Source of the DNA: Planotetraspora silvatica
Lineage (GTDB): Bacteria > Actinomycetota > Actinomycetes > Streptosporangiales > Streptosporangiaceae
Direction: 5' to 3'
Assembly: GCF_016863315.1 (NCBI RefSeq)
Contig: NZ_BOOQ01000021.1
Coordinates: 1 to 64,000, forward strand
DNA: 64,000 nt
Of this stretch, positions 1 to 64,000 are shown one piece after another (position 1 is the first letter of the stretch; each line of letters opens with the position of its first letter). Under the pieces are notes generated by a model. It had not been told where the DNA came from, did not search any database, and saw nothing but the letters and a program-made list of their open reading frames with translations. Both the position numbers and the translations under genes were made by a program.

Positions 1-48
1 CCCGCCGAGTGGGCCCGCCGTACCGGATCGGTCACCGGCGGGTGTTCA

Positions 49-2220
49 TCACGGGAAGTTCACCAGGTAGCTGGGAACCGTCGCCGTGCCCTGCGCCGGG
101 CCTCCTGTGTTGTTGATGACGTGGGCGATCGTGCCGTTGCCGCCCAGGGATACGGTGAGCAGGTCGTGGAACTTCACGCCCGCGGCGGTCGGCGCCTCGA
201 AGCCGCGCGCGGCCACGATCGAGGGATCGACGTTGAAGTAGCAGTAGCTGCCGAGTCCCCAGGCCTCATGGGTGGTCACGTTGCCGGCCACCTTGTAGGC
301 CGCGTACCCGACGGTCGACCCGTTCATCCAGGAGCCCGCGTTCGGCGGGTCGTAGGGCATCTCGTTCTGGAAGAAGATCGTCCGGCCGCCCTGGCCGTTC
401 CAGATCACCTCGTATTTCTGGTAGTGCTCGACGAACAGGCCGTAGGCCGTGACGTTGTTGCCGTTGACGATCAGGCCGGTGTCGGCGGGGTTGGTGGTCC
501 AGCCGACGCCCGCGCCGTGGTCGGCGCGCCACGCCCAGATGTGGTCGATGATCGCGTTGCCGCTGTTCACCACGAGGCTGGTCGTCGCCTTGCCGGGGCC
601 CGCGCCGCCGATCCGGAAGAAGACGTCCTGGATGGAGCTGGGGTTGGCGGCGTGCGCGGCCGACGACCCGTCCTGCCCGAGGCGGAGCAGCACCGGCGAG
701 TTGACCGTGCCGGCGTCGAAGAGCAGTCCGGCGATCTTCACGCCGTCGACGTCGGAGACGCTCATCGGGACGACACCGTTGTCAGGGATGATCGTGGCGT
801 AGCCGAGGCCGAGGACCACGGTGTCGGCCCTGGTCACGTTGATCGTCTGGTTGACGTGGTAGATGCCGGGGGTGAACAGGAGGTTCAGGCCCTGGGCGAG
901 CGCCGCGTTGATCGTCGCCGCGCTGTCGGACGGCTTGGCGACGAAGAACTGGGTGAGCGGGATGGACGTGCCGGGAGTGGCCCCGTTGGCCCAGCTGGCT
1001 CCGCTCGAGTTCTGCCGCAGCGACGGGACGAACACCCGGTAGGCGCCGCCCGCGTCGAGGTAGAGGTACGGCTTCTCCCGGGTCACCGGGCTCTGGGCCA
1101 GCGTCGTGTACGGCGGGTTCGGGAAGCTCTGCGCGGGAGCGCCGACCACGCCCGAGAACACCATGTTCCATACCGCGTTGGTCCATCCGCCGATGTTGCT
1201 GTTGCGGGTGAACCACTGCTGCTGGGAGTACGGTCCGACCGTGCCGTCGATCTTGCTGTCGGCGATGTAGCCGCCGCTGGCCCAGCCGTAGCCCGCCGGT
1301 GCCAGGTTCAGCCCGCCGCGGACGTGGACGCGCCGGAACGGCGCGGCCTGCGACACCGCCCACCGGTCGGTGCCGTTCGACGGGACGATGGCCAGATTCT
1401 CGACGGAGCGCCAGAAGTTCTGGGTGGCGTTGCCGCCGAACCAGCCCGCGTCGACGGTGACGTCACCGTTGATCGTGACGTCGTCGGGCGACTGGCCGAG
1501 GCCGGCGATCGAGGTGTAGAAGCCGGTCTGGGCGTTGATGTTGTTGTAGGTGCCCGGCTTGAACATCAGCGCGTACCGCTGCGAGCCGAACTGGTTGGAC
1601 TCCTGGGTGGCGAACACGCTGTTGAGCTGGCTCTGAATGGTGGCCGCGGGCTGGGACGGGTCGAAGACCAGCACGTTCGGGCCGAGCGGGCCGCCGCCCT
1701 GGATGGGGCCCCCACCGCCCCCGCCGACGAGTGTGCCGTAGACCTGGAACTCCCACAGGGAGTAGCCGTAACCCGTGTTGCGGACGGTTCCGTACATCCG
1801 CACGTAGCGGCCGGTCCCCGACACGGCCAGGGTCTGCGTGCCGCCCGTGCCGGTGGTCGTCGAGTAGACGTCCGTCCAGGCCGACCCGTCGGCCGAGACC
1901 TGGATCTTGAATGCCTTGCCGTACGCGGTCTCCCAGTTGAGCACGACGCTGCTGATGGTGGCGCCGGCGCCCAGGTCGACCTGGAGCCACTGCGGGTCGC
2001 TGAAGGCGCTCGACCAGCGGGTGCCCGTGTTTCCGTCGACCGCGGCGGACGCCGGCGTGCCGCCGTTCTCGGTCGACGAGGCGGTCGCCGGCTTGCCCTG
2101 CGACAGCAGTGTGTCCGCCGCGGCGGCGGGACCGATCGTGAGATAGGACGCGACCAGGGTGAGGGCCGCGACGAGGGTGGCGAGGAGGCCTAATCGGCCT
2201 GACCTGCGGGATGGATGCAC
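49..2220 (-). CDS. Secreted discoidin-domain plus beta-helix glycoside hydrolase (GH55-like)
   Basis: A 723-aa secreted protein. Residues 1 to about 35 are a signal peptide ending in an Ala-rich cleavage region. Residues about 38-162 are an F5/F8 type C (discoidin, CBM32-like) sugar-binding domain, followed by a Gly-rich linker. The remainder looks like a double right-handed beta-helix. The segment around residues 595-625 (EHYQKY, then NEMPYDPP with E620) matches the conserved region of GH55 exo-beta-1,3-glucanases, so an extracellular laminarin or fungal-wall glucan hydrolase is likely. It sits downstream of the ROK regulator on the same strand, with its own promoter region and a palindromic operator. 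Family assignment is by eye; another pectate-lyase-3-type beta-helix enzyme is the alternative. Confidence 0.72.
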   Translation of the reverse strand: MHPSRRSGRLGLLATLVAALTLVASYLTIGPAAAADTLLSQGKPATASSTENGGTPASAAVDGNTGTRWSSAFSDPQWLQVDLGAGATISSVVLNWETAYGKAFKIQVSADGSAWTDVYSTTTGTGGTQTLAVSGTGRYVRMYGTVRNTGYGYSLWEFQVYGTLVGGGGGGPIQGGGPLGPNVLVFDPSQPAATIQSQLNSVFATQESNQFGSQRYALMFKPGTYNNINAQTGFYTSIAGLGQSPDDVTINGDVTVDAGWFGGNATQNFWRSVENLAIVPSNGTDRWAVSQAAPFRRVHVRGGLNLAPAGYGWASGGYIADSKIDGTVGPYSQQQWFTRNSNIGGWTNAVWNMVFSGVVGAPAQSFPNPPYTTLAQSPVTREKPYLYLDAGGAYRVFVPSLRQNSSGASWANGATPGTSIPLTQFFVAKPSDSAATINAALAQGLNLLFTPGIYHVNQTINVTRADTVVLGLGYATIIPDNGVVPMSVSDVDGVKIAGLLFDAGTVNSPVLLRLGQDGSSAAHAANPSSIQDVFFRIGGAGPGKATTSLVVNSGNAIIDHIWAWRADHGAGVGWTTNPADTGLIVNGNNVTAYGLFVEHYQKYEVIWNGQGGRTIFFQNEMPYDPPNAGSWMNGSTVGYAAYKVAGNVTTHEAWGLGSYCYFNVDPSIVAARGFEAPTAAGVKFHDLLTVSLGGNGTIAHVINNTGGPAQGTATVPSYLVNFP

Positions 2221-2606
2221 TGCTTCTCCTCGGGGCGGGGGGCCGTCGCATGAGCGGCGACGGGCGGGGAGAGCGCTCTCTACCGGGTAGAGCGTGCACT
2301 TGTGCAGTCAAGGCTGTCAATACTTAATTTAACCCTTCGGCAATAGGGTCGACTTATCCGCGAAACGCACCGGCAAGCAGGCATGGCCAGGCAAGATCGC
2401 GAAAATCTCACGGTTCGGACGGCCGCGAATGACGGCGTCCGGGGACGTCAGGGCACTTGACCGCAGCTGGTCGAGGCGTGCGATGATCGCGCTCTCAGAG
2501 CCCGCCGCGGCCCGTTTCCGGCGCGCCGCACCTGGCGCGTTCCTGGCGGACCGTTACGGCGGACCGTTCCCGGCGGGCGCGTGAAGCGCTCCGGCCGCCG
2601 TCGGCC
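2221..2606 (-). promoter_or_regulatory. Promoter/operator region of the GH55-like gene
   Basis: A 386-nt gene-free stretch. A perfect 12-bp palindrome GAGAGCGCTCTC (2269-2280) lies about 50 nt before the start codon. It resembles the G+C-rich operators of actinobacterial LacI-type sugar regulators such as CebR (known core GAGCGCTC). A minus-strand TTGACA -35-like element lies at 2320-2315 in a short A+T-rich patch. No LacI-type gene is present in the window. I see nothing coding between 2330 and 2606. Confidence 0.55.
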
Positions 2607-3794
2607 TCAGACCACCGCCGGCGTGCGCGCGGCGCCGCTGTCGCGCAGGAAGTCCTCCACCACGAGGGCCGCGGCCCCGAGCGCCACGGCGTCGGGGCCG
2701 AGGCTGCCGAGCACGATGGCGCCGGGCGGCAGCGGATGGACGAGGCAGTTCTCCGCCACAACGGCGCGGATGTCGTCGAGCCGGTGCCGGCCGAGCATGA
2801 GCCCGGCCCAGCCGCCGATGACGACCCGCTCGGGATCGAACAGATGGATCATGTTGGCCAGGCCGATGCCGAGGTAGGCGATGGTCTCGTCCACGACGGG
2901 TGAGCCCTGCTCCAGCAGGCCGGCCAGGGCCTTCTCCTCGTCGGCCGCGTCGACGCGGATCCCGGCGCGGTCGAGGATGCCCTCGGCGCCGGCGTACGCC
3001 TCCAGGCAGCCGCGCCCGCCGCAGCGGCAGGTCCGCCCGCCGATGGTGACCTTGACGTGGCCCAGCTCGCCCGCGGCGCTGGCGGCGCCCCGGTAGGTGG
3101 TGCCGTCGGTGACGAGCGTGGCGCCGATGCCCGAGCCCAGGAAGACGATCACCGCGTTGCCCGCGCCCCTGCCGGACCCGAACCACAGCTCGGCCTGGCC
3201 CATCGTCTTGGCCCCGTTGTCCACGAACAGCGGCAGCGAGGTGCCCTCGCGCAGCAGCGCCTTCAGCGGCACGCCCTCCCAGCCGAAGGTCTTCGCCTGG
3301 ACGAGCCCGTCAGGACCGCTCTCCACGATGCCGGGCACGCCGACGCCGGCCCCGAGCACCTGCTGGGTGGTGACGCCGCCCTCCGCGAGGACGACGTCGA
3401 TGCCGGCGAGGATGTGCCGCACGACGAGTTCGACCTCGTGCCTGGCCGTACGCAGGGCGTACTCGACCTTCGCGCGCTCCTTCATGTCGAGGTCGAACAG
3501 CTCGACGCGGACGTGGGTCTCGCCCACGTCGACCCCGACGGCGAAGCCGAACTCGGGGTTGACGCGCAGCAGGACACGGGGACGGCCGCCGTCGGAGTCG
3601 ACCTGGCCGGCCTCGACGATGACGTTCTCGGCCAGCAGGTCACCCGTCATGTTGCTGACCGTCGCGGCGCTCAGGCCGGTGGTGGCGCTCAGTTCGTTCC
3701 GGCTCGCCGGACCGCCGAAGTACAGCGCTCGCAGCAGCACCGCCCGGTTGCCTCGCCGAAGATCGCGGACGGTCCTGCGCACGGGCCTCGTCAT
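2607..3794 (-). CDS. ROK-family transcriptional repressor
   Basis: A 395-aa ROK regulator. The N-terminal winged helix (about residues 10-70, with SRNELSATTGLSAATVSNMTGDL) is followed by a sugar-kinase-like ROK domain with the ROK zinc motif near the middle (GH...CRCGGRGCLEAY). A second upstream ATG exists at 3827 without a ribosome site; the chosen ATG at 3794 has GGGAGG upstream. It is transcribed away from the ABC transporter operon, sharing a 219-nt region with it, and probably represses that operon until a sugar ligand binds. Direct control of the downstream GH55-like gene is possible but not shown. Confidence 0.88.
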   Translation of the reverse strand: MTRPVRRTVRDLRRGNRAVLLRALYFGGPASRNELSATTGLSAATVSNMTGDLLAENVIVEAGQVDSDGGRPRVLLRVNPEFGFAVGVDVGETHVRVELFDLDMKERAKVEYALRTARHEVELVVRHILAGIDVVLAEGGVTTQQVLGAGVGVPGIVESGPDGLVQAKTFGWEGVPLKALLREGTSLPLFVDNGAKTMGQAELWFGSGRGAGNAVIVFLGSGIGATLVTDGTTYRGAASAAGELGHVKVTIGGRTCRCGGRGCLEAYAGAEGILDRAGIRVDAADEEKALAGLLEQGSPVVDETIAYLGIGLANMIHLFDPERVVIGGWAGLMLGRHRLDDIRAVVAENCLVHPLPPGAIVLGSLGPDAVALGAAALVVEDFLRDSGAARTPAVV

Positions 3795-4013
3795 GCTGCT
3801 ACCTGCCTCCCCTATCTGCCCGGACATGTTAGTTCAGGGTCCGAAACCAGTCATCAGCGGGCCATGCGTGCAGGCCGAATTCCGCCCGATTTCGAATAAC
3901 GGAAAGCGTGACGGCGCGTCTCGGCCGCGTTACCGAAGCGTTTCCAAGAGAGGTCATGACTTTTTTTTACACTTACATTATCTTCTGATCACCCCCCAAT
4001 GAGGAGAAGTGAG
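3795..4013. promoter_or_regulatory. Divergent control region between ROK regulator and ABC operon
   Basis: A 219-nt divergent intergenic region. It is G+C-rich near the regulator and ends in a strikingly A+T-rich block (3959-3990, starting with an 8-9 T run) just upstream of the transporter ribosome site, which is a plausible core promoter or ROK binding area. A GAAGCGTTTCC segment (about 3934-3944) is a possible operator half. No convincing full palindrome was found. Confidence 0.4.
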
Positions 4014-5228
4014 ATGAGCCGAAAAGTCGCAGGAGCCGCTGCCGCCATAGCTCTGATCGCCGGGCTCACCGCATGCGGCGGTGGTTCCGACGCGGGTGAC
4101 GCCCCCACTCTGACCTTCTGGATGTACCAGCCGCGCACGCCCCAGGCCGGCCAGATATACGAGGATCTGCGCAAGGGCTTCGAAAAGGCGAACAACGTCA
4201 AGGTCAAATACGTCCAGATCGCCAAGGACGACTACAACACCAAGCTGAGCAGCGCCATCGCGAGCGGCACCGCCCCCGACGCGGGCGTCCTCGACCAGCC
4301 GCTGGTGTCGCGTTTCGCGCTGGACAAGACGACCGTGGAGGTCCCCGCGGGGACCATCGACGAGAGCGCCTTCTACAAGGGCGCGCTCGACACCAACCTC
4401 TCCGAGGGCAAGCTCTTCGGCCTCCCGCTCGACCAGACCACGGTCGGCCTGTTCTACAACAAGAAGCTCGTGCCCACGCCGCCCAAGACCTGGGACGAGC
4501 TGAAGGCGACGGCCAACCAGGTGCACCAGGCCGACTCCAAGATCGCCGGCATCGTGGTGCCGAAGGGCGACGGCTACGGCGCGTGGATGTGGCCCGGCTT
4601 CGTGGCCGGCGCGGGCGGCGCGCTGACCGACGACGCGAGCAAGAAGGTCCTGTTCGACCAGCAGCCCGCGGTCGACACGCTGCAGATGTGGGTGGACCTG
4701 CTCCCCTCGTCGCCGCGGCAGATCACAGACTCCGACAACGCCTTCGCGAACGGCCTGGCCGCGATGATGATCTCCGGGCCGTGGGACGTCGCCACCATCA
4801 AGGACCAGTTCCCCGACCTCGACTTCAACGTCGCGCCCCTGCCGTACAAGACCGAGCCCGCCGGCAACATCGGCGGTGAGAACGGCGTGGTGTTCAGCAC
4901 CAGCAAGAACACCGCCCTGGCGTGGAAGTTCCTGCAGTACATCACCAGTGACGCGAACAACGCGAAGTTCGCCGACGCCTTCGGCGGCTACCCGACCAAC
5001 ATCAAGGCCGCCGAGCAGACCGCCGCGACCATCGAGCCCCAGCAGGCGGCGTTCCTCGAGCAACTCAAGGTCGCGCACGCCCGCCCCGCGGTCCCGCAGT
5101 GGATCCAGGTCAACGACGAGATCATCGCCCCCGCCCTGGAGAAGGCGCTCAGCGGCAAGGCCACCCCGCAGGAGGCGCTGACCGAGGCCGCCGACAAGAC
5201 CCGCAGCCTGCTCGGCTGGAACAGCTAG
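4014..5228 (+). CDS. ABC sugar transporter solute-binding lipoprotein
   Basis: A 404-aa extracytoplasmic sugar-binding protein of the MalE/UgpB type (SBP_bac_1). The lipobox is LIAGLTAC, so the mature protein starts at a lipidated Cys about 22 residues in. Features such as TLTFWMYQ near the N-terminus and GEN/NTALAWKFLQYI near the C-terminus are typical of the family. An ATG at 3999 lies in frame 15 nt upstream, but GAGGAG at 4001-4006 is placed for the ATG at 4014. First gene of a four-gene operon with two permeases and a GH35-like glycosidase, so the ligand is probably a beta-linked oligosaccharide. No ATPase is encoded nearby; a shared MsiK-type ATPase would be expected. Confidence 0.92.
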   Translation: MSRKVAGAAAAIALIAGLTACGGGSDAGDAPTLTFWMYQPRTPQAGQIYEDLRKGFEKANNVKVKYVQIAKDDYNTKLSSAIASGTAPDAGVLDQPLVSRFALDKTTVEVPAGTIDESAFYKGALDTNLSEGKLFGLPLDQTTVGLFYNKKLVPTPPKTWDELKATANQVHQADSKIAGIVVPKGDGYGAWMWPGFVAGAGGALTDDASKKVLFDQQPAVDTLQMWVDLLPSSPRQITDSDNAFANGLAAMMISGPWDVATIKDQFPDLDFNVAPLPYKTEPAGNIGGENGVVFSTSKNTALAWKFLQYITSDANNAKFADAFGGYPTNIKAAEQTAATIEPQQAAFLEQLKVAHARPAVPQWIQVNDEIIAPALEKALSGKATPQEALTEAADKTRSLLGWNS

Positions 5229-5249
5229 CCGAGAGCGCGAGGATTCTCC

Positions 5250-6215
5250 GTGGCAAATCCGGTGCAGGCCGACAGGCCCGCCGCGACGCCTGACCGGCCT
5301 GGGCGGCGACCCCGCCCAGGCTTCGGGCGCCGCGACTCCATCGTCGGGTGGCTGCTGATCGCGCCCGCGTTGGTCTACTTCGTCGCCTTCCTGCTCTACC
5401 CGGCCGTCGCCGCCCTCTACTACAGCTTCACGGACTGGAACCTCCGGTCCAGCCCGAGCTGGGTGGGCCTGGCCAATTACACCGACCTGCTGTTCGACGA
5501 CGTGAAATACCCGCACTTCTGGAAGTCGGTGCAGGTATCCCTGATGTACACCGTGGTGGCCGTGCCGCTCACGCTGGTGGCCGCGCTCGGTCAGGCGCTG
5601 CTCGTCAACGCGATCCGCAAGGGCTCCAACCTCTTCCGGCTGTTGCTGTTCCTGCCCGTGGTCACCGCGGAGGCGGCGGTGGGCGCCATCTGGCGCTGGC
5701 TGTACGACCCCCAGTACGGGCTGATCAACGTCATCCTCGGGTGGTTCGGCGTCCCCCCGCAGAACTGGCTCAACAACCCCGACCTGGTGATCCCCGCGCT
5801 GGCGTTCATCGCGGCCTGGCAGTGCGGCATCTCGATGATCATCTACCTCGCCGGGCTGAAGGGCATCCCCCTGTCACTCAGGGAGGCGGCCATCATCGAC
5901 GGAGCCGGGCCCGTGCAGCGGTTCCGGAAGATCATCATGCCGATGCTCAGGCCCACCACGTTCTACCTGCTGGTGACGGGGGTGATCGCGGCACTGCAGG
6001 TGTTCGGCCTGGTGTACGTGATCTTCTCTGCCGCCAACAAGAGTGTGACGGGCGGCCCCGAGCAGGCGGGCCTGACCTACGTCCTGCATCTGTACCTTTT
6101 CGCGTTCCGCTACGACGCGATGGGCGCGGCCTGTGCGATGTCGTTCATCCTGCTCGTCTTCATCATGATCATCACGGCGCTGCAGTTCAAGTTCGTCAAG
6201 CAGGAGGCGGCGTGA
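5250..6215 (+). CDS. ABC sugar transporter permease (MalF type)
   Basis: A 321-aa inner-membrane permease with about six transmembrane segments, the first at residues 31-53. The ATPase-docking EAA loop is clear (REAAIIDGAG, around residues 211-220). It starts with GTG at 5250 preceded by GCGAGGA. It lies 21 nt after the binding-protein gene and overlaps the next permease by 4 nt (GTGA), so the two are translationally coupled. Confidence 0.93.
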   Translation: MANPVQADRPAATPDRPGRRPRPGFGRRDSIVGWLLIAPALVYFVAFLLYPAVAALYYSFTDWNLRSSPSWVGLANYTDLLFDDVKYPHFWKSVQVSLMYTVVAVPLTLVAALGQALLVNAIRKGSNLFRLLLFLPVVTAEAAVGAIWRWLYDPQYGLINVILGWFGVPPQNWLNNPDLVIPALAFIAAWQCGISMIIYLAGLKGIPLSLREAAIIDGAGPVQRFRKIIMPMLRPTTFYLLVTGVIAALQVFGLVYVIFSAANKSVTGGPEQAGLTYVLHLYLFAFRYDAMGAACAMSFILLVFIMIITALQFKFVKQEAA

Positions 6216-7051
6216 GGAACGTCAGGCTGGCGCCCATCTACATCGCCCTGATCCTCCTCGCGGCGATCTCGGTCGTGCCGTTCATCTGGATGCTCGCGAC
6301 CTCGTTCAAGCACGGCCACGACGTCTACACGAAGGTGCCGAGCCTGCTGCCGCTCGACCGCAAGACCGGCGAGTGGGCTCCCACGCTGGAGAACTACGAG
6401 TACGTCTTCGACCTGAGAGGTCTCGGCACGGCGTTCCTCAACAGCGTGTGGGTCTGCCTGATCCTGATCCCGGCCAAGCTGCTGATCGACGCGCTCGCCG
6501 CCTACGCGTTCGCCCGCATCCCGTTCCCGGGGCGCGACAAGCTGTTCGTGCTGATGCTGGGCGGCATGATGGTGCCGACGATCACCCTGCTGGTGCCGCG
6601 TGTGTTCGTGACCCAGGAACTCGGGCTGTTCGACTCGCAGTGGGGCCTGATCGTGCCCAACATCGCCTCGGTGCTGGACATCTTCCTGTTGCGGCAGTTC
6701 TTCATGTCGCTGCCGGGCGAGTTGGAGGAGGCGGCGCGGATCGACGGCGCGGGACGGATACAGATCTTCTGGCGGATCATCGTGCCGCTGTCCAAACCGG
6801 TGTTGTCCGTCGTCACGATCACGAGCTTCATCTTCCACTGGAACGACCTCGTGTGGCCCCTCGTCGTGCTCAATGACCCGGAGAAATACACTCTGCCCCT
6901 GGCACTGCAACAACTCGCCACCGCGGAGGCCGGGCGCTCATACTACATCATGGCCGGCGCGGCGGTGGCGGTCATCCCCGTGATCGCCGTCCTCCTGGTG
7001 TTCCAGCGCCGCATCCTGCAGGGAATCGCGTTCAGCGGGCTCAAGAGCTGA
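6212..7051 (+). CDS. ABC sugar transporter permease (MalG type)
   Basis: A 279-aa permease with N-terminal hydrophobic segment (IYIALILLAAISVVPFIWML) and EAA loop [11 protein letters not shown] around residue 172. The GTG start at 6212 overlaps the stop of the MalF-type gene. It forms the membrane heterodimer with that protein. A longer open frame upstream is only antiparallel-free read-through of the MalF region and is not coding. Confidence 0.93.
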   Translation: MRNVRLAPIYIALILLAAISVVPFIWMLATSFKHGHDVYTKVPSLLPLDRKTGEWAPTLENYEYVFDLRGLGTAFLNSVWVCLILIPAKLLIDALAAYAFARIPFPGRDKLFVLMLGGMMVPTITLLVPRVFVTQELGLFDSQWGLIVPNIASVLDIFLLRQFFMSLPGELEEAARIDGAGRIQIFWRIIVPLSKPVLSVVTITSFIFHWNDLVWPLVVLNDPEKYTLPLALQQLATAEAGRSYYIMAGAAVAVIPVIAVLLVFQRRILQGIAFSGLKS

Positions 7052-7097
7052 ACGCCGACCACGGCCTCAGCGCCAGATCACGAATGGGAGTGTGAGC

Positions 7098-9158
7098 GTG
7101 ACCATCGAGGTCCGCGACGGAGTCACCGTCATCGACGGGCGGCCCCAGGTGCTCGTCACCGCCGACTATCCGTACTACCGGGACGACCCCGCCGTGTGGG
7201 CCGACCGTCTCCGGGCGATGCGCGACGAGCTGGGCATCGAGGTGATCACGAGCTACATCCCGTGGCGGCACCACCAGCCGGAGCCGGACTCGGCTCCGGA
7301 CTTCACCGGCCGGACCCACGCGAGCCGGGACGTGGTGGGATTCATCGAGTTGTGTCACCGGCTCGGGCTGAAGCTCGTCGCCAAGCCGGGGCCCTTCATC
7401 CACGCCGAGGTCACCTACGGCGGGCTGCCCGACTGGGTCTGCCCGTCGTCGGATCCGTCGATCGAGCCGCTGCTCGACGCGGACGGTGCGGCCTCGTTGT
7501 GGTCCGACGGCGCGAACAGGGCCGGCCGGCCGCTGCCGGCCCCGTTCGGGCCGGTGTTCTCGGCGAAGGTGACCGAATGGTTGTCCGCGGTGGGCAAGCT
7601 GGTGCTCGACGGCACCACCCACCCGGACGGCCCGGTCATCCTGATGCAGATCGCCAACGAGGGCATCTACACCAACGGAGCCCGCGCCCTGTCGGCGTAC
7701 GACTACAGCGCGTCGGGCCTGTCCTTCTTCCGCGACCGGCTCCGCGCCTGGTACGGCACGCTCGACGAGTACGACCGCGTGCACGCGACGACCTCGGGCA
7801 GCTGGGACGAGATCGAGCCGCCGCGTTCGTGGACCGGGGCGGACAGCCCCGAGCGGATGCGGGCGTACGCGGACTGGGGCCGTTTCCACGCCGACTACAC
7901 GGCCGAGGTGTACCGCCGCTGGGCCGACGCGGTCGGCTGCTCCGTGCCGACGGTGGTCAACCTCAACCCGCCGACGGTCGAGGAACTGGACGACTGGCTC
8001 GCCCGGGTGCGGCCGGAGACCTGGCGGGACATCGCCTACGGGTTCACCAACTGGATGGGCGTCGTCTCCACGGACCCCGACTCCCAGGCGCGCTACGTCA
8101 TCGCCGCCAAGCGGGCGCCCGGCCCCAACCTCGAGGAGAACTGGGGCTTCTCCGTCCTCTACGACCAGGCGTACTCCGACGCGACGACGAGCTACCACCA
8201 GACCCTGCTCGCCCTCGCCGCCGGAGCCACCGGGTTCAACGTCTACACGGGAGCCGGCACCTCCGGCTGGCTGCCCGACCTGGACACCGCGCACACTCCG
8301 CCGTACCCGGACTGCGCCCCGATCTCGGCCGACGGGTCGGCGACGGAGAAGGCGCCGGTCGTGCGCGTCCTGGCGGACTTCCTCGCCCTCCACGGCGAGG
8401 AGTTCCTGGAATGCGGCCCGGTCACCGGGGGGGCATTCGGGCTCTACGCGCCGTACGCCGGGATCGCCGCCTGGGCGGGACCCGGGCAGGACGGGATCCC
8501 GAGGTGCGGCGGTGCGCTGCGGGACTTCCACGACCGCATGCGCGAGGCGGGTCTCGACTACGCGCTCCTCGACCTGGAGACGGTGACGGCGGAACGCCTG
8601 GCCGCGCACGCGTCGGTGACGGTCCCCGGCGGGCCGTTCCTCCACCGCCACGTCCAGGACCTGCTCGCGGGATACGCCGCGAGCGGAGGCAGGGTGGTGC
8701 TCGACGGCCCGGCTCCGCACCTCGACGAGGACCTGCGCCCGTACACCGTGCTCGCCGACGCCCTCGGCTCCGCCGTCGGGACCGGTTCGGGTCCTGTGCC
8801 GGGCGACGTGCTGGAGGATGCCCCGGTGGCACGGGTCGTGTCGGGTCACGCGGACGCGTTCCTGCGGGCGCATCCCTCGCGTGACGTTCAGTACCTGACG
8901 GTGCTCGTGCAGAGCGACAACGACGGGCCGGTCCGGGTGGAGACCCCGCACGGCGTCGTGGAACTCCTGTCCGCCCAGGGCGGGGCCGCGGTGGTACGGC
9001 TGGCCGGCGGCGCCCTGGACGACTTCGTCGTCAAGGGGCTCAACGGTTTCCTGGACTCGGCCGTGCCGGCCCGCATCGCGATGAGCGACGCGGAGTCGCA
9101 GGCGGACCGTCCCGCCGACCTCGCGCGCGTCGGCGGGACTCTCCGCCTGCTGTTCTGA
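7098..9158 (+). CDS. GH35-like beta-galactosidase/glycosidase, cytoplasmic
   Basis: A 686-aa protein without signal peptide, with an N-terminal TIM barrel of the GH35 type (QVLVTADYPYYRDDPAVWADRLRAM resembles the GH35 opening). Candidate acid/base is E188 in QIANEG, matching the GH35 QIENEYG motif. The candidate nucleophile region is LEENWG (E346/E347). GTG codons at 7092 and 7098 both fit; GGGAG at 7086-7090 gives proper spacing only to 7098. Last gene of the sugar ABC operon, so it probably hydrolyses the imported oligosaccharide. Exact linkage is not predictable. Confidence 0.8.
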   Translation: MTIEVRDGVTVIDGRPQVLVTADYPYYRDDPAVWADRLRAMRDELGIEVITSYIPWRHHQPEPDSAPDFTGRTHASRDVVGFIELCHRLGLKLVAKPGPFIHAEVTYGGLPDWVCPSSDPSIEPLLDADGAASLWSDGANRAGRPLPAPFGPVFSAKVTEWLSAVGKLVLDGTTHPDGPVILMQIANEGIYTNGARALSAYDYSASGLSFFRDRLRAWYGTLDEYDRVHATTSGSWDEIEPPRSWTGADSPERMRAYADWGRFHADYTAEVYRRWADAVGCSVPTVVNLNPPTVEELDDWLARVRPETWRDIAYGFTNWMGVVSTDPDSQARYVIAAKRAPGPNLEENWGFSVLYDQAYSDATTSYHQTLLALAAGATGFNVYTGAGTSGWLPDLDTAHTPPYPDCAPISADGSATEKAPVVRVLADFLALHGEEFLECGPVTGGAFGLYAPYAGIAAWAGPGQDGIPRCGGALRDFHDRMREAGLDYALLDLETVTAERLAAHASVTVPGGPFLHRHVQDLLAGYAASGGRVVLDGPAPHLDEDLRPYTVLADALGSAVGTGSGPVPGDVLEDAPVARVVSGHADAFLRAHPSRDVQYLTVLVQSDNDGPVRVETPHGVVELLSAQGGAAVVRLAGGALDDFVVKGLNGFLDSAVPARIAMSDAESQADRPADLARVGGTLRLLF

Positions 9159-9170
9159 CCACGGACAGGT

Positions 9171-9227
9171 GAGGGCCTCCGGGCGTGGTGTGAGCCGACC
9201 AAGGACTCACAACCGCCGGAGGCCCTC
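9171..9227. terminator. Strong hairpin after the GH35-like gene
   Basis: Perfect 12-bp arms GAGGGCCTCCGG (9171-9182) and CCGGAGGCCCTC (9216-9227), with an inner stem (TGTGAG 9189-9194 / CTCACA 9206-9211). No T-run follows, as is common for actinobacterial terminators. A further direct copy of the left arm lies at 9279-9290, allowing an alternative hairpin. Confidence 0.7.
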
Positions 9228-9307
9228 CGCCATGTCCGGGGGCATCCGCCGTGCCGCGACGAGGGCGCGCACACCGGCGAGGGCCTCCGGCACGGCCGCG
9301 CCTGATT

Positions 9308-9356
9308 CCGGTTCATGCCGTCCGTGCCGGCTTAGTGAACGGACGGCATGAACCGG
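9308..9356. terminator. 18-bp perfect inverted repeat
   Basis: Arms CCGGTTCATGCCGTCCGT (9308-9325) and its exact reverse complement (9339-9356) flank a 13-nt loop. It is the second hairpin between the sugar operon and the Ter operon. Likely a terminator or insulating structure; no coding sequence overlaps it. Confidence 0.65.
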
Positions 9357-9653
9357 CGTCCACCTTAGGGATGTCCGACCCGATTTATCCCTTTATTGTC
9401 GGAAATATGTCGGGCGTATTCCGTCTCGCCACCTGAGCGCGGCGAAAACCCGGCCCGCGGTGACCAGCCGCGGCGACGACCCTGCTCACGGTGACCGGCC
9501 CACCGCGAGCAGCCCACCGTGATCGGCCGCGCTGACCAGGCCGCACTGACGCATCGGTGAAACCCGTATTTATCGGGTGTCTCGCCTTCTCCGCTCCCCC
9601 ACGCTGAGCGTGTTCGCCCCAACCGGAAGCGTGAAGGAGAGGAATCGCGGCCC

Positions 9654-10436
9654 ATGGCGTACGACATCGACCCTGGAGGGCCTGCGGAGGAGGTCATCAC
9701 CTGCGAGTCGGCACGCGAAGCCGGCGCCGCGGATGGTCGCAACCAGGCTCTCTACCAGGTGTTCATCACCGATCCCACATTCCAGCCCCCGTTCGTCGCC
9801 CGGATCTCGGCCTACTTCAACTCGCGCCAGGGCCGCCTGCTCATCGAGCGGGCAGAGGCCCTGGGCCTGATCGAGCGGGACGCGCAGACCTCGTCGGTGT
9901 CCCTCACCAAGAGGGTCAACGAACTACAGGCGATCAGCGGGGCGGTGAATCCCGACATCCTCGCGCTGGGGAAGGCCGGCGGGGCCTCGGCCGAGTCCTG
10001 GGGCGAGGTGCGGCCCCTCACCGTGGAGGAGGCCGACCAGGAGCGGATGGAGAAGAGACTCCGGCAGTACAACGCGGAGATCGAGACCCGGGTCACCTCC
10101 CTGTCGACGGCGAGCAACAACTGGCTGCAGTGCTGGACGTCCTTCCAGGAGAAGGCGCGCATGACGCTGGACGAGGCCAACGCCCTGGTCGCCTGTTACA
10201 AGGACGGCCTGCTGAATTCCCACCAGCACGCCGAGGAGATCGCGCGGCGGTGGCGGCCCCAGGAGTTCGCCCTGCGCGACACCTGGTTCCAGGACCCCAC
10301 CGCGCAACTCCAGATCGCGATACCCCGTGGCGTCCGGGACAGCGTGAGCCAGGCCTGGGAGCAGTGGCTCGACCTGTGGCGCCGCGACCATCACCCCCAC
10401 TCCCTCGAGAGTGGCGACTCCTACGACGGCAGGTGA
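9654..10436 (+). CDS. Uncharacterised cytoplasmic protein, first gene of Ter operon
   Basis: A 260-aa soluble protein that I do not recognise. It has no signal peptide or transmembrane segment and is rich in helices. The middle (about residues 120-190) is strongly charged and could form a helical bundle (VEEADQERMEKRLRQYNAEIE, shortened here). AAGGAGAGG upstream serves as ribosome site with long spacing. The next gene begins 8 nt after its stop, so it belongs to the Ter operon and probably acts in the same stress pathway. It has no visible catalytic motif. Confidence 0.75.
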   Translation: MAYDIDPGGPAEEVITCESAREAGAADGRNQALYQVFITDPTFQPPFVARISAYFNSRQGRLLIERAEALGLIERDAQTSSVSLTKRVNELQAISGAVNPDILALGKAGGASAESWGEVRPLTVEEADQERMEKRLRQYNAEIETRVTSLSTASNNWLQCWTSFQEKARMTLDEANALVACYKDGLLNSHQHAEEIARRWRPQEFALRDTWFQDPTAQLQIAIPRGVRDSVSQAWEQWLDLWRRDHHPHSLESGDSYDGR

Positions 10437-10443
10437 GACCCCC

Positions 10444-11202
10444 ATGCACATCCCGGCCACCGCACCACGCCCCGCCATCGCGGCCCTCGCGGTCGCCTTC
10501 GTCACCTCTCTCTCGTCGATCACCGGCTGCACGGCCGCGGACGCGAAGCCGACGAAGGCCGCCTGCGGGGCGGTCATCGACATCACCGGCTTCCGCGGGT
10601 ACCCCCAGGCGGAGGAGTTCCTCAACCAGAACCTGCGCAACTTCCTGAAGGGCTGCGACTGGCTCGCGTACGCCGCGATCACCGGGAACTCCGAGGGGTC
10701 GCCGTGCCAGGCCTCGCCCGTCCCCCTGTACGCCCGGCCCGAGGAGAACCCCAACGACAACCCCAAGATCGCCGCTGCCGTCACCAAGGCGCATCTCGCC
10801 GAGGCCGTCACCAAGGCGAAGCACCTGCTGACCTGCGACGAGGACGACGCACAGGGGTCGGACGTCCTCGGCGGGCTCCGGGTGATCGCCGCCCAGGTCG
10901 AGGAGGCGCCCGACGAGGACATGGAGCGGCGCGTCGTCGTCTTCAGCGACATGATGAGCAACGTCGGCGCCCTCGACCTGTCCTCAGGCGACTACGGCGC
11001 CGAGGCCGCGCGGACGGCCAAGGTGAAGGAGCTGAAGGAAAAGAACCTCCTCCCCGACCTCACAGGCGCCACCGTCGACATCTACGGCTTCAACCTGCTG
11101 TCCGAACGGGAGCCGGACCGCGTCCCCCCGCTGAAGCTCCTCTGGAAGGCGATCCTCGTCGCCTCGGGGGCCGACGAGTCCAGCGTGAACGTCCACCAGT
11201 GA
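10444..11202 (+). CDS. Lipoprotein with vWA-like fold, Ter operon
   Basis: A 252-aa secreted lipoprotein. Residues 1-28 are a signal peptide with lipobox SSITGC. The segment CGAVIDITGF followed later by RRVVVFSDMMSN has the order of strands seen in von Willebrand A domains, but the metal-binding DxSxS motif is absent, so a classic MIDAS site is unlikely. The ATG at 10444 is used because AGGTGAG lies at correct spacing and the signal peptide starts there. It may sense envelope stress outside the cell for the cytoplasmic Ter proteins. The vWA reading is inference. Confidence 0.72.
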   Translation: MHIPATAPRPAIAALAVAFVTSLSSITGCTAADAKPTKAACGAVIDITGFRGYPQAEEFLNQNLRNFLKGCDWLAYAAITGNSEGSPCQASPVPLYARPEENPNDNPKIAAAVTKAHLAEAVTKAKHLLTCDEDDAQGSDVLGGLRVIAAQVEEAPDEDMERRVVVFSDMMSNVGALDLSSGDYGAEAARTAKVKELKEKNLLPDLTGATVDIYGFNLLSEREPDRVPPLKLLWKAILVASGADESSVNVHQ

Positions 11203-11245
11203 TCCCTCAGCCGTCCCTCCGGCCTTGTGACAGATCGGAACGACC

Positions 11246-12532
11246 ATGGCCATGAAGCAGACCGTCTCCCGTCAGCCCGCCCACGACGAGCCCCCCGCGC
11301 CTCCTCCAAGCTGGCGACCCGGTGCTATCCGCCTGCCGGACTGGGACAGCCTCAAGAACACGGCCGAGGCCAAGGGCGCCGACGACGCGGCGAGCCCCGG
11401 CTTCGACTCGATCACGTTGAAGACGCAGGGCTACGAGCCCCCGCACCTCCTCGTGCTCGACGCCCAGCGGCAGCTGGCCATCGACGACCTCAACGCGCAG
11501 CTCGCCCAGGAGGAGCTCGCCGCCCGGGCCGCCCAGGCGGCGCACGCCAAGCGGGCCGAATCCGTCGGCCACGACTACGCGCGGGCGAGAGCCGTACACG
11601 AGACGGCGCGTGGGCGGGTGGAACGCCTGGAGATCGGCCCTTCGCAGTGGCCCGGGGACGGCAAGCCCAGCTCGATCGCGCTCCGCGGAGGCTGGCGCGA
11701 GGTGCTCAAGCAGTGGGGCGTGCCCCTGCTCCTGCTCCTGCTGCTCCTCACCGTGGAGGTCCCCATCTACTACCAGACCTTCCTCATCTGGGGCGACACC
11801 ACGACCATGACGTACGCGTTCGCCATCGGCGCGATCTTCGTGTTCGTCTTCGGACCGCATTTCTACGGCCGGAAGTTCCGGGAGTGGGAGGAGTTCCGCG
11901 GGTCGCGCAGGCACGCGGCGGACCGCGGCGGCGACCGCCGCGGCACAGAGCGGGATGGCGGGCGGCAGCGGCGCAGGGGCCTCGCCGGGCGGCCCGTCAT
12001 CCTCTTCCTCATCCCGGTGATCTGGCTGGCCGCGATCGCGGCGGTCGCGGCACTGCGGCTGCTCCTGATCGACGGCGTGAGCTACACCGACTCGAACGGC
12101 GTGGAGCAAGAGGCGCCCTCACTCATCGAGGGGTGGGGGCTGATCCCGACCGTGATCCTCGTCTTCACTCTGATGATCTTCACGGCTCTCATCGCCACCG
12201 AACTCGGCCGCCGCATGGGCAACCCCAACGACCACGACCTCAAGGAGCAGCGCGCCGGGTTGCGCCGCGCGGCACAGGTCCTCAAGGCCGCGGAAGCACG
12301 CCAGGCCGAGTCCGACGCGTACGCGTCCGAACTCGCCCAGTACCTGTCGACCGCCCGGCAGAACCGGGACATGCACACGATGCGGATCGAGGGCGGCTTC
12401 GACCACCTCGAGACGATCTACATGGACGCGCTGATCCGGAGGATCGACGACCCCAAGGCCTCGCTCTACGGTCCCTCCGTCCTCGACAGGCATCAGCGGC
12501 GCCGGCACGACTACAACCAGTCCGACACCTGA
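11246..12532 (+). CDS. Four-TM membrane protein with coiled coils, Ter operon
   Basis: A 428-aa protein of unknown family. Residues about 75-130 form an Ala/Glu-rich coiled coil, then two transmembrane helices (about 157-177 and 187-204), a basic loop (RRHAADRGGDRRG), two more helices (about 250-270 and 290-312) and a second C-terminal coiled coil (about 325-380). An alternative ATG lies two codons in. Placed between the lipoprotein and TerD, it may be the membrane platform that links outside sensing to TerD/TerC. No enzymatic motif seen. Confidence 0.75.
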   Translation: MAMKQTVSRQPAHDEPPAPPPSWRPGAIRLPDWDSLKNTAEAKGADDAASPGFDSITLKTQGYEPPHLLVLDAQRQLAIDDLNAQLAQEELAARAAQAAHAKRAESVGHDYARARAVHETARGRVERLEIGPSQWPGDGKPSSIALRGGWREVLKQWGVPLLLLLLLLTVEVPIYYQTFLIWGDTTTMTYAFAIGAIFVFVFGPHFYGRKFREWEEFRGSRRHAADRGGDRRGTERDGGRQRRRGLAGRPVILFLIPVIWLAAIAAVAALRLLLIDGVSYTDSNGVEQEAPSLIEGWGLIPTVILVFTLMIFTALIATELGRRMGNPNDHDLKEQRAGLRRAAQVLKAAEARQAESDAYASELAQYLSTARQNRDMHTMRIEGGFDHLETIYMDALIRRIDDPKASLYGPSVLDRHQRRRHDYNQSDT

Positions 12533-12543
12533 GGAGACCCCCG

Positions 12544-13119
12544 ATGGGTGTGAACCTTTCCAAGGGCGGCGACGCCCTCCTGTACGGTCCCGGCCTGACC
12601 AGGGTCCTGATCGGGCTCGGCTGGCAGGCCGCGGACACGACCGGCCGTGACGTCGACCTGGACGCCTCGGCGCTGATGGTCGGCCGCAACGGGCGGGTGC
12701 TCACCGACGAGCACTTCGTCTTCTACGGCAAGCTGACCAGCCCGGACGGCTCCGTCGAGCACACCGGCGACGACCGGACCGGGTCGGGCGCCGGCGACTG
12801 CGAGGTCATCCGGGTGGACCTGGAGGGTGTGCCCCCCCGGTGCGTGCGGATCGTCTTCACCGTGTCGATCTACGAGGGCGACCGGCACGGTCAGACGTTC
12901 GGCCAGGTCCGCGACGCCTACATCCGCGTCGTGGACGAGGCGACCTCCGCCGAGTTGGTGCGTTACGACCTCAGCGAGGACGCCTCCAAGGAGACCGCGG
13001 TGATCTTCGGCGAGCTGTACCGCCACAACGCCGAATGGCGCTTCCGCGCCGTCGGCGAGGGATACACCACGGGCCTGCGCGGCATCGCCGTCAGCTACGG
13101 GGTGGACGTGACCTCATGA
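12544..13119 (+). CDS. terD: TerD-domain protein
   Basis: A 191-aa single TerD domain. It begins with the family hallmark MGVNLSKGG and contains the acidic calcium-binding loops (DVDLDASALMV and similar) plus VIFGELYRHNAEWRFRAVGEGY near the C-terminus. TerD proteins bind Ca2+ and act in tellurite, phage and chemical stress responses. The stop codon overlaps the start of the TerC-like gene (ATGA), so the two are translationally coupled. Confidence 0.95.
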   Translation: MGVNLSKGGDALLYGPGLTRVLIGLGWQAADTTGRDVDLDASALMVGRNGRVLTDEHFVFYGKLTSPDGSVEHTGDDRTGSGAGDCEVIRVDLEGVPPRCVRIVFTVSIYEGDRHGQTFGQVRDAYIRVVDEATSAELVRYDLSEDASKETAVIFGELYRHNAEWRFRAVGEGYTTGLRGIAVSYGVDVTS

Positions 13120-14267
13120 TCCTCCGCACTTTCGGCTGGTCCTTCGGGGTGACCGGACTCGGGCTGGTCGCGGCGCTCGCGCTGGGCGGCCCGGGCGCCC
13201 TGGCGCTGGTGGCGATCCTCGCCGTACTGGAGATCTCACTGTCGTTCGACAACGCGGTCGTGAACGCCCGGGTGATCGAGCGCATGAGCCGCTTCTGGCA
13301 GCGGATGTTCCTCACCGCCGGCATCGTGATCGCCGTCTTCGGCATGCGGCTGGCGTTCCCGCTGCTCATCGTGGGCGTCACCGCGCACCTGAGCCCGGGC
13401 GAGGCGATCGGCCTGGCGCTGAACGACCCGGCCGAGTACGGCAGGCGCCTGCACGAGGCCCATCCGCTGATCGCGGCCTTCGGCGGCATGTTCCTCCTCA
13501 TGATCTTCCTGGACTTCGTCTTCGAGGAGCGCGAGTTCGCGTGGCTCGCCTGGCTGGAGCGCCCACTGGCGAAGATCGGCAAGCTCGACCAGTTGTCGGT
13601 CGTGGTCGCCCTGGCCGTTCTGTTGTCCGCCACGTCCGTCGCCGCGAGCGAACCCGGCGGGGTCCTGGGCGCCGGCGTGCTGGGCATCGTCACGTATCTG
13701 CTCGTCAACAGCCTGGGAAAGCTGTTCGAAGCGGGCGGCGCCGACTCGGACGACGCCGGGACCGTGGACAGTTCGGCGGGCAGGACGGTGGGCAACGCGG
13801 TGGGACGGGCCGGGTTCTTCCTGTTCCTCTACCTCGAGGTGCTCGACGCGTCCTTCTCGTTCGACGGGGTGGTCGGAGCCTTCGCCATCAGCGACGACCT
13901 CCTGGTCATCGCCCTCGGCCTCGGGATCGGGGCGATGTACATCCGCTCCCTCACGATCTTCCTGGTCCGGCGCGGGACGCTGAACGAGTACGTCTACCTC
14001 GAGCACGGCGCCCACTGGGCGATCGGCGTGCTGGCCGCGATCATGCTGATCGGGCTCGGCCATGACGTGCCCGAGATCGTGACGGGACTCATCGGCCTGG
14101 CCTTCATCGGCACCGCGATGCTCTCCTCCACCCTGCGCAACAGGCGCGTGGCCGGTGCCGCCGGCGACGGACAGGACCTCGCCCGCGGAACCGTGCTCGC
14201 GGGCGCGCCCGCGAGTTCCGCCGACCCGGTCGGCACGCTCAACACCGGGACCCCCGGCCGGAACTGA
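13116..14267 (+). CDS. TerC-like integral membrane protein (DUF475)
   Basis: A 383-aa polytopic protein with eight to nine hydrophobic segments. Two internal motifs with acidic residues inside membrane helices, EISLSFDNAVVNA (about residues 37-49) and SFSFDGVVGAFAIS (about 248-261), are the repeated signature of the TerC/DUF475 family thought to handle metal ions such as Mn2+. The ATG at 13116 overlaps the terD stop. The last 50 residues form a soluble tail. Membrane partner of TerD. Confidence 0.93.
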   Translation: MILRTFGWSFGVTGLGLVAALALGGPGALALVAILAVLEISLSFDNAVVNARVIERMSRFWQRMFLTAGIVIAVFGMRLAFPLLIVGVTAHLSPGEAIGLALNDPAEYGRRLHEAHPLIAAFGGMFLLMIFLDFVFEEREFAWLAWLERPLAKIGKLDQLSVVVALAVLLSATSVAASEPGGVLGAGVLGIVTYLLVNSLGKLFEAGGADSDDAGTVDSSAGRTVGNAVGRAGFFLFLYLEVLDASFSFDGVVGAFAISDDLLVIALGLGIGAMYIRSLTIFLVRRGTLNEYVYLEHGAHWAIGVLAAIMLIGLGHDVPEIVTGLIGLAFIGTAMLSSTLRNRRVAGAAGDGQDLARGTVLAGAPASSADPVGTLNTGTPGRN

Positions 14268-14320
14268 CCGGCCGACCGAAGTGCCGCGGGGGACGACCGC
14301 GGCGGAAAGGCGGGACGGCG

Positions 14321-14893
14321 ATGGAGAACTACCGGGTCGTGCTCACCAAGGAGGCACCGAGGATGTCGCTTCCCGCCGAGGCCGGCCGGATGCGCGTCAC
14401 CCTCAACTGGAACGCCGCCGGGCCCACCCCCATCGACCTGGACCTGTGCTGCCTGTGGGAGTTGGCGGACGGCTCACGCGGCTGCGTCCAGGCCTTCGGC
14501 GGGAAGTTCAGCGCGCCCCGGAACGCCGCGGTCCCGGTGATCGCCCACGACGGCGACGAGCGAAGGGGCGGTCCCGAGGGCGAGAGCATGACCATCGACA
14601 TGTCCCAGGTCGAGCTGATCCGCCGGATCCTCGTGTTCGCCTACATCTACGACGGAGTGCCCAACTGGGCGGCCGCGGACGGTGTCGTCACGGTCTATCC
14701 GGTCAGCGGGCCGCCCGTCGAGGTCAATCTGGACGAGTCCGACCCGCGGGCGCGGGTGTGCGCCATGTTCCTGCTGCGCAACGTGGGCGGCGAACTCCGC
14801 ATCCGCAGGGAGGTCCGCTACTTCACCCGCGGCCACCGGGCGATGGACGCGGCCTACGACTGGGGGCTCACCTGGGGGCGCGGCCGCAAGTGA
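14321..14893 (+). CDS. TerA/TerD-family protein
   Basis: A 190-aa TerD-superfamily protein. The acidic motif NWNAAGPTPIDLDLCCLWEL (residues about 27-46), the YIYDG segment and the C-terminal repeat of the fold resemble TerA-type members rather than classic TerD. Last gene of the Ter operon, 53 nt after the TerC-like gene. It runs toward the cyclase-homology/CHAT operon, whose last gene ends 38 nt away on the other strand. Confidence 0.85.
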   Translation: MENYRVVLTKEAPRMSLPAEAGRMRVTLNWNAAGPTPIDLDLCCLWELADGSRGCVQAFGGKFSAPRNAAVPVIAHDGDERRGGPEGESMTIDMSQVELIRRILVFAYIYDGVPNWAAADGVVTVYPVSGPPVEVNLDESDPRARVCAMFLLRNVGGELRIRREVRYFTRGHRAMDAAYDWGLTWGRGRK

Positions 14894-14931
14894 CGCGGGC
14901 CGGGCCCCGGCCGGGTCGCCCCGGCGGGCGG

Positions 14932-16341
14932 TCAGCGCGGGAGGCCGGGGTCCTTCGGCCTCCTGAGCGGCGGCGGCACGAGGATCCACGCCGTCTCCTC
15001 GAAGCCCTTCTCCGGCAGCTTCGCGGTCACCGGCTGGAAGTCCGCGGGATCCAGGTCGCCGCTCCCCTGGGCGATGACGTCCATGAAGACCGAGTCGGAC
15101 ACCGCGAGCACCAACATGGCCGCCTTCTCGTCCTGGAGCGCCGCGCGGACGGTCGGCGCGTCGAGCATGCGATGCACGGCGATGGCGGTGGTGCCGACGT
15201 AGCCGTTGGCACCGCGCCGGATGTTGCCTCTGCACATGGCGACCCGTAGCCGCAGAACCGCGTCGGCGTTGAGGTCGGCGTTCACGTCGTGCAACTCCAT
15301 CCGCAACGCCCTGACCAGGTCGGGGATGACCTTCGCCTCCTCGATGCCGGGCGGCAGCACGGCGAACTGGCCGTCACCCTGTTCCTGCAGGTCCACGCTC
15401 GTCTCGTCGATGCCCGCCCTGCGCCGGGCGGCCGTCAGCACGGCGACCAGCCGCTCCTGGGCGCGCAGTGCGGCGACGTCGGTGAACCGGCTGTACTTCT
15501 CGATGTCGGTCGCCACGCACAGGCGTACGGCGGCGCCCGCGACGGGACGGGACGCCGGTCCGGTCACCTCGGGAAGGACCTCGCTGAACGTCTCCGCCGT
15601 CGCCAGGGCCGCGTCGAAGACGTCCGACCAGGTCCGCCGCACCCGGCTGATGGTCGTGCTCACGAACAGGCTGCCGGCGAGATCCGGGACGTCGCCGGGC
15701 AGTTCCAGCAACACGCGCAGGCCGTACGAACGGCGGGCCAGCGGACGCCCGGGATCCGCGGTGAGAGTGAACCCGAACGCCGGCCGCTGCGCGCCGAAAA
15801 CCCGGGGCTCCGGGTCGCCGGGGACGTTGCGCAGCCGGTTGACGAGTCTCCTGAACCTGCCCTCCGCCGGGGTGCTCTCCAGGCCGTTCCCCGCCGTGCC
15901 GGGCGTCGTGCCCGGTGTCGTGGCGGGCGCCGTGCCCGGTGTCGTCGTGGCGGGTGTCGTGGCGGGCGTCGAGCCGGGCCAGGGGCCGACGATGTCCTCC
16001 AGCGCGCCCTCCCCCGCGCCGAGGCGAAGGGCGAGCGCGTCGTCGTCGGTGAGGCGCACCTCGAACCGCAGCCCCGTGTAGTGCCGATCGGGCGGCAACT
16101 CGTCGAGGTCGAACGCGAACAGCGCCTCGTAGTGCCGGACACCCGAGGTCGCGGCCCGGCTGCGCAGCGCGGGCGAGAGCATCTCGCCGGGCACGAGGTA
16201 GACGTAGGGCCGGGCGACGTCGACTCCGGTCTCGCGCGGACGCTGCGTGCCCGGGCCGAGGAGCTGCTCGGCGCCGTAGAGGTCGGAACGCGCCAGGATC
16301 TCGGCGTCAGGCAGAGGGGGTTCGGCTGTCTGGTCGGTCAT
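14932..16341 (-). CDS. Cyclase-homology-domain (CHD) protein with N-terminal adaptor domain
   Basis: A 469-aa cytoplasmic protein. The N-terminal 120 residues are a distinct domain of unknown type. A Thr/Pro/Ala-rich linker (about 122-150) follows, then a C-terminal class III nucleotidyl-cyclase-like domain starting at RLCVATDIEKYSRF. Both metal-binding Asp positions are kept (ATDIEKYS and EQGDGQFAV). The base-selecting Lys and the transition-state Asn of active cyclases are not (Q and I instead), while the nearby Arg (HRMLDAP) is present. It may therefore bind a nucleotide rather than cyclise it. The start overlaps the CHAT gene stop (ATGA), so the two are co-translated. Confidence 0.82.
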   Translation of the reverse strand: MTDQTAEPPLPDAEILARSDLYGAEQLLGPGTQRPRETGVDVARPYVYLVPGEMLSPALRSRAATSGVRHYEALFAFDLDELPPDRHYTGLRFEVRLTDDDALALRLGAGEGALEDIVGPWPGSTPATTPATTTPGTAPATTPGTTPGTAGNGLESTPAEGRFRRLVNRLRNVPGDPEPRVFGAQRPAFGFTLTADPGRPLARRSYGLRVLLELPGDVPDLAGSLFVSTTISRVRRTWSDVFDAALATAETFSEVLPEVTGPASRPVAGAAVRLCVATDIEKYSRFTDVAALRAQERLVAVLTAARRRAGIDETSVDLQEQGDGQFAVLPPGIEEAKVIPDLVRALRMELHDVNADLNADAVLRLRVAMCRGNIRRGANGYVGTTAIAVHRMLDAPTVRAALQDEKAAMLVLAVSDSVFMDVIAQGSGDLDPADFQPVTAKLPEKGFEETAWILVPPPLRRPKDPGLPR

Positions 16342-19316
16342 GGGGTGCCTTCCGCGTTCGGGGTTCGGATCGGGACGCCGGGCCGGGTGCGGGAACCCAG
16401 GCCGAAGAAGGTGAACGCCGCCCACAGGTGGGGTTCCCGGGCGGAGGCCCGCTGCGACGACGCGGCTCGGGCCTGGGCGTGCCGGAGCGCGCTCACCGGC
16501 TCCCTGCCGTCGAGCAGCCAGCTCTCGTGGAAGTCGGCCATCAGCTCGAGGCTCGCCCGCTCGCCGACGGGATAGAGCGTGGTGATCAGCCCCGTCGGCC
16601 CGCCGGTGAGGAAGGCGCGGCTGAGCCCGATGACGCCGTCCGCCGTCACCGCGCCCGCGCCGGTCTCGCAGGCCGCGAGGATGACCAGGTCCGCGGTGAT
16701 GCCGAGGCCCGGCACGTCTCTGGCGTGCAGGATCCCGTCGTGGTCCGCGGACGGCGCCAGCACCAGATGGGACGCCAGCGGATCGCCCCGCAGGTCGGGT
16801 ACCGCACGGGCGTGGGTGCCGAAGTACAACACGGTCCCCCGCCCCGCGACCTCGCGCAGCGTGGCCACGCTGGCCGCGGGGCCGGTGTGGAGGACGTGCT
16901 CGCCGTACATGCTCGTGATGACGTCGAAACGCCGCTCGGTCCAGTCGAGAGGCTCCCCCTCGGCCATCGGCGACGGATTGACCAGTGCCACGAGAGTGGG
17001 CCGCCCGCCTGGGATCGGGCCGGTCGTCACGTCCGGGGTCAGGGCCAGCGCGGGAAGCACCCGGATCGCGTGCCGCTCGACGAGGTAGGAGCCGGACCCG
17101 TCCATGAGGGCGGAGAACGGCACGCGGAACAGCTCGGCGTGCGGGACGACGGTGACCGGCTCGTCGGGGTCGGCGGGCAGCAGCCCGTCCGGGATGACGT
17201 CCCACAACACGGCGCCTAGGCGGCTCAGCACACCGGCCGTCGCCGTACGCGATGCGGCGTCGTGCCGGGGGGTGCGGGCGAGCCGTCCGAACTCCGCGAC
17301 GTCCTCGGTCAGCCGGGCGCGGTCGATCCTGCGGGTGACCGAGGTGACCCGACCGCCGCGGGAGCAGACCCAGATCGCGAGGAGGTCCCCCGACAGGAAG
17401 TACTCCACGACGGCGGCCTCGTGCGAAGTGAGCAGGTCGAGCAGCGCGGCCCGGTTCACCGGTCCGGCGCCGGCCAGGCCGCGCGACGGTCCGGCCGCGC
17501 CGGCCGCGTGAAGGGCGTCGGCGAACGCGCGCGCCCTGGACATCTCGGACACGGCCAGGGCGTCCACGGGAAGGTCCAGGTCGAGCAGGAGCGTCACCAT
17601 GCGCTCGTAGAACGGCAATGCCAGGTCGGTGGAGAGGATCTTCTCCCAGGTGTCGTCGAGCAGGGCCCGCCAGGTCTCCACGTAACCGGCGGTGATGTGC
17701 GACGCCTGCCGCGCCTGCTCACGGACGAACCGGGCCGCGGACGCCGGATCGGACCGGCGCAGGTGGGTGCGGAGCAGCGCGAGCGTCTCCACGCCGTCGC
17801 GGATCGCGATCGTCACCGTCTCGTGTGCCGTGGCGGCTTCGGCTCCCGCCTCCGGCGGCCCGCCGGAGGCGAGCCGGCGTGCGGCCGCGCCCAGTGTCTC
17901 CTGCCCCCTGGCCAGGAGGCCGTCGGCGTGCACCCACGACGTCTCGACGGACTCGGGATCGCCGGGACGAGAGCCGATCTCGCGGAGGGCCGCGCACATG
18001 GACCCGGTCGCCGCGGCGGACTCCTCCGCGGCCGCGTGCAGGGCGTCCGCGCCGGGAGGCCCGGTCCGTCCCCGCCAGGGTCTGCGCCGGTACGCGCCGG
18101 TGAGGTCGGCCAGCCGGACGAGCGTCTCGTTCAGGGCTTCGGCCGACGACCTGACGAAGCGGAGCGCGTCCAGCCAGGGATTGAACGCGCGAGGGCCGAC
18201 TGTGAGCTCCCTGCGCGACTCGGCGGCGGTCACGAGCAGCCCGGGCAGGCGCGTGTAGGCGGACTCCGCGAAGGCGCAGCGGATCCGCGCGTCAGCCAGG
18301 ACGAGACGATCGATCAGCTCCCCCGCTCCCTGCGGCGGGTCATCACCGTACAACTCGGCCGCGAGGTCCAGCACGGGCGCCGCCTGCGCGTGCCGCCCCG
18401 CGGCCAGCAGGTCGGCGCCGAGCCGCCGCAGCGCCGGACGGTCCTCCACCGCGAATCCGGTCAGCGGGGCTTCGAGGTCGCGGACCAGCACCACGAGGGA
18501 CCAGCCCTCCTGGCCGGGTGCCAGCCCGACGGCGACGTCCGGACCCCGCGCCAGTCGCAGGAATCCCCCGCCGAGAGCCTGCCCGCCCTCGATCAGCCCT
18601 TCCGGCTCCGTGACGGCCAGGCTCTCGACCGGTCCCAGTGCGCCCAGCCACCGGCCGCGCAGCGAGGCCCGGCTCAACCGCGTCCTGAGCTCCCTGACCG
18701 CGGCGGACTCGTCCGCGCCCACCGCGTCCGGCTCCGGTTGCGGCTCCGGCTCTCCCGGCGATGCTGACGGCGACGCCCCGGAGTGCCGCCCCGGCGGTGG
18801 TTCCGACGGTGGTTCTGACGGCGGCGACCAGGGCTGCGGCTCCTGTGCCGGCTCCTGGCCGGACGACGATGCCTGGTGAGGAACGAGTCTCTGCCTGACG
18901 TGGGCGATGACTCCGCCTACGCGCCCCCGGCCGGTGTAGACCGCGTCGAACTCCCAGGCGGCACCCTCCCCCGGTGCGCCGTCGGAGCCATCGCCGTCCA
19001 ACCCACCTCTGGCGTCACCGGCCGGGAGACGACCGTCGAGCGTGCTCCCGTCGCCGGACCGGGTGGTCACCAGAACGTGCCCAGAGCGGGACCGCCAGGT
19101 GCCGGCCAGCGAGGTGCCCGTGCCCAGCTGCGCCTCGGCGGAGCCGTCGGGACGAAGGCGCAGTTCGAGACCGGTGAACAGGCGTGTCAGGAAGGAATCC
19201 CGCGGGCGAGGTGCGACCTCCCGCCAGCCCGCGGGCCCGCCGTCCGATGCCCGGGCGGGCTCGGCGAGCGTGATCGTGGGAGTGCGCCCGATCAGGCTCC
19301 GTCCGCCGGCGGCCAT
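16338..19316 (-). CDS. CHAT-domain (caspase-like) protease
   Basis: A 992-aa protein ending in a CHAT peptidase domain (about residues 690-975). The catalytic dyad is H835 in YFGTHARAV and C883 in ILAACETGAG. The N-terminal 145 residues are a separate domain, followed by a Pro/Ser/Glu-rich linker (about 150-205) and a long helical region (about 330-680) with TPR-like helices. CHAT proteases act as regulated effectors or activating proteases in bacterial death and conflict systems. It lies 1 nt after the small CHD gene and overlaps the long CHD gene, so all three are made together. Probably held inactive until the CHD partners sense a signal; that is inference. Confidence 0.9.
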   Translation of the reverse strand: MAAGGRSLIGRTPTITLAEPARASDGGPAGWREVAPRPRDSFLTRLFTGLELRLRPDGSAEAQLGTGTSLAGTWRSRSGHVLVTTRSGDGSTLDGRLPAGDARGGLDGDGSDGAPGEGAAWEFDAVYTGRGRVGGVIAHVRQRLVPHQASSSGQEPAQEPQPWSPPSEPPSEPPPGRHSGASPSASPGEPEPQPEPDAVGADESAAVRELRTRLSRASLRGRWLGALGPVESLAVTEPEGLIEGGQALGGGFLRLARGPDVAVGLAPGQEGWSLVVLVRDLEAPLTGFAVEDRPALRRLGADLLAAGRHAQAAPVLDLAAELYGDDPPQGAGELIDRLVLADARIRCAFAESAYTRLPGLLVTAAESRRELTVGPRAFNPWLDALRFVRSSAEALNETLVRLADLTGAYRRRPWRGRTGPPGADALHAAAEESAAATGSMCAALREIGSRPGDPESVETSWVHADGLLARGQETLGAAARRLASGGPPEAGAEAATAHETVTIAIRDGVETLALLRTHLRRSDPASAARFVREQARQASHITAGYVETWRALLDDTWEKILSTDLALPFYERMVTLLLDLDLPVDALAVSEMSRARAFADALHAAGAAGPSRGLAGAGPVNRAALLDLLTSHEAAVVEYFLSGDLLAIWVCSRGGRVTSVTRRIDRARLTEDVAEFGRLARTPRHDAASRTATAGVLSRLGAVLWDVIPDGLLPADPDEPVTVVPHAELFRVPFSALMDGSGSYLVERHAIRVLPALALTPDVTTGPIPGGRPTLVALVNPSPMAEGEPLDWTERRFDVITSMYGEHVLHTGPAASVATLREVAGRGTVLYFGTHARAVPDLRGDPLASHLVLAPSADHDGILHARDVPGLGITADLVILAACETGAGAVTADGVIGLSRAFLTGGPTGLITTLYPVGERASLELMADFHESWLLDGREPVSALRHAQARAASSQRASAREPHLWAAFTFFGLGSRTRPGVPIRTPNAEGTP

Positions 19317-19317
19317 G

Positions 19318-19881
19318 TCACCCGCCGAGGGCGTACACGTAGGCCGGCAGGGATCTCCCGGGCATGGCGGCCGTGAGCGCGACGGAGACGGGGCGGAATT
19401 GCCCCCGGTGCAGGTCGGCTGACTCGGGATAGGCCAGCTCGTCGAGGAGCTGGCCCGAGATGATCATCGCGAGGTCGCTCCGCGGGCTTGCGCCCAGCTC
19501 CGCGTGCAGATGCTCGCTGGCGCACAGATCGCCGACCACGGTCACCGCCTGACCTTCGAACCCGTCGTCGGTCAGCCTCACCAGCCCCTGGTGGAACGCG
19601 ATGCGGCAGCGCAGCCTCGCCCCGGCCTCGCTGCGGTTCCGCCGCCACAGGCCGTTGTGCAGCTCACGTGTGAGGTCGGCGACGACGCGCGGCTCGTTGA
19701 CCCCCGAGTTCAGCACGAGCAGGATGCCCGCGGGCAGGACCTGGAAGGTGACCTGGTCGAGGCCCGCGGCCATGCTCGCGCCCTCCGCGAGGTCGACGAG
19801 CGGCCCGCTCGGGTCCCCCTGCGCGGGCGTCTCGGCTCCCATCGCCACGCACAGCCGCCGAACCGGGTCCAGGCCGTCCAT
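19318..19881 (-). CDS. Degenerate cyclase-homology protein
   Basis: A 187-aa stand-alone relative of the C-terminal domain of the 469-aa CHD protein. The shared run FQVLPAGILLVLNSGVNEPRVVADLTRELH parallels QFAVLPPGIEEAKVIPDLVRALRMELH there. Both metal-binding Asp residues are lost, so it cannot be an active cyclase. It may be a regulatory partner that pairs with the other CHD protein, as class III cyclase domains work as dimers. It lies between the Crp-type regulator (35-nt gap) and the CHAT protease (1-nt gap). Confidence 0.78.
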   Translation of the reverse strand: MDGLDPVRRLCVAMGAETPAQGDPSGPLVDLAEGASMAAGLDQVTFQVLPAGILLVLNSGVNEPRVVADLTRELHNGLWRRNRSEAGARLRCRIAFHQGLVRLTDDGFEGQAVTVVGDLCASEHLHAELGASPRSDLAMIISGQLLDELAYPESADLHRGQFRPVSVALTAAMPGRSLPAYVYALGG

Positions 19882-19916
19882 ACGTCCTCCGAATGCAGGG
19901 CGAGCACGTGATCTCG

Positions 19917-20693
19917 TCAGTCCTCCTCACTCTGCGGGCCGGAAGACGGCCAGACCCCGTATTCAGGCGGGATTTCGCTGATTCCGGCGTCCGCGTACAA
20001 CGCCGCGCTGTCCAGGATGAGGATCCGCCCGTACCTCGTCGCGATCACCTGGCGTTCGCGCATGGAACGAAGGATCTTGTGCACGCTGTGCTCCCGGGCG
20101 CCGATCATGGCGGCGAGCTCCGGCTGCGTCAGCGAACCGATCAAAACGCCCTCGGCCGTCGTCTCGCCGTACCGCTGGGCGAGGTAGATCAGCACACGCG
20201 CCACGCGAACCGGCATCGGCGACGTGCCGAACTCGATGCGGTGCCAGGTGGCGTGCCGCAGCTTCCCGACGACGTTGGCGTTGACCGCGAGGGCGACGTC
20301 CGGGTGGTCCGCGAGGAAACCGAGGAAGTCCCGCTGGCTGATCTTGCGGACGAAGCAGGGCCCGACCGTGACCACTGACGCCACCCGCGGGCTGCCGTCG
20401 AGGCTGGCGAGCTCGCCGACGAGGTCGCCGTCGGAGCGGATGGCGAGCAGGACCACCTTGCCGTCCGCGCTGTTGCTGACGACCTTCATGTAGCCCTGGA
20501 CGATGAGGAAGACGTCCTTGGTCCGTGGGTCGCCCTCCATGATCAGGGTCTCGCCACTGACGAACTGCGAGAACGTGCCGAGCGACAACAACGTCTCGCG
20601 TATCCGGGGCTCCAGCGAGCCGAGCAGCGTGGCGGGCGGCCACGGTCCCAGCCTCCGCGGGCCGTGGGGGTGCCTCGGCGTCGGTGTGGCCAT
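19917..20693 (-). CDS. Crp/Fnr-family transcriptional regulator
   Basis: A 258-aa regulator with a cyclic-nucleotide-binding domain (about residues 25-145) and a C-terminal winged helix (about 190-235, LTQPELAAMIGAREHSVHKILRSM). The phosphate-binding cassette GELASLDGSPRVAS keeps the Glu and Arg that contact a cyclic nucleotide in Crp, so ligand binding is plausible. No Fnr-type Cys cluster. First gene of the CHD/CHAT operon and divergent from the M48 peptidase gene; it probably controls both through the 145-nt gap between them. Confidence 0.92.
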   Translation of the reverse strand: MATPTPRHPHGPRRLGPWPPATLLGSLEPRIRETLLSLGTFSQFVSGETLIMEGDPRTKDVFLIVQGYMKVVSNSADGKVVLLAIRSDGDLVGELASLDGSPRVASVVTVGPCFVRKISQRDFLGFLADHPDVALAVNANVVGKLRHATWHRIEFGTSPMPVRVARVLIYLAQRYGETTAEGVLIGSLTQPELAAMIGAREHSVHKILRSMRERQVIATRYGRILILDSAALYADAGISEIPPEYGVWPSSGPQSEED

Positions 20694-20735
20694 TTCCTGC
20701 CTCCGCCTTCAGGCCGCCGGGGGTGACGATCCCGT

Positions 20736-20749
20736 TTATAGCGCAATAA
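20736..20749. promoter_or_regulatory. Palindromic site in the Crp/M48 divergent promoter
   Basis: Imperfect palindrome TTATAGCGCAATAA in an otherwise G+C-rich region, 43 nt from the regulator start. Its outer arms (TTAT/ATAA) and centre (GCGC) are symmetric. It is a candidate operator for the adjacent Crp/Fnr protein or a promoter element for both directions. Confidence 0.35.
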
Positions 20750-20838
20750 GTGGCTCATGTGGCAGAAATACTGGACCGTTCCCGCTGATCGGTGCCACGA
20801 TCTCTCCGGGCGATCCCCGCAACCCTGTTGGAGGATCC

Positions 20839-23184
20839 GTGGACGCCGTCGCAGTCTGGTCGCGGCACCTCGCCGCGCATCTCGCGCCCCATGAGGCCGC
20901 GTCCGCGGAGCGCGTCGGCACGGCGTACGTGGCAGGGGGACGCCGCCGCCGTGACCTCATGCGGAGCACCACGCCCGAGCCCGGCGGCTTCGGCGGCGCG
21001 GGCCCGGGAGAGCTGCCGATCATCCTCGACGGCCTCCGCGCGGTGGCGGGCGACCTGCTCGGCCTGCTCGCGAGCCATCCGCTGGCCAACCTGCTCGTCC
21101 TCGTCGCGATGCGCGGAGCCGGACGCCCGGCGCGTGACCCCTCCCAGGCGGCTCCCCACGGGTACGGCGCCCCGCCGTCCCCCGCCGAGGCCGTCCCGTC
21201 GCTCGGCCAGACGATCGACGCGCTGCGGAACCGGCTGACCGCGCAGGGGATCCCCGCCGACCGGGCGGACGAGCTCACCTACGACACCCTCAAGCTGATC
21301 TTCCAGCAGGATCGCGGCCCCGCCGAGATCGAGGCGTTCCTGCGGGCCCTCGCGGGCAGCCCGCCCTCGGGCCCTGCCGCCGGGAGCACCCCGCCCTCCG
21401 CGCCGGGCGAGACCTCCGGATGGATGTTGCCGCCCTGGCTCTGGCTCTACTTCCTCGGCGTCCTCGCCCCGTCCGTCCCCTCGGCCGTCGAGGGCTTCCA
21501 GGACGACGTCGCCGGCATGGCCACACTGGTCGGCTATCTGGCGGCCAACGTCCAGCGGGCCGGGACGGCGATCCTGACCGCGGCGGGCGTCCTGGAGTTC
21601 CTCCCCGCTCTCCTGCTGCTCACCGGAATCCTGGGAGTGCTGCTCCCAGGCACGCGCGGCCGCTGGGCGGAACGCCGCCACCGGCTCCAGCCGAGCGACG
21701 ACCCGGTGATCGGCGAGATGACCGCCTACGTGCGGCGCCAAGCGCCCGCCGCCGGACTCCGGCTCGGCGAACGCGACGATCGGCTGGCCCGCGTCTACCC
21801 GGTGGGCTGGAGGGAGGCACGCGTCGCCGTCTATCCGCCGCTGCTGCGCCTGTGGAGCCGGGACAGGGACGCGGCACAGGCCGTACTGCTGCACGAGGTC
21901 GCCCATCTGCGGCAGGGAGACCATCTGATCGTCGGACTGGCCAGCCCGTTCGCGTGGTTCGTCAGGAGCTGGGGCGTCGCCCTCACGGCGCTCGCCCTGG
22001 TGCCGGCGGCGGTCTATCTCGCGGTGGGCGGGACGGGGACGTCGCCGGTGCTCAACTCCGTGTTGTACGTCGCGGTCGCGGTCCCGATCAGCCTGATCCT
22101 GCCCGTCGCCGGGCTGTGGGTCGCCGAGCTCAGCGCCGACCGGTACGCGATGAGCGTGGCCGGGCCCGCCGCGCTCGCTCGCGCGCTCGGCCCGGCCCGG
22201 CCGGCCGGGCCCGTGATCGGCCGCCTGCTCGGCCTCCTCAGCCATCCGCCGCTGCGGCTGCGGCTATGGGCCGCGCGTTCCTGGCCGCGAGGCACCGCGG
22301 CTCTGGCGGCGCTGTGGCCGCTCGCCTTCGTCGTACGGCTCATCGCGATCACGGTCTACGAGCTGTTCGCCCGGATGCTGAACGGATCCTCCTTCACCGA
22401 GGCCGTGCAGGTCGTGGCCGGCGGCCTTCCCGAGGAGTTGTCCTCGGTCCGGACCCTCCTGGCGGAGATGGCCGCGCTGCTCCTCAACTGGCCGCTGATC
22501 GCACCACTGTGGCTGCGCATCTGGGCGCCGCTGCGCGCCTCGCGGCATCGTTTCGCCCCCTATCTGCTGTCGGCGCTGGTGCCCGGACTGCTCGTCGCCG
22601 GCGGGTTCGCGGCCGGCCCGGCGGGCGAGGTGTCCGTCGCGTCGAGCGGCCCATCTCCCTCCGCGGCTTCTCCCGCGCAGCCGGCCACAGGCCCGGTGAC
22701 CGAGCCCGCCGCCGGGCCCGCCGCCGAGCCGGCGACGGAGCGGACCGGGCTGGTCGACGACCGCCCGTGGACCGGGCACTCCCTCCCCGCCGACCTCCGG
22801 ATCACCACGTTCGTACGGCTCGACCAGCAGGGCGGAGATCCGGGCTGGAAGGCGCGGGCGGCGGGCAGGCTCGGCGCGGGCGTCTGGCGGGCGGACGAGG
22901 ACGGGCGGCTGACCTTCTCCGACCTGGCGGGCGGATCCGACCTGCGCCCCGGCGAGGGCGGCTGGCTCCGCATCGGCGACGAGGTCACCTTCTGGCTGCC
23001 GATCGAGCAGGTCACCGAGAGCGGATCGGTGGCCACGGAGATAAACGGCACGATCGACCTTGGCGGTGGCCCGGCGGTCATGAACGCGTTGTGGGCCCGC
23101 AAGCCGGACGGCTCCGCGGCCGATCTGCTCGCCTCCCCCGCGCTGGACTTCACCGCGCGTCTCGACGTGCGGACCGCCCCTTGA
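20839..23184 (+). CDS. Membrane-anchored M48-family metallopeptidase
   Basis: A 781-aa protein with at least six transmembrane helices. The zinc site is H352-E-V-A-H356 with third ligand E430 in AELSAD, as in M48 (HtpX/BlaR1-type) peptidases. Residues about 110-170 hold a short helical domain (LGQTIDALRNRLTAQG). The last 180 residues follow the final helix after a Pro/Ala-rich linker and probably form an outside sensor domain. A GTG start at 20839 is chosen for the GGAGG at 20830-20834; in-frame codons upstream run back into the regulator gene and are not used. Divergent from the Crp/CHD/CHAT operon, it may be a second protease of the same response. Confidence 0.82.
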   Translation: MDAVAVWSRHLAAHLAPHEAASAERVGTAYVAGGRRRRDLMRSTTPEPGGFGGAGPGELPIILDGLRAVAGDLLGLLASHPLANLLVLVAMRGAGRPARDPSQAAPHGYGAPPSPAEAVPSLGQTIDALRNRLTAQGIPADRADELTYDTLKLIFQQDRGPAEIEAFLRALAGSPPSGPAAGSTPPSAPGETSGWMLPPWLWLYFLGVLAPSVPSAVEGFQDDVAGMATLVGYLAANVQRAGTAILTAAGVLEFLPALLLLTGILGVLLPGTRGRWAERRHRLQPSDDPVIGEMTAYVRRQAPAAGLRLGERDDRLARVYPVGWREARVAVYPPLLRLWSRDRDAAQAVLLHEVAHLRQGDHLIVGLASPFAWFVRSWGVALTALALVPAAVYLAVGGTGTSPVLNSVLYVAVAVPISLILPVAGLWVAELSADRYAMSVAGPAALARALGPARPAGPVIGRLLGLLSHPPLRLRLWAARSWPRGTAALAALWPLAFVVRLIAITVYELFARMLNGSSFTEAVQVVAGGLPEELSSVRTLLAEMAALLLNWPLIAPLWLRIWAPLRASRHRFAPYLLSALVPGLLVAGGFAAGPAGEVSVASSGPSPSAASPAQPATGPVTEPAAGPAAEPATERTGLVDDRPWTGHSLPADLRITTFVRLDQQGGDPGWKARAAGRLGAGVWRADEDGRLTFSDLAGGSDLRPGEGGWLRIGDEVTFWLPIEQVTESGSVATEINGTIDLGGGPAVMNALWARKPDGSAADLLASPALDFTARLDVRTAP

Positions 23185-23241
23185 CGCGGCACCGGGGACC
23201 CGGCCCGGCCTCGTCCCCGCCAGGCGGCGCAGACTCTGGCT

Positions 23242-24069
23242 ATGAAAGAAGTCCTCATCATCGGCATCGGCGCCGGTGATCCCGACCACCTCACACTGCA
23301 GGCGGTCAAGGCCATCGCGGCGGCCGACGTGTTCTTCGTCCTCGACAAGGGATCCGGAGAGGGGCCGGGGGCGCACGACCTGACCCGGTTGCGCAGGGAC
23401 GTCATCCGGGCGCACGCGCGAGAGCCGTACCGCCTCGTCGAGGCCCGCGATCCCGAGCGCGACCGCACCAGCGGCGCCTACACCGAAGCCGTGGAAGATT
23501 GGCGGTCCCGGCGGGCGGACGTCTACGAACGGCTCATCCTCGACGATCTCGGCGACGCCGAGACCGGAGCGATCCTCGTCTGGGGAGACCCGTCCCTGTA
23601 CGACAGCACGCTCGCCGTCCTCGAGGAGGTGCTCGCCCGGGGCTCGGCGCGGTTCGGCCACACCGTCATCCCCGGTGTCAGCAGCGTGTCCGCGCTGGCC
23701 GCGCGGCACCGTGTCAGCCTGACCCGCGTCGCCCGGCCCCTGCACATCACCACCGGGCGCCGTCTCGCCCGGGCGATCGCCGGCGGAACCGGCCTGCCGG
23801 GCGGGGCCGGCGACGTCGTCGTCATGCTCGACGCGCACTGTGCCTTCGCGGAAATCCCCGGAGACGCCGACATCGACATCTACTGGGGCGCCTACCTCGG
23901 CACTCCCGACGAGATCCTCATATCGGGGCGCGTCGGTGACGTCGCCGAGCGGATCCGCGGCACCCGTGCCGAGGCGCGCGCCCGCAAGGGCTGGATCATG
24001 GACACCTATCTGCTGCGGCGTGCCCCTGAGGCCGGAGGCCGCCCACCGGACGGCGCCGACCGCGGCTGA
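23242..24069 (+). CDS. cobF: Precorrin-6A synthase (deacetylating), CobF
   Basis: A 275-aa SAM-dependent tetrapyrrole methylase. The glycine-rich start LIIGIGAGDPDHLTLQAVKAI and the GDPSLYDSTLAVLEEV segment are typical of CobF, which methylates C-1 of precorrin-5 and releases acetate in the aerobic cobalamin pathway. No other cob gene is in the window, so it is a detached pathway gene. Its last codons merge into a 15-bp tandem repeat. Confidence 0.9.
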   Translation: MKEVLIIGIGAGDPDHLTLQAVKAIAAADVFFVLDKGSGEGPGAHDLTRLRRDVIRAHAREPYRLVEARDPERDRTSGAYTEAVEDWRSRRADVYERLILDDLGDAETGAILVWGDPSLYDSTLAVLEEVLARGSARFGHTVIPGVSSVSALAARHRVSLTRVARPLHITTGRRLARAIAGGTGLPGGAGDVVVMLDAHCAFAEIPGDADIDIYWGAYLGTPDEILISGRVGDVAERIRGTRAEARARKGWIMDTYLLRRAPEAGGRPPDGADRG

Positions 24070-24120
24070 CGCCGCAGAGTGTGACTTCGCAGAGTGTGAC
24101 GCCGCAGGATGTGACGCCGC
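24068..24120 (+). repeat. 15-bp tandem repeat after cobF
   Basis: Three and a half units of about 15 bp (GACGCCGCAGAGTGT and variants at 24068, 24083, 24098, 24113). It begins at the cobF stop codon. Two units differ by three bases or fewer. Probably a slippage product. Confidence 0.75.
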
Positions 24121-24156
24121 GGGCCGGCCCGTCGCCCGGCCTGCGACGAGGGTCCG

Positions 24157-25164
24157 TCACCAGGCCTTCTGCCACATAGCGTGCCGGGCGTTCATCTCCT
24201 TCGTCTCCGGGTCGACCGACTCCCGTCCGGTCGAACGCCGTGCCGCGACGGGCGCCTTCGCGGGCATCGTGGCAGGTGCCGTGACGGGGACCATGGGGGC
24301 CCTCGCGGGTGACGGCACGAGGGAGTCGCTCATGCTGACGTCGAGGGAGCCGATGCTGCCCAGCATCGCCAGCCCCTTCTCCGTCAGGCTTCCCGGCTCG
24401 GCCTGGAAGATCAAGAGCTGCTGGCCGGGAGCGCTGTTGACGGTGAAGGACTCGCAGACGAGGGTCAGGCGGCCGACGTCGCGGTGATGGAACCCCTTGG
24501 ATTCGTGCTTCTTGAAATGCACGTCATGCCGGGCCCACAGACGCCGGAACTCGTCGCTCTCCTCGGACAACTCCTCAACGAGCTCGGGCAGGAACGGATC
24601 GTCCGGGTCCGTGCCCGCCGCCGCACGCAGGTGCGCCGCCTTGTGATACGCGACCTTCTCCCAGTCCACGTAGAAGTCGCGCGACTCGGGATTGAGGAAG
24701 ACCATCCGAATCAGATTGTCGTTGTGCGCCAGCCCGTCGTAGAGCGCCTCGGCTATCTGGTTGGTGGCCAGAACGTCCATCCACCGGCCGAGCACCAGCG
24801 CCGGTGTGTGGTTCCACCCCCGGAGCAACCGCATCAACATCGGGCTCACGCGTTCCACCCGGCTGGCCGGCGTGCCGCGCCGCGTCCGAGGGTGCGCCAG
24901 GGCGTACAGGTGCTGCGCGGACTCCGAGTCGAGGTCGAGCGCCCGCGCGAGCGCCGAGAGGACCTGGTCCGACGGATTGCGCTCCCGCCCTTGTTCAAGG
25001 CGGCTGTAGTAGTCGGTGCTGACACCGGCTAGGTAGGCCATCTCTTCCCGGCGCAAACCGGGGGTCCGGCGGCGGCCGGAATGCTTCAACCCGATCTCAT
25101 CGGGAGTCACCAGCTTGCGCCGCGCTTGTAGGTACTCACCAAGAAGCTTTCCACTGTCCACCAC
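24157..25164 (-). CDS. HTH regulator with MmyB-like ligand-binding domain
   Basis: A 335-aa regulator. An N-terminal Xre-type helix-turn-helix (about residues 7-70, RREEMAYLAGVSTDYYSRLEQGR) is followed by the PAS-like MmyB ligand-binding domain (about 105-275), which in this family binds small hydrophobic ligands. A 50-60-residue Ala/Pro-rich tail beyond the usual end (about 280 residues) is unusual. Regulators of this type normally act on a neighbouring divergent oxidoreductase gene; none is present here. It is convergent with cobF. Confidence 0.88.
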   Translation of the reverse strand: MVDSGKLLGEYLQARRKLVTPDEIGLKHSGRRRTPGLRREEMAYLAGVSTDYYSRLEQGRERNPSDQVLSALARALDLDSESAQHLYALAHPRTRRGTPASRVERVSPMLMRLLRGWNHTPALVLGRWMDVLATNQIAEALYDGLAHNDNLIRMVFLNPESRDFYVDWEKVAYHKAAHLRAAAGTDPDDPFLPELVEELSEESDEFRRLWARHDVHFKKHESKGFHHRDVGRLTLVCESFTVNSAPGQQLLIFQAEPGSLTEKGLAMLGSIGSLDVSMSDSLVPSPARAPMVPVTAPATMPAKAPVAARRSTGRESVDPETKEMNARHAMWQKAW

Positions 25165-25343
25165 ACCACGTTAAATCCAAATAGAGAATTAAGGGTGGGT
25201 GCATCTCACCCATTACCAAATTTCCGGTAAAGTAGATTGTTATTTGCATAAAGGTAAAGCGGGCTGAATTATGTGTTATTTCCGATGAGCTTACGGCCCG
25301 GAACGCCGGCCGGGAGAGGGCCGGCGCGCCGGGGATGCGAGCC
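25165..25343. promoter_or_regulatory. A+T-rich promoter region of the MmyB-type regulator with two inverted repeats
   Basis: 179 nt, unusually A+T-rich for this genome. Inverted repeats TGGGTG/CACCCA (25196-25212) and TTACC/GGTAA (25213-25230) lie side by side about 35-65 nt before the regulator start and could be autoregulatory operators. The end of the MacB-type permease gene closes the region. Confidence 0.45.
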
Positions 25344-26600
25344 TCAGGGGGACGCGAGCGCCTCCGTCGGCGACATGCGGGCAGCGCGGACCGCGGGGTA
25401 GAACCCGGCGACACCTCCGATCACCAGCGTCGCGAGCACGCCGCCCGCCATCGCCCAGACGGGAACGATGGACGGCCAGCCCTGGGACGTGGCGTAGGCG
25501 GCGGTCACGCCGATGCCGAGCAGCACTCCCCCGGCCCCGCCGATCAGCGACAACAACAGGGATTCGACGAGGAACTGGGACCGGATCTGCCCTCGCGTGG
25601 CCCCCAGGGACCGGCGCAGGCCGATCTCGGCGCGGCGTTCCAGCACGGAGATGACCATGGTGTTGGCCACGCCCACCCCGCCGACGATCAAGGCGACTCC
25701 GCCCAGGCCGAGCAGCAGCGCGTTGAGCGTCGCGTCGGTCGCCTGCTTGGCGGCGAGCGCGTCGGAGGGCCGGGAGACCTCGACCTCGTTGGGGTTCTCC
25801 GGGTTGGCGGTGGCCGCCAGGACGTCCCGCACCGCGACGACCTGCTCCTCCTCGGCCCTGGTGTAGACCGTCGTGGGGTAGCCGTCGAAGTCGAGCCGCT
25901 CCTCGGCGACCGGCCAGCCGACGAGCGCGGCGGCGTCCAGTTCGGGGGCGAGTGGCACCGGCGCGAGCACGCCGACGACGGTGAACCACCGGCCGCCGAG
26001 CCAGACCCGCTGGTCGGGCCCCGCCTTGGTGACCCCCAGCCGGTCGGCCGCCCTGTCCCCGAGGACCACGGCAGGAAGGCCATGGGTGGCCTCATTGAGC
26101 CAGGTGCCGCTGGCGACCGTCGCGCCGACGTCCCCGAGCAGGTCGAGCCTGGCCGCCTGGACCGAGATGCCGCCGGTCTGGCCCTCCGGGATGTGGTCGT
26201 TCCGGTAGACCTTGGCGCTCGTGGCGCCGATCGCGGTCACCGAGGTGACGGGGGCGATCTGGCCGATCATCCCCTCCGCCTCGGCCGGCAGGTGGGAGTT
26301 CTCCCCGAAGAAGGTCTGGCCCGGCGAGACCGTGAGCAGGTTGGTGCCGAGCGCGGCGAGTTGCCGGTTCAGCTTCTCCTGGCTGGAGGCCGAGATGCCG
26401 ACCACTCCGATCATCGCGGCGATGCCGATCGCGATTCCGAGCGCCGACAGGAAGACCCGCAACGGCCGGGCCCGCAGCCCGGCCCCGCCCACCCTGATCA
26501 CATCCCGTGGGCGGAGCCGCGCGGGAGTCGGCCTGCCGGACCGCCCGCCCCTCGCGTGCCCCGGGATCGGTTCCGCCGGGTTCTGCGCCGTGGTCAGCAT
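25344..26600 (-). CDS. MacB-type ABC transporter permease (FtsX family)
   Basis: A 418-aa permease with the MacB/FtsX layout: an N-terminal helix (about residues 46-66), a large extracytoplasmic domain (to about 290), then three helices (about 295-395). Last gene of a six-gene minus-strand operon. The start overlaps the ATPase gene stop by 7 nt. With the ATPase and the adaptor it should form an export or envelope mechanotransmission complex for lipoproteins, peptides or antimicrobials. Confidence 0.9.
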
Positions 26601-27325
26601 GCCGGCACCCGCCTCACCTGGGAGTCCTCCATCACGCGGCCGTCGAGCATCTCGATCCGCCTGGGCAGCCCGGCGGCGATGTCCCGATCATGCGTGATGA
26701 TCACCACGGTGGTCCCGCCCTGGTGGAGCTCCTGGAGCAGCCCCATCACGCCGGCGCCCGAGGAGGAGTCGAGGTTGCCGGTGGGCTCGTCGGCGAGGAG
26801 CAGCAGAGGGTCGCCGACGACGGCGCGGGCGATCGCCACTCGCTGCCGCTCGCCGCCGGAGAGCTCATGCGGGCGGTGGTCGAGCCGGTGTCCCAGGCCG
26901 ACCCTGCGCAACGCCTCCGCGGCACGTCCGCGCCGTTCGCCGAGCGCGGCGCCCGAATAGAGCAGCCCGTCGGCGACGTTGTCGAGGGAGGGGACTCCGG
27001 CCGCGAGGTGGAAGTGCTGGAAGACGAAGCCGATCACCCCGGCCCGCAGGGCGGACAACTCCCGGTCGGACAACTCCGCGATGTCGTGGCCGGCGATCCG
27101 GACCGTGCCCTCCGTTGGCCGGTCCAGCGTGCCGATCATGTTCAGCATCGTCGACTTCCCCGAGCCGGAGGGGCCGACGATGCCGACGAGTTCGCCGTAG
27201 CGGATGGTCGTCGCGGCTCCGCGGAGCGCGGCCACGCCGCCGCCGTAGACCTTGCTGACGCCCGCGAGTTCCACGATGTACGGTCCGCCGGCCGCCTCGG
27301 GCGTGGTGACGCCGTCCCGGCTCAC
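26594..27325 (-). CDS. MacB/LolD-type ABC transporter ATPase
   Basis: A 243-aa ATPase with Walker [10 protein letters not shown] (residues 51-59), signature [14 protein letters not shown] and Walker [14 protein letters not shown], the last being diagnostic of the MacB/LolD class. A GTG start at 27325 overlaps the adaptor stop (GTGA). Energises the adjacent FtsX-type permease. Confidence 0.94.
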
Positions 27326-28473
27326 GAGGGCACCACCACGGTCGCACCCTCGTCCACCCCGGTCACCTCGACCTTGCCGTCGGCGAACATCCCGGTCTCG
27401 ACCGCGACGTAGCGGGTGGCGGGGCCCTCCACGACCTGCACGCCGTACCCGCCCTCGGCCAGGGCCACCAGGGCACCGACCGGGACGACGAGCACGTCCT
27501 CGCGCTCCGCGGAGACGATGGTGACGTCCACGGGAGCGGTGTCGTAGGTCTTGAGCTCGCCGTCGTCGCGCACCGAGACGACCACGTCGACCGTGGTCGT
27601 CGTCTCGTTCTGGGTCGTCGTCTCCGTCGCCACCTTGCCGACGCTCGTCACGGTGCCCTGGACGGTGGAACCGTCCGGCAACTCGACGCTCGCCTTGATC
27701 CCCTTCTTGACCAGGTGCTGGTCGGCCACGTCGAGGGGGACCGTGACCTCGCGGGTGGTGCCGGTGTAGGTGAGGACGGGCCCGGCCGCCTGGCCGCCGA
27801 GCGCGGCCTTGAGTTCGGCGATCCGGAGCGGGCCGTCGTGGACGACGACGTCGCCGGGCGCGACCTGTCCCGTGACCTTCAGTCCGAGGTCGTCCTGCCA
27901 TTCCTCGACCGCCTCGCGGGTGGCCCAGGTGAACTCGTCGTCCACGGTGAAGCCGTCGTATCCGAGCTTGGCCAGGTTCTGCTCCAGCATCCTGACGTCC
28001 CGGCCCTCGACCCCGTTCTGGAGGACCCGGTAGAGGGGCGTGACGCCGTAGAGGAGCGGGACCCGGTCGGCGTCGGCGCTGTAGACCGCACGCCCTCTGG
28101 TGATCGTCGCGCCCGGAGCCGGGAGCCAGGTGATCGTGCCCTGCCCGCGGCCGGTGACGGTGGCCGTGTCACCGTAGCCGAGGGTGCCGTCGACCTCCTT
28201 GGTGTCGGTCAGCGTCGCCCGCTCTACCGTGGCCGTCGCGGGGGGCGTCCGCTCTGCGGCCGCCGGGCCGCTCTCGCCCCCCACGCCGATCGCGGTCGCG
28301 GCGACGGCCGCCGCGAGCAGCGCGACGCCGCCGGTCGCGGCCGCCGTCCTGACCACCCGGCGCCGTCGCGGGCGACGGACCGGCTCGTCCCGGCGTCCGG
28401 TCTCGTCGTGCGGCGTGTGCGCCGCCGAGTGCTCGCCGGCGCGCTCCATCGCCGTCTCCCGGGTGCCGGTCAC
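27322..28473 (-). CDS. Membrane adaptor protein with peptidoglycan-binding domain
   Basis: A 383-aa protein with one N-terminal transmembrane anchor (about residues 43-65) and an extracytoplasmic part of HlyD/MacA type. It contains a PG_binding_1 motif ([22 protein letters not shown], about residues 155-176) and C-terminal beta-barrel segments ([12 protein letters not shown]). The GTG at 28473 overlaps the lipoprotein stop by GTGA; an ATG eight codons in is an alternative. Such adaptors couple MacAB-like transporters to the cell wall in monoderm bacteria. Confidence 0.87.
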
Positions 28474-29012
28474 GGCCTGCCTCCCACCGGGCCCAGTTGG
28501 CCCAGCTTGTCCCTGCACGCCTCTGTGGCCTTCTGGAACTTGGGATCGTCGGGACCGAACCCGGGACCTCCTCCGGTGATCTTCACTCCGCCGCCGCTGA
28601 AGTCCGGATCGGGCATGTCGACGCCGTGGTCCCGCATGCACTGGGCGAACGCGAGAAGCTTCTCCTGCTGCTCGGGGGTTACCTCGGGGCCCTTCTCACC
28701 GAACGGGTTCAGGCTGCGGCACGCCTCCATCGCCTTCTGGACCTTCGCCTCGCCGCCCTTCTCACCGTCCACGCGCAGGCGCATGCCTCCCTTCCCGTCG
28801 GTCTCCGGATCGGGCATGTCCACGCCGTGGTCCCGCATGCACTGGGCGAACTTCCTGCCCTGCTCCGCGGGGTCCACCGAGGGTGTCGGGGAGGCGCTCG
28901 CCTGCGACGCGGTCTCGGTGCCCTTGACCGAGGCCACGCCCGGCGAGCCGTCGGCTTGTCCGCATCCGACGGCGAACGCGAGGAGCGCCGCCGCCACAAG
29001 TGTTCTTCGCAT
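28470..29012 (-). CDS. Secreted lipoprotein with duplicated CMRDHGVDMPDP motif
   Basis: A 180-aa lipoprotein (lipobox AFAVGC). The mature part contains two copies of FAQCMRDHGVDMPDP, at about residues 55-69 and 121-135, each followed by an acidic/Gly segment and an A/EACR Cys. The four Cys residues suggest two disulfides. Function unknown. The family is seen next to MacAB-type transporters in actinomycetes, and here it lies between the histidine kinase and the adaptor gene, so it may be the sensor or cargo of this system. Confidence 0.82.
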   Translation of the reverse strand: MRRTLVAAALLAFAVGCGQADGSPGVASVKGTETASQASASPTPSVDPAEQGRKFAQCMRDHGVDMPDPETDGKGGMRLRVDGEKGGEAKVQKAMEACRSLNPFGEKGPEVTPEQQEKLLAFAQCMRDHGVDMPDPDFSGGGVKITGGGPGFGPDDPKFQKATEACRDKLGQLGPVGGRP

Positions 29013-29053
29013 GAGCCCGATGCTGCTCGGCGCCCATCGGAGCCGGCCCGGAG

Positions 29054-30616
29054 CTACCTCGGAGCACCATCAAAGTCCGGATCTTCCTGCTCCCCCGGCG
29101 AGGTGTGGAGCGGCAGCAGGACGCGGAACACGGCGCCCGTCTCAGCCTCCCTCTCAGCGCCCGTCGTCGTCCCGGAGGGTGCCAGTTCGACGCGTCCGCC
29201 GTGCGCCCGGACGATCGCGGCCACGATGGCGAGCCCGAGCCCGGCTCCGCCTTCGGCGCGGGAACGGCTCTGGCTGACGCGGTAGAGGCGCTCGAAGATG
29301 TGCGGCACATGGCCGGCCGGGATCCCCGGCCCGGTGTCCGCGACCTCGATGACTCCCATGAGCCCGGGAGCCGCCGCGCCCACGGCGATGGCGGGACCGG
29401 ACCCGGCCATGGCGACTCCCACCCGAACCGTGATCTTCGCATCCGGCGGCGTATGAGCGAGCGCGTTGGCCACCAGGTTGGCCGGCACCTGCCGCAACCG
29501 CGCCTCGTCCCCCACGACCACGACCGGGGCGAGCGACGAACCCAGACCGGCCAGCCGTACCTGCCGGTCGGGCACCCGGGCACGGGCGTCGCGGATCGTG
29601 TCGGCGGCGATCTCCAGGAGGTCGACTGGATGGCTGTCCATGGGACGTTCCTCGTCCAGGTGGGCCAGGGTGAGCAGGTCGTCGACCAGGACGCCCATCC
29701 GGCCGGCCTCGTCCTCGATCCTGCGCATGGCCTCGTCGAGCGGCGGCCCCGCCGGAGTGCCTCCCCTGCGGTACAGCTCGGCGAAGCCCCGCACGGAGGT
29801 GAGCGGCGTGCGTAACTCGTGAGAGGCGTCGGCGAGGAACCGGCGCATGCGCGCCTCCGACTGCGCCCGCGCGGCGATCTCCCTCTCGACGCGGTCCAGC
29901 ATCACGTTCATCGCGATGCCGAGGCGGCCGGGCTCCGTGTGCGGGTCGTCCGCCGGGACGCGCCGGCCGAAGTCGCCCGCGGCGATGTGCCCCGCCGTCT
30001 CCTCCATCCTGGTGAGCGGGCGCAGGCCGAGCCGTACCAGCGCGGCCGCGGCCAGTCCGAGCAGGAGCAGCACCACCGCCATGACTCCGGCGTCGATGGC
30101 GAGCAGCCACTTCTGGATGGCCTCGATCTCGGCCATCGACGAGGCCGTCACCATCGTCCCCCCGCCGGGGACGTCCACCGCCATCACGCGCCAGGACGGC
30201 CCGCCCCTGCCGGGCACCGTGTACGGCTCGCCTCTGTGGATCTCCTCGAAGGAGCCGAGATCCGGCCCGCTGATGGGCTGGGAGGGGAACCCGCCGGTCA
30301 GCCTTCCGTCCCGGGAGAAGAAGTAGATCGCCCGGTCGCCGACGATCCGCGCGACGATCTTCTTCTCCACCGGGATGCCGGCCTCCCCCGGGTCTCCCGG
30401 AGCGGTGAGCCCGGCGGGCGGGCGATCGGCCAGGGCGATCAGGCCCGAGGAGGCGACACCCGTGGTGGCGCTCAACTGGTCGTCGAGCCGGTCCATGAGA
30501 TAGCCGCGCAGCAGGGCCAGCCCCGCCGTGTTCGCCAGCACGAGCGCGAGACCGGTCAACGCGACGGCGGCCACCACGAGCCGGGTGCGCACCGTCCAGC
30601 GGCCCGGGCCCCTCAC
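29054..30616 (-). CDS. Sensor histidine kinase (HAMP, EnvZ/OmpR class)
   Basis: A 520-aa kinase: transmembrane helices at about residues 13-35 and 168-190 around an extracytoplasmic sensor loop, a HAMP domain, the phospho-acceptor box ASHELRTPLTSVRGF with its His, and ATP-binding N, G1 and G2 boxes (NLVANALAHTP, ADTGPGIP, GGAGLGLAIV). The GTG start at 30616 overlaps the response-regulator stop. It phosphorylates the OmpR-type regulator and lies upstream of the lipoprotein/MacAB genes it probably controls. Confidence 0.95.
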   Translation of the reverse strand: MRGPGRWTVRTRLVVAAVALTGLALVLANTAGLALLRGYLMDRLDDQLSATTGVASSGLIALADRPPAGLTAPGDPGEAGIPVEKKIVARIVGDRAIYFFSRDGRLTGGFPSQPISGPDLGSFEEIHRGEPYTVPGRGGPSWRVMAVDVPGGGTMVTASSMAEIEAIQKWLLAIDAGVMAVVLLLLGLAAAALVRLGLRPLTRMEETAGHIAAGDFGRRVPADDPHTEPGRLGIAMNVMLDRVEREIAARAQSEARMRRFLADASHELRTPLTSVRGFAELYRRGGTPAGPPLDEAMRRIEDEAGRMGVLVDDLLTLAHLDEERPMDSHPVDLLEIAADTIRDARARVPDRQVRLAGLGSSLAPVVVVGDEARLRQVPANLVANALAHTPPDAKITVRVGVAMAGSGPAIAVGAAAPGLMGVIEVADTGPGIPAGHVPHIFERLYRVSQSRSRAEGGAGLGLAIVAAIVRAHGGRVELAPSGTTTGAEREAETGAVFRVLLPLHTSPGEQEDPDFDGAPR

Positions 30617-31305
30617 GCGTCGCCCTTCCGCGGCAGCTTGAGGGTGTAGCCGACCCCGCGCACGGTCTGGATCAGCGGTGGATCCCATTTGTCGATCTTC
30701 TTGCGCAGGTAGTAGACGTACGACTCGACGATGCTGGAGTCGCCGTCGAAGTCGTACCGCCAGACCCGGTCGAGGATCTGCGTCTTGCTCACCACCCGCC
30801 CGGCGTTCGCGATCAGGTAGGCCAGCAGGTTGAACTCGGTGGGCGACAGGTCGACGAGGATCCCGGCGCGCCGCACCTCGTGGGCGTCCGGGTCCAGCTC
30901 CAGGTCGGCGTAGGACAGGACGTTGCCCTGCGGCGGCTCCGCGGCCCGGCTCCTGCGCAGGATCGCCCTGATCCGCAGGACGACCTCCTCGAGGCTGAAC
31001 GGCTTGGCGACGTAGTCGTCCGCGCCGATGCTCAGGCCCTGGACCCTGTCCTCCACCGTGTCCCGCGCGGTCAGGAACAACACGGGCACCTCACCCAGGC
31101 GCCGCGCCACCTCGAACCCGTCGAAGTCGGGCAGCATCACGTCGAGGACCACGATGTCGGGCTCGAACTCCCTGACCGCGGTCAGCGCCTGCGAACCGCT
31201 CTCGGCCGTTCTCACCTCGAAGGACACCAGGCGGAGCGTCTGGGACAGCAGCGTGCGGATGTTCGGCTCGTCGTCGACGACGAGAACCTTGGCGGCCCGA
31301 TCCAT
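30613..31305 (-). CDS. OmpR-family response regulator
   Basis: A 230-aa regulator with a receiver domain (acidic DDE near residue 12, phospho-acceptor D in VVLDVMLPDFDG, Lys in VAKPF) and a C-terminal OmpR winged helix (ending QTVRGVGYTLKLP). First gene of the minus-strand operon, divergent from the iron-regulated exporter. Confidence 0.96.
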   Translation of the reverse strand: MDRAAKVLVVDDEPNIRTLLSQTLRLVSFEVRTAESGSQALTAVREFEPDIVVLDVMLPDFDGFEVARRLGEVPVLFLTARDTVEDRVQGLSIGADDYVAKPFSLEEVVLRIRAILRRSRAAEPPQGNVLSYADLELDPDAHEVRRAGILVDLSPTEFNLLAYLIANAGRVVSKTQILDRVWRYDFDGDSSIVESYVYYLRKKIDKWDPPLIQTVRGVGYTLKLPRKGDA

Positions 31306-31424
31306 ATCTCAGGGTCTACCTGAGAATCCTCAATTTCCGCTCAAAGCCCGGTCATCAGGTCATCCCGGCCTCCGGAGGGCGCCTCGAGGACGGGCGGGCG
31401 CCCGGCTGGTCAGGTAACCCTTAC

Positions 31425-31443
31425 TTAGGATAGCCTTACCTAA
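31425..31443. promoter_or_regulatory. Iron box (DtxR/IdeR/DmdR-type operator)
   Basis: TTAGGATAGCCTTACCTAA matches the DtxR/IdeR consensus TWAGGTWAGSCTWACCTWA at 18 of 19 positions. It lies 29 nt before the exporter start, so that gene and the siderophore-binding lipoprotein should be repressed under iron-replete conditions. Confidence 0.88.
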
Positions 31444-31471
31444 ATTTTGCTCGGACCTGAAGGAGTGCGGC

Positions 31472-32596
31472 GTGCGACTGGTGCTCCGGTTCTACAGCCG
31501 GCTGCACGTCGCCGAGTACACCGGCCTGGCGGCCGTCCTGGTGGCCGGCTTCGTGCTGGTGCGCAGCGGGTCCGCGTCCATCGGGACGGCGACGGCGGCC
31601 ACGCTGTACTTCCACAGCCTGTTCGGCCCGATCAACTCGGCGCTCGTGCTGATCGACGACGCCCAGTCCGCGGGCGCGAGCCTCGCGCGACTGGTCGGCG
31701 TGGCGGCCGCGCCTCCCGGGGAACACGACGCCGGGCGTGAAGCCGCGCACGAGAACGGGCGCGCGGGCGATCAGGCGGCCGTGACGGTCTCCGGCCTCGG
31801 GCACGCGTACGAACCGGGCCGGCCCGTCCTGCACGACGTGGACCTCGTCCTGCGGACCGGCGAACGCGTGGCTCTGGTCGGGGCGAGCGGCGCGGGCAAG
31901 ACCACGCTCGCCAAGCTCATCGCGGGGGTGCATCGGCCGGCCACCGGGTCGGTACGGCTGGCGGTCGCCCCATCCGCGGACGACGGGCGCCCGGTCGCCC
32001 TGGTCACACAGGAGGTGCACGTCTTAGCGGGCCCCCTCGCCGACGACCTCCGGCTGGCCCGGCCCGGAGCCGCCGACGACGACCTCCGGGAGGCGCTCAC
32101 CCTCGTGGGCGCGCTCGACTGGGCCGAGGCGCTGCCCGACGGCATCGCGACCGTGGTGGGCGAGGGCGGCCACCGCCTCACCCCGACGCAGGTCCAGCAG
32201 GTCGCCCTCGCCCGCCTCGTCCTGGCCGATCCACCGGTCGCGGTGCTCGACGAGGCGACGGCCGAGGCGGGCAGCACGGGGGCACGCGCCCTGGAGTCGG
32301 CCGCGGACCGGGCGATCGAGGGCCGCACCGCCCTGGTCGTCGCGCACCGCCTGACCCAGGCCGCGACCGCCGACCGGGTCGTCGTCATGGACGCCGGCCG
32401 CATCGTCGAGATCGGCCCCCATGACGAACTGCGGGCCGCCGGCGGAAGTTACGCCGCGCTCTGGGAGGCGTGGTCGGACACCCGCGCACCGCACCCGCCC
32501 GGCCCCCCTCACCTGCCCGGCCCTCCTGACACCCCGCACCGCCCTCACCCGCCGAACGACGCCCCCCGGCACACGACGAATCCGAAATCGACATGA
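31472..32596 (+). CDS. Shortened ABC exporter (partial TMD plus NBD), siderophore-associated
   Basis: A 374-aa protein. Only the last 85-90 residues of the transmembrane domain are present (two hydrophobic stretches, about 15-50), then a full ABC domain with Walker A GASGAGKTT and Walker B VAVLDEATAEAG. The signature is LTPTQVQQ rather than LSGGQ, a variant I associate with actinobacterial siderophore exporters. Full family members have about 580 residues, so roughly 200 residues of membrane domain are missing. Yet the GTG start has an ideal AAGGAG site and an iron box upstream. Either a 5'-deleted remnant fused to the promoter or a rare short form. The Pro/His-rich tail is also unusual. Confidence 0.7.
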   Translation: MRLVLRFYSRLHVAEYTGLAAVLVAGFVLVRSGSASIGTATAATLYFHSLFGPINSALVLIDDAQSAGASLARLVGVAAAPPGEHDAGREAAHENGRAGDQAAVTVSGLGHAYEPGRPVLHDVDLVLRTGERVALVGASGAGKTTLAKLIAGVHRPATGSVRLAVAPSADDGRPVALVTQEVHVLAGPLADDLRLARPGAADDDLREALTLVGALDWAEALPDGIATVVGEGGHRLTPTQVQQVALARLVLADPPVAVLDEATAEAGSTGARALESAADRAIEGRTALVVAHRLTQAATADRVVVMDAGRIVEIGPHDELRAAGGSYAALWEAWSDTRAPHPPGPPHLPGPPDTPHRPHPPNDAPRHTTNPKST

Positions 32597-32607
32597 AGGG
32601 TCTTTTG

Positions 32608-33675
32608 ATGTTCCGCTCCCTGAGAGGCACCCGGCTCGCGGTGGGACTCGCCTCCGCCCTGCTCCTGTTCGGCGCCGCCGCGTGCGGCTCGGGCTCCGGC
32701 ACCACCGGCTCCGCCTCCGGGCAGCCCTCGGCCTCCACGCCGCAGACCGGCGCCTTCCCGGTGACGATCCAGCACAAGTTCGGGTCCACCACCATCCCGG
32801 CCGAACCCCAGCGCATCGTCACCGTGGGCCTGACCGACCAGGACGCCGTGCTGGCCCTCGGCAAGGTGCCGGTCGGGACGACCGAGTGGATCGGCGGCTA
32901 CAAGGGCGCCATCGGGCCGTGGGCCGCCGGCAAGCTGGGCTCCTCCGCCGTGCCGACCGTGCTGAAGGACACCGGCACCGGCCCCCAGATCGAGAAGATC
33001 GCCGCGCTGCGCCCCGACCTGATCCTCGCCCTGTACTCGGGGCTGACGAAGGACCAGTACGAACTGCTCTCGAAGATCGCCCCGGTCGTGGCCCAGCCCG
33101 CGCAGTTCTCCGACTACGGCATCCCGTGGCAGCAGCAGACCCAGACCATCGGCACCGCGCTCGGCAAGCAGGCCGAGGCGAACAAGCTCGTCGCGGACGT
33201 CGAGGCCCGCTTCAGCGCCGCGAAGCAGGAGCACCCCGGCTTCATGAAGGCCACGGCGGTGATGGCCACGCCGTACGAGGGCATCTTCGTCTACGGCAGC
33301 CAGGACGGCCGTTCGCGGGTGCTCACCTCGCTCGGCTTCACGCTGCCCGCCGGTCTGGACGCGGTCGTCGGCGACGAGTTCGGCGCCAACATCAGCAAGG
33401 AGCGCACCGACCTGCTCGACACCGGCGCGATCGTGTGGATCGTCTCCGACCCCACGAAGGGCGCGGCCACCCTCCACGCGGACAAGCTGTACGGCGACCT
33501 GAACGTGGTCAATCAGGGCCGTGAGGTCTACATCCAGGAAACCGGTGACTACGGCAACGCCATTTCGTTCGTGTCGGTGCTGAGCCTGCCGTACACGCTC
33601 GACAGGCTGGTGCCGCAACTCGCGGCGGCCGTGGACGGCGACCCCGCGACACCGGTGGAGCAGGCCGCCTCCTGA
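32608..33675 (+). CDS. Siderophore ABC transporter binding lipoprotein (FepB/FecB type)
   Basis: A 355-aa lipoprotein (lipobox LFGAAAC) of the TroA-like siderophore-binding class, with the typical opening TTIPAEPQRIVTVGLTDQDAVLALG. An ATG at 32593 overlaps the exporter stop, but the ATG at 32608 has AAGGG at correct spacing and directly precedes the signal peptide. It delivers ferric siderophore to the FecCD/FecE importer encoded 3 kb downstream. The intervening genes are a separately regulated TetR/MFS/hydrolase cassette. Confidence 0.93.
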   Translation: MFRSLRGTRLAVGLASALLLFGAAACGSGSGTTGSASGQPSASTPQTGAFPVTIQHKFGSTTIPAEPQRIVTVGLTDQDAVLALGKVPVGTTEWIGGYKGAIGPWAAGKLGSSAVPTVLKDTGTGPQIEKIAALRPDLILALYSGLTKDQYELLSKIAPVVAQPAQFSDYGIPWQQQTQTIGTALGKQAEANKLVADVEARFSAAKQEHPGFMKATAVMATPYEGIFVYGSQDGRSRVLTSLGFTLPAGLDAVVGDEFGANISKERTDLLDTGAIVWIVSDPTKGAATLHADKLYGDLNVVNQGREVYIQETGDYGNAISFVSVLSLPYTLDRLVPQLAAAVDGDPATPVEQAAS

Positions 33676-33689
33676 CACTCCCATGAGCC

Positions 33690-33725
33690 GGTCTCCCTGA
33701 GCCTCGCCTCCGGCGCAGGGAGACC
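33690..33725. terminator. Hairpin after the siderophore-binding gene
   Basis: Nine-bp arms GGTCTCCCT (33690-33698) and AGGGAGACC (33717-33725), immediately downstream of the lipoprotein gene. Confidence 0.65.
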
Positions 33726-33727
33726 AC

Positions 33728-33761
33728 GAGGGGCCGGGCCGCGATCGCGGCCCGGCCCCTC
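33728..33761. terminator. Perfect 34-bp palindrome between convergent genes
   Basis: A gapless palindrome with 17-bp arms (left arm GAGGGGCCGGGCCGCGA). It lies between the plus-strand lipoprotein gene and the minus-strand TetR gene and is best read as a bidirectional terminator that can form a cruciform. Confidence 0.75.
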
Positions 33762-33798
33762 TGCACGTCTCCCGGACATACCCGACCCGGCGAGCGGG

Positions 33799-34380
33799 TC
33801 AGGAGGCGGCGGACAACAAGGTGAGTGCGGCGTGGCGGGCGTGCTCACCCGCGCCGGCGCCGCCGTGATGCGCGGCGACGACGGTCGCACCCTCGACCAG
33901 CATGAGCAGCTGCCGCCCCAGAACCTGGGGGGCGGAGGCTCCGGCGCGCTCGGCGATGCCGGTCAGCAACTCGAGGTATCGGTCGAGATGACGTGCGGTG
34001 ATGGCGCGTACGGTCTCGACGTGGTGCTGGGCGGCCGCGTTCAGCATCGCGCAGCCGCGGAAGACCGGGTCGTCGTACCACTGCTGGAGGGCGTCGAACA
34101 CGGCGGCGAGCTGGTCGCGGGGGTCGTCGCCGGCGGCCACGGCGGCCGCGGCCAGCCATTGCACGACGCGCTCGCTGCGCTGCCGGAGCATGGCCTCGAC
34201 CAGGCCCTCCTTGGTGCCGAAGTGCCGGTAGAGCGTCTCCTTGGACACCCCGATGCGGCTGCACAGCTCAGCGACGCCGACGCCGTCGAGGCCGCGCTCG
34301 TACAGCACCGCGGTGGCCGCTTCCAGGATGGCGGCGCGGGTGCGCGCCGGGTCGATCGTCGAGCCTTTGGCGACTGGCAT
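33799..34380 (-). CDS. TetR-family repressor
   Basis: A 193-aa regulator with N-terminal helix-turn-helix (about residues 15-60, VAELCSRIGVSKETLYRHFGTKEGLVEAML) and a C-terminal domain ending QLLMLVEGATVVAAHHG. It is divergent from an MFS transporter gene. Two operator-like repeats lie between them, so it should repress itself and the transporter/hydrolase pair until an inducer binds. Confidence 0.93.
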   Translation of the reverse strand: MPVAKGSTIDPARTRAAILEAATAVLYERGLDGVGVAELCSRIGVSKETLYRHFGTKEGLVEAMLRQRSERVVQWLAAAAVAAGDDPRDQLAAVFDALQQWYDDPVFRGCAMLNAAAQHHVETVRAITARHLDRYLELLTGIAERAGASAPQVLGRQLLMLVEGATVVAAHHGGAGAGEHARHAALTLLSAAS

Positions 34381-34390
34381 GGGATGGATG

Positions 34391-34446
34391 GTACCGCTCG
34401 GTTCGATCTGATGCTAGCGTCTCGGATCGTACCGATCGGTTCGACC
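34391..34446. promoter_or_regulatory. Twin TetR operator sites
   Basis: Two nearly identical 18-bp sites, GTACCGCTCGGTTCGATC (34391-34408) and GTACCGATCGGTTCGACC (34429-34446), spaced 38 bp. The second holds the perfect palindrome ACCGATCGGT. They lie between the TetR gene and the MFS leader frame, the expected place for operators. Confidence 0.75.
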
Positions 34447-34460
34447 TTGGGGAGTCCTCC

Positions 34461-34538
34461 ATGATCAACCCACTTGCCGCCGCCCTCCGTGTGACCCTCA
34501 CACGTACGATCTCGAGCTTCCCCGCGCAGGGTTCATGA
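34461..34538 (+). CDS. 25-codon leader peptide overlapping the MFS gene
   Basis: A 25-aa open frame (begins MINPLAAALRV). It has its own ribosome site GGGGAG at 34449-34454 with 6-nt spacing, and its TGA overlaps the MFS ATG (ATGA). The MFS gene itself has no clear ribosome site, so its translation probably depends on reading of this leader. No known leader family recognised. Confidence 0.5.
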   Translation: MINPLAAALRVTLTRTISSFPAQGS

Positions 34539-35749
34539 GGCAGGACCTGTCGCGGGCGCGGTGGCAGGCGCTGCGGTTGGCTCTCGGCACCGCTTCGGCA
34601 CTGGGACTGGCGCGCTTCGCCTACGGACTTCTTCTGCCGGCCATGCGTGACAACCTTCACTGGACCCTGGCCGACGCCGGCACGATGAGCGCCGCCAACG
34701 GGCTCGGCTACCTCCTCGGCGCTCTGGCGACCCCCGTCGTCCGGCGACGGCTGGGCACTGCCGCCACCTTCCGCTCGGGGATGGTCCTCACCGCCATCGC
34801 GCTCGCCGCCACCCCCCTCGGTGGTGACCACCTGGCGCTGCTGACCGCACGGGTCGTCGCCGGCGCGGCGGGGGCCCTGGTGTTCGTCACGGGCGGTGTG
34901 ATCGCGGCGCGCATCGCCACCGGCATCTCCTCCGGCATGCCCATCGCCGTCTACTTCGCCGGCACCGGTCTGGGCATCGTGTTCTGCGGCGTGACCATTC
35001 CGGCCCTGGGGGATCGCTGGCAACTCGCCTGGGTCTGCCTCAGCGTCGCCGCCGGCCTGGCGGCACTGGTCAGCTGGTCCGCGGCACGCATCGACGAGGA
35101 CGCCGAGGAGGACGGCCCCGCGTCGGCCACCCCCGCCGGCCACCGGCCGGTGCGCCCGCTGTCGCGGACGGCCGTGGCCTACCTCCTGTTCGCCGCCGGA
35201 TACATCACCTACATCACCTTCCTGTCCGCGTACCTCGCAGACCGGTACGCGCCGGTTTCGCAGGTGACGTTCACCTGGACGGCCCTGGGGCTGGCCGTCA
35301 TGGCGGCACCCTTCCTGTGGAGCCGTCCCATCACCCACTGGCCCGGCAGCAGAGCCCTGGCCGCGCTGCTGGCCATCCTCGCCGGCGGTGCGGCACTCCC
35401 CCTCATGTCCCCGGCGGAGCCGGTCATCCTCGCCTCCGCGATCGTGTACGGAGCGACGTTCATGGGCGTCCCCGCCGCCGTCACCGCGCTCATCAAGGCC
35501 GCCGTCTCGCCCGCCCGCTGGACCGCCGCACTGGCGGCCTTCACCACGCTGTTCGCCGCCGGCCAGACCGCCGGCCCGTGGCTGGCCGGGCTCCTCGCCG
35601 ATCGCACCTCGACCGGCGCGACCCTGGCGTGGACCGCGATCCTGTGTGCCGCGGCGGCTCTGATCGCCACGATCGGCAACCGCTCACGCCTCTCCACCGC
35701 GCCCTCCACAACCTCCCAGCCAGGCGGCGTCATCGAGACGGACGCCTGA
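34535..35749 (+). CDS. MFS transporter (YbfB/YjiJ-like)
   Basis: A 404-aa, 12-helix major facilitator protein. The opening LGTASALGLARFAYGLLLPAM is typical of the YbfB/YjiJ group. A central cytoplasmic loop (about residues 190-210) is acidic. Substrate unknown; regulated efflux of a small molecule is likely, given the divergent TetR and twin operators. The start codon is coupled to a 25-codon leader. Confidence 0.88.
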   Translation: MRQDLSRARWQALRLALGTASALGLARFAYGLLLPAMRDNLHWTLADAGTMSAANGLGYLLGALATPVVRRRLGTAATFRSGMVLTAIALAATPLGGDHLALLTARVVAGAAGALVFVTGGVIAARIATGISSGMPIAVYFAGTGLGIVFCGVTIPALGDRWQLAWVCLSVAAGLAALVSWSAARIDEDAEEDGPASATPAGHRPVRPLSRTAVAYLLFAAGYITYITFLSAYLADRYAPVSQVTFTWTALGLAVMAAPFLWSRPITHWPGSRALAALLAILAGGAALPLMSPAEPVILASAIVYGATFMGVPAAVTALIKAAVSPARWTAALAAFTTLFAAGQTAGPWLAGLLADRTSTGATLAWTAILCAAAALIATIGNRSRLSTAPSTTSQPGGVIETDA

Positions 35750-35783
35750 GACGACTGGTTCATCCACGATAAGGAACACGGTT

Positions 35784-36470
35784 ATGGCAACTTTCGTACT
35801 GATTCCCGGTATGTGCCACGGCGGCTGGTGTTTCGATGAGCTGACCGAACAGCTCCGCGGCCACGGGCACCGCACCTACCCGCTGACGCTGACCGGGCTC
35901 AGCGAACGCGGTCACCTCCTGCACGGCGGAGTGAACCTCGACACGCACCTCCAGGACGTGACCGGCGTCCTGGAGGTCGAGGACCTCCATGACGTGGTCT
36001 TGGTCGGCCACAGTTACGGCGGGATGGTGATCACGGGCGTCGCCGACCGCATGCCCGGCCGCGTCGCCGCCCTGGTCTACCTGGACGCCATGGTGCCGGG
36101 CGACGGCGACTCGTGCTGGAGCGTGGTCTCCGATCGAGAACGGCAGTGGTACACGGACGTGGTGGAGACCGGGTACGCGGTGCGGCCGCTGCCGTTCTTC
36201 GACACCCGGGCCACACCCCACCCGATCGCCTCGCTGCTCCAGCCCCTGCGCCTCACCGGGGATCCGGCGCGGGTCCGGCGCCGGGTCTATGTGTACGCGG
36301 CGGGCTGGGACGGCGAGTCCCCCTTCACACCCGTCCATCAGCGGCTGCTCAAGGACCCCGCATGGGCGACGTACGCGCTGGACAGCGGGCACAACCTCAT
36401 GCGGGACGCACCGCAGGACCTGCTGAAGATCCTTCTCGAGGCAGCGGAACCCCGGCTCGGATCGACGTGA
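35784..36470 (+). CDS. Alpha/beta-hydrolase
   Basis: A 228-aa hydrolase with nucleophile elbow GHSYGG (Ser near residue 77) and C-terminal catalytic His in SGHNLM. The short form resembles plant-type esterase/hydroxynitrile-lyase relatives found in bacteria (opening LIPGMCHGGWCFDELTEQL). 34 nt after the MFS gene, so it is probably in the TetR regulon and may modify the compound that the transporter exports. Confidence 0.87.
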   Translation: MATFVLIPGMCHGGWCFDELTEQLRGHGHRTYPLTLTGLSERGHLLHGGVNLDTHLQDVTGVLEVEDLHDVVLVGHSYGGMVITGVADRMPGRVAALVYLDAMVPGDGDSCWSVVSDRERQWYTDVVETGYAVRPLPFFDTRATPHPIASLLQPLRLTGDPARVRRRVYVYAAGWDGESPFTPVHQRLLKDPAWATYALDSGHNLMRDAPQDLLKILLEAAEPRLGST

Positions 36471-36777
36471 GGTCGGTGTACCGGACGGCGGGCGGTCGTG
36501 GCCCGCGTGCAGGATGACGGCCACGGGGGCTCGGCCGACGGCTCGGTGCCCGCGGTCGCGGTGACCGGCACCGACTGCTCGCCCGCGACGGCGAGCAGCC
36601 GGTCGTCCGCAGGGCTCCGGACGGCTCGGCTCGGGTCAGCCCCGCTGCTCCTCGGGACACGGTGAGCCGCGACCGCCCGACATACTAAGGTAAGGATTAC
36701 CTAACTACACAAGACCGTCCCGGGCTACAGTTAAGGCCTGCCTAACCTAAGGATGCTGAGTCGTTGGACAGACCCCG
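36471..36777 (+). promoter_or_regulatory. Control region of the siderophore importer with two iron boxes
   Basis: 307 nt. The first 200 nt hold no recognisable gene. Iron box 1, TAAGGTAAGGATTACCTAA (36686-36704), matches the DtxR/IdeR consensus at 18 of 19 positions. Iron box 2 at 36732-36750 (TAAGGCCTGCCTAACCTAA) matches 16 of 19 and is 27 nt before the first permease start. Together they imply strong iron repression of the importer operon. Confidence 0.85.
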
Positions 36778-37803
36778 GTGACGCGGGACAGGGGGCTCCG
36801 TCCCGTCCTCCTCGCGGCGGTGCTCGCCGCCCTCCTCGTGGTGCTCTGCCTGCTGTCGATAGCGCTCGGCGCGCTGAACATCCCGCTCGACCAGGTCGTC
36901 CGCGCGCTGTTCGGCCACCCCGACAGCACGCGCGTGGAGAACGTCATCTGGTCGGTGCGGATCCCCCGCACGGCCCTCGGCCTCGCGGCCGGCGCGGCGC
37001 TCGGCCTGTCCGGCGCGCTCATGCAGGCCCTCACCCGCAATCCGCTCGCCGACCCTGGAGTGCTCGGAGTCAGCGCGGGCGCCTCGTTCGCGATCGTCTT
37101 GTCGGTGGCGGTCCTGGGGGTCGGGTCGGTGTTGGGTTACATCTGGTTCGCCTTCGCGGGAGCGCTCGTGGCGAGCGTGCTCGTCTACCTGCTCGGCGGC
37201 CTGGGCCGTTCGGGGCAGACACCGGTGAAGCTGGCGCTGGCCGGAGTCGCCATCACCTCGTTGCTCACCTCGCTCACCAGCGCGATCGCGTTGACCGATC
37301 CCGACGCGCTCAACCGCTACCGGTTCTGGAACGCGGGATCGCTCGCCGACAGGGACGGCGGCGTGGTGCTTCAGGTCCTGCCCTTCCTCGCCGTGGGCGC
37401 CGTTCTGGCGTTGTCGAGCGCGCCCGCGCTCAACAGCCTCGCGCTCGGCGACGACGTGGCGGCCTCGCTCGGCCGGCGGCTCGGCCTGGTGCGGTTGCAG
37501 GGGGTGGCCGCGGTCACCTTGCTGACGGGAGGCGCGGTGGTGGCCATCGGGCCCGTCGTGTTCGTCGGACTGGTGGTCCCGCATGTCGCGCGGGTCCTCG
37601 CCCAGCAGGCCGCCATCGGCCCCGACCATCGGTGGCTCCTACCCCTGTCGGCGGTGCTCGCGCCCTGCCTTGTCCTCACGGCGGACGTCATCGGACGCCT
37701 CGTCGTCCGCCCGAGCGAGATCCAGGCGGGGGTCCTGGTCGCGTTCATCGGCGCGCCGTTCTTCATCGCCCTGGTGCGCCGCCGACGGCTCGCGGAGGTG
37801 TGA
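36778..37803 (+). CDS. Siderophore ABC importer permease, FecCD family (first)
   Basis: A 341-aa permease with nine to ten transmembrane helices. The family signature GLSGALMQALTRNPLADPGVLGVSAGA lies at about residues 78-104 and the coupling region near VVPHVAR. The GTG start at 36778 lacks a strong ribosome site, but an in-frame stop at 36757 leaves no better start. First gene of a three-gene operon behind two iron boxes. Confidence 0.94.
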   Translation: MTRDRGLRPVLLAAVLAALLVVLCLLSIALGALNIPLDQVVRALFGHPDSTRVENVIWSVRIPRTALGLAAGAALGLSGALMQALTRNPLADPGVLGVSAGASFAIVLSVAVLGVGSVLGYIWFAFAGALVASVLVYLLGGLGRSGQTPVKLALAGVAITSLLTSLTSAIALTDPDALNRYRFWNAGSLADRDGGVVLQVLPFLAVGAVLALSSAPALNSLALGDDVAASLGRRLGLVRLQGVAAVTLLTGGAVVAIGPVVFVGLVVPHVARVLAQQAAIGPDHRWLLPLSAVLAPCLVLTADVIGRLVVRPSEIQAGVLVAFIGAPFFIALVRRRRLAEV

Positions 37804-37805
37804 GC

Positions 37806-38876
37806 GTGACTCCGTCCCCGTCCGTGCTCACCCACTCCTCCCGCCGCACGTTCCGGCTGGCCGTACCGCCCGTCTCCGGTGTGCTGCGGCCCCGGCTCGT
37901 CGCGGTCTGCGTGACCCTCGCCGTCGGCGCCTTCCTGGTCTTCTGCTGGGGCGTCGCGATAGGCGACTACCCGGTCGGCCTGGCCGACGTGATGAAGGCG
38001 CTCGCCGGCTCGGGGGATCCCGGGACGCTGCTGGTCGTCAGGGAGTTGCGCTTGCCGCGCGCGATGGTCGGCCTGCTGGCGGGCGTCGCGTTCGCCCTGT
38101 CCGGCGCGCTGTTCCAGACCATGACCCGCAATCCGCTGGCCAGCCCGGACATGATCGGCATCATCGAGGGCGCGGGGACCGCGGTGGTGGCCGGCATCGT
38201 CCTCGGCTGGGACGGCGGTCTCGGCACCCAGGCGCTGGGCCTGCTCGGAGCCCTCGCCACCGCCCTGCTGGTCTACCTGCTGGCCTGGCGCCGCGGGACC
38301 ACCGGCTACCGGATCATCCTGGTCGGCATCGGGGTCGCGTGGATGTGCACGAGCGCGACCGACTTCCTCATGGCGCGCGGCGGGCGGTTCCAGGCGCAGG
38401 CCGCGCTGGGCTGGCTCGTGGGCAACCTCAACGGCCGCGACTGGGCCCAGGTGGGCCCGCTGGCCGTCGCCATGGCCGCCCTGGTGCCGGCCGCGCTGCT
38501 GCTCGGCCGCTGGATGCGGACGCTCCAACTCGGCAACGACCTGGCCACGGGCCTCGGGACGCCGGTGCAACCGGTCCGGCTCGCGCTGCTGCTCGTCGGC
38601 GTCGGGCTGATCGCCTTCGCCACCGCCGCGGCGGGCCCGGTCGCGTTCGTCGCATTGGCGGCGCCGCAGATCGCGCAGCGCCTGGCCGGCACGGCGTGGC
38701 CGCCGCTGGTGGCGTCCGGGCTGACCGGGGCGCTCGTCGTCCTGTCCGCCGACCTCATCGCGCGGACACTCATCCCCGGCACGGAACTGCCGGTCGGAAT
38801 CGTCACCGGCGTCCTCGGCGCGCCGGTCCTGCTCTGGCTGCTCATCCGCGCGAACCGCGCGGGCTCAGGAGGCTGA
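37806..38876 (+). CDS. Siderophore ABC importer permease, FecCD family (second)
   Basis: A 356-aa FecCD permease with the signature FALSGALFQTMTRNPLASPDMIGI. It starts with GTG 2 nt after the first permease stop, so translation is coupled. It forms the channel heterodimer with the preceding protein. Confidence 0.94.
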   Translation: MTPSPSVLTHSSRRTFRLAVPPVSGVLRPRLVAVCVTLAVGAFLVFCWGVAIGDYPVGLADVMKALAGSGDPGTLLVVRELRLPRAMVGLLAGVAFALSGALFQTMTRNPLASPDMIGIIEGAGTAVVAGIVLGWDGGLGTQALGLLGALATALLVYLLAWRRGTTGYRIILVGIGVAWMCTSATDFLMARGGRFQAQAALGWLVGNLNGRDWAQVGPLAVAMAALVPAALLLGRWMRTLQLGNDLATGLGTPVQPVRLALLLVGVGLIAFATAAAGPVAFVALAAPQIAQRLAGTAWPPLVASGLTGALVVLSADLIARTLIPGTELPVGIVTGVLGAPVLLWLLIRANRAGSGG

Positions 38877-38880
38877 ACGG

Positions 38881-39732
38881 ATGTCGACCACAAGCCCGGA
38901 CCTGCGGGCGAGCGGGCTGCGTCTGGCGTACGACGACCGGCTGATCGTCGACGACCTCGATCTGGCGGTCCCGCCCGGCCGGGTGACCGCCATCGTCGGC
39001 GCCAACGCCTGCGGCAAGTCGACGCTGCTGCGGGCACTGGCCCGGCTGCTCACGCCCCGCGGCGGCGCCGTACGGCTCGACGGGCGGGCTCTGCAGTCCG
39101 TGCCGACGAGGGAGCTGGCCCAGCGCCTCGGCATCCTGCCGCAGTCTCCTGTGGCCCCGGAGGGGTTGACCGTCATCGACCTCGTCAGCCGCGGCCGGTC
39201 CCCCCACCAGACGTGGTGGCGGCAGTGGTCGGAGGCCGACGAGCGCGCCGTCGCCGGAGCACTGGCCGCCACGGGACTGACCGGGCTCGCCGACCGCCTG
39301 GTCGACGAACTGTCCGGCGGCCAGCGTCAGCGCGCCTGGATCGCGATGGCCGTGGCTCAGGGCACCGAGGTGCTGTTGCTGGACGAGCCGACCACCTACC
39401 TGGACCTGGCCCACCAGATCGACGTCCTGGACCTCGTCGCCGACCTCAACCGGCGCGAGAACCGCACGGTCGTGATGGTCCTGCACGACCTCAACCAGGC
39501 CTGTCGTTACGCCGATCACGTCGTCGCCATGAAGTCGGGCCGGATCGTGGCGGAGGGCGCGCCCGCCGACGTCATCACCGCCCAGTCGGTCGAGGAGGTC
39601 TTCGACCTACGCTGTCAGGTGATGACGGATCCGGTCAGCGGCACGCCCCTGGTCATCCCGATGGGCCGCCACCACGACGGCGCGGCCCAGGAGACGGCGG
39701 ACGGCGGCGCGGAGGTCAGGGCCGGGCGGTGA
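38881..39732 (+). CDS. Siderophore ABC importer ATPase (FecE/FepC type)
   Basis: A 283-aa ATPase. Walker A is GANACGKST (Ala where the usual motif has Gly), signature LSGGQRQRAWIAMAVAQG, and Walker B EVLLLDEPTTYLDLAHQ, the classic FepC/FecE form. Four nt after the second permease. Completes the importer with the binding lipoprotein at 32608. Confidence 0.95.
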   Translation: MSTTSPDLRASGLRLAYDDRLIVDDLDLAVPPGRVTAIVGANACGKSTLLRALARLLTPRGGAVRLDGRALQSVPTRELAQRLGILPQSPVAPEGLTVIDLVSRGRSPHQTWWRQWSEADERAVAGALAATGLTGLADRLVDELSGGQRQRAWIAMAVAQGTEVLLLDEPTTYLDLAHQIDVLDLVADLNRRENRTVVMVLHDLNQACRYADHVVAMKSGRIVAEGAPADVITAQSVEEVFDLRCQVMTDPVSGTPLVIPMGRHHDGAAQETADGGAEVRAGR

Positions 39733-39745
39733 GATAGCCGCCGGC

Positions 39746-39883
39746 GTGACGGCGGGCATCTACCTCCAGGGTGGAACCGAGCACAGCCACGGCCTCACCT
39801 CGACCCTGCCGTCCACCACGGCCGTCCGGGCGGGCGAGATCCGCGACTCCCTGCTCACCCGCCGTACGCCCCGCGCGTCGTGA
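39746..39883 (+). pseudogene. C-terminal fragment of a siderophore ornithine/lysine N-monooxygenase
   Basis: A 45-codon open frame whose product (GIYLQGGTEHSHGLTS, then TTAVRAGEIRDSLLTRR) resembles the extreme C-terminus of SidA/PvdA-type amino-acid N-hydroxylases, which make the hydroxamate groups of siderophores. The usual 400 preceding residues are absent; fecE ends only 13 nt upstream. It is read as a gene remnant, suggesting loss of a biosynthetic gene from this locus. Recognition is by motif only. Confidence 0.6.
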
Positions 39884-39910
39884 CCGCCACGCGCGGGGCC
39901 ACCCCGGTTC

Positions 39911-40537
39911 CTACTGGACCTGCGTGCCGAAGGTGCACAGGGAGACGACGGTGTTGACGTCCTTGGTGACCCTGGCCTCGATGTCGGACGGAGGCGCGGT
40001 CTTCTTGTCGAGCGCCTGAACGAGGTCGTCGTAGTCCCCCGCCAGCGTGGTCATCGCCTTGCGCACATTGTCATCCTTGGCCTTGTCCCCGGCCGTGTTG
40101 AGCTTCGTGACGATGGTCGTCAGCTCCTTCTTGAGCGTGGCGGGATCCGACGAGAGCTTGAGGGCGTCCTCGAGGATCACCGACTTCCCGGCCGTGCAGC
40201 CCGGGTCGAGAACGGTCGCGACGTTGTCGCCCACGGCCCTGACCACGACGATGGTCAGCCCGGTCCAGCCCGCCGTGACGACCAGCGAGATGATGATGCC
40301 GGCGATCGCCAGGCCCCTGCCCTTCCCGCCGCGCTTCGGCGCCACGACCAGGCCGATGATGCTCAGGATGAACCCGATCGGGGAGACCAGGAACGCCAGG
40401 ACGAATCCGGCGACGGCGAGCCCGTTCGAGGTCTTCACCGGCTCGGTGCCGTATCCGTACGGACCACCGGCCGGAGGCTGGCCGGGGTAACCGGGCTGAC
40501 CGGGGAAACCGGCGGGGGGCTGCGGGGGGGTACTCAT
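39911..40537 (-). CDS. DUF4190-like membrane protein with extracytoplasmic domain
   Basis: A 208-aa protein. A Pro/Gly/Tyr-rich N-terminus (about 1-32) precedes two transmembrane helices (about residues 38-62 and 76-100) of DUF4190 type (NGLAVAGFVLAFLVSPIGFILSIIGLV), then a helical extracytoplasmic domain with two Cys. ATG codons at 40549 and 40537 both occur; MSTPPQPP at 40537 is the usual family start. Function unknown; such proteins are common, often single-copy envelope proteins in actinomycetes. Confidence 0.78.
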   Translation of the reverse strand: MSTPPQPPAGFPGQPGYPGQPPAGGPYGYGTEPVKTSNGLAVAGFVLAFLVSPIGFILSIIGLVVAPKRGGKGRGLAIAGIIISLVVTAGWTGLTIVVVRAVGDNVATVLDPGCTAGKSVILEDALKLSSDPATLKKELTTIVTKLNTAGDKAKDDNVRKAMTTLAGDYDDLVQALDKKTAPPSDIEARVTKDVNTVVSLCTFGTQVQ

Positions 40538-41080
40538 AGTTTCATCCATTCGAGAAATTCATTGATTCGCGGCATCCGGGCGACCGGTACGGATCGAGGA
40601 GCCGCGACCACGCTCCCGCGAGCGCGAAGGCGCTCCAGGCGGCGGTGAGGGAAGACCAGCACAGACGTGGTCGAGCATCCGTCCGGCGGTCAGGTCATTC
40701 GAGCCTCTCTCACGTTCTCGCATCTGTCGGCGTGTACCGCCGACACGATTCCGAGGAGTCGGGTCGAATACGGCCGGAGCGCGACTTTACTGACACCTTC
40801 CTCGCCGAGCAAGGCTCATATGGGTAACGCATTCGCCCGGGTGAAAATGTGGTGAAAAGTTGTCGAACCAGGGCCTGGCACGCTCCAACATCCCGTATCG
40901 AACTGCGCCATGTCCACCCGATTCGACATCACTCGCGCCGATCACAGGGTCGTGGGCGCACAACCACGAATACGACGATCTATCACCGAGGCGTCCAGAT
41001 CCCCGTAAGCCGACCACGATCCCTGCAATATAGTTAGTTGACATTAGGTAACTAGTTGCGGAGTCCGAAGGGGCTGGCCG
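40538..41080. promoter_or_regulatory. Gene-free region upstream of the DHA2 exporter
   Basis: 543 nt with no convincing gene. The first 450 nt are unremarkable. The last 50 nt are A+T-rich and hold an inverted repeat TAGTT-N10-AACTA (41035-41054) that overlaps a perfect -35 hexamer TTGACA (41038-41043). This is a likely repressor-blocked promoter; the MarR protein encoded after the exporter is the natural candidate repressor. Confidence 0.5.
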
Positions 41081-42844
41081 ATGGCGGCTGACGGAACACT
41101 CGAGTCCACCTCGAAGCGCAGATGGGGCGGTGCGCCGAAGATCGATTCCGATCATCCGCACTACAAATGGGTGGCATTGTCCAACACGACACTGGGCACG
41201 CTGATCGCCACGATCAACAGCTCGATCGTGCTGATCTCGCTTCCGGCGATCTTCAACGGGATACGGCTCGACCCCTTGGAACCCGGCAACGTCAGCTACC
41301 TGCTCTGGATGCTGATGGGATACATGCTGGTCAGCGCCGTCCTCGTGGTCAGCTTGGGCCGGCTCGGCGACATCTTCGGCCGGATCAAGATCTACAACGC
41401 CGGTTTCCTGCTGTTCACGCTGACCTCGATCGCGCTGTCGCTGGATCCGTACCACGGGGGCGCGGGCGCACTCTGGCTGATCGGCTGGCGCGTCGCACAG
41501 GCGATCGGCGGCTCGATGCTGATGGCGAACTCGGCGGCGATCATCACCGACGCGTTCCCCACCCGGCAGCGCGGCATGGCGCTCGGTGTGAACATCGTGG
41601 CCGGCATCGCGGGCTCGTTCATCGGCCTCGTGCTGGGCGGCCTGCTCGCCGAGTGGAACTGGCACTCGATCTTCTGGATCAACGTGCCGATCGGCATCGT
41701 GGGGACCATCTGGGCCTACCGCTCGCTGCACGACACCGGCGTGCGCAGGCCCGCGAAGATCGACTGGTGGGGCAACGTCACCTTCGCCGTCGGGCTCACC
41801 GCGCTTCTCGCCGGGATCACGTACGGCATCCAGCCGTACGGAGGGAGCACGATGGGCTGGACGAACCCCTGGGTGCTCGCGGGCCTGATCGGCGGCGTCG
41901 TCCTGCTCGCGCTCTTCTGCTACATCGAGACCCGGGTCACCGACGCCATGTTCCCGCTCAAGCTGTTCCGGAACGCGGTCTTCGCCGGCGGCAACGCCGC
42001 GACCCTGCTGGGATCGATCGGACGCGGCGGCCTTCAGTTCATGCTGATCATCTGGTTGCAGGGGATCTGGCTGCCCCTGCACGGCTACAACTACGAGGAC
42101 ACTCCCCTGTGGGCCGGCATCTATCTACTGCCGCTCACGGTCGGGTTCCTGGCCGCCGGGCCGCTCGCGGGTTACCTGTCCGACAGGTTCGGCGCCCGCC
42201 TGTTCGCGGCGAGCGGGCTCGTGCTCATGGCGGTGTCGTTCCTCGGGCTGCTGGCGCTGCCGACGGACTTCGACTACTGGGCCTTCGCGGCGCTGATCTT
42301 CCTCAACGGCCTCAGCGGCGGCCTGTACGCCGCACCCAACACGTCCCTGATCATGTCGGCCGTGCCCGCGGAAGCCCGCGGCGCGGCGTCCGGGATGCGG
42401 GCCACCTTCCAGAACGCCGGCATGGTGTTGTCGATCGGCGTCTTCTTCTCGCTGATGGTGGCCGGCCTCGCGAGCTCGCTGCCGCACACGCTCAGCACGG
42501 GTCTCACCGCGCAGGGAGTCCCCGCCGCGTCGGCGAACGCGATCGCCGCGCTGCCCCCGGTGGGCACTCTGTTCGCCGCCTTCCTCGGCTACAACCCCAT
42601 CCAGCAACTCCTCGGCCCGCAGACGCTGGGCCAGTTGCCGGCGGCCAACGCGCACACCCTCACCGGCAGGGAGTTCTTCCCCAACCTGATCTCCGGCCCG
42701 TTCCACGACGGACTGGTGGTGGTGTTCTGGCTCGCGATCGTCATCTCGCTCATCGCGGCGGCGGCCTCCCTCATCCGCGGGCGCGACGGTGCGGAGTCCC
42801 AGCCCGATGGCGTTGGCGGCCAGAGTCCCGCGCGCGTGGGATGA
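41081..42844 (+). CDS. DHA2-family (14-TM) MFS drug exporter
   Basis: A 587-aa EmrB/QacA-type transporter with about 14 transmembrane helices. Motif A lies in [14 protein letters not shown], motif C in [24 protein letters not shown]. The longer loop between the last two helices (about residues 490-545) is typical of DHA2 members. A MarR regulator gene follows 138 nt downstream on the same strand. Confidence 0.93.
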
Positions 42845-42937
42845 GAGCACGCGGGCTGACGGGCCGTCACGGTCCCACCCGTACGGCGGGCGCATTAGAT
42901 GTCCCGATCTGTGCGGGTATGGACCGGGCGGCCCAGC

Positions 42938-42958
42938 CCGTACGGTAGGACCGTACGG
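42938..42958. promoter_or_regulatory. Paired CCGTACGG palindromes before the MarR gene
   Basis: Two identical 8-bp palindromes (42938-42945 and 42951-42958, 13 bp apart) lie 25-45 nt before the MarR start; a third copy is at 42879-42886. A plausible MarR autoregulatory site, though GTACGG is frequent in this sequence. Confidence 0.4.
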
Positions 42959-42982
42959 AGTCGGCAGAGGACCGGAGGAACG

Positions 42983-43462
42983 ATGGGTGACCCGACCGGG
43001 CAGCACACCCGGCAGGCCACAGGCGGGGATCTCGACCCGGAGGAGGTGGGCAGGCTCCGGCTGGTGATCGCCCGGCTGCACCGCCAGATGGCGCAGGCCT
43101 CCGGCAGCCAGGACCTCACCTTCGCCCAACTGTCGGCCCTCGCGCGGATCGAGCAGCGCGGCCCGATCCGCCTGGGCGAACTGGCCACGCGGGAGGGCGT
43201 CTCCGCGCCGTCCATGACCCGGACCATCACTCCCCTGTCGGCGGCCGGGCTCATCGGCAAGGCCTCCGACCCCGAGGACGGCCGGTCGTTCCTGGTGGAC
43301 ATCACGGCGACCGGCAGGAAGACCCTCGCGCGCATCCGCAGAGAGCGGTCGGCGCTGCTCGCCCGGCGCATCGACCGGCTGGACCGGGAACAGCGTGAGG
43401 CGCTGGCGGCGGCGATCCCGATCCTGGAGATCCTCGTGGACGAGTCGGCCGAACGATCCTGA
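42983..43462 (+). CDS. MarR-family transcriptional regulator
   Basis: A 159-aa winged-helix regulator (LTFAQLSALARIEQRGPIRLGELATREGVSAPSMTRTI in about residues 47-85; wing with DPEDGRSFLV). The ATG at 42983 has GGAGG at 42974-42978. An in-frame extension to 42899 lacks a ribosome site. Likely repressor of the preceding DHA2 exporter and of itself. Confidence 0.92.
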   Translation: MGDPTGQHTRQATGGDLDPEEVGRLRLVIARLHRQMAQASGSQDLTFAQLSALARIEQRGPIRLGELATREGVSAPSMTRTITPLSAAGLIGKASDPEDGRSFLVDITATGRKTLARIRRERSALLARRIDRLDREQREALAAAIPILEILVDESAERS

Positions 43463-43551
43463 CGGATTCCCCGGGCCGTCCTCCTCCACCCGTCGGCTGA
43501 TCTGCGCTCGAGACTCCCCGGCCTCCGGCCGGTCGATCTATGCTCGAGCGC

Positions 43552-44391
43552 ATGAACTCAGGCGAACGTGGCGGATCGCACGAGGACCGCTGCTCGCTCC
43601 TCAGCGCCGAGATCGACCGGTTGGTGGACGTCGTGCGGGGCGGCGATCCCGCGGCCGAGGTCCCCACCTGCCCCGGGTGGACCCTGACGCGGCTGCTGAA
43701 GCACGTCGGCATCGTTCACCGCTGGGTGCGCCATCTCGTCGCCGAGCGGGTCACCGAGCCCCTGTGGTCTCGCGACCTCCCGGTCACCATGCCCGGCGAC
43801 CCCGGGGCGTACCCGGACTGGCTGGCGGAGGGAGGCGCCGAACTGGTCACCGCGTTGCGGGACGCCGATCCCGGCACCGCGGTGTGGTCGTGGAGCGCAC
43901 GGCCCGATGTGGGTTTCTGGAGTCGGCGGATGTTGCACGAGACCACGGTCCACCGCGCCGACGCCGAACTCGCCCTCGGGCGCGAGCCTCACATCGAGGC
44001 CCGCACGGCGGTCGACGGCGTCGACGAGTTCCTCGCCAACATCAAGGTGGCCCCGTGGATGACCGAGTCCCTGCGGGAACTGGGCGGGGCCGGGGAGACC
44101 CTCCACATCCACGCCACCGACACCCCCGGTCGCGACCCGCACGCCACCCCCGGCGAGGGCGTCCCCGCCGCCCACCCGCACGACCGTGACTCCGGCGAGT
44201 GGACGATCACGCTGAGCCCCGGCACGTTCACGTGGACGCACGGCCACGGCAAGGGCGACGTCGCCGTGCGCGGGCCGATGAGTGATCTCCTGCTCCTGCT
44301 GTACGGCCGCCGCGAGCCGTCCGACGGGCGCTTCGAGGTGTTCGGCGACCGCGACCTGCTCGCCCGCTGGCTGGCGAAGACCTCCCTCTGA
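43552..44391 (+). CDS. Maleylpyruvate isomerase (MDMPI) family, mycothiol-dependent type
   Basis: A 279-aa protein with the MDMPI_N DinB-like four-helix domain (LLSAEIDRLVDVV, TCPGWTLTRLLKHVG) and an MDMPI C-terminal domain. Metal-ligand candidates are the His in LLKHVG and the HETTVHR pair. An ATG at 43540 is in frame four codons upstream; 43552 is chosen by weak preference. The family uses mycothiol or related thiols, but most paralogues have unknown substrates. Confidence 0.82.
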   Translation: MNSGERGGSHEDRCSLLSAEIDRLVDVVRGGDPAAEVPTCPGWTLTRLLKHVGIVHRWVRHLVAERVTEPLWSRDLPVTMPGDPGAYPDWLAEGGAELVTALRDADPGTAVWSWSARPDVGFWSRRMLHETTVHRADAELALGREPHIEARTAVDGVDEFLANIKVAPWMTESLRELGGAGETLHIHATDTPGRDPHATPGEGVPAAHPHDRDSGEWTITLSPGTFTWTHGHGKGDVAVRGPMSDLLLLLYGRREPSDGRFEVFGDRDLLARWLAKTSL

Positions 44392-44393
44392 GA

Positions 44394-44639
44394 TCAGCCG
44401 ATCTTCTCCGGCGGCCCCGCGATCATCCGGCATTGATGGTCGCCGTATTCGAGGCATTCCGCGCAGGACAGCCGGCCGTCCAGATGACCGTCGCAGACGC
44501 GTCGTTCACGAGTGTGGTAGCAGTCGCACGAGAAGACGGCGGACCAGGTCGCGATCGCGTCACAGGTGCCTCCATACGGATGATTGATCACTTCACACCG
44601 AGGCGTCCTCGGCCGGGCGTGTTCCGGAGTGTCGGACAT
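44394..44639 (-). CDS. Small Cys-rich protein, probable zinc binder
   Basis: An 81-aa protein with eight Cys and several His (C15, C26, CDC, C..GH, CAEC, C), arranged like a small zinc-binding module. Function unknown. It is convergent with the MDMPI-family gene, with the two stop codons only 2 nt apart. Confidence 0.6.
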   Translation of the reverse strand: MSDTPEHARPRTPRCEVINHPYGGTCDAIATWSAVFSCDCYHTRERRVCDGHLDGRLSCAECLEYGDHQCRMIAGPPEKIG

Positions 44640-44907
44640 CGGAACTGGGCTCCCTCGCTCGGACTATGGCGAGCATCGTGCGTGCCGGCCCGATCCGTCC
44701 TGGTCATCGCGGATTCCCCTGGCGTCCCAGCCTTGCCCGCGTGGGCGGGGCGGTCGACGCCATCAATGAACCATTCATCCTCACTTAATGCCATATAAGC
44801 GGTATGCGTGCTTTGTGTACCGATGGATGGACTGTGGGTATAGGTGCCGAGAGGAATGTCCGGGGCAGGCCCCGCCTCTCATCCCGGCGGGACGGCGAGG
44901 AGGCACC

Positions 44908-46299
44908 GTGAACGAGCGACCGGGCCAGGTCCTGGTGCTGTACGGCATCACCGGGGACCTCGCCAGGAAACTGGTCCTCCCCGCGCTGTACAGGCTCACC
45001 CTCCACAAGAAACTCGATCTGCCGATCGTCGGCGTCGCCCACGGCCACCTGGATCACGATCAGCTCCGGCGGCACGTGCACGACAGCGTCGCCGCCGCAT
45101 GCGAGCAGGTCGACGAGGCGGCCGTGGAGGCTCTCCTCTCCCGGATCGAACTGGTCTCCGGCGAACTCGCCGACCACGCCACCTACGAAGGCGTCGGCCG
45201 GGCCATAGGTGACCGGGGATTCGCCGTCCACTACCTGGCCGTGCCGCCCTCCCTGTTCGCGCAGATAGCCGAGGGACTGGACGCGGCGGGTCTCACCGCC
45301 GACGCGCGACTGGTGGTGGAGAAGCCGTTCGGGGACGACCTCGAGTCCGCGGAGCGCCTCAACGAGGAGCTCCATCGGCACTTCCCCGAGGATCGGTTGT
45401 TGCGGGTCGACCACTTCCTCGGCAAGGACGCCGTCGAGAACCTCCTGATGTTCCGCTTCGCCAACAGCATCCTCGAGCCGGTCTGGAACCGCGCCCACGT
45501 CGCCTCCGTCCAGATCACGATGGCCGAGTCGTTCGACGTCGCCGACCGGGGCAGGTTCTACGACGCGGTCGGGACCGTCAGGGACGTCGTGCAGAACCAC
45601 CTCCTGCAGGTGCTGGCCTACCTGGCGATGGATCCGCCGTCCGACGACAGTGCCGAGGCCGAGCGCGACGAGAAGCGGCGGCTGCTGTGCGCGGTGCGGG
45701 CGATCGACCCGGGCGAGACGGTGCGCGGGCAGTACGCCGGCTACCCGAACACTCCGGGCGTCGCCGCGGGGTCGACGACGGAGACGTACGTGGCGACGCG
45801 GCTCTGGATCGACAACTGGCGCTGGGCCGACGTCCCCTTCCTCATCAGGGCCGGCAAGGCGCTCGCGGTCACCACCACCGAGATCGCCGTCGAGTTCCGC
45901 AGGCCGCCGCGCGTCCTGTTCCTGTCCCGCGACTGCGAACGTCCCGCGCCCAACATCGTGCGGTTCCGGCTCCAGCCCGGCCCGGGGGTGACGTTCCGCC
46001 TGCTCGCCAAGGATCCGAACACCCCCGTGGGCACCCGCGAGGTGAACGTCTCGGTCGACTTCGCGAGCCAGCTGGGCTACACCGAGAGCGCCTACGAGCG
46101 GATCTTCACCGGCGCGCTCTCCGGAGATCCGCGACTCTTCGCCCGCGAGGACACCGTCGAGGAGGCCTGGCGCATCGTCGATCCCATCCTGGACGCCAAG
46201 GCGCCGCCGGAGCCGTACGAACGCGGCAGCTGGGGGCCCGCCGCGGCGGACCGGCTCGCCCCAGGCGGCCGCTGGCTTCCGACCGAGGTGCACCCATGA
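44908..46299 (+). CDS. zwf: Glucose-6-phosphate 1-dehydrogenase
   Basis: A 463-aa enzyme oxidising glucose 6-phosphate to 6-phosphogluconolactone. NADP-binding GITGDLARK (about residues 13-21) and substrate/catalytic RVDHFLGK with H169 are visible; EKPFG matches the family. GTG at 44908 is chosen because GAGGAGG lies at 44897-44903. First gene of a pentose-phosphate operon zwf-tkt-pgi-gnd. Slightly shorter than the housekeeping form (about 500 residues), suggesting a paralogue dedicated to this cluster. Confidence 0.94.
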
Positions 46300-48368
46300 C
46301 CGACCTAGACACGCTGTCGATCAACACCATCCGCGGCCTGTGCGTCGATGCCGTGCAGAAGGCGAACTCCGGGCACCCCGGGACTCCGCTCGACATCGCG
46401 CCCGTGGCGTACACGTTGTGGCAGCGCTTCCTGAGGTTCGACCCGGCCAACCCGATCTGGCCGAACCGCGACCGTTTCGTGCTCTCGGAGGGCCACGCCT
46501 CGGCGCTGCTGTGGTCCCTGTTCCACCTGAGCGGCGTTCGCGCCGTCGATCCCGACTACGAGATCCTCGGCCGTCCGGCCGTCACACTCGAGGACCTGGA
46601 GACGTTCCGCCAGCTCGGGTCGCACGCGCCGGGGCATCCCGAATACCGCCTGACCAGCGGCGTCGAGGCGACCACCGGCCCGCTCGGTCAGGGCGTGGCG
46701 ACGTCGGTCGGCATGGCGATCGCCGGCAGGTGGCTGGCCGCGCGCTACAACCGGAAAGGGTTCCCGCTGTTCGACTTCGACGTGTACGCGCTGGCGGGCG
46801 ACGGCTGCATGATGGAGGGCGTCTCGTCGGAGGCCGCCTCACTCGCGGGCCATCTGGGCCTGGCGAAGCTGTGCTGGATCTACGACTCCAACCGGGTGAC
46901 GATCGAGGGCCGCACCGGGATCACCTTCACCGAGGACGTCGCCGCCCGCTTCATCGCGTACGGCTGGAACGTCACGACGGTGTCGGACGCGAACGACCTC
47001 AACCAGGTGAGCCGTGCCCTGCACGCGTTCAGGGCCGAGCACGAGCGGCCCACCCTCGTGGTGGTGCACAGCCACATCGGCTACGGCTCCCCCGTCGAGG
47101 ACACCCCGAAGGCTCACGGGGAACCGCTCGGGCCCGACGGCGTCAGGGCGGCGAAACGCTTCTTCGGCCTGCCGGAGGACGCCGACTTCCACGTCCCGCC
47201 GGAGGTCTACGAGTGCTTCGCCCGGGGCGTCGGCGAACGCGGGGCCAAGGCCAGGACCGCCTGGGAGACGACCCTCACGGCGTACCGGGGCGCGCATCCC
47301 GACCTCGCCGACGAACTCGACCGGATCCAGCGCAGGGAGCTTCCCGACGGATGGGCGGAGGCCCTGCCGGTCTTCCCGGCCGACCCCAAGGGGATGGCCA
47401 CCCGCGACTCCTCCGGCCACGTGCTCAACGCGCTCGCGCAGGCGATCCCGTGGCTGCTCGGCGGCTCCGCCGACCTTTCGCCCTCGACGAAGACCCACCT
47501 GTCCTTCGAGGGCGCCGGTGACTTCCAACCGGGCGAGCCGGGCGGGCGCAACCTCCATTTCGGTGTGCGGGAACACGCGTCCGCCGCCGCCGCGAACGGC
47601 ATGGCCCTCACCAAGCTCCGCCCGTTCTGGTCGGGCTTCCTGATCTTCTCCGACTACGCGCGGGGGGCCATCCGGTTGTCGGCGCTCATGGAGATCCCGG
47701 TTCTGCACATCTTCACGCACGACTCGATCGGCGTCGGCGAGGACGGGCCCACACACCAGCCGGTCGAGCAACTCGCCTCGCTGCGCGCGATGCCCGGTCT
47801 GCTGGTCTTCCGGCCGGCCGACGCGAACGAGGTGGTGGAGACCTGGCGGATCGTGGCCGGGCTGCGGCGCGAGCCCGCGGCGCTGGTCCTGTCCCGGCAG
47901 GCGCTGCCCACGCTCGACCGGTCCCGGTACGGCGCGGCCTCCGGGGTGGCGAAGGGCGCCTACATACTGGCGGAGGCGCCCTCGGGCGACCCGGACGTCA
48001 TCATCCTCGCCACGGGCTCCGAGGTGTCGATCGCCCTCGCCGCCCGCGACGACCTGGCCGAGGAGGGAATCGGCGCCCGCGTGGTGAGCATGCCGTGCTG
48101 GGAGCTGTTCGACCGCCAGCCCAGGGCGTACCGCGACGAGGTCCTGCCGCCGGCGGTGAAGGCCAGGGTGGCGGTCGAACAGGCCTCGACCCTCGGCTGG
48201 GACCGCTACGTCGGCGACGGGGGTGTCGTCGTCGGCATGCACACCTTCGGCGCCTCCGCGCCCCTCAAGCAGTTGCTCACGAAGTTCGGCTTCACTCCGG
48301 AACGTGTGGCGGGGATCGCCCGCGACCTCGTGACGGGGGCGCGCGCGTCCGATGCGGATCCCGGGTGA
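46296..48368 (+). CDS. tkt: Transketolase
   Basis: A 690-aa thiamine-diphosphate enzyme of the pentose phosphate pathway. The opening [24 protein letters not shown], the cofactor motif [18 protein letters not shown] and the catalytic region [21 protein letters not shown] are all intact. The start overlaps the zwf stop by ATGA. Confidence 0.96.
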
Positions 48369-48467
48369 GCAGCGGACCGAACGCATGGGGAAGGATGCAA
48401 TCACTGAGAACTTTCGCAGCGACCGCCCGCCCGGCGGCCACCTCGCCAGCGACCGGAGGAATTACCG

Positions 48468-50093
48468 ATGTCCACCACCCCGCTCCGTGACCGCGCCTCC
48501 TGGAAGGCGCTCGAGCGGCATCACGCCGAGATCAGCGGTCGCCACCTGCGTGAGCTGTTCGCCGAGGACCCCGGGCGGGGCGAGCGCATGTCCGCGGAGG
48601 CGGCCGGGCTGTACCTCGACTACTCGAAGAACCGCGTCACCGACGAGACGATGGGCCTGCTGGCAGATCTCGCGCGGGAGTCGGAGCTGGAGCGGCGCAG
48701 GGACATGATGTTCCGCGGCGAGAAGATAAACACCTCCGAGGGAAGGTCGGTGCTCCACGTCGCGCTGCGAATGCCGAAGGGCGCCTCGCTCGTCGTCGAC
48801 GGCACCGACGTCGCCGCCGAGGTCCACGACGTCCTCGACCGGATGGCCGACTTCGCCCGCCACGTCCGGTCGGGCCAGTGGAAGGGCCACACGGGCAAGC
48901 CCATCAAGAACATCGTCAACATCGGCATCGGCGGCTCCGACCTCGGGCCCGTCATGGCCTACGAGGCTCTGCGCCACTACACCAAGCGCGACCTGACGTT
49001 CCGTTTCGTCTCCAACGTCGACTCGACCGACTTCGCCGAGGCGACCCACGACCTGTTCGCGGACGAGACGTTGTTCATCGTCTCGTCCAAGACGTTCGGC
49101 ACACTGGAGACGCTCACCAACGCCCACTCCGCGCGTGACTGGGTCGTCGGCCAGCTGGGCACCGACGAAGCGGTCGCGCGGCACTTCGTCGCGGTCTCCA
49201 CGAACGCCGAACGCGTCGCGGAGTTCGGCATCGACACCGCCAACATGTTCGGCTTCTGGGACTGGGTCGGCGGCCGGTACTCGATGGACTCGGCCATCGG
49301 CCTGTCGACGATGCTCGCCATCGGGCCCGAGCACTTCGCCGAGATGCTGGCGGGCTTCCACGAGATGGACGAGCACTTCCGCACGGCGCCGCTCGCGGAG
49401 AACCTGCCGGTGATCATGGGGTTGCTCTCCGTGTGGTACGTGAACTTCTTCGGCGTGCAGAGCATCGGCGTCATGCCGTACGAGCAGTATCTGAAGCGGT
49501 TCCCCGCCTACCTCCAGCAGCTCACCATGGAGTCGAACGGCAAGCACGTGACCCTGGACGGCCGGGCGGTCGACTACGACACCGGCCCCGTCTACTGGGG
49601 CGAGCCGGGCACGAACGGCCAGCACAGCTTCTACCAGCTCATCCACCAGGGCACACGGCTGATTCCCGTCGACCTGATCGGTTTCGGGAAGAGCCTCAAC
49701 CCGCTGCGCGACCACCACGACCTGCTGATGGCCAACGTCTTCGCGCAGGCGCAGGCCCTCGCCTTCGGCAAGACGGAGGAGGAGGTCAGGGCCGAGGGCA
49801 CCCCGGACCACGTCGTGCCGCACCGGGTCATGGAGGGCAACCGGCCGACCAACGTGCTGCTCGCCGAACGGCTCACCCCCCACCTGCTCGGGGCACTGGT
49901 GGCGCTCTACGAGCACATCGTCTTCGTCCAGGGGACGATCTGGAGCGTCGACTCCTTCGACCAGTGGGGTGTGGAGCTCGGCAAGGTGCTCGCCGGCCAG
50001 ATCGCCCCGGAACTGCTGAGCGACGAGGAGCCCGAACTCGCCCACGACTCGTCCACCAACACCCTCATCCGACGGTACCGGGGGCTCAAGTAG
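48468..50093 (+). CDS. pgi: Glucose-6-phosphate isomerase
   Basis: A 541-aa enzyme interconverting glucose 6-phosphate and fructose 6-phosphate. The PGI signatures are present ([18 protein letters not shown] near residue 146, [13 protein letters not shown] near 265, and the catalytic Lys region near the C-terminus). 99 nt after tkt with GGAGG upstream (48456-48460 region). Confidence 0.96.
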
Positions 50094-50118
50094 GCCCCAC
50101 CTGAGCCCGGCGAAGCAC

Positions 50119-50200
50119 GGGCGCGACGCTCGGACTTCCCCGGGCAGGACGCTCAGGCTTCGCCGAGCAGGAACGCCCGGGCTTCGCCTGGGCGGGACGG
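50119..50200 (+). repeat. 23-bp tandem repeat between pgi and gnd
   Basis: Units at 50119-50141, 50142-50164, 50165-50188 and a partial one at 50189-50200, each of the form GGGCAGGACGCTCGGGCTTC plus CCC/GCC. It fills almost the whole pgi-gnd gap just before the gnd ribosome site (GGGAGGAG). Confidence 0.75.
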
Positions 50201-50208
50201 GAGGAGCA

Positions 50209-51258
50209 ATGGCGACGGACAGGCCCATGCAGCTCGGCATGATCGGCCTCGGCCGGATGGGGGCCAACCTCGTCCGCCGGCTCATGCGGGACGGCCATCG
50301 CTGTGTCGTCTACGACGTCGACGAGAGCGCCGTGCGCGGACTCGAAGGCGAGGGCGCGACCGGCGCCACCTCCCTCCAGGACTTCGTGGCCAAGCTGGAC
50401 AGGCCGCGGGCGATCTGGCTCATGCTGCCCGCGGCCGTCGTGGAGCCGATGCTCGGCAAGCTCACCGATCTGCTCGACGAGGACGACGTCGTGATCGACG
50501 GCGGCAACTCCTACTACCGGGACGACATGACCCGGGCCAAACGGCTCGCCGCGAAGCGGATCCACTACGTCGACTGCGGCACGTCAGGCGGGGTCTGGGG
50601 CCTCGATCGCGGGTACTGCCTCATGATCGGCGGCCAGGCCGCGGCCGTCCAGCGGCTCGATCCGATCTTCCGTACGATCGCGCCCGGCGCCGGCGGCGTG
50701 GAACCCACGCCGAGCAGGGCCAAGGGGGACGGGACCGCCGCGGAGGGCTACCTCCACTGCGGCCCCAGCGGCGCGGGGCACTTCGTGAAGATGATCCACA
50801 ACGGCGTCGAGTACGGCATGATGGGCGCGATCGCCGAGGGCCTGTCCATCATCCGCCACGCCAACGTGGGCAAGGAGGGCCGCGAGATCGACGCCGAGAC
50901 GGCGCCGCTCCGCGACCCCGAGGCGTACCAGTACGACATCGACGTCGCCGAGGTCGCGGAGGTCTGGCGCCGCGGCTCCGTCGTCTCGTCGTGGCTCGTC
51001 GACCTGCTGGCGGACGCGCTCGCACGCTCGCCTCAACTCGACGGCTTCGAGGGGCGCGTCTCCGACTCCGGCGAGGGCCGCTGGACGGTGGACGCGGCGA
51101 TCGACGAGGGCGTCCCCGCCCCGGTCATCACGGCGGCCCTCATCGAGCGCTTCGAATCGCGCGGGCTCGGGCGGTTCACCGACGTGGCCCTGTCCGCGAT
51201 GCGCAGCGAGTTCGGCGGCCACGCCGAAAAACGCGCCCGCCCCACCCCTCCGGCGTGA
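50209..51258 (+). CDS. gnd: 6-phosphogluconate dehydrogenase, decarboxylating (short form)
   Basis: A 349-aa enzyme with Rossmann motif GLGRMGANLVRRLMRDG and substrate motifs CGTSGGVWGLDRGYC and KMIHNGVEYGMM. It converts 6-phosphogluconate to ribulose 5-phosphate. It is of the short (about 300-350 residue) class rather than the 470-residue class. The TGA stop (51256-51258) is contributed by the first unit of the 53-bp repeat array. Confidence 0.94.
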   Translation: MATDRPMQLGMIGLGRMGANLVRRLMRDGHRCVVYDVDESAVRGLEGEGATGATSLQDFVAKLDRPRAIWLMLPAAVVEPMLGKLTDLLDEDDVVIDGGNSYYRDDMTRAKRLAAKRIHYVDCGTSGGVWGLDRGYCLMIGGQAAAVQRLDPIFRTIAPGAGGVEPTPSRAKGDGTAAEGYLHCGPSGAGHFVKMIHNGVEYGMMGAIAEGLSIIRHANVGKEGREIDAETAPLRDPEAYQYDIDVAEVAEVWRRGSVVSSWLVDLLADALARSPQLDGFEGRVSDSGEGRWTVDAAIDEGVPAPVITAALIERFESRGLGRFTDVALSAMRSEFGGHAEKRARPTPPA

Positions 51259-51466
51259 TCATGCACACCTTCGGCCGCGGTATTCCTGACCTGCCGCTTT
51301 CATGTTCGTGATCATGCACACTTTCGGTTGCGTCGCCCTTGACCTGGCCAAACTCCATCCGTGATCATGCACACTTTCCGGAACGGCGTGGCCGACCTGC
51401 TCCAATAGCGCCCGTGATCATGCACTGGTCGCGGATGCGGTGTGGCAGGGGGATGAGATCCGGGCG
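51255..51466 (+). repeat. 53-bp repeat array A, left part, four forward units
   Basis: The core GTGATCATGCAC starts at 51255, 51308, 51361 and 51414, exactly 53 bp apart. Each complete unit continues with A-C-nn-TTCG-type sequence and has GACCTG at unit positions 34-39; the rest varies. The fourth unit decays after about 25 bp, before the YjbR-like gene. The gap from gnd to that gene contains nothing else. Confidence 0.95.
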
Positions 51467-51507
51467 ATCCCGGAGAAATGTCGGAGCACTCTGGTACATG
51501 TAAAGCC

Positions 51508-51852
51508 ATGGGTGTGACCGTCGACGAGTTCCTGAAGATGCTGGGCGATCTCCCTGAGGTCAAGCTGAGCGACAGCGACAGCTGGATCGCGCTGAAGGTG
51601 CGCGGCAAGGGCTTCGGCTACCTGTGGGAGCGGACCGAGACCGTGGGCCTCAAGGCGACGATCGAGGAGCAGATCGCGTTGGTGGCCGAGCGCCCCGACG
51701 TGTTCGAGGTCCAGTTCACCACGGGCAGGTTCGGCTGGGTCGTCGTGCATCTGGCGAAGATCGATCGGGAGGAGCTGTTCGAGCTCGTCACCGAGGCATG
51801 GTGCCTGACCGCCCCCAAGCAACTCGTCACCGCCCACGAGTCCCGCCACTGA
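51508..51852 (+). CDS. MmcQ/YjbR-family protein
   Basis: A 114-aa protein of the YjbR/MmcQ family (CyaY-like fold, sometimes annotated DNA-binding). It has the hallmark FLKMLGDLPEVKL, KVRGKGFGYL, ALVAERPDVF and TEAWCLTAPKQLV. An in-frame ATG at 51478 with GGAG only 2 nt upstream is an alternative start. It is enclosed on both sides by 53-bp repeats, the next unit starting 12 nt after its stop. Confidence 0.85.
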   Translation: MGVTVDEFLKMLGDLPEVKLSDSDSWIALKVRGKGFGYLWERTETVGLKATIEEQIALVAERPDVFEVQFTTGRFGWVVVHLAKIDREELFELVTEAWCLTAPKQLVTAHESRH

Positions 51853-51863
51853 CCCCCCCTGGC

Positions 51864-52075
51864 GTGATCATGCACAGATTCGGCAGAGGCACCCCTGGTC
51901 GGCCCCGACCTTGTTCGTGATCATGCACGCATTCGGGAAAACCACCCCTGACCAGCCCCGACATCGGGCGTGATCATGCACTGGTTCCGTTGCATTGCCT
52001 CCGACCAGCCACGACGCCAACCGTGATCATGCATGGATTCGTGACCGAGACGGCGAACTCCACGGTCGATGATCA
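51864..52075 (+). repeat. 53-bp repeat array A, middle part, four forward units
   Basis: Cores at 51864, 51917, 51970 and 52023 (the last reads GTGATCATGCAT), again exactly 53 bp apart. The last unit runs into the inverted units at the turning point around 52047-52075. Confidence 0.95.
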
Positions 52076-52205
52076 CATGACACGTACGTGCATGATCACC
52101 AAGCCATCCGGCCCAGGTCAGAGCCGCTTTCCTCGAATCTGTGCATGATCACGAACGACAAATCCCCAAATCAAGGTGGCTTGCATCGAAAGTGTGCATG
52201 ATCAC
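52047..52205 (-). repeat. 53-bp repeat array A, right part, three inverted units
   Basis: Inverted cores GTGCATGATCAC at 52088-52099, 52141-52152 and 52194-52205, exactly 53 bp apart. Read on the minus strand, the second unit also has GACCTG at positions 34-39. Together with the forward units they make a head-to-head array in the convergent gap between gnd/yjbR-like and the DeoR gene. Confidence 0.95.
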
Positions 52206-52229
52206 GGCCCAAGTTGGGGCTGGTCCGGC

Positions 52230-52352
52230 GTGCACGTCGTCACGAACGAGTCCTTCGCCGGCGCGCCCGTCGAGGCCGATCCGGACACGATGAGAGCGAT
52301 GCTCGACAGATCCCTGCAGGCGACCAGGTTCGAGATCGAGTTCGGCAGGTGA
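52230..52352 (+). pseudogene. Short open frame, possible 3' gene remnant
   Basis: A 40-codon frame (VHVVTNESFAGAPVEADPD, ending ATRFEIEFGR) with protein-like composition but no ribosome site. The frame stays open back into the last inverted repeat unit. It looks like the tail of a lost gene; I cannot name the family. Confidence 0.3.
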
Positions 52353-52369
52353 CGCCTCCCGGCTCTGCG

Positions 52370-53140
52370 TCACACCCTGGTCACGGTCACGCCGGCCTCG
52401 GTGAGACGAGCCGCCGCGTCATCGGACAGTCCGTCATCGGTGATCAAGCTGTCGATCGCGTCGATCGCGCAGATCCGCGCGAACGCCCGGCGGCCGACCT
52501 TGGACGCGTCGGCGACGACCACGACGCGGCCGGCCCGCTCGATGAGCTGGCTGTTGACGCTCGCCTCCCCCTCGTGATGCGCGGTCGCCCCCGCGTCGAC
52601 GTCGATCGCGTCGACCCCGAGGAAGGCGATGTCGATCGCCACCTGTTCCAGCACTCCCGACGCCAGCGGGCCGATCAGCTCGTATGACTGCGGCCGGGCC
52701 ACCCCGCCGGTGACCACGATCTTCACGTGCTGGCGGACGGTCAGCTCCGCCGCGATGTTCAGCGCGTTGGTGACGATCGTGAAGCCGACCTCCGGATCCG
52801 CCACCGTGGCCAGTGCCCGCGCCACCTCTGACGTGGTCGTGCCACCGTTCATCCCGACCACGGCGCCCGGTTCCACCAGGGCCGCGGCCGCCTTGGCGAT
52901 GCGCTGCTTCTCCCCCGCGTGCCTGGCCGTCTTGTACCGCAGGGGGAGGTCGTAGCTCACGCTCTGGGTGACCGCGCCGCCCCGCGTCCGCATCAGCAGC
53001 TGCTGGCCCGCCAGTTCGTCGAAATCACGCCGGATCGTCGCGGTGGAGACCTCCAGCGACTGCGCGGCCTGTTCGACCGACAACCGGCCCTCCTCCGCGA
53101 GGAGTTCGAGGATGGCGTTCCACCGCTCGTACCTGCTCAC
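52370..53140 (-). CDS. DeoR-family sugar regulator (AgaR/GatR-like)
   Basis: A 256-aa repressor with N-terminal helix-turn-helix (LSVEQAAQSLEVSTATIRRDFDEL, about residues 19-42) and the DeoR sugar-phosphate-binding domain (VGMNGGTTTSEVARAL, FLGVDAIDVDAGATAHHEGEA). It is divergent from the AgaS-like gene. A 47-bp box in front of agaS recurs before the PfkB gene, so the regulon probably covers agaS, pfkB and the aldolase, with a sugar phosphate as inducer. Confidence 0.93.
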   Translation of the reverse strand: MSRYERWNAILELLAEEGRLSVEQAAQSLEVSTATIRRDFDELAGQQLLMRTRGGAVTQSVSYDLPLRYKTARHAGEKQRIAKAAAALVEPGAVVGMNGGTTTSEVARALATVADPEVGFTIVTNALNIAAELTVRQHVKIVVTGGVARPQSYELIGPLASGVLEQVAIDIAFLGVDAIDVDAGATAHHEGEASVNSQLIERAGRVVVVADASKVGRRAFARICAIDAIDSLITDDGLSDDAAARLTEAGVTVTRV

Positions 53141-53231
53141 CGTGCCTCACCCTGCCTACTCACGCTGCCCCGCCTCCTGGCGCACTCGCCGCGCACCAGC
53201 CTGGCACACACACCGGATGCCACCCCCAGCT

Positions 53232-53278
53232 CTGCACAAAGCTGTTCAATAATGCTATGAAATATGCAGAAACGAACC
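53232..53278 (+). promoter_or_regulatory. 47-bp promoter/operator box, copy 1 (before agaS-like gene)
   Basis: A conserved block starting CTGCACAAA and ending AAACGAACC with TAATGCTATGAAA in the middle. It matches the block at 58786-58832 at 41 of 47 positions. A+T-rich, directly upstream of the SIS gene and between it and the DeoR gene. Its AAACGAAC element resembles DeoR/AgaR half-sites. Confidence 0.8.
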
Positions 53279-53293
53279 CTATCTGGAGGCGGC

Positions 53294-54178
53294 ATGACCA
53301 CCCACACCGAGGCCGAGATCGCCTCACAACCGGACTGCTGGCGCGAGGTGGCCGCCATTCCGGCCCAGGCCCTGCCCGCCCCCGGTGAACGCGTCGCCGT
53401 CGTCGGCTGCGGCACCTCCTGGTTCATCGCCCAGAGCTACGCGGCCCTCCGCGAGCGCGCGGGACACGGCGAGACCGACGCGTTCCCCGCTTCGGAGACC
53501 CCTCTCCGGCGTCCTTACGACCGCATCGTCGCCCTCACCCGGTCGGGGACCACCACCGAGGTCCTCGATCTCCTTCGCCGCGTGAAGGAGTCCGGCTCCT
53601 CCACCAGGACGACCGCCATCACCGCGGACGCGGACACGCCGGTGACCGGTCTGGCGGACGAGACGATCGTCCTCGGCTTCGCCGACGAGCGGTCCGTGGT
53701 GCAGACCCGCTTCGCCACGACCCAGCTCGCCCTCCTCCGCACGCACCTCGGCGAGGACCTCACCTCCGCCATCGCGGACGCAGAGCACGCGCTCGCCGAG
53801 CCGCTCCCGGAGTCGCTGATCGCCGCCGAGCAGTTCTCCTTCCTCGGCACCGGCTGGACGTACGGCATCGCCCAGGAGGCGGCGCTGAAAATGCGGGAGG
53901 CGTGCCGGGCCTGGACCGAGGCCCACCTCGCCATGGAGTACCGCCACGGCCCCATCGCCATCGCGGGACCGGGACGGATCACCTGGACGCTGGGCACGGC
54001 CCCCAGCGGGATGCGCGACCAGGTCGAGGCCACCGGCGGCACGCTCCTGGAGACGACCCTCGACCCGATGGCCGAACTCATCCGCGTCCAGCGGGTGGCC
54101 GTCGCCCGCGCCCACGCCGCCGGCCTGGACCCCGACCGGCCGCTGCACCTCACCCGGTCGGTCATCCTCCCCGCCTGA
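53294..54178 (+). CDS. SIS-domain sugar-phosphate isomerase/deaminase (AgaS-like)
   Basis: A 294-aa protein with two SIS domains (VAVVGCGTSWFIAQSYAALRE; ALTRSGTTTEVLDLLRRVKESG). AgaS/GlmS-like SIS proteins deaminate or isomerise amino-sugar phosphates such as galactosamine 6-phosphate. ATG at 53294 is chosen for the GGAGG at 53285-53289; an earlier ATG lies inside the operator block. Controlled by the divergent DeoR protein. Confidence 0.86.
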   Translation: MTTHTEAEIASQPDCWREVAAIPAQALPAPGERVAVVGCGTSWFIAQSYAALRERAGHGETDAFPASETPLRRPYDRIVALTRSGTTTEVLDLLRRVKESGSSTRTTAITADADTPVTGLADETIVLGFADERSVVQTRFATTQLALLRTHLGEDLTSAIADAEHALAEPLPESLIAAEQFSFLGTGWTYGIAQEAALKMREACRAWTEAHLAMEYRHGPIAIAGPGRITWTLGTAPSGMRDQVEATGGTLLETTLDPMAELIRVQRVAVARAHAAGLDPDRPLHLTRSVILPA

Positions 54179-54366
54179 CGGCACGACTCCGTAACCGAAG
54201 AGGTTGAGCGCCCGGCCGTCGTCCCGCTTCCGTACGGCGGGGCGGCGGCCGGCGCCTCGCCGTCCACGGGCCCGATCGGCGGGCCGGACCCGAAACCGAG
54301 CAGCACCATCGGCACGACGATCGAGGCGAGCGAGGTACGCCGCAATCCATACCTGGACGGGCCGGA

Positions 54367-54942
54367 TCAGGCCTCGTGAAGCCCGCGGGCGATCAGCCGC
54401 CGTACGGCGTCGACGACGGTGCGCCTACGGCGGTCGCGGTCGGCCGGAGCGTTCGTGCCCAACTCGGGGGTGACCGACGCCCACGCCCCCGCCACCGAGA
54501 TGACGAGCGTGAGGAGCTCGACCGGCGTGTAGTGATCCGACAGGACGCCCTCTCGCTGCGCCCGCGCCACCTTCTCGAGCTTCCCGACGTTGGAGGTCAC
54601 GATGGCCTGCAGCGGAGCCCCCTGCGGCCGCTCCAGCCGGTACCAGGTGGCCAGGCGAACGGTCGCGGGATCGTCCTCGTAACGGTCGAACAACCGCCCG
54701 GCGTACCCCGGAAGGTCGGCGGCGTCGAACGGCACGTGCTCGATGGTCGCGGCGACCAGAGCGGTGAAGACCGCGTCGAACAACTGGTCCTTGTTGCCGA
54801 AGTACGCGTAGATCATCGCCTTGTTGCATCCGGCGGCTTCGGCGATGCGGTCGACCCGGGCCCCCGCGATGCCGAGCGCGGCGAACTCGACGGCCGCCGC
54901 CTCCAGAAGCCGCTTCTTCGTCCGATCCGCGTCCCGCACCAT
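54367..54942 (-). CDS. TetR-family regulator
   Basis: A 191-aa regulator with helix-turn-helix RVDRIAEAAGCNKAMIYAYFGNKDQLFDAV and a C-terminal domain of the TetR_C_33-like type. The frame extends to 55023, across an operator-like palindrome, so ATG 54942 is the likely start. Divergent from a short-chain dehydrogenase gene, which it probably represses. Confidence 0.9.
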   Translation of the reverse strand: MVRDADRTKKRLLEAAAVEFAALGIAGARVDRIAEAAGCNKAMIYAYFGNKDQLFDAVFTALVAATIEHVPFDAADLPGYAGRLFDRYEDDPATVRLATWYRLERPQGAPLQAIVTSNVGKLEKVARAQREGVLSDHYTPVELLTLVISVAGAWASVTPELGTNAPADRDRRRRTVVDAVRRLIARGLHEA

Positions 54943-54965
54943 GCCCGTGACCCTACCACTCGGTC

Positions 54966-55033
54966 CAACCAACCGGTTAGTTGACACAACTCGCCCGGCG
55001 GGTGTTTCCTGACTCGTATCCAACTGGTCAGTT
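54966..55033. promoter_or_regulatory. TetR operators in the TetR/SDR divergent promoter
   Basis: An 18-bp near-palindrome CAACCAACCGGTTAGTTG (54966-54983, central AACCGGTT perfect) overlaps a TTGACA hexamer (54981-54986). A second palindrome AACTG-GT-CAGTT lies at 55022-55033, just before the SDR ribosome site. Both are typical TetR-type sites. Confidence 0.72.
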
Positions 55034-55053
55034 AGTTAGTGAAGGAACCCCTC

Positions 55054-55896
55054 ATGTCCAAGACCTGGCTCATCACCGGCAGCTCCCGGGGCTTCGGCCG
55101 GGAGCTCGCCAAGGCGGCGCTCGACAACGGCGACCGGGTCGTCGCGACCGCGCGGCGCCCGGAGCAGCTCGACGATCTCGTGAAGGAGTACGGCGACGCC
55201 GTACGGGCGATCGGGCTCGACGTCACCGACGCGGCGGCCGCCCGCGCCGCCGTACAGACCGCGGTCGACGAGTTCGGGACGCTCGACGTCGTGGTGAACA
55301 ACGCCGGCTACGCCAACAGCGCCTCCATCGAGGACACCCCCGACGACGATTTCCGCGCCCAGATCGAGACGAACCTGTTCGGCGTCGTCAACGTCACCAA
55401 GGCCGCCCTGCCCGTACTGCACCGGCAGCGGTCGGGGCACTTCATCCAGTTCTCCTCCATCGGCGGACGCGTCGGCGGCACTCCGGGGATGGGCGCGTAC
55501 CAGACCGCCAAGTGGGCCGTCGAAGGCTTCTCCGAGGTTCTCAGCAACGAGGTGAAGCCCTTCGGCGTGAAGGTCACCATCATCGAGCCCGGCGGCTTCC
55601 GCACCGATTGGGGCGGCTCCTCGATGCGCACCCCACCGGTGAGCCAGGACTACGACGAGACGGTCGGCGCGATGAACCGCTACCGGGAGTCCACCGTGCA
55701 CCAGTGGGCGGGCGACCCGGTCCGCGCCGCCAGGATCATCACCGACATCGTGGGCCTCGACGAGCCGCCGCTGCGCCTTCTGCTCGGTGCGGGCGCGGTC
55801 GACCTGGCGGAGCAGGCCTCCAGGGTGCGCGCCGCGGAAGCCGAGAAGTGGGCCGACGTCAGCAGGTCCGCCGACTTCCCCGCCGACGAGTCCTGA
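55054..55896 (+). CDS. Short-chain dehydrogenase/reductase
   Basis: A 280-aa classical SDR: cofactor motif TGSSRGFG (residues 9-16), NNAG, catalytic Ser (SSIGG) and YQTAK (Tyr/Lys). ATG 55054 is used with AAGGA at proper spacing. Regulated by the divergent TetR protein; substrate unknown. Confidence 0.93.
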   Translation: MSKTWLITGSSRGFGRELAKAALDNGDRVVATARRPEQLDDLVKEYGDAVRAIGLDVTDAAAARAAVQTAVDEFGTLDVVVNNAGYANSASIEDTPDDDFRAQIETNLFGVVNVTKAALPVLHRQRSGHFIQFSSIGGRVGGTPGMGAYQTAKWAVEGFSEVLSNEVKPFGVKVTIIEPGGFRTDWGGSSMRTPPVSQDYDETVGAMNRYRESTVHQWAGDPVRAARIITDIVGLDEPPLRLLLGAGAVDLAEQASRVRAAEAEKWADVSRSADFPADES

Positions 55897-55980
55897 CAGG
55901 GACGACCTTGACCGCCCGGCGTCCATCCGGTGCCGGCGGATCCGCTGCCTGCTCGCCGGGCAGGACCCGGAGTTCGCGGG

Positions 55981-57114
55981 TCACCGGTAGACGCTGGCGA
56001 TCGCACGCAGGTCGGGATGCGTCTCCGAGGCCGGGCGCAGGCGCGGCGCGAGGGAACGCTTCAGCTTCCGGGGCACGCCCGGTCCCAGCCCCACATATTC
56101 CAGGCGGGTACCGGCGGGGACACCTCCCAGAAGGGTCGTGGCCCCCCGCCCGGTCACCCCGGTGTGGCGAAGCTCGAGCCGACGGAGCGGGCTGCCCATG
56201 AGCGCTCCGGTGAGCGCCTCCACGCCGAGGTCCCCGGTGACGTTGGCGGGTGCGCCGAGGGCGCGCTCCGACGGCGGCCGGCCGAGGTCCAGCACCTCGA
56301 TCCCGTCGAGAGCCGCGGCCAGCGCACGGGCGCCGGCGGGTCCGATCCCGTTGCCGCCGAGGCCGAGGCCTACCGGCCGGGCGGGATCGGCCGCCGCCGC
56401 GAGCGCGGCGGCACCTTTGTCGCCCAGATGATTGGCCGCCAGGTAGAGCTCGCGGACACCCGCGTCGCGGATCAGCGCCGCCAGCAAAGGTGCGGCGTCG
56501 GGACCGAGGCCGTTGCCGCCGAGGAAGAGCCGCTCGATCGGCCGGGACCTGTCCGTGAGTGCGGCGAGAAGGGCGCCCAGCCCGTCCACGGTGAGCCCGG
56601 TGTTCACCAGGTCGAGCGTGCGGAGCGTGGTGTTGCGGCGCACCATCGTGGCGAGCGCCCGGACTCCCGCGTCGCCGATCGGATTGCGCTTGAGCCAGAG
56701 GCCGTGGACGGTGTCGTCACCGGCCAGCCGGTCGGCCAACGCGGCGGCTCCACCCGGGTCGATGCGGTTGCAGCCGAGATACAACGTCCGCAGCGGGTGG
56801 CCCGGCTGCAACGCCCCGGCGATCGCCCGGGCTCCCTCGGAGCCGATGGCGTTCGTGCCGAGCAGCAGATGGGCGACATGGGGCGAGGCGGTCACCACGG
56901 GCAGCAGCCGGATGACGCCCACCGGGCCGAGTCCCTGCTTGCAGAGGTCGATCCGCCCGTCCGGCCGTACGGTCCCCACCGGGAACGTCTCGTCGGCGCT
57001 GACCGGGTCCGAAGTGGCCAGCCTGGCGAGGAGCGGTCGGAGCGCCGCGGGGTCGGCGAGCGGCACATCGGGATGCTCGATCGCGGGGCAGCGCACGGGC
57101 GTCGGCTGCGTCAT
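55981..57114 (-). CDS. Leucine-rich-repeat protein (ribonuclease-inhibitor type)
   Basis: A 377-aa cytoplasmic protein made of about nine RI-type LRRs between residues 75 and 330 (LRTLYLGCNRIDPGGAAALADRL, IERLFLGGNGLGPDAAPLLAAL and similar, 27-29 residues each). No signal peptide. Its ATG overlaps the stop of the SDR gene (TGATG), so the two proteins are co-translated and likely interact. Eukaryote-like LRRs of this type mediate protein binding. Confidence 0.85.
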   Translation of the reverse strand: MTQPTPVRCPAIEHPDVPLADPAALRPLLARLATSDPVSADETFPVGTVRPDGRIDLCKQGLGPVGVIRLLPVVTASPHVAHLLLGTNAIGSEGARAIAGALQPGHPLRTLYLGCNRIDPGGAAALADRLAGDDTVHGLWLKRNPIGDAGVRALATMVRRNTTLRTLDLVNTGLTVDGLGALLAALTDRSRPIERLFLGGNGLGPDAAPLLAALIRDAGVRELYLAANHLGDKGAAALAAAADPARPVGLGLGGNGIGPAGARALAAALDGIEVLDLGRPPSERALGAPANVTGDLGVEALTGALMGSPLRRLELRHTGVTGRGATTLLGGVPAGTRLEYVGLGPGVPRKLKRSLAPRLRPASETHPDLRAIASVYR

Positions 57115-58574
57115 CACCACTCCACCGGTTGGAAGTCCTTCAGGAACAGGCCGGACATCCGCTGCCCGCCGACGCCTCGTACGACGGGGTCGTAGACGCG
57201 CGCGGCGCCGTCGATGACGTCCAGCGGCGGCCGGAAACCGGACTCCCGCTGGGCCGTCTTCGCAGGATGAGGACGTTCGTCGGTCACCCAGCCCGTGTCC
57301 ACGCTGTTCATGTGAATCCCCGAGGCCGCATAGTCGGCGGCCGCCGTACGGGTCAGCATGTTCAGCGAAGCCTTCGCCATGTTCGTGTGCGGGTGCCGGA
57401 CGGTCTTGTTCACGCGCGAGAAGCTCCCCTCCATGGCCGAGACCTGCACCACGTAGCGATCGGGGAACGGCGACGCCTCCATGAGCCCGCGCAGCCGGGA
57501 GGTGAGGAGGAAGGGCCCGAAGGCGTTCACCGTCTGCACCTCCAGCCACTCCACGGGATCGACCTCGTGCAGGCGCAGATTCCAGCTGTTGCGCGCGCGC
57601 AGGTCCAGCGGCTGGCCCGTCTCGTCCGTACGGCCGGCCGGGAAGAGCGACTCCATCCCGTCCTCCCCCGCCGCGAGCGTACGGCCGGCGGAGCCGAGGG
57701 CGGCGACCTCCACCGCCTCGCGGAAGGCGACCGCGGCCGGCCTCGCCGGAGTCGTGATCCGGACCCGTGCCGCCGTCCCTGTCAGAGGCTCGTTCTCCGC
57801 CGAGCGCACCTGATGGTGATACGCCTGGGGCCGTCTGATCGTCTGTGCCGCGTTGTTGACCAGGATGTCGAGGTGCTCGAAACGGTCGTGCACGGATTCG
57901 AGCAGCCCGGCCAAGCCCGCGAAGTCGAGCAGGTCGACGCCGTGAACATGTAAGCGGTCCAGCCACTCCGCGGAGTCGGGCACCGCCGCGAAACGACGGG
58001 CGGCGTCGCGGGGGAAGCGAGAGGTGACCAGGACCTCGGCGCCGTCACGCAACATCTTCAGCACCAGATGGAAGCCGATCTTGATGCGGCCGCCGGTGAC
58101 GAGCGCCCGCCGCCCGTGCAGATCGCATCGCGCGTGACGGCGGCTCAGGCTCTCGGCCGCACAGTCCGGGCACATGAGGTGGTAGACGGGATGCACGTGG
58201 CCGTACATCGTCTTGCACACGTAGCACCGGTGGGCGCCGACCAGCGGCCGCAGGACCGTCGGCACCGGGCCGGCGGTCCCGGCGCCGGCCAGGTGTCCTG
58301 CGGCCGGCCGCGTCGGCTCGGGACCGGGGTCCTGCTCCTGGTAACGCTCCGAGGCCGCCATGGCCTCACGGTCGCGGCGCCTGCGGTCCGCGCGTCTGGC
58401 CGCCTTCCGCGCCTTCCTGCCCGCCCGGTAGACCTGCGCCACGGCCTCGTGCACGGCCGCCCACCGCGGGTCCGCGGGGTCCGTCGCGCGCGCCCGGTCG
58501 AGCACCCGCAGGCAGGTCTCGATGTCCGGCTGGGCGAGGGCGTCCGCGACCACGTCCGGGGGGTTCGACGCCAT
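57114..58574 (-). CDS. Atypical SDR with N-terminal zinc-ribbon module
   Basis: A 486-aa protein. Residues 1-100 are helical and basic. Next comes CYVCKTMYGHVHPVYHLMCPDC (about 116-137), a CxxC...CxxC zinc ribbon, then a Rossmann SDR domain (ALVTGGRIKIGFHLVLKMLRDGAEVLVTSR, ILVNNAAQTIRRP). At the catalytic position the Tyr of YxxxK is replaced: the sequence reads HTNMAKASLNM, with Lys but no Tyr. It may therefore be non-catalytic or use another residue. GAGGAGA precedes the start. A tRNA-like gene ends 22 nt upstream on the same strand and the LRR gene is coupled downstream. Confidence 0.82.
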   Translation of the reverse strand: MASNPPDVVADALAQPDIETCLRVLDRARATDPADPRWAAVHEAVAQVYRAGRKARKAARRADRRRRDREAMAASERYQEQDPGPEPTRPAAGHLAGAGTAGPVPTVLRPLVGAHRCYVCKTMYGHVHPVYHLMCPDCAAESLSRRHARCDLHGRRALVTGGRIKIGFHLVLKMLRDGAEVLVTSRFPRDAARRFAAVPDSAEWLDRLHVHGVDLLDFAGLAGLLESVHDRFEHLDILVNNAAQTIRRPQAYHHQVRSAENEPLTGTAARVRITTPARPAAVAFREAVEVAALGSAGRTLAAGEDGMESLFPAGRTDETGQPLDLRARNSWNLRLHEVDPVEWLEVQTVNAFGPFLLTSRLRGLMEASPFPDRYVVQVSAMEGSFSRVNKTVRHPHTNMAKASLNMLTRTAAADYAASGIHMNSVDTGWVTDERPHPAKTAQRESGFRPPLDVIDGAARVYDPVVRGVGGQRMSGLFLKDFQPVEW

Positions 58575-58595
58575 CGGCTCTCCTCACGAATGAGC

Positions 58596-58671
58596 GGCAA
58601 GGCCGGCCGGATTCGAACCGGCGTCCTCCCTTGAGCAAAGGGCACGACGACCTCTGCGCTACAGCCTTGCC
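58596..58671 (-). tRNA. tRNA-like gene with non-canonical anticodon arm
   Basis: A 76-nt minus-strand element with pairing ends GGCAAGG/CCTTGCC, a perfect T-arm (GCCGG TTCGAAT CCGGC) and D-arm-like GCGC..AGAGG..GTGC. The helix next to the T-arm can extend to 10 bp (GGCAAGGCTG with CGGCCTTGCC). The anticodon arm folds either as CCCTT/AAGGG with a 5-nt loop or as 4 bp plus a 7-nt loop that would read GCT, yet with C at position 37 and a short variable loop unlike tRNA-Ser. CCA is not encoded. It is directly upstream of the zinc-ribbon SDR gene. A real but unusual tRNA, or a tRNA-derived RNA. Confidence 0.6.
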
Positions 58672-58785
58672 TTCGGTCACCTTAGCGATATTTCCGACAC
58701 TTGATCACGGGCCCGCACGGAGCGGCCGGCACGAAACGATCACCGAAGGGGCGGCGCTGTGACGCACATCACGCACGGCTCCTCA

Positions 58786-58832
58786 CTGCACAAATATGCT
58801 CATTAATGCTATGAAAGATGCATAAACGAACC
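58786..58832 (+). promoter_or_regulatory. 47-bp promoter/operator box, copy 2 (before pfkB-like gene)
   Basis: Second copy of the block at 53232-53278 (41 of 47 identical; starts CTGCACAAA, contains TAATGCTATGAAA, ends AAACGAACC). It lies 66 nt before the sugar-phosphate kinase start and just before the leader frame. Expected DeoR-controlled promoter of the kinase/aldolase operon. Confidence 0.8.
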
Positions 58833-58853
58833 ATCCTCCGTCGGGAGGCCGCA

Positions 58854-58901
58854 GTGATCTCCCCCACTGGCGCCTGCGACCAGGCAGAACTCGCGGCATG
58901 A
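58854..58901 (+). CDS. 15-codon leader frame overlapping the kinase gene
   Basis: GTG at 58854 with GGGAGG just upstream begins a 15-aa frame (reads ISPTGACDQAELAA after the start) whose TGA overlaps the kinase ATG as ATGA. The kinase lacks its own ribosome site, so it is likely translated by coupling. The frame stands at the same place relative to the 47-bp box as the agaS start codon in copy 1, and its residues resemble an AgaS N-terminus, so it may be a remnant of one. Confidence 0.5.
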   Translation: MISPTGACDQAELAA

Positions 58902-59857
58902 TCCTCACCGTCACGCTCAACCTGGCTCTCGACGTGACCTACGCGGTCGGCGATGTCGACTGGAACGGCATGAACCGCGTCAGCGCGGTCCATCGCCGCG
59001 CGGGCGGCAAGGGCGTGAACGTCGCCCGCGTGCTCACTTCTCTCGGCCACGAGGTCCTCGCCACGGGCCTCGCCGGAGGCCGTACCGGCGACGCCGTCCT
59101 GGCCGACCTCACCCTCGCGGGCGTCGCCGCGGACTTCACCCCCATCGCCGCCGAGTCACGGACCACCCTCGTGGTCTCCGACCCCGGCGCGTCCGCGTCC
59201 GGTACGGCCACAGCCCCCCGGAACGCGCTGTTCAACGAGCCGGGCCCGGTGGTGACCGACGAGGACCTCGCCCGTTTCACCCGCCACTTCGCCGGCCTCG
59301 TCGGCCGGGCGGACGCCGTCGTGATCTCCGGGAGCCTGCCTCCCGGCGTTCCCGCGGACTTCTACGCCGGACTCGCGGCGATGGCCGCGGAGCGAGGCGT
59401 GCCCGCGATCGTGGACGCCGACGGCGCTCCTCTCCGTCACGCCCTGCGCGGCCGTCCCTCGATCGTCAAACCCAACGCGGAGGAACTCGCGCGGGCCATG
59501 CCCCGCGGGGGGGCATCGCACCCGTCTCCCGACACGGCCCGGGCGGAAACGTTGCGGAGAGCGGGAGCGGAGTCCGTGGTGGTCTCGCTCGGAGCAGGCG
59601 GGGCGCTCGCGGTGACGCCCGGCGGGTCCTGGCGGGCCCACATGCCGCGCGAGATCTCCGGAAACCCGACCGGCGCGGGAGACGCCCTGGTGGCGGGGCT
59701 CGCCCTCGGCCTCGTGGAAGCCACCCCATGGCCGGACCGGCTGCGCCGCGCCACCGCGCTGGGGGCCGCCGCCGTCGCCGCTCCCCTCGCCGGCGACTTC
59801 GACCCCGGGGTCTACCGGACCCTCCACCCCGCGATCAGCATCGAGCCCGTCGCCTGA
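58898..59857 (+). CDS. PfkB-family sugar-phosphate kinase (1-phosphofructokinase/tagatose-6-phosphate kinase)
   Basis: A 319-aa kinase. The opening MILTVTLNLALDVTY, the RRAGGKGVNVARVL motif and the C-terminal GNPTGAGDALVAG (catalytic Asp) define the LacC/FruK class. It phosphorylates fructose 1-phosphate or tagatose 6-phosphate to the bisphosphate cleaved by the next gene. With AgaS and the aldolase it suggests galactosamine/tagatose-type catabolism. Confidence 0.9.
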   Translation: MILTVTLNLALDVTYAVGDVDWNGMNRVSAVHRRAGGKGVNVARVLTSLGHEVLATGLAGGRTGDAVLADLTLAGVAADFTPIAAESRTTLVVSDPGASASGTATAPRNALFNEPGPVVTDEDLARFTRHFAGLVGRADAVVISGSLPPGVPADFYAGLAAMAAERGVPAIVDADGAPLRHALRGRPSIVKPNAEELARAMPRGGASHPSPDTARAETLRRAGAESVVVSLGAGGALAVTPGGSWRAHMPREISGNPTGAGDALVAGLALGLVEATPWPDRLRRATALGAAAVAAPLAGDFDPGVYRTLHPAISIEPVA

Positions 59858-59894
59858 CCCCCCACCCGAAGAACCACAGAAACGGAGGCCGTCC

Positions 59895-60716
59895 ATGCCC
59901 CTCGTCGGCATCGGCGACATCACCCGTAACGCTCCGGCGGGCGTCGGCGCCTTCAACGTCATCCTGCTGGAGCACGCCGAGGCGATCGTCGCGGGAGCGG
60001 AGGCCGCGGACACCCCCGTGGTCCTGCAGATCAGCGAGAACGCGGTCCGCTATCACGGGGCGCTGGCCCCGATCGCGGTGGCCTCGCTGGCCGTCGCCGG
60101 CGCCGCGGCCGTGCCCGTCGCCGTGCATCTCGACCACGCCACCGACCGCGCCCTGGTCGAGGAGGCCGTCACGCTCGGGCTCGGCTCGGTCATGTTCGAC
60201 GCCTCCGCACTCGACGACGAAGCCAACGTGGCGGCCACCGCGGACGTCGTCGCCTGGTGCCACGAGCGCGGCGTGTGGGTGGAGGCCGAGCTCGGCGAGG
60301 TCGGCGGGAAGGACGGTGTGCACGCGCCGGGCGCCCGCACCAAACCACACGAGGCCGCCGACTACGTGGCGCGTACGGGTGTCGACGCCCTGGCGGTGGC
60401 CGTCGGCAGCTCCCACGCGATGACCACCAAGGACGCCGTGCTCGACCTCGACCTCATCGCGGAGCTCCACGCCGCGGTGCCGGTCCCTCTCGTGCTGCAC
60501 GGCTCCTCCGGGGTGCCCGACGACACCCTCCGCGCTGCCGTACGGCACGGCATGAAGAAGATCAACATCGCCACGCATCTCAACAAGGCCTTCACCGAGG
60601 CCGTCCGCGGCCACCTCGACCTACACCCGTCGGCGGTCGACTCCCGGGCGTACGTCAAGGTCGGCCGCGACGCCGTCGCCCGCGAGGTGGCCCATCTCCT
60701 CAACGTCCTGTCATGA
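59895..60716 (+). CDS. Class II ketose-bisphosphate aldolase (GatY/KbaY-like)
   Basis: A 273-aa zinc aldolase. Motifs: GAFNVILLEHAEAIV, HLDHATD (zinc His), EAELGEVGGKDG, and LHGSSGVPDDTLR (zinc His), with KINIATHLNKAF near the C-terminus. It splits tagatose or fructose 1,6-bisphosphate into triose phosphates. 37 nt after the kinase gene, same operon. The second repeat array starts 20 nt after its stop. Confidence 0.92.
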   Translation: MPLVGIGDITRNAPAGVGAFNVILLEHAEAIVAGAEAADTPVVLQISENAVRYHGALAPIAVASLAVAGAAAVPVAVHLDHATDRALVEEAVTLGLGSVMFDASALDDEANVAATADVVAWCHERGVWVEAELGEVGGKDGVHAPGARTKPHEAADYVARTGVDALAVAVGSSHAMTTKDAVLDLDLIAELHAAVPVPLVLHGSSGVPDDTLRAAVRHGMKKINIATHLNKAFTEAVRGHLDLHPSAVDSRAYVKVGRDAVAREVAHLLNVLS

Positions 60717-60735
60717 CCCCCCACAGAACCCCGCC

Positions 60736-60947
60736 GTGATCATGCACCGATTCGTACGCGGCCACGCCGACCTGCGCGAACCTCCGCCGTGATCATGCAT
60801 GGATTCGTGCGCGGCCACGGTGACCTGCGCATACGGTCCGCGTGATCATGCGCAGATTCGTTGACGGGCGCTCTGACCTGCGCAAATCTCTGGCGTGATC
60901 ATGCGCAAGATGCGGGCCCAATTGACTTGTGCGCAACGTGCGCAAGA
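60736..60947 (+). repeat. 53-bp repeat array B, left part, four forward units
   Basis: Cores at 60736, 60789, 60842 and 60895 (GTGATCATGCAC/T, then GTGATCATGCGC twice), exactly 53 bp apart. Units continue with ATTCGT-GCGCGGCCAC-type sequence and GACCTG at positions 34-39, followed by GCG. The fourth unit is degenerate. 60948-61055, between the two halves, holds no gene and no clear unit. Confidence 0.95.
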
Positions 60948-61055
60948 GCGCTGCGGCCATGGCCACAGCGACCGCGGGCAGCCTTCTGCGGGCAGGTTAC
61001 TTCGGGTTCTCTGTTCGATGGGCGATGCGTCCGCGAAAACTATTCGGGCGATGTA

Positions 61056-61320
61056 TCGAGCAAGGGCCGGGTCCGCGCACGGCCGTACACGAATGTGTGC
61101 ATGATCACACGGACCGTATGCGCAGGCCAACACGGCCGCGCACGAACCCGTGCATGATCACGACAAAGGTTCGCGCAGGCCAGCACAGCCGTACACGAAC
61201 CCGTGCATGATCACGCGGACCGTATGCGCAGGCCAGCATGGCCGCGCACGAACCTGTGCATGATCACGACAAAGGTTCGCGCAGGTCGGCATGGCCGCGC
61301 ACGAACCCGTGCATGATCAC
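61056..61320 (-). repeat. 53-bp repeat array B, right part, five inverted units
   Basis: Inverted cores GTGCATGATCAC end at 61108, 61161, 61214, 61267 and 61320, exactly 53 bp apart. On the minus strand the unit tails alternate between GCGAACCTTTGTC (units ending 61320 and 61214) and GCATACGGTCCG (units ending 61267 and 61161), so a 106-bp dimer has been duplicated. The outermost unit contains the stop codon of the Gfo/Idh gene. Confidence 0.96.
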
Positions 61321-62567
61321 GGCGGGGGTAGGGGGACGACGGTGGCGGTTCGGCGGGCTTGTTCTGCGGCCCATACGACGCGGTGGGAGGCGAGGCTCGT
61401 GGCGGCGTCCGTCCAGACCAGCGAGGCGTCGCCCACGGCCACCGCCCGGAGGAAGGCGTCCACGAGGGCTCCGTCTCCCCCACCATGGCCGTCCGCGGTC
61501 GAGGCTCCGCTCTCCGCGCTGGTGTCGACGACCTCCTCCCGGCCTGTACGGAAGTCAATGACCTTCAGCAGGGTCCCGTCGCCCTCCAGGTAGCCGTGTG
61601 TGCCGAAGATCCTGGTCCTGCGCTGCTCCTGCGGTGTGAACGCCGTCATGGTGAAGGAGACGGTGCCGCCCCCGGCGAACTCCCAGGAGACCACCTGATG
61701 GTCGACGGCGGAGTTGTCGCAGGCGTAGACGCACCGGCCGTAGGGTCCCTCGCGCAGGGCCTGCCGTACGCCCTCCTCGGTGTGGTCGGAGGTGACCACG
61801 CTCAACGGCCAGAACGTGCGGTCCGGATCCTTCAGGCAGTCGAGGTAGAGCCGGGGCGCCGAGTAGGGGCAGGTGGCCTCGACCGCGCAGTCGAGACACC
61901 GGTCCGCCGCGCCCTCCGGCCGGTTGGCCGCGGTGAAGTGTTTCAGCGACCCGAACGACGAGACGCGTTCGACCGGCCGGCCGGTGATGTGGAGCAGCCA
62001 GTCGATGTCGTGGCACGACTTCGCGAGCAACATGGGCGCGTCCTGCTCACGCCGCCAGTTGCCGCGCACGAACGAGTGGGCCTGGTGCCACCAGCCGACC
62101 GGCTCGAGGTGCTGCACGCTCACGATCTCGCCGATCCGCCCGGACGCGAGAAGCGAGGTGAGCACGCGGGTGTAGACGGTGTAGCGGAGCACATGGCAGA
62201 CCGTGAGGATCACTCCGGCCGCCTCCACCGCGTCCACGATGCGCCGTGCGTCGGCCTCCGAGGTGGCCATCGGCTTCTCCAGCAGCAGGTGGTGTCCCGT
62301 GCGGGCGAACGCCACGGCCTGGTCGGCGTGCTGCCCGTCCGGGCTGGCGATGACGGCGGCGTCCGCCGACCGCTGGGCGGCCAGGGCCGTCCAGTCCGCG
62401 TGGACGTGTTCCGGCGCCAGCCCGTGCTCGGCGGCGAAGGCCGCCCGGCGCTTCGGATCGGGATCGGCGACGGCGACCACGCGGGCGCCCGCGGCCGCCG
62501 CGTGGCGGGCGTAGACCGTGCCCCGCATGCCCGCTCCGACGACGACCAGTGTGACCGGCCGGCTCAT
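61317..62567 (-). CDS. Gfo/Idh/MocA-family NAD(P)-dependent oxidoreductase
   Basis: A 416-aa sugar or inositol-type dehydrogenase: Rossmann start VVVGAGMRGTVYARHA, LLEKPMATSEADARRI with the conserved EKP, and a C-terminal alpha/beta domain containing a Cys-rich stretch CLDCAVEATCPYSAP (four Cys, unusual but seen in a subfamily). Downstream of two ABC sugar permease genes, it probably oxidises the imported sugar. Its TGA (61319-61317) lies inside a 53-bp repeat unit. Confidence 0.92.
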   Translation of the reverse strand: MSRPVTLVVVGAGMRGTVYARHAAAAGARVVAVADPDPKRRAAFAAEHGLAPEHVHADWTALAAQRSADAAVIASPDGQHADQAVAFARTGHHLLLEKPMATSEADARRIVDAVEAAGVILTVCHVLRYTVYTRVLTSLLASGRIGEIVSVQHLEPVGWWHQAHSFVRGNWRREQDAPMLLAKSCHDIDWLLHITGRPVERVSSFGSLKHFTAANRPEGAADRCLDCAVEATCPYSAPRLYLDCLKDPDRTFWPLSVVTSDHTEEGVRQALREGPYGRCVYACDNSAVDHQVVSWEFAGGGTVSFTMTAFTPQEQRRTRIFGTHGYLEGDGTLLKVIDFRTGREEVVDTSAESGASTADGHGGGDGALVDAFLRAVAVGDASLVWTDAATSLASHRVVWAAEQARRTATVVPLPPP

Positions 62568-62586
62568 GTTCGATCCTCTCCGCGGG

Positions 62587-63399
62587 TCATCCCTTGAGCC
62601 CGCTGAACGACATGGTCGCGATGAAGTGCCGCTGGGCCACGAGGAACGCCGCGATCAGCGGGAAGGTCGCCAGCACGTTGCCGGCCATCAGCGCCGACCA
62701 CTGGGTGTGCCGGGCTCCCGCGAACGTCGTGAGACCCACCTGCAGGGTGTAGGTCTCCTCGGAGTTGATGGCGATCAGCGGCCAGATCAGGTCGTTCCAC
62801 GCGCCGAGGAACGTGAAGACGGCCAGGGTCGCGAGCGCGGGACGGGCGAGCGGCAACACCACGCGGAAGAACACGCCGAGGCGGTTGCAGCCGTCGATCC
62901 GGGCGGCCTCCTCCAGTTCGCGCGGCAGGCTGAGGAAGAACTGCCTCATCAGGAAGACCCCGAAGGCCGTCGCCAGCCAGGGCAGGAACGCCGCGGCCAG
63001 CGTGTCGATCAGGCCGAGGCTCTTGAAGACGAGGAACGTCGGGATCATCAGCACCTGGGTCGGCACCATGACGGTCGCCATGATGGCCACGAAGGCGACG
63101 CCCCTGCCGCGGAAGCGCAGCCGGGCGAAGCCGTACCCGGCGAGGGAGCACAACACCAGGTGGGCGACGACGGCGACGGCGGTGACGAGCAGCGTGTTGC
63201 CGAACCACCGCGGGTAGCTGTCCTCGGTGAGGACCTTGAGGTACCCGCCGAAGTCGATGTGGCTGGGCCACAGGTGCGGCGGGAACGCGTTGATCTCGGC
63301 GTCGGGCATGAACGACGTGATGAGCATCCACACCAGCGGCGCCGCGAACAACAACGACAGCGGCATGAGGACCAGGTGGTAGGGCCACTGACGCTTCAT
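62587..63399 (-). CDS. ABC sugar transporter permease (MalG type)
   Basis: A 270-aa permease with six transmembrane segments and EAA loop [14 protein letters not shown]. The ATG overlaps the MalF-type stop (ATGA). 19 nt upstream of the Gfo/Idh gene in the same operon, which continues beyond the window edge. Confidence 0.94.
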
Positions 63400-64000
63400 G
63401 AGGGTGCCTCCCCTCGCCGGGCGTACCAGAGCGCGCCCCCGGACACGACCAGGGTGACCACGAACAGCGCGTAGGCCACGGCCGCCCCGTATCCGGCGTG
63501 GAACAGCTGGAAGGCCTGCTGGTACAGGTAGAACACGATCACGGTGGTGGAGTCGAGGGGCTGCCCCTTGGTGGTCGTGTACACCAGGTCGAACAGTTGC
63601 AGCGCGTCGATCGTCTGCCAGATCACCAGGAAGACGGTGGCGGGCCTGAGCTGGGGCAGGGTCACCGCCCGGAAGACCCGGAACGCGCCCGCGCCGTCGA
63701 CCCGCGCCGCTTCGAGCAGTTCGCGCGGGATGTCCTGCAACGCGGCCAGGTAGACCACGATGGGCAGGCCCACCGAGCCCCACAACGACACCATGACCAG
63801 GGTGAGCAACGCCTGCGAGGGGTCCTGCAGGAATCCCTGCCGGGCGATGCCCGCGCCCGCGAGCAGGTCGTTCACGATGCCGAACTGCGGATCGAGGATG
63901 AAGTTGGCGAGGATGCCCGTGGCGGCCGCCGAGACGACGTACGGCACGAACAGGCAGGTCCGGTAGAACGCGCGGAACCGGATCGGCCGGTTGAGCGCGA
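63396..64000 (-). CDS. ABC sugar transporter permease (MalF type), cut by window end
   Basis: The C-terminal 200 residues of a permease, with EAA loop [16 protein letters not shown]. The frame stays open through the window edge (upstream residues read [20 protein letters not shown]), so the start lies beyond 64000. Partner of the MalG-type gene; a binding protein gene is expected further upstream. Confidence 0.92.

Follow-up and report, generated by a model that had tools for sequence, protein, structure and literature searches.

What holds a short word at exact 53-bp steps in the gaps between genes? The question is raised by array A, which lies in a window of 64,000 nucleotides (the whole stretch of Planotetraspora silvatica DNA that was analysed). 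The sequence-only reading of this DNA had listed eleven copies of a 12-base core there, and all eleven coordinates proved exact; ten cores are perfect and the one at 52023 has one mismatch (GTGATCATGCAT). The 53-bp step that it described is exact inside every run of the array, and the second anchor that it had placed at unit positions 34-39 is present in most units as GACCTG or GACCAG. Four cores (51255, 51308, 51361 and 51414) form a one-way row of 53-bp units on the plus strand (51255..51425), and the first of them provides the stop codon of the upstream gene: the TGA at 51256..51258 (plus strand) lies inside the core and closes the gene called at 50209-51258, which is 6-phosphogluconate dehydrogenase-like by Pfam. 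A YjbR-family gene (51508..51852, plus strand; gene call and Pfam) is flanked by two forward rows, this one and the forward half of a two-way array (cores 51864, 51917, 51970 and the mismatched 52023; 51864..52034, plus strand). The inverted half of the latter (cores 52088, 52141 and 52194; 52088..52205, minus strand) is on the side toward a convergent DeoR-type gene (52370-53140, Pfam), and a degenerate inverted core with two mismatches at 52065..52076 (minus strand) is a possible innermost copy. The gene order around the YjbR-family gene is identical in genome G077 (L218), and the inverted half is missing from the orthologous locus there.

The window contains a second site, which the earlier reading overlooked (60736-60906 forward, 61097-61320 inverted). 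Its forward half on the plus strand (cores 60736, 60789, 60842 and 60895, the last three with one mismatch each) begins 19 bp past the stop codon of an aldolase gene (Pfam). The inverted half on the minus strand has five exact cores, the outermost of which contains the stop codon (61317-61319) of a minus-strand oxidoreductase gene (61317-62567). A 106-bp higher-order repeat at 61077-61321 lies within this site and shows that arrays grow in part by duplication. The Pfam search covered eight window and in-array genes.

Array A is one site of a genome-wide set. The host genome has 698 exact copies of the 12-base core (about 81 per Mb) and none of a reversed-pattern control, and when up to three mismatches are allowed the window has 103 matches, where 100 shuffles average 46.6 and reach 64 at most. 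Each unit pairs box A, GTGATCATGCA(C)..TTCG, with box B, YGACCWGC, and units follow one another at the 53-bp step. Among neighbouring same-strand exact 11-mers less than 200 bp apart in 752 kb of G000, 82 of 95 pairs are exactly 53 bp apart, the remaining steps being 106 (seven), 52 (three), 105 (two) and 21 bp (one). The leading steps in G059 are 52 and 53 bp, and a 52-bp step is common in another genus; five helical turns amount to 52.5 bp, with the two common spacings on either side. Two outcomes that the sequence-only reading had named as counting against it, an array unique to this genome and random spacing elsewhere, are not observed: all five genomes of the genus that were examined, G000 included, have the core, and of 150 genomes from the family six have phased pairs. 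A CRISPR array was rejected, as the repeat is only 12 bp and the spacers carry box B at fixed positions. Rfam gave no family over the arrays (positions 50000-62600) or the hairpins (seven loci).

The rows sit outside genes, their edges mostly past stop codons. By a simple in-house gene caller, none of 135 exact 11-mers lies deeper than 40 nt within a called gene and two are near a gene edge. Occupied gaps in G000 and G104, which have sites in common by descent, number 16 of 162 for convergent, 19 of 654 for codirectional and 1 of 163 for divergent neighbours. The convergent and divergent classes differ (Fisher p = 0.0001); the codirectional and divergent classes do not differ significantly when all gaps are counted (p = 0.15) and do so once gaps shorter than 100 bp are left out (p = 0.0016). 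Divergent gaps hold 5 of the 93 placed sites in all stretches examined. One-way rows in codirectional gaps run along transcription in 18 cases and against it in 15, a poor fit to a strictly directional stop, and some arrays lie inside apparent operons (genes named by eye). Genes next to divergent sites, or next to the elements of low-copy genomes, were also named by eye; they look ordinary and reveal no source of a binding protein.

Comparison of G000 with G104 shows the array retained at all 11 traceable sites, the remaining 9 of 20 being without synteny in the stretch compared. Identity is 88-97% at box B positions, 95-98% at unit positions 17-19 and 76-93% at the remaining unit positions; at core positions it is 95-100% (position 11: 72%), a figure inflated by the choice of cores in G000. 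The units have accumulated 282 substitutions and 4 indels. Non-coding DNA at these sites, whether flanking or central, has 145 substitutions and 14 indels, a different ratio (Fisher p = 0.00026), although units were picked in G000 by their near-53 spacing and their indel count is thus biased low. Called coding flanks (80 substitutions, 13 indels) were excluded from this test because the gene ends there are uncertain. Of 49 units, 44 have the 53-bp spacing in the two species alike. Orthologous boxes and spacing are kept while spacers drift, and hence the copies look selected in place; given the biases of selection in G000, boxes and spacing are apparently under selection. One orthologous first unit inspected by eye has a different box A extension in G022 and a spacer that is still recognisable. 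Among the stretches of G059 and G000 compared for common array sites, only four orthologues were found, none with arrays. A peptidase M20 gene occupies the array centre in G125 and G077 and is absent in G000, G104 and G022. The gene hinted at capture of a cassette, which we do not claim, as its junctions lack clean edges and each of two further genes inside arrays is at its locus in all five genomes.

The same 11-mer, GTGATCATGCA, forms 3'-end palindromes with lineage-specific extensions in scattered actinomycetes. A Kineosporiaceae MAG has 61 dispersed palindromes, very similar among the matches listed, and Kineococcus rubinsiae has 25 such palindromes; in RYN_229 several inner stems differ in sequence yet remain complementary, and in the Kineococcus palindromes the innermost pair is often broken. 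The distribution is patchy even inside one genus, with 206 cores in G237 and none in G193. Facing core pairs were absent from all 358 genomes of other classes, facing or phased pairs were not found in viral contigs, and the segment 51850-52230 had no match among plasmids and phages. The array-less relatives G097 and G058 (200 kb each) show no family of similar strength built on another core; the best alternative word, CCGTACGGCC in G058, has 13 copies against 0.6 expected.

We suggest, at close to an even chance, that the arrays are a genome-wide system of composite operators, read cooperatively by a DNA-binding protein and marking or sealing the ends of transcription units. Each 53-bp unit would be a composite binding site in which box A, that is GTGATCATGCA plus a lineage-specific extension (TTCG at the end here), and box B lie about two and a half turns apart. 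Two to five units at five-turn steps would place equal boxes on the same side of the DNA, and pairs of such rows often point toward each other. We infer that a sequence-specific protein most likely binds such rows cooperatively. The post-stop placement, the convergent bias and the rarity in divergent promoter gaps make the marking or sealing of transcription-unit ends its likeliest job, possibly by blocking read-through or antisense transcription, or by holding supercoils. Conserved boxes and a selected helical spacing, as expected of phased operators, are both seen, subject to the biases in the choice of units. That array A is a protein-binding array presenting one DNA face and not a product of slippage, as was first proposed from the letters, gains support from the few indels, the 53/52 spacing and the conserved boxes.

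In sequence the core is like the ARG box, to which the arginine repressor ArgR binds. The link arose from a core-string search of a very large literature, such that some chance likeness must be allowed for. A Streptomyces coelicolor fragment that contains the exact core is listed as shifted by ArgR, with CTCTCCGTGATCATGCACCC as its assigned box (PMC5839063 Table 1). When every 20-mer on 752 kb is scored with a matrix built from the other 36 model boxes given there, the median of the 135 exact cores falls at the 99.95th percentile. Array cores account for 16 of the 20 best ARG-box-like words on that sequence, and for 39 of the 100 best. The layout is different: ARG boxes are expected singly or as two adjoining 20-bp boxes close to a regulated promoter, and the arrays have 53-bp steps and edges mostly past stop codons. 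The best box of the argR region in the array-less G097 and G119 is TGCATGATCATGCA; in G000, G104, G125, G077 and G022 the best box close to argR lacks the core. ArgR is single copy in all 26 genomes tested (16 carriers, 10 non-carriers), which rules out a carrier-specific paralogue and leaves the patchy distribution of arrays unexplained by ArgR. As it is alike in carriers and non-carriers, it is a candidate reader and not a proven one. We would place ArgR, a hexamer whose ARG box is like box A, first among candidate readers of phased operators, a tentative assignment that is more probably wrong than right.

The facing halves could instead act in RNA, the inward cores pairing as a 3'-end hairpin that terminates transcription in both directions. 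Two-way arrays of G000 do fold much better than shuffles (mean z -11.9 in 11 arrays, sites over 520 bp excluded), and both the simple palindromes near gene ends in other lineages and the complementary inner stems of RYN_229 are what terminators would predict. However, 50 of 96 sites are one-way, and the ten one-way rows that were folded do so weakly (mean z -1.8, range -0.3 to -3.2); no clear pair covariation is seen at the candidate stem in 198 units, and the broken innermost pair in Kineococcus points the same way. There is no T-tract terminator at the second site and one chance-level match at the first, the stable GC hairpin followed by a T-tract that defines an intrinsic terminator is not found, and a hairpin requires neither an invariant 11-mer nor exact spacing. 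We regard termination by hairpin as quite unlikely. A hairpin inside the unit (AGGTTCGG is apparently complementary to CCGACCT) was rejected, as its stem is without covariation and the strongest linked positions are mostly neighbours. Weak one-way folding and the lack of clear covariation lead us to prefer protein-bound DNA over an RNA hairpin, and together with the ARG-box likeness they favour the protein binding predicted by the sequence-only reading. It is unlikely, if less so, that the arrays are small REP- or REPIN-like repeats, served by a transposase in trans and tolerated extragenically, with a mobile inward pair and a secondary host role. The gap preference matches that given for REPs in the available part of PMC3733652, and the arrays are likewise extragenic with few copies in divergent gaps; the very similar dispersed palindromes of the Kineosporiaceae MAG and K. 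rubinsiae and the contrast between G237 and G193 would also fit. Against this, the inherited copies are conserved at boxes and spacing while their spacers drift, the unit is without hairpin covariation, and a search of draft genomes at E <= 0.001 gave no member of the RAYT family Y1_Tnp (PF01797) for 12 of the 14 high-copy carriers, G000 included (8 of 9 and 4 of 5 carriers negative in two sets; present in G022 and G512). We have therefore rejected RAYT as the driver of the arrays.

Many ARG-like sites might simply titrate ArgR or position it near genes, with no role at boundaries. The presence of ArgR in all 26 genomes would allow the same word in unrelated lineages, and both the ARG-box likeness and the published shift of an exact-core fragment are in keeping with this; yet the boxes described in the available part of PMC5839063 are mostly near start codons and not in 53-bp post-stop rows, and a sink needs neither exact spacing nor box B. 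We think a sink or switch improbable. Sites that catch gyrase or a nucleoid protein, absorbing positive supercoils between convergent genes, would account for the convergent gaps being most often occupied. Three units in a row span about 160 bp, a length that would lend itself to wrapping. A general topoisomerase would need neither the invariant 11-mer nor box B, however, and most relatives lack rows, although they must have gyrase too; such a role is very improbable. Uptake signals like the DUS and USS of Neisseria and Haemophilus, with a dialect for each lineage, have a density far above that of the array cores, whose copies are moreover clustered in rows. The short core, the dialects and the inverted gene-end pairs recall what the available part of PMC3630211 describes for DUS, but intragenic DUS are common there and none of the 135 cores is deep within a gene, and we give uptake hardly any credence.

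Taking the boundary role further, the arrays may belong to a patchily inherited actinomycete system built on a single invariant 11-base word at the ends of genes, either derived from the ARG box or read alongside it. The word would be recognised in lineage dialects, whether by ArgR acting in a new role or by an undescribed protein dedicated to it; in Planotetraspora, well over a hundred five-turn phased, mostly inward rows would then separate transcription units. We offer this broader proposal as a speculation that has less than an even chance. Bacterial gene ends are thought to depend on hairpins or Rho, and to our knowledge bacteria offer hardly any examples of insulator-like boundary elements of the eukaryotic style. 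A genome that keeps hundreds of gene-end cores in helical register gives a handle on a possible protein-made boundary, and the lineage dialects are a natural experiment toward finding its reader. The arrays also suggest that selection can hold a 3'-end repeat family without the RAYT transposase that explains REPINs.

Full-text and topic searches of the literature (core, complement, repeats, terminators, DUS, REPIN, MIRU) gave no description of the array repeat, and each known system matches it in part. TGATCATGCA is common to box A and the S. coelicolor ARG consensus that we computed (GTCTGCATGATCATGCAGAC) from boxes in PMC5839063, where boxes described in the available part are single or contiguous; box A fits one half of the palindrome well and the left half poorly, and box B, the 53-bp step, the inward rows and the post-stop placement are features of the arrays and not of ARG boxes. 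REPs, BIMEs and REPINs, as far as the available parts of PMC3733652 and PMC3116915 describe them, are like the arrays in being extragenic, in having hundreds of copies mostly in convergent and codirectional gaps, and in their inverted pairs and versions with a conserved head. The array unit differs from these in being non-palindromic and tandem at a fixed five-turn step, with a spacing that is apparently selected. DUS and USS are distinguished by the clustering of array cores in phased rows, at low density and outside genes. The mycobacterial interspersed repetitive units (MIRU) are tandem repeats between the genes of Actinobacteria, about 53 bp long and overlapping stop codons; by description, the match in length is probably a coincidence, as the arrays conserve the boxes only and their spacers differ. 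Similar in geometry are helically phased operator rows such as replication iterons and the binding sites at transposon ends, which also repeat protein sites on one DNA face; these occupy one or few loci, whereas the arrays comprise about 700 cores distributed genome-wide at the ends of genes.

All eleven core positions that the sequence-only reading had assigned to the array in the window were borne out, ten holding an exact copy of the 12-base core and that at 52023 carrying one mismatch; a second array site, at 60736-61320, had been overlooked. Five inverted units at 61077-61321 form a 106-bp higher-order repeat (89% match), which points to a two-unit block having been duplicated recently. 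A tRNA gene lies at 58598-58668 on the minus strand (Rfam scan). The host genome, G000 (8.66 Mb, 117 contigs), contains 698 exact 12-mers, split 360/338 between the strands, and no match to the reversed core pattern. On its contig C2, 90 exact 12-mers fall into 20 sites, or 4.5 per site, from which we estimate that the whole genome may hold about 155 sites. Seventy exact cores, from the window and the initial 400 kb of C2, give the unit consensus C-GTGATCATGCAC-RGGTTCGG-N12-YGACCWGC-...-AAC, in which box A (the core with its lineage-specific extension) and box B are conspicuous, the remaining positions vary, and several runs terminate in a bare core.

The step between neighbouring exact 11-mers (up to 200 bp apart, 752 kb of G000) is 53 bp in 82 of 95 cases, the minority being 106 (seven), 52 (three), 105 (two) and 21 bp (one). 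In G059 (Planotetraspora sp. A-T 1434, set apart as another genus), 52 bp is commoner than 53 (68 versus 36; repeated 10-mers, 120 kb); as five turns at 10.5 bp amount to 52.5 bp, both steps preserve the DNA face. Both orientations occur in 46 of the 96 sites with at least two cores in all stretches read, and forward cores precede inverted ones in 44 of these 46, the exceptions being an overlapping degenerate copy (C2 346754) and an apparently real case (G059_058 1772). The remaining 50 sites are one-way, with inverted cores in 27 and forward cores in 23. The innermost facing cores are most commonly 23–25 bp (17/46) or 40–41 bp (10/46) apart, by 11-mer counts. Several of the sites flank a single gene; in G077 (L217) two single cores point outward around one. 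An M20 peptidase gene separates the facing halves in G125 and G077 (L241, L242, L243), and in G000, G104 and G022 (L215, L239, L245) this gene is missing and the halves adjoin. At left array edges, short tandem copies of the edge sequence (a C-rich run together with GCGTGATC; roughly 17–20 bp) accumulate between stop codon and first full core, for example in L235 2250-2300, L243 920-980 and L236 near 2240-2320.

The arrays favour gene ends. Genes were called with a home-made caller over 1.13 Mb drawn from G000 and G104 (P. mira, by 100% identity over 8 kb); 20 kb of this was chosen for its arrays, and the two genomes hold sites inherited from a common ancestor. Arrays were present in 16 of 162 convergent gaps, 19 of 654 codirectional gaps and 1 of 163 divergent gaps. 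Convergent and divergent occupancy differ significantly (p = 0.0001); for codirectional versus divergent gaps the difference is not significant over all gaps (p = 0.15) and reaches p = 0.0016 in gaps of at least 100 bp. Across all stretches, divergent gaps hold 5 of the 93 sites with both neighbours called. Only 2 of 135 exact 11-mers in 752 kb lie inside called genes, none deeper than 40 nt from the edge. Counting only the 87 array edges near a same-sense gene end, the TGA of the core serves as stop codon at 20 and that of box B ends the gene at four; at 46 the array begins 6–29 nt past the stop. One codirectional array stops just upstream of a conserved TTGACA promoter-like stretch. Arrays also lie within likely operons (ribH/PH-domain gene, oxidoreductase subunit/deaminase, ABC ATPase/permease; named by eye), which weighs against a strong terminator.

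The candidate stem of the unit shows no covariation among 198 units; most of the linkage is between neighbouring positions, and a few distant pairs are linked more weakly. Folding in G000 gives a mean z of −1.8 for one-way rows (n = 10) and −11.9 for two-way arrays (n = 11), the latter because of the facing cores. Of the one-way rows in codirectional gaps, 18 run along transcription and 15 oppose it. These results speak for a putative protein reading double-stranded DNA; at two-way arrays a hairpin may also play a role.

The arrays are retained. Eleven of the 20 C2 sites could be traced into G104, the remaining nine having no synteny in the fetched stretch, and all 11 are kept with core number equal or differing by one. 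Identity between the two species is 95–100% at core positions 1–10 and 12, 72% at position 11, 95–98% at unit positions 17–19, 88–97% at 33–40 and 76–93% elsewhere; outside units, mostly coding, it is 91%. Choosing cores in G000 inflates core identity, a bias from which box B is free. At 0.110 substitutions per base, units lie below the centres (0.139) and the flanking non-coding DNA (0.193) and above called coding DNA (0.054). Units show 282 substitutions and 4 indels versus 145 and 14 in flanks plus centres, although picking units by G000 spacing lowers their indels; called coding DNA (80 and 13) did not enter this test, its gene ends being uncertain. The 53-bp spacing is common to both species in 44 of 49 units. 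At three loci, aligned across three, five and five genomes respectively, cores persist and spacers diverge. The window's two forward rows and the intervening YjbR gene are also kept in G077, the inverted row being absent from that locus; rows are present at the corresponding locus of P. kaengkrachanensis (L091).

The phasing is not confined to this genome: of 150 family genomes, six hold phased pairs, namely five of the genus including G000, and G059. The 12-mer is found at least once in 171 of the 394 class genomes; four (G000, G237, G296, G386) hold at least 20, and G193, which shares its genus with G237, has none. Facing 11-mers occur, among the matches listed, in Planotetraspora, Kineococcus rubinsiae, Kineosporia mesophila, a Kineosporiaceae MAG, Bailinhaonella thermotolerans, several Actinomadura and Microbispora bryophytorum. 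Core extensions differ by lineage, and the arm distance is (nearly) fixed in Kineococcus, the Kineosporiaceae MAG, Kineosporia, Bailinhaonella and RYN_229 and variable in G237, G178 and Actinomadura. Elements outside Planotetraspora lie in 17 convergent, 22 codirectional and 2 divergent gaps (80 of 105 loci; both neighbours called). A facing pair was found in 2 of 396 phylum genomes, both within the class, and in none of 358 genomes of other classes, by a scan blind to one-way rows. Two array-less relatives (200 kb each) showed no repeat family of comparable strength. Three Actinomadura genomes (L132, L153, L107) carry a single palindrome beside the same small gene, adjacent to a sugar-type ABC transporter (by eye), which suggests that descent may preserve single elements too. 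G178 (L069), whose 3.1-Mb genome is one contig, has six facing pairs of a 22-bp dialect arm and is a handy small host for seeking the reader protein. In G176, from another family, six word copies, four of them exact, stand at exact 22-bp steps with a near-identical spacer (L070 9714-9840) and look like an ordinary tandem repeat. G058 C1 (L260-L269) has 49 pairs of repeated 10-mers at 36-bp steps, unrelated to the core, possibly a tandem array of local extent.

A reasonable candidate for the reader of the core is ArgR. The match arose from a string search of the core across millions of papers, which leaves room for chance: according to Table 1 of PMC5839063, Streptomyces coelicolor ArgR shifts a SCO5864 fragment with the assigned box CTCTCCGTGATCATGCACCC (11.8 bits), and no transcriptional change was observed. 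Against a matrix of the 36 other boxes of the paper's model, omitting that of SCO5864, the 135 exact cores reach a median percentile of 99.95 among all 20-mers (752 kb of G000), and array cores account for 16 of the 20 best-scoring words, 25 of the best 50 and 39 of the best 100. The dialect of G022 (P. thailandica, by 100% identity over 2.5 kb; ..ATGCAGAA) and most other dialects tried score highly too. The fit is good for only one half of the ARG palindrome. Each of the 26 genomes tested, of which 16 are carriers and 10 are not, has one copy of ArgR, and its DNA-binding part is similar, by eye, in family carriers and non-carriers. The top ARG-like word near argR is TGCATGATCATGCA in the array-less G097 and G119, TGCATGACTATGCG-like in G000, G104, G125 and G077, and similar and core-less in G022. 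TGATCATGCA lies within the best argR-region box of G097 and G119 (L312, L315), not of the five Planotetraspora carriers (L296-L300), as though in carriers the operator of argR itself had drifted from the array word. ArgR as reader would account for the same word in unrelated lineages; box B, the 53-bp step and the patchiness are left unexplained by it.

The smallest model that fits the sequence, phasing, placement, retention and ARG-box likeness of the arrays is a sequence-specific DNA-binding protein that would recognise box A in the dialect of each lineage and, for Planotetraspora, box B as well. The putative protein would line up, presumably cooperatively, along one DNA face, and the placement suggests that the arrays may act as a boundary at gene ends. 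We found no published description of this repeat in the literature searched, in which coverage of subscription papers is thin. REPs share the gap preference of the arrays (PMC3733652). REPINs share the inverted pair and are tied to the RAYT transposase (PMC3116915), whose Pfam family (Y1_Tnp) was not found in G000 nor in 12 of 14 high-copy carriers tested. DUS have dialects and inverted pairs as the arrays do but are common in genes (PMC3630211), unlike the arrays.
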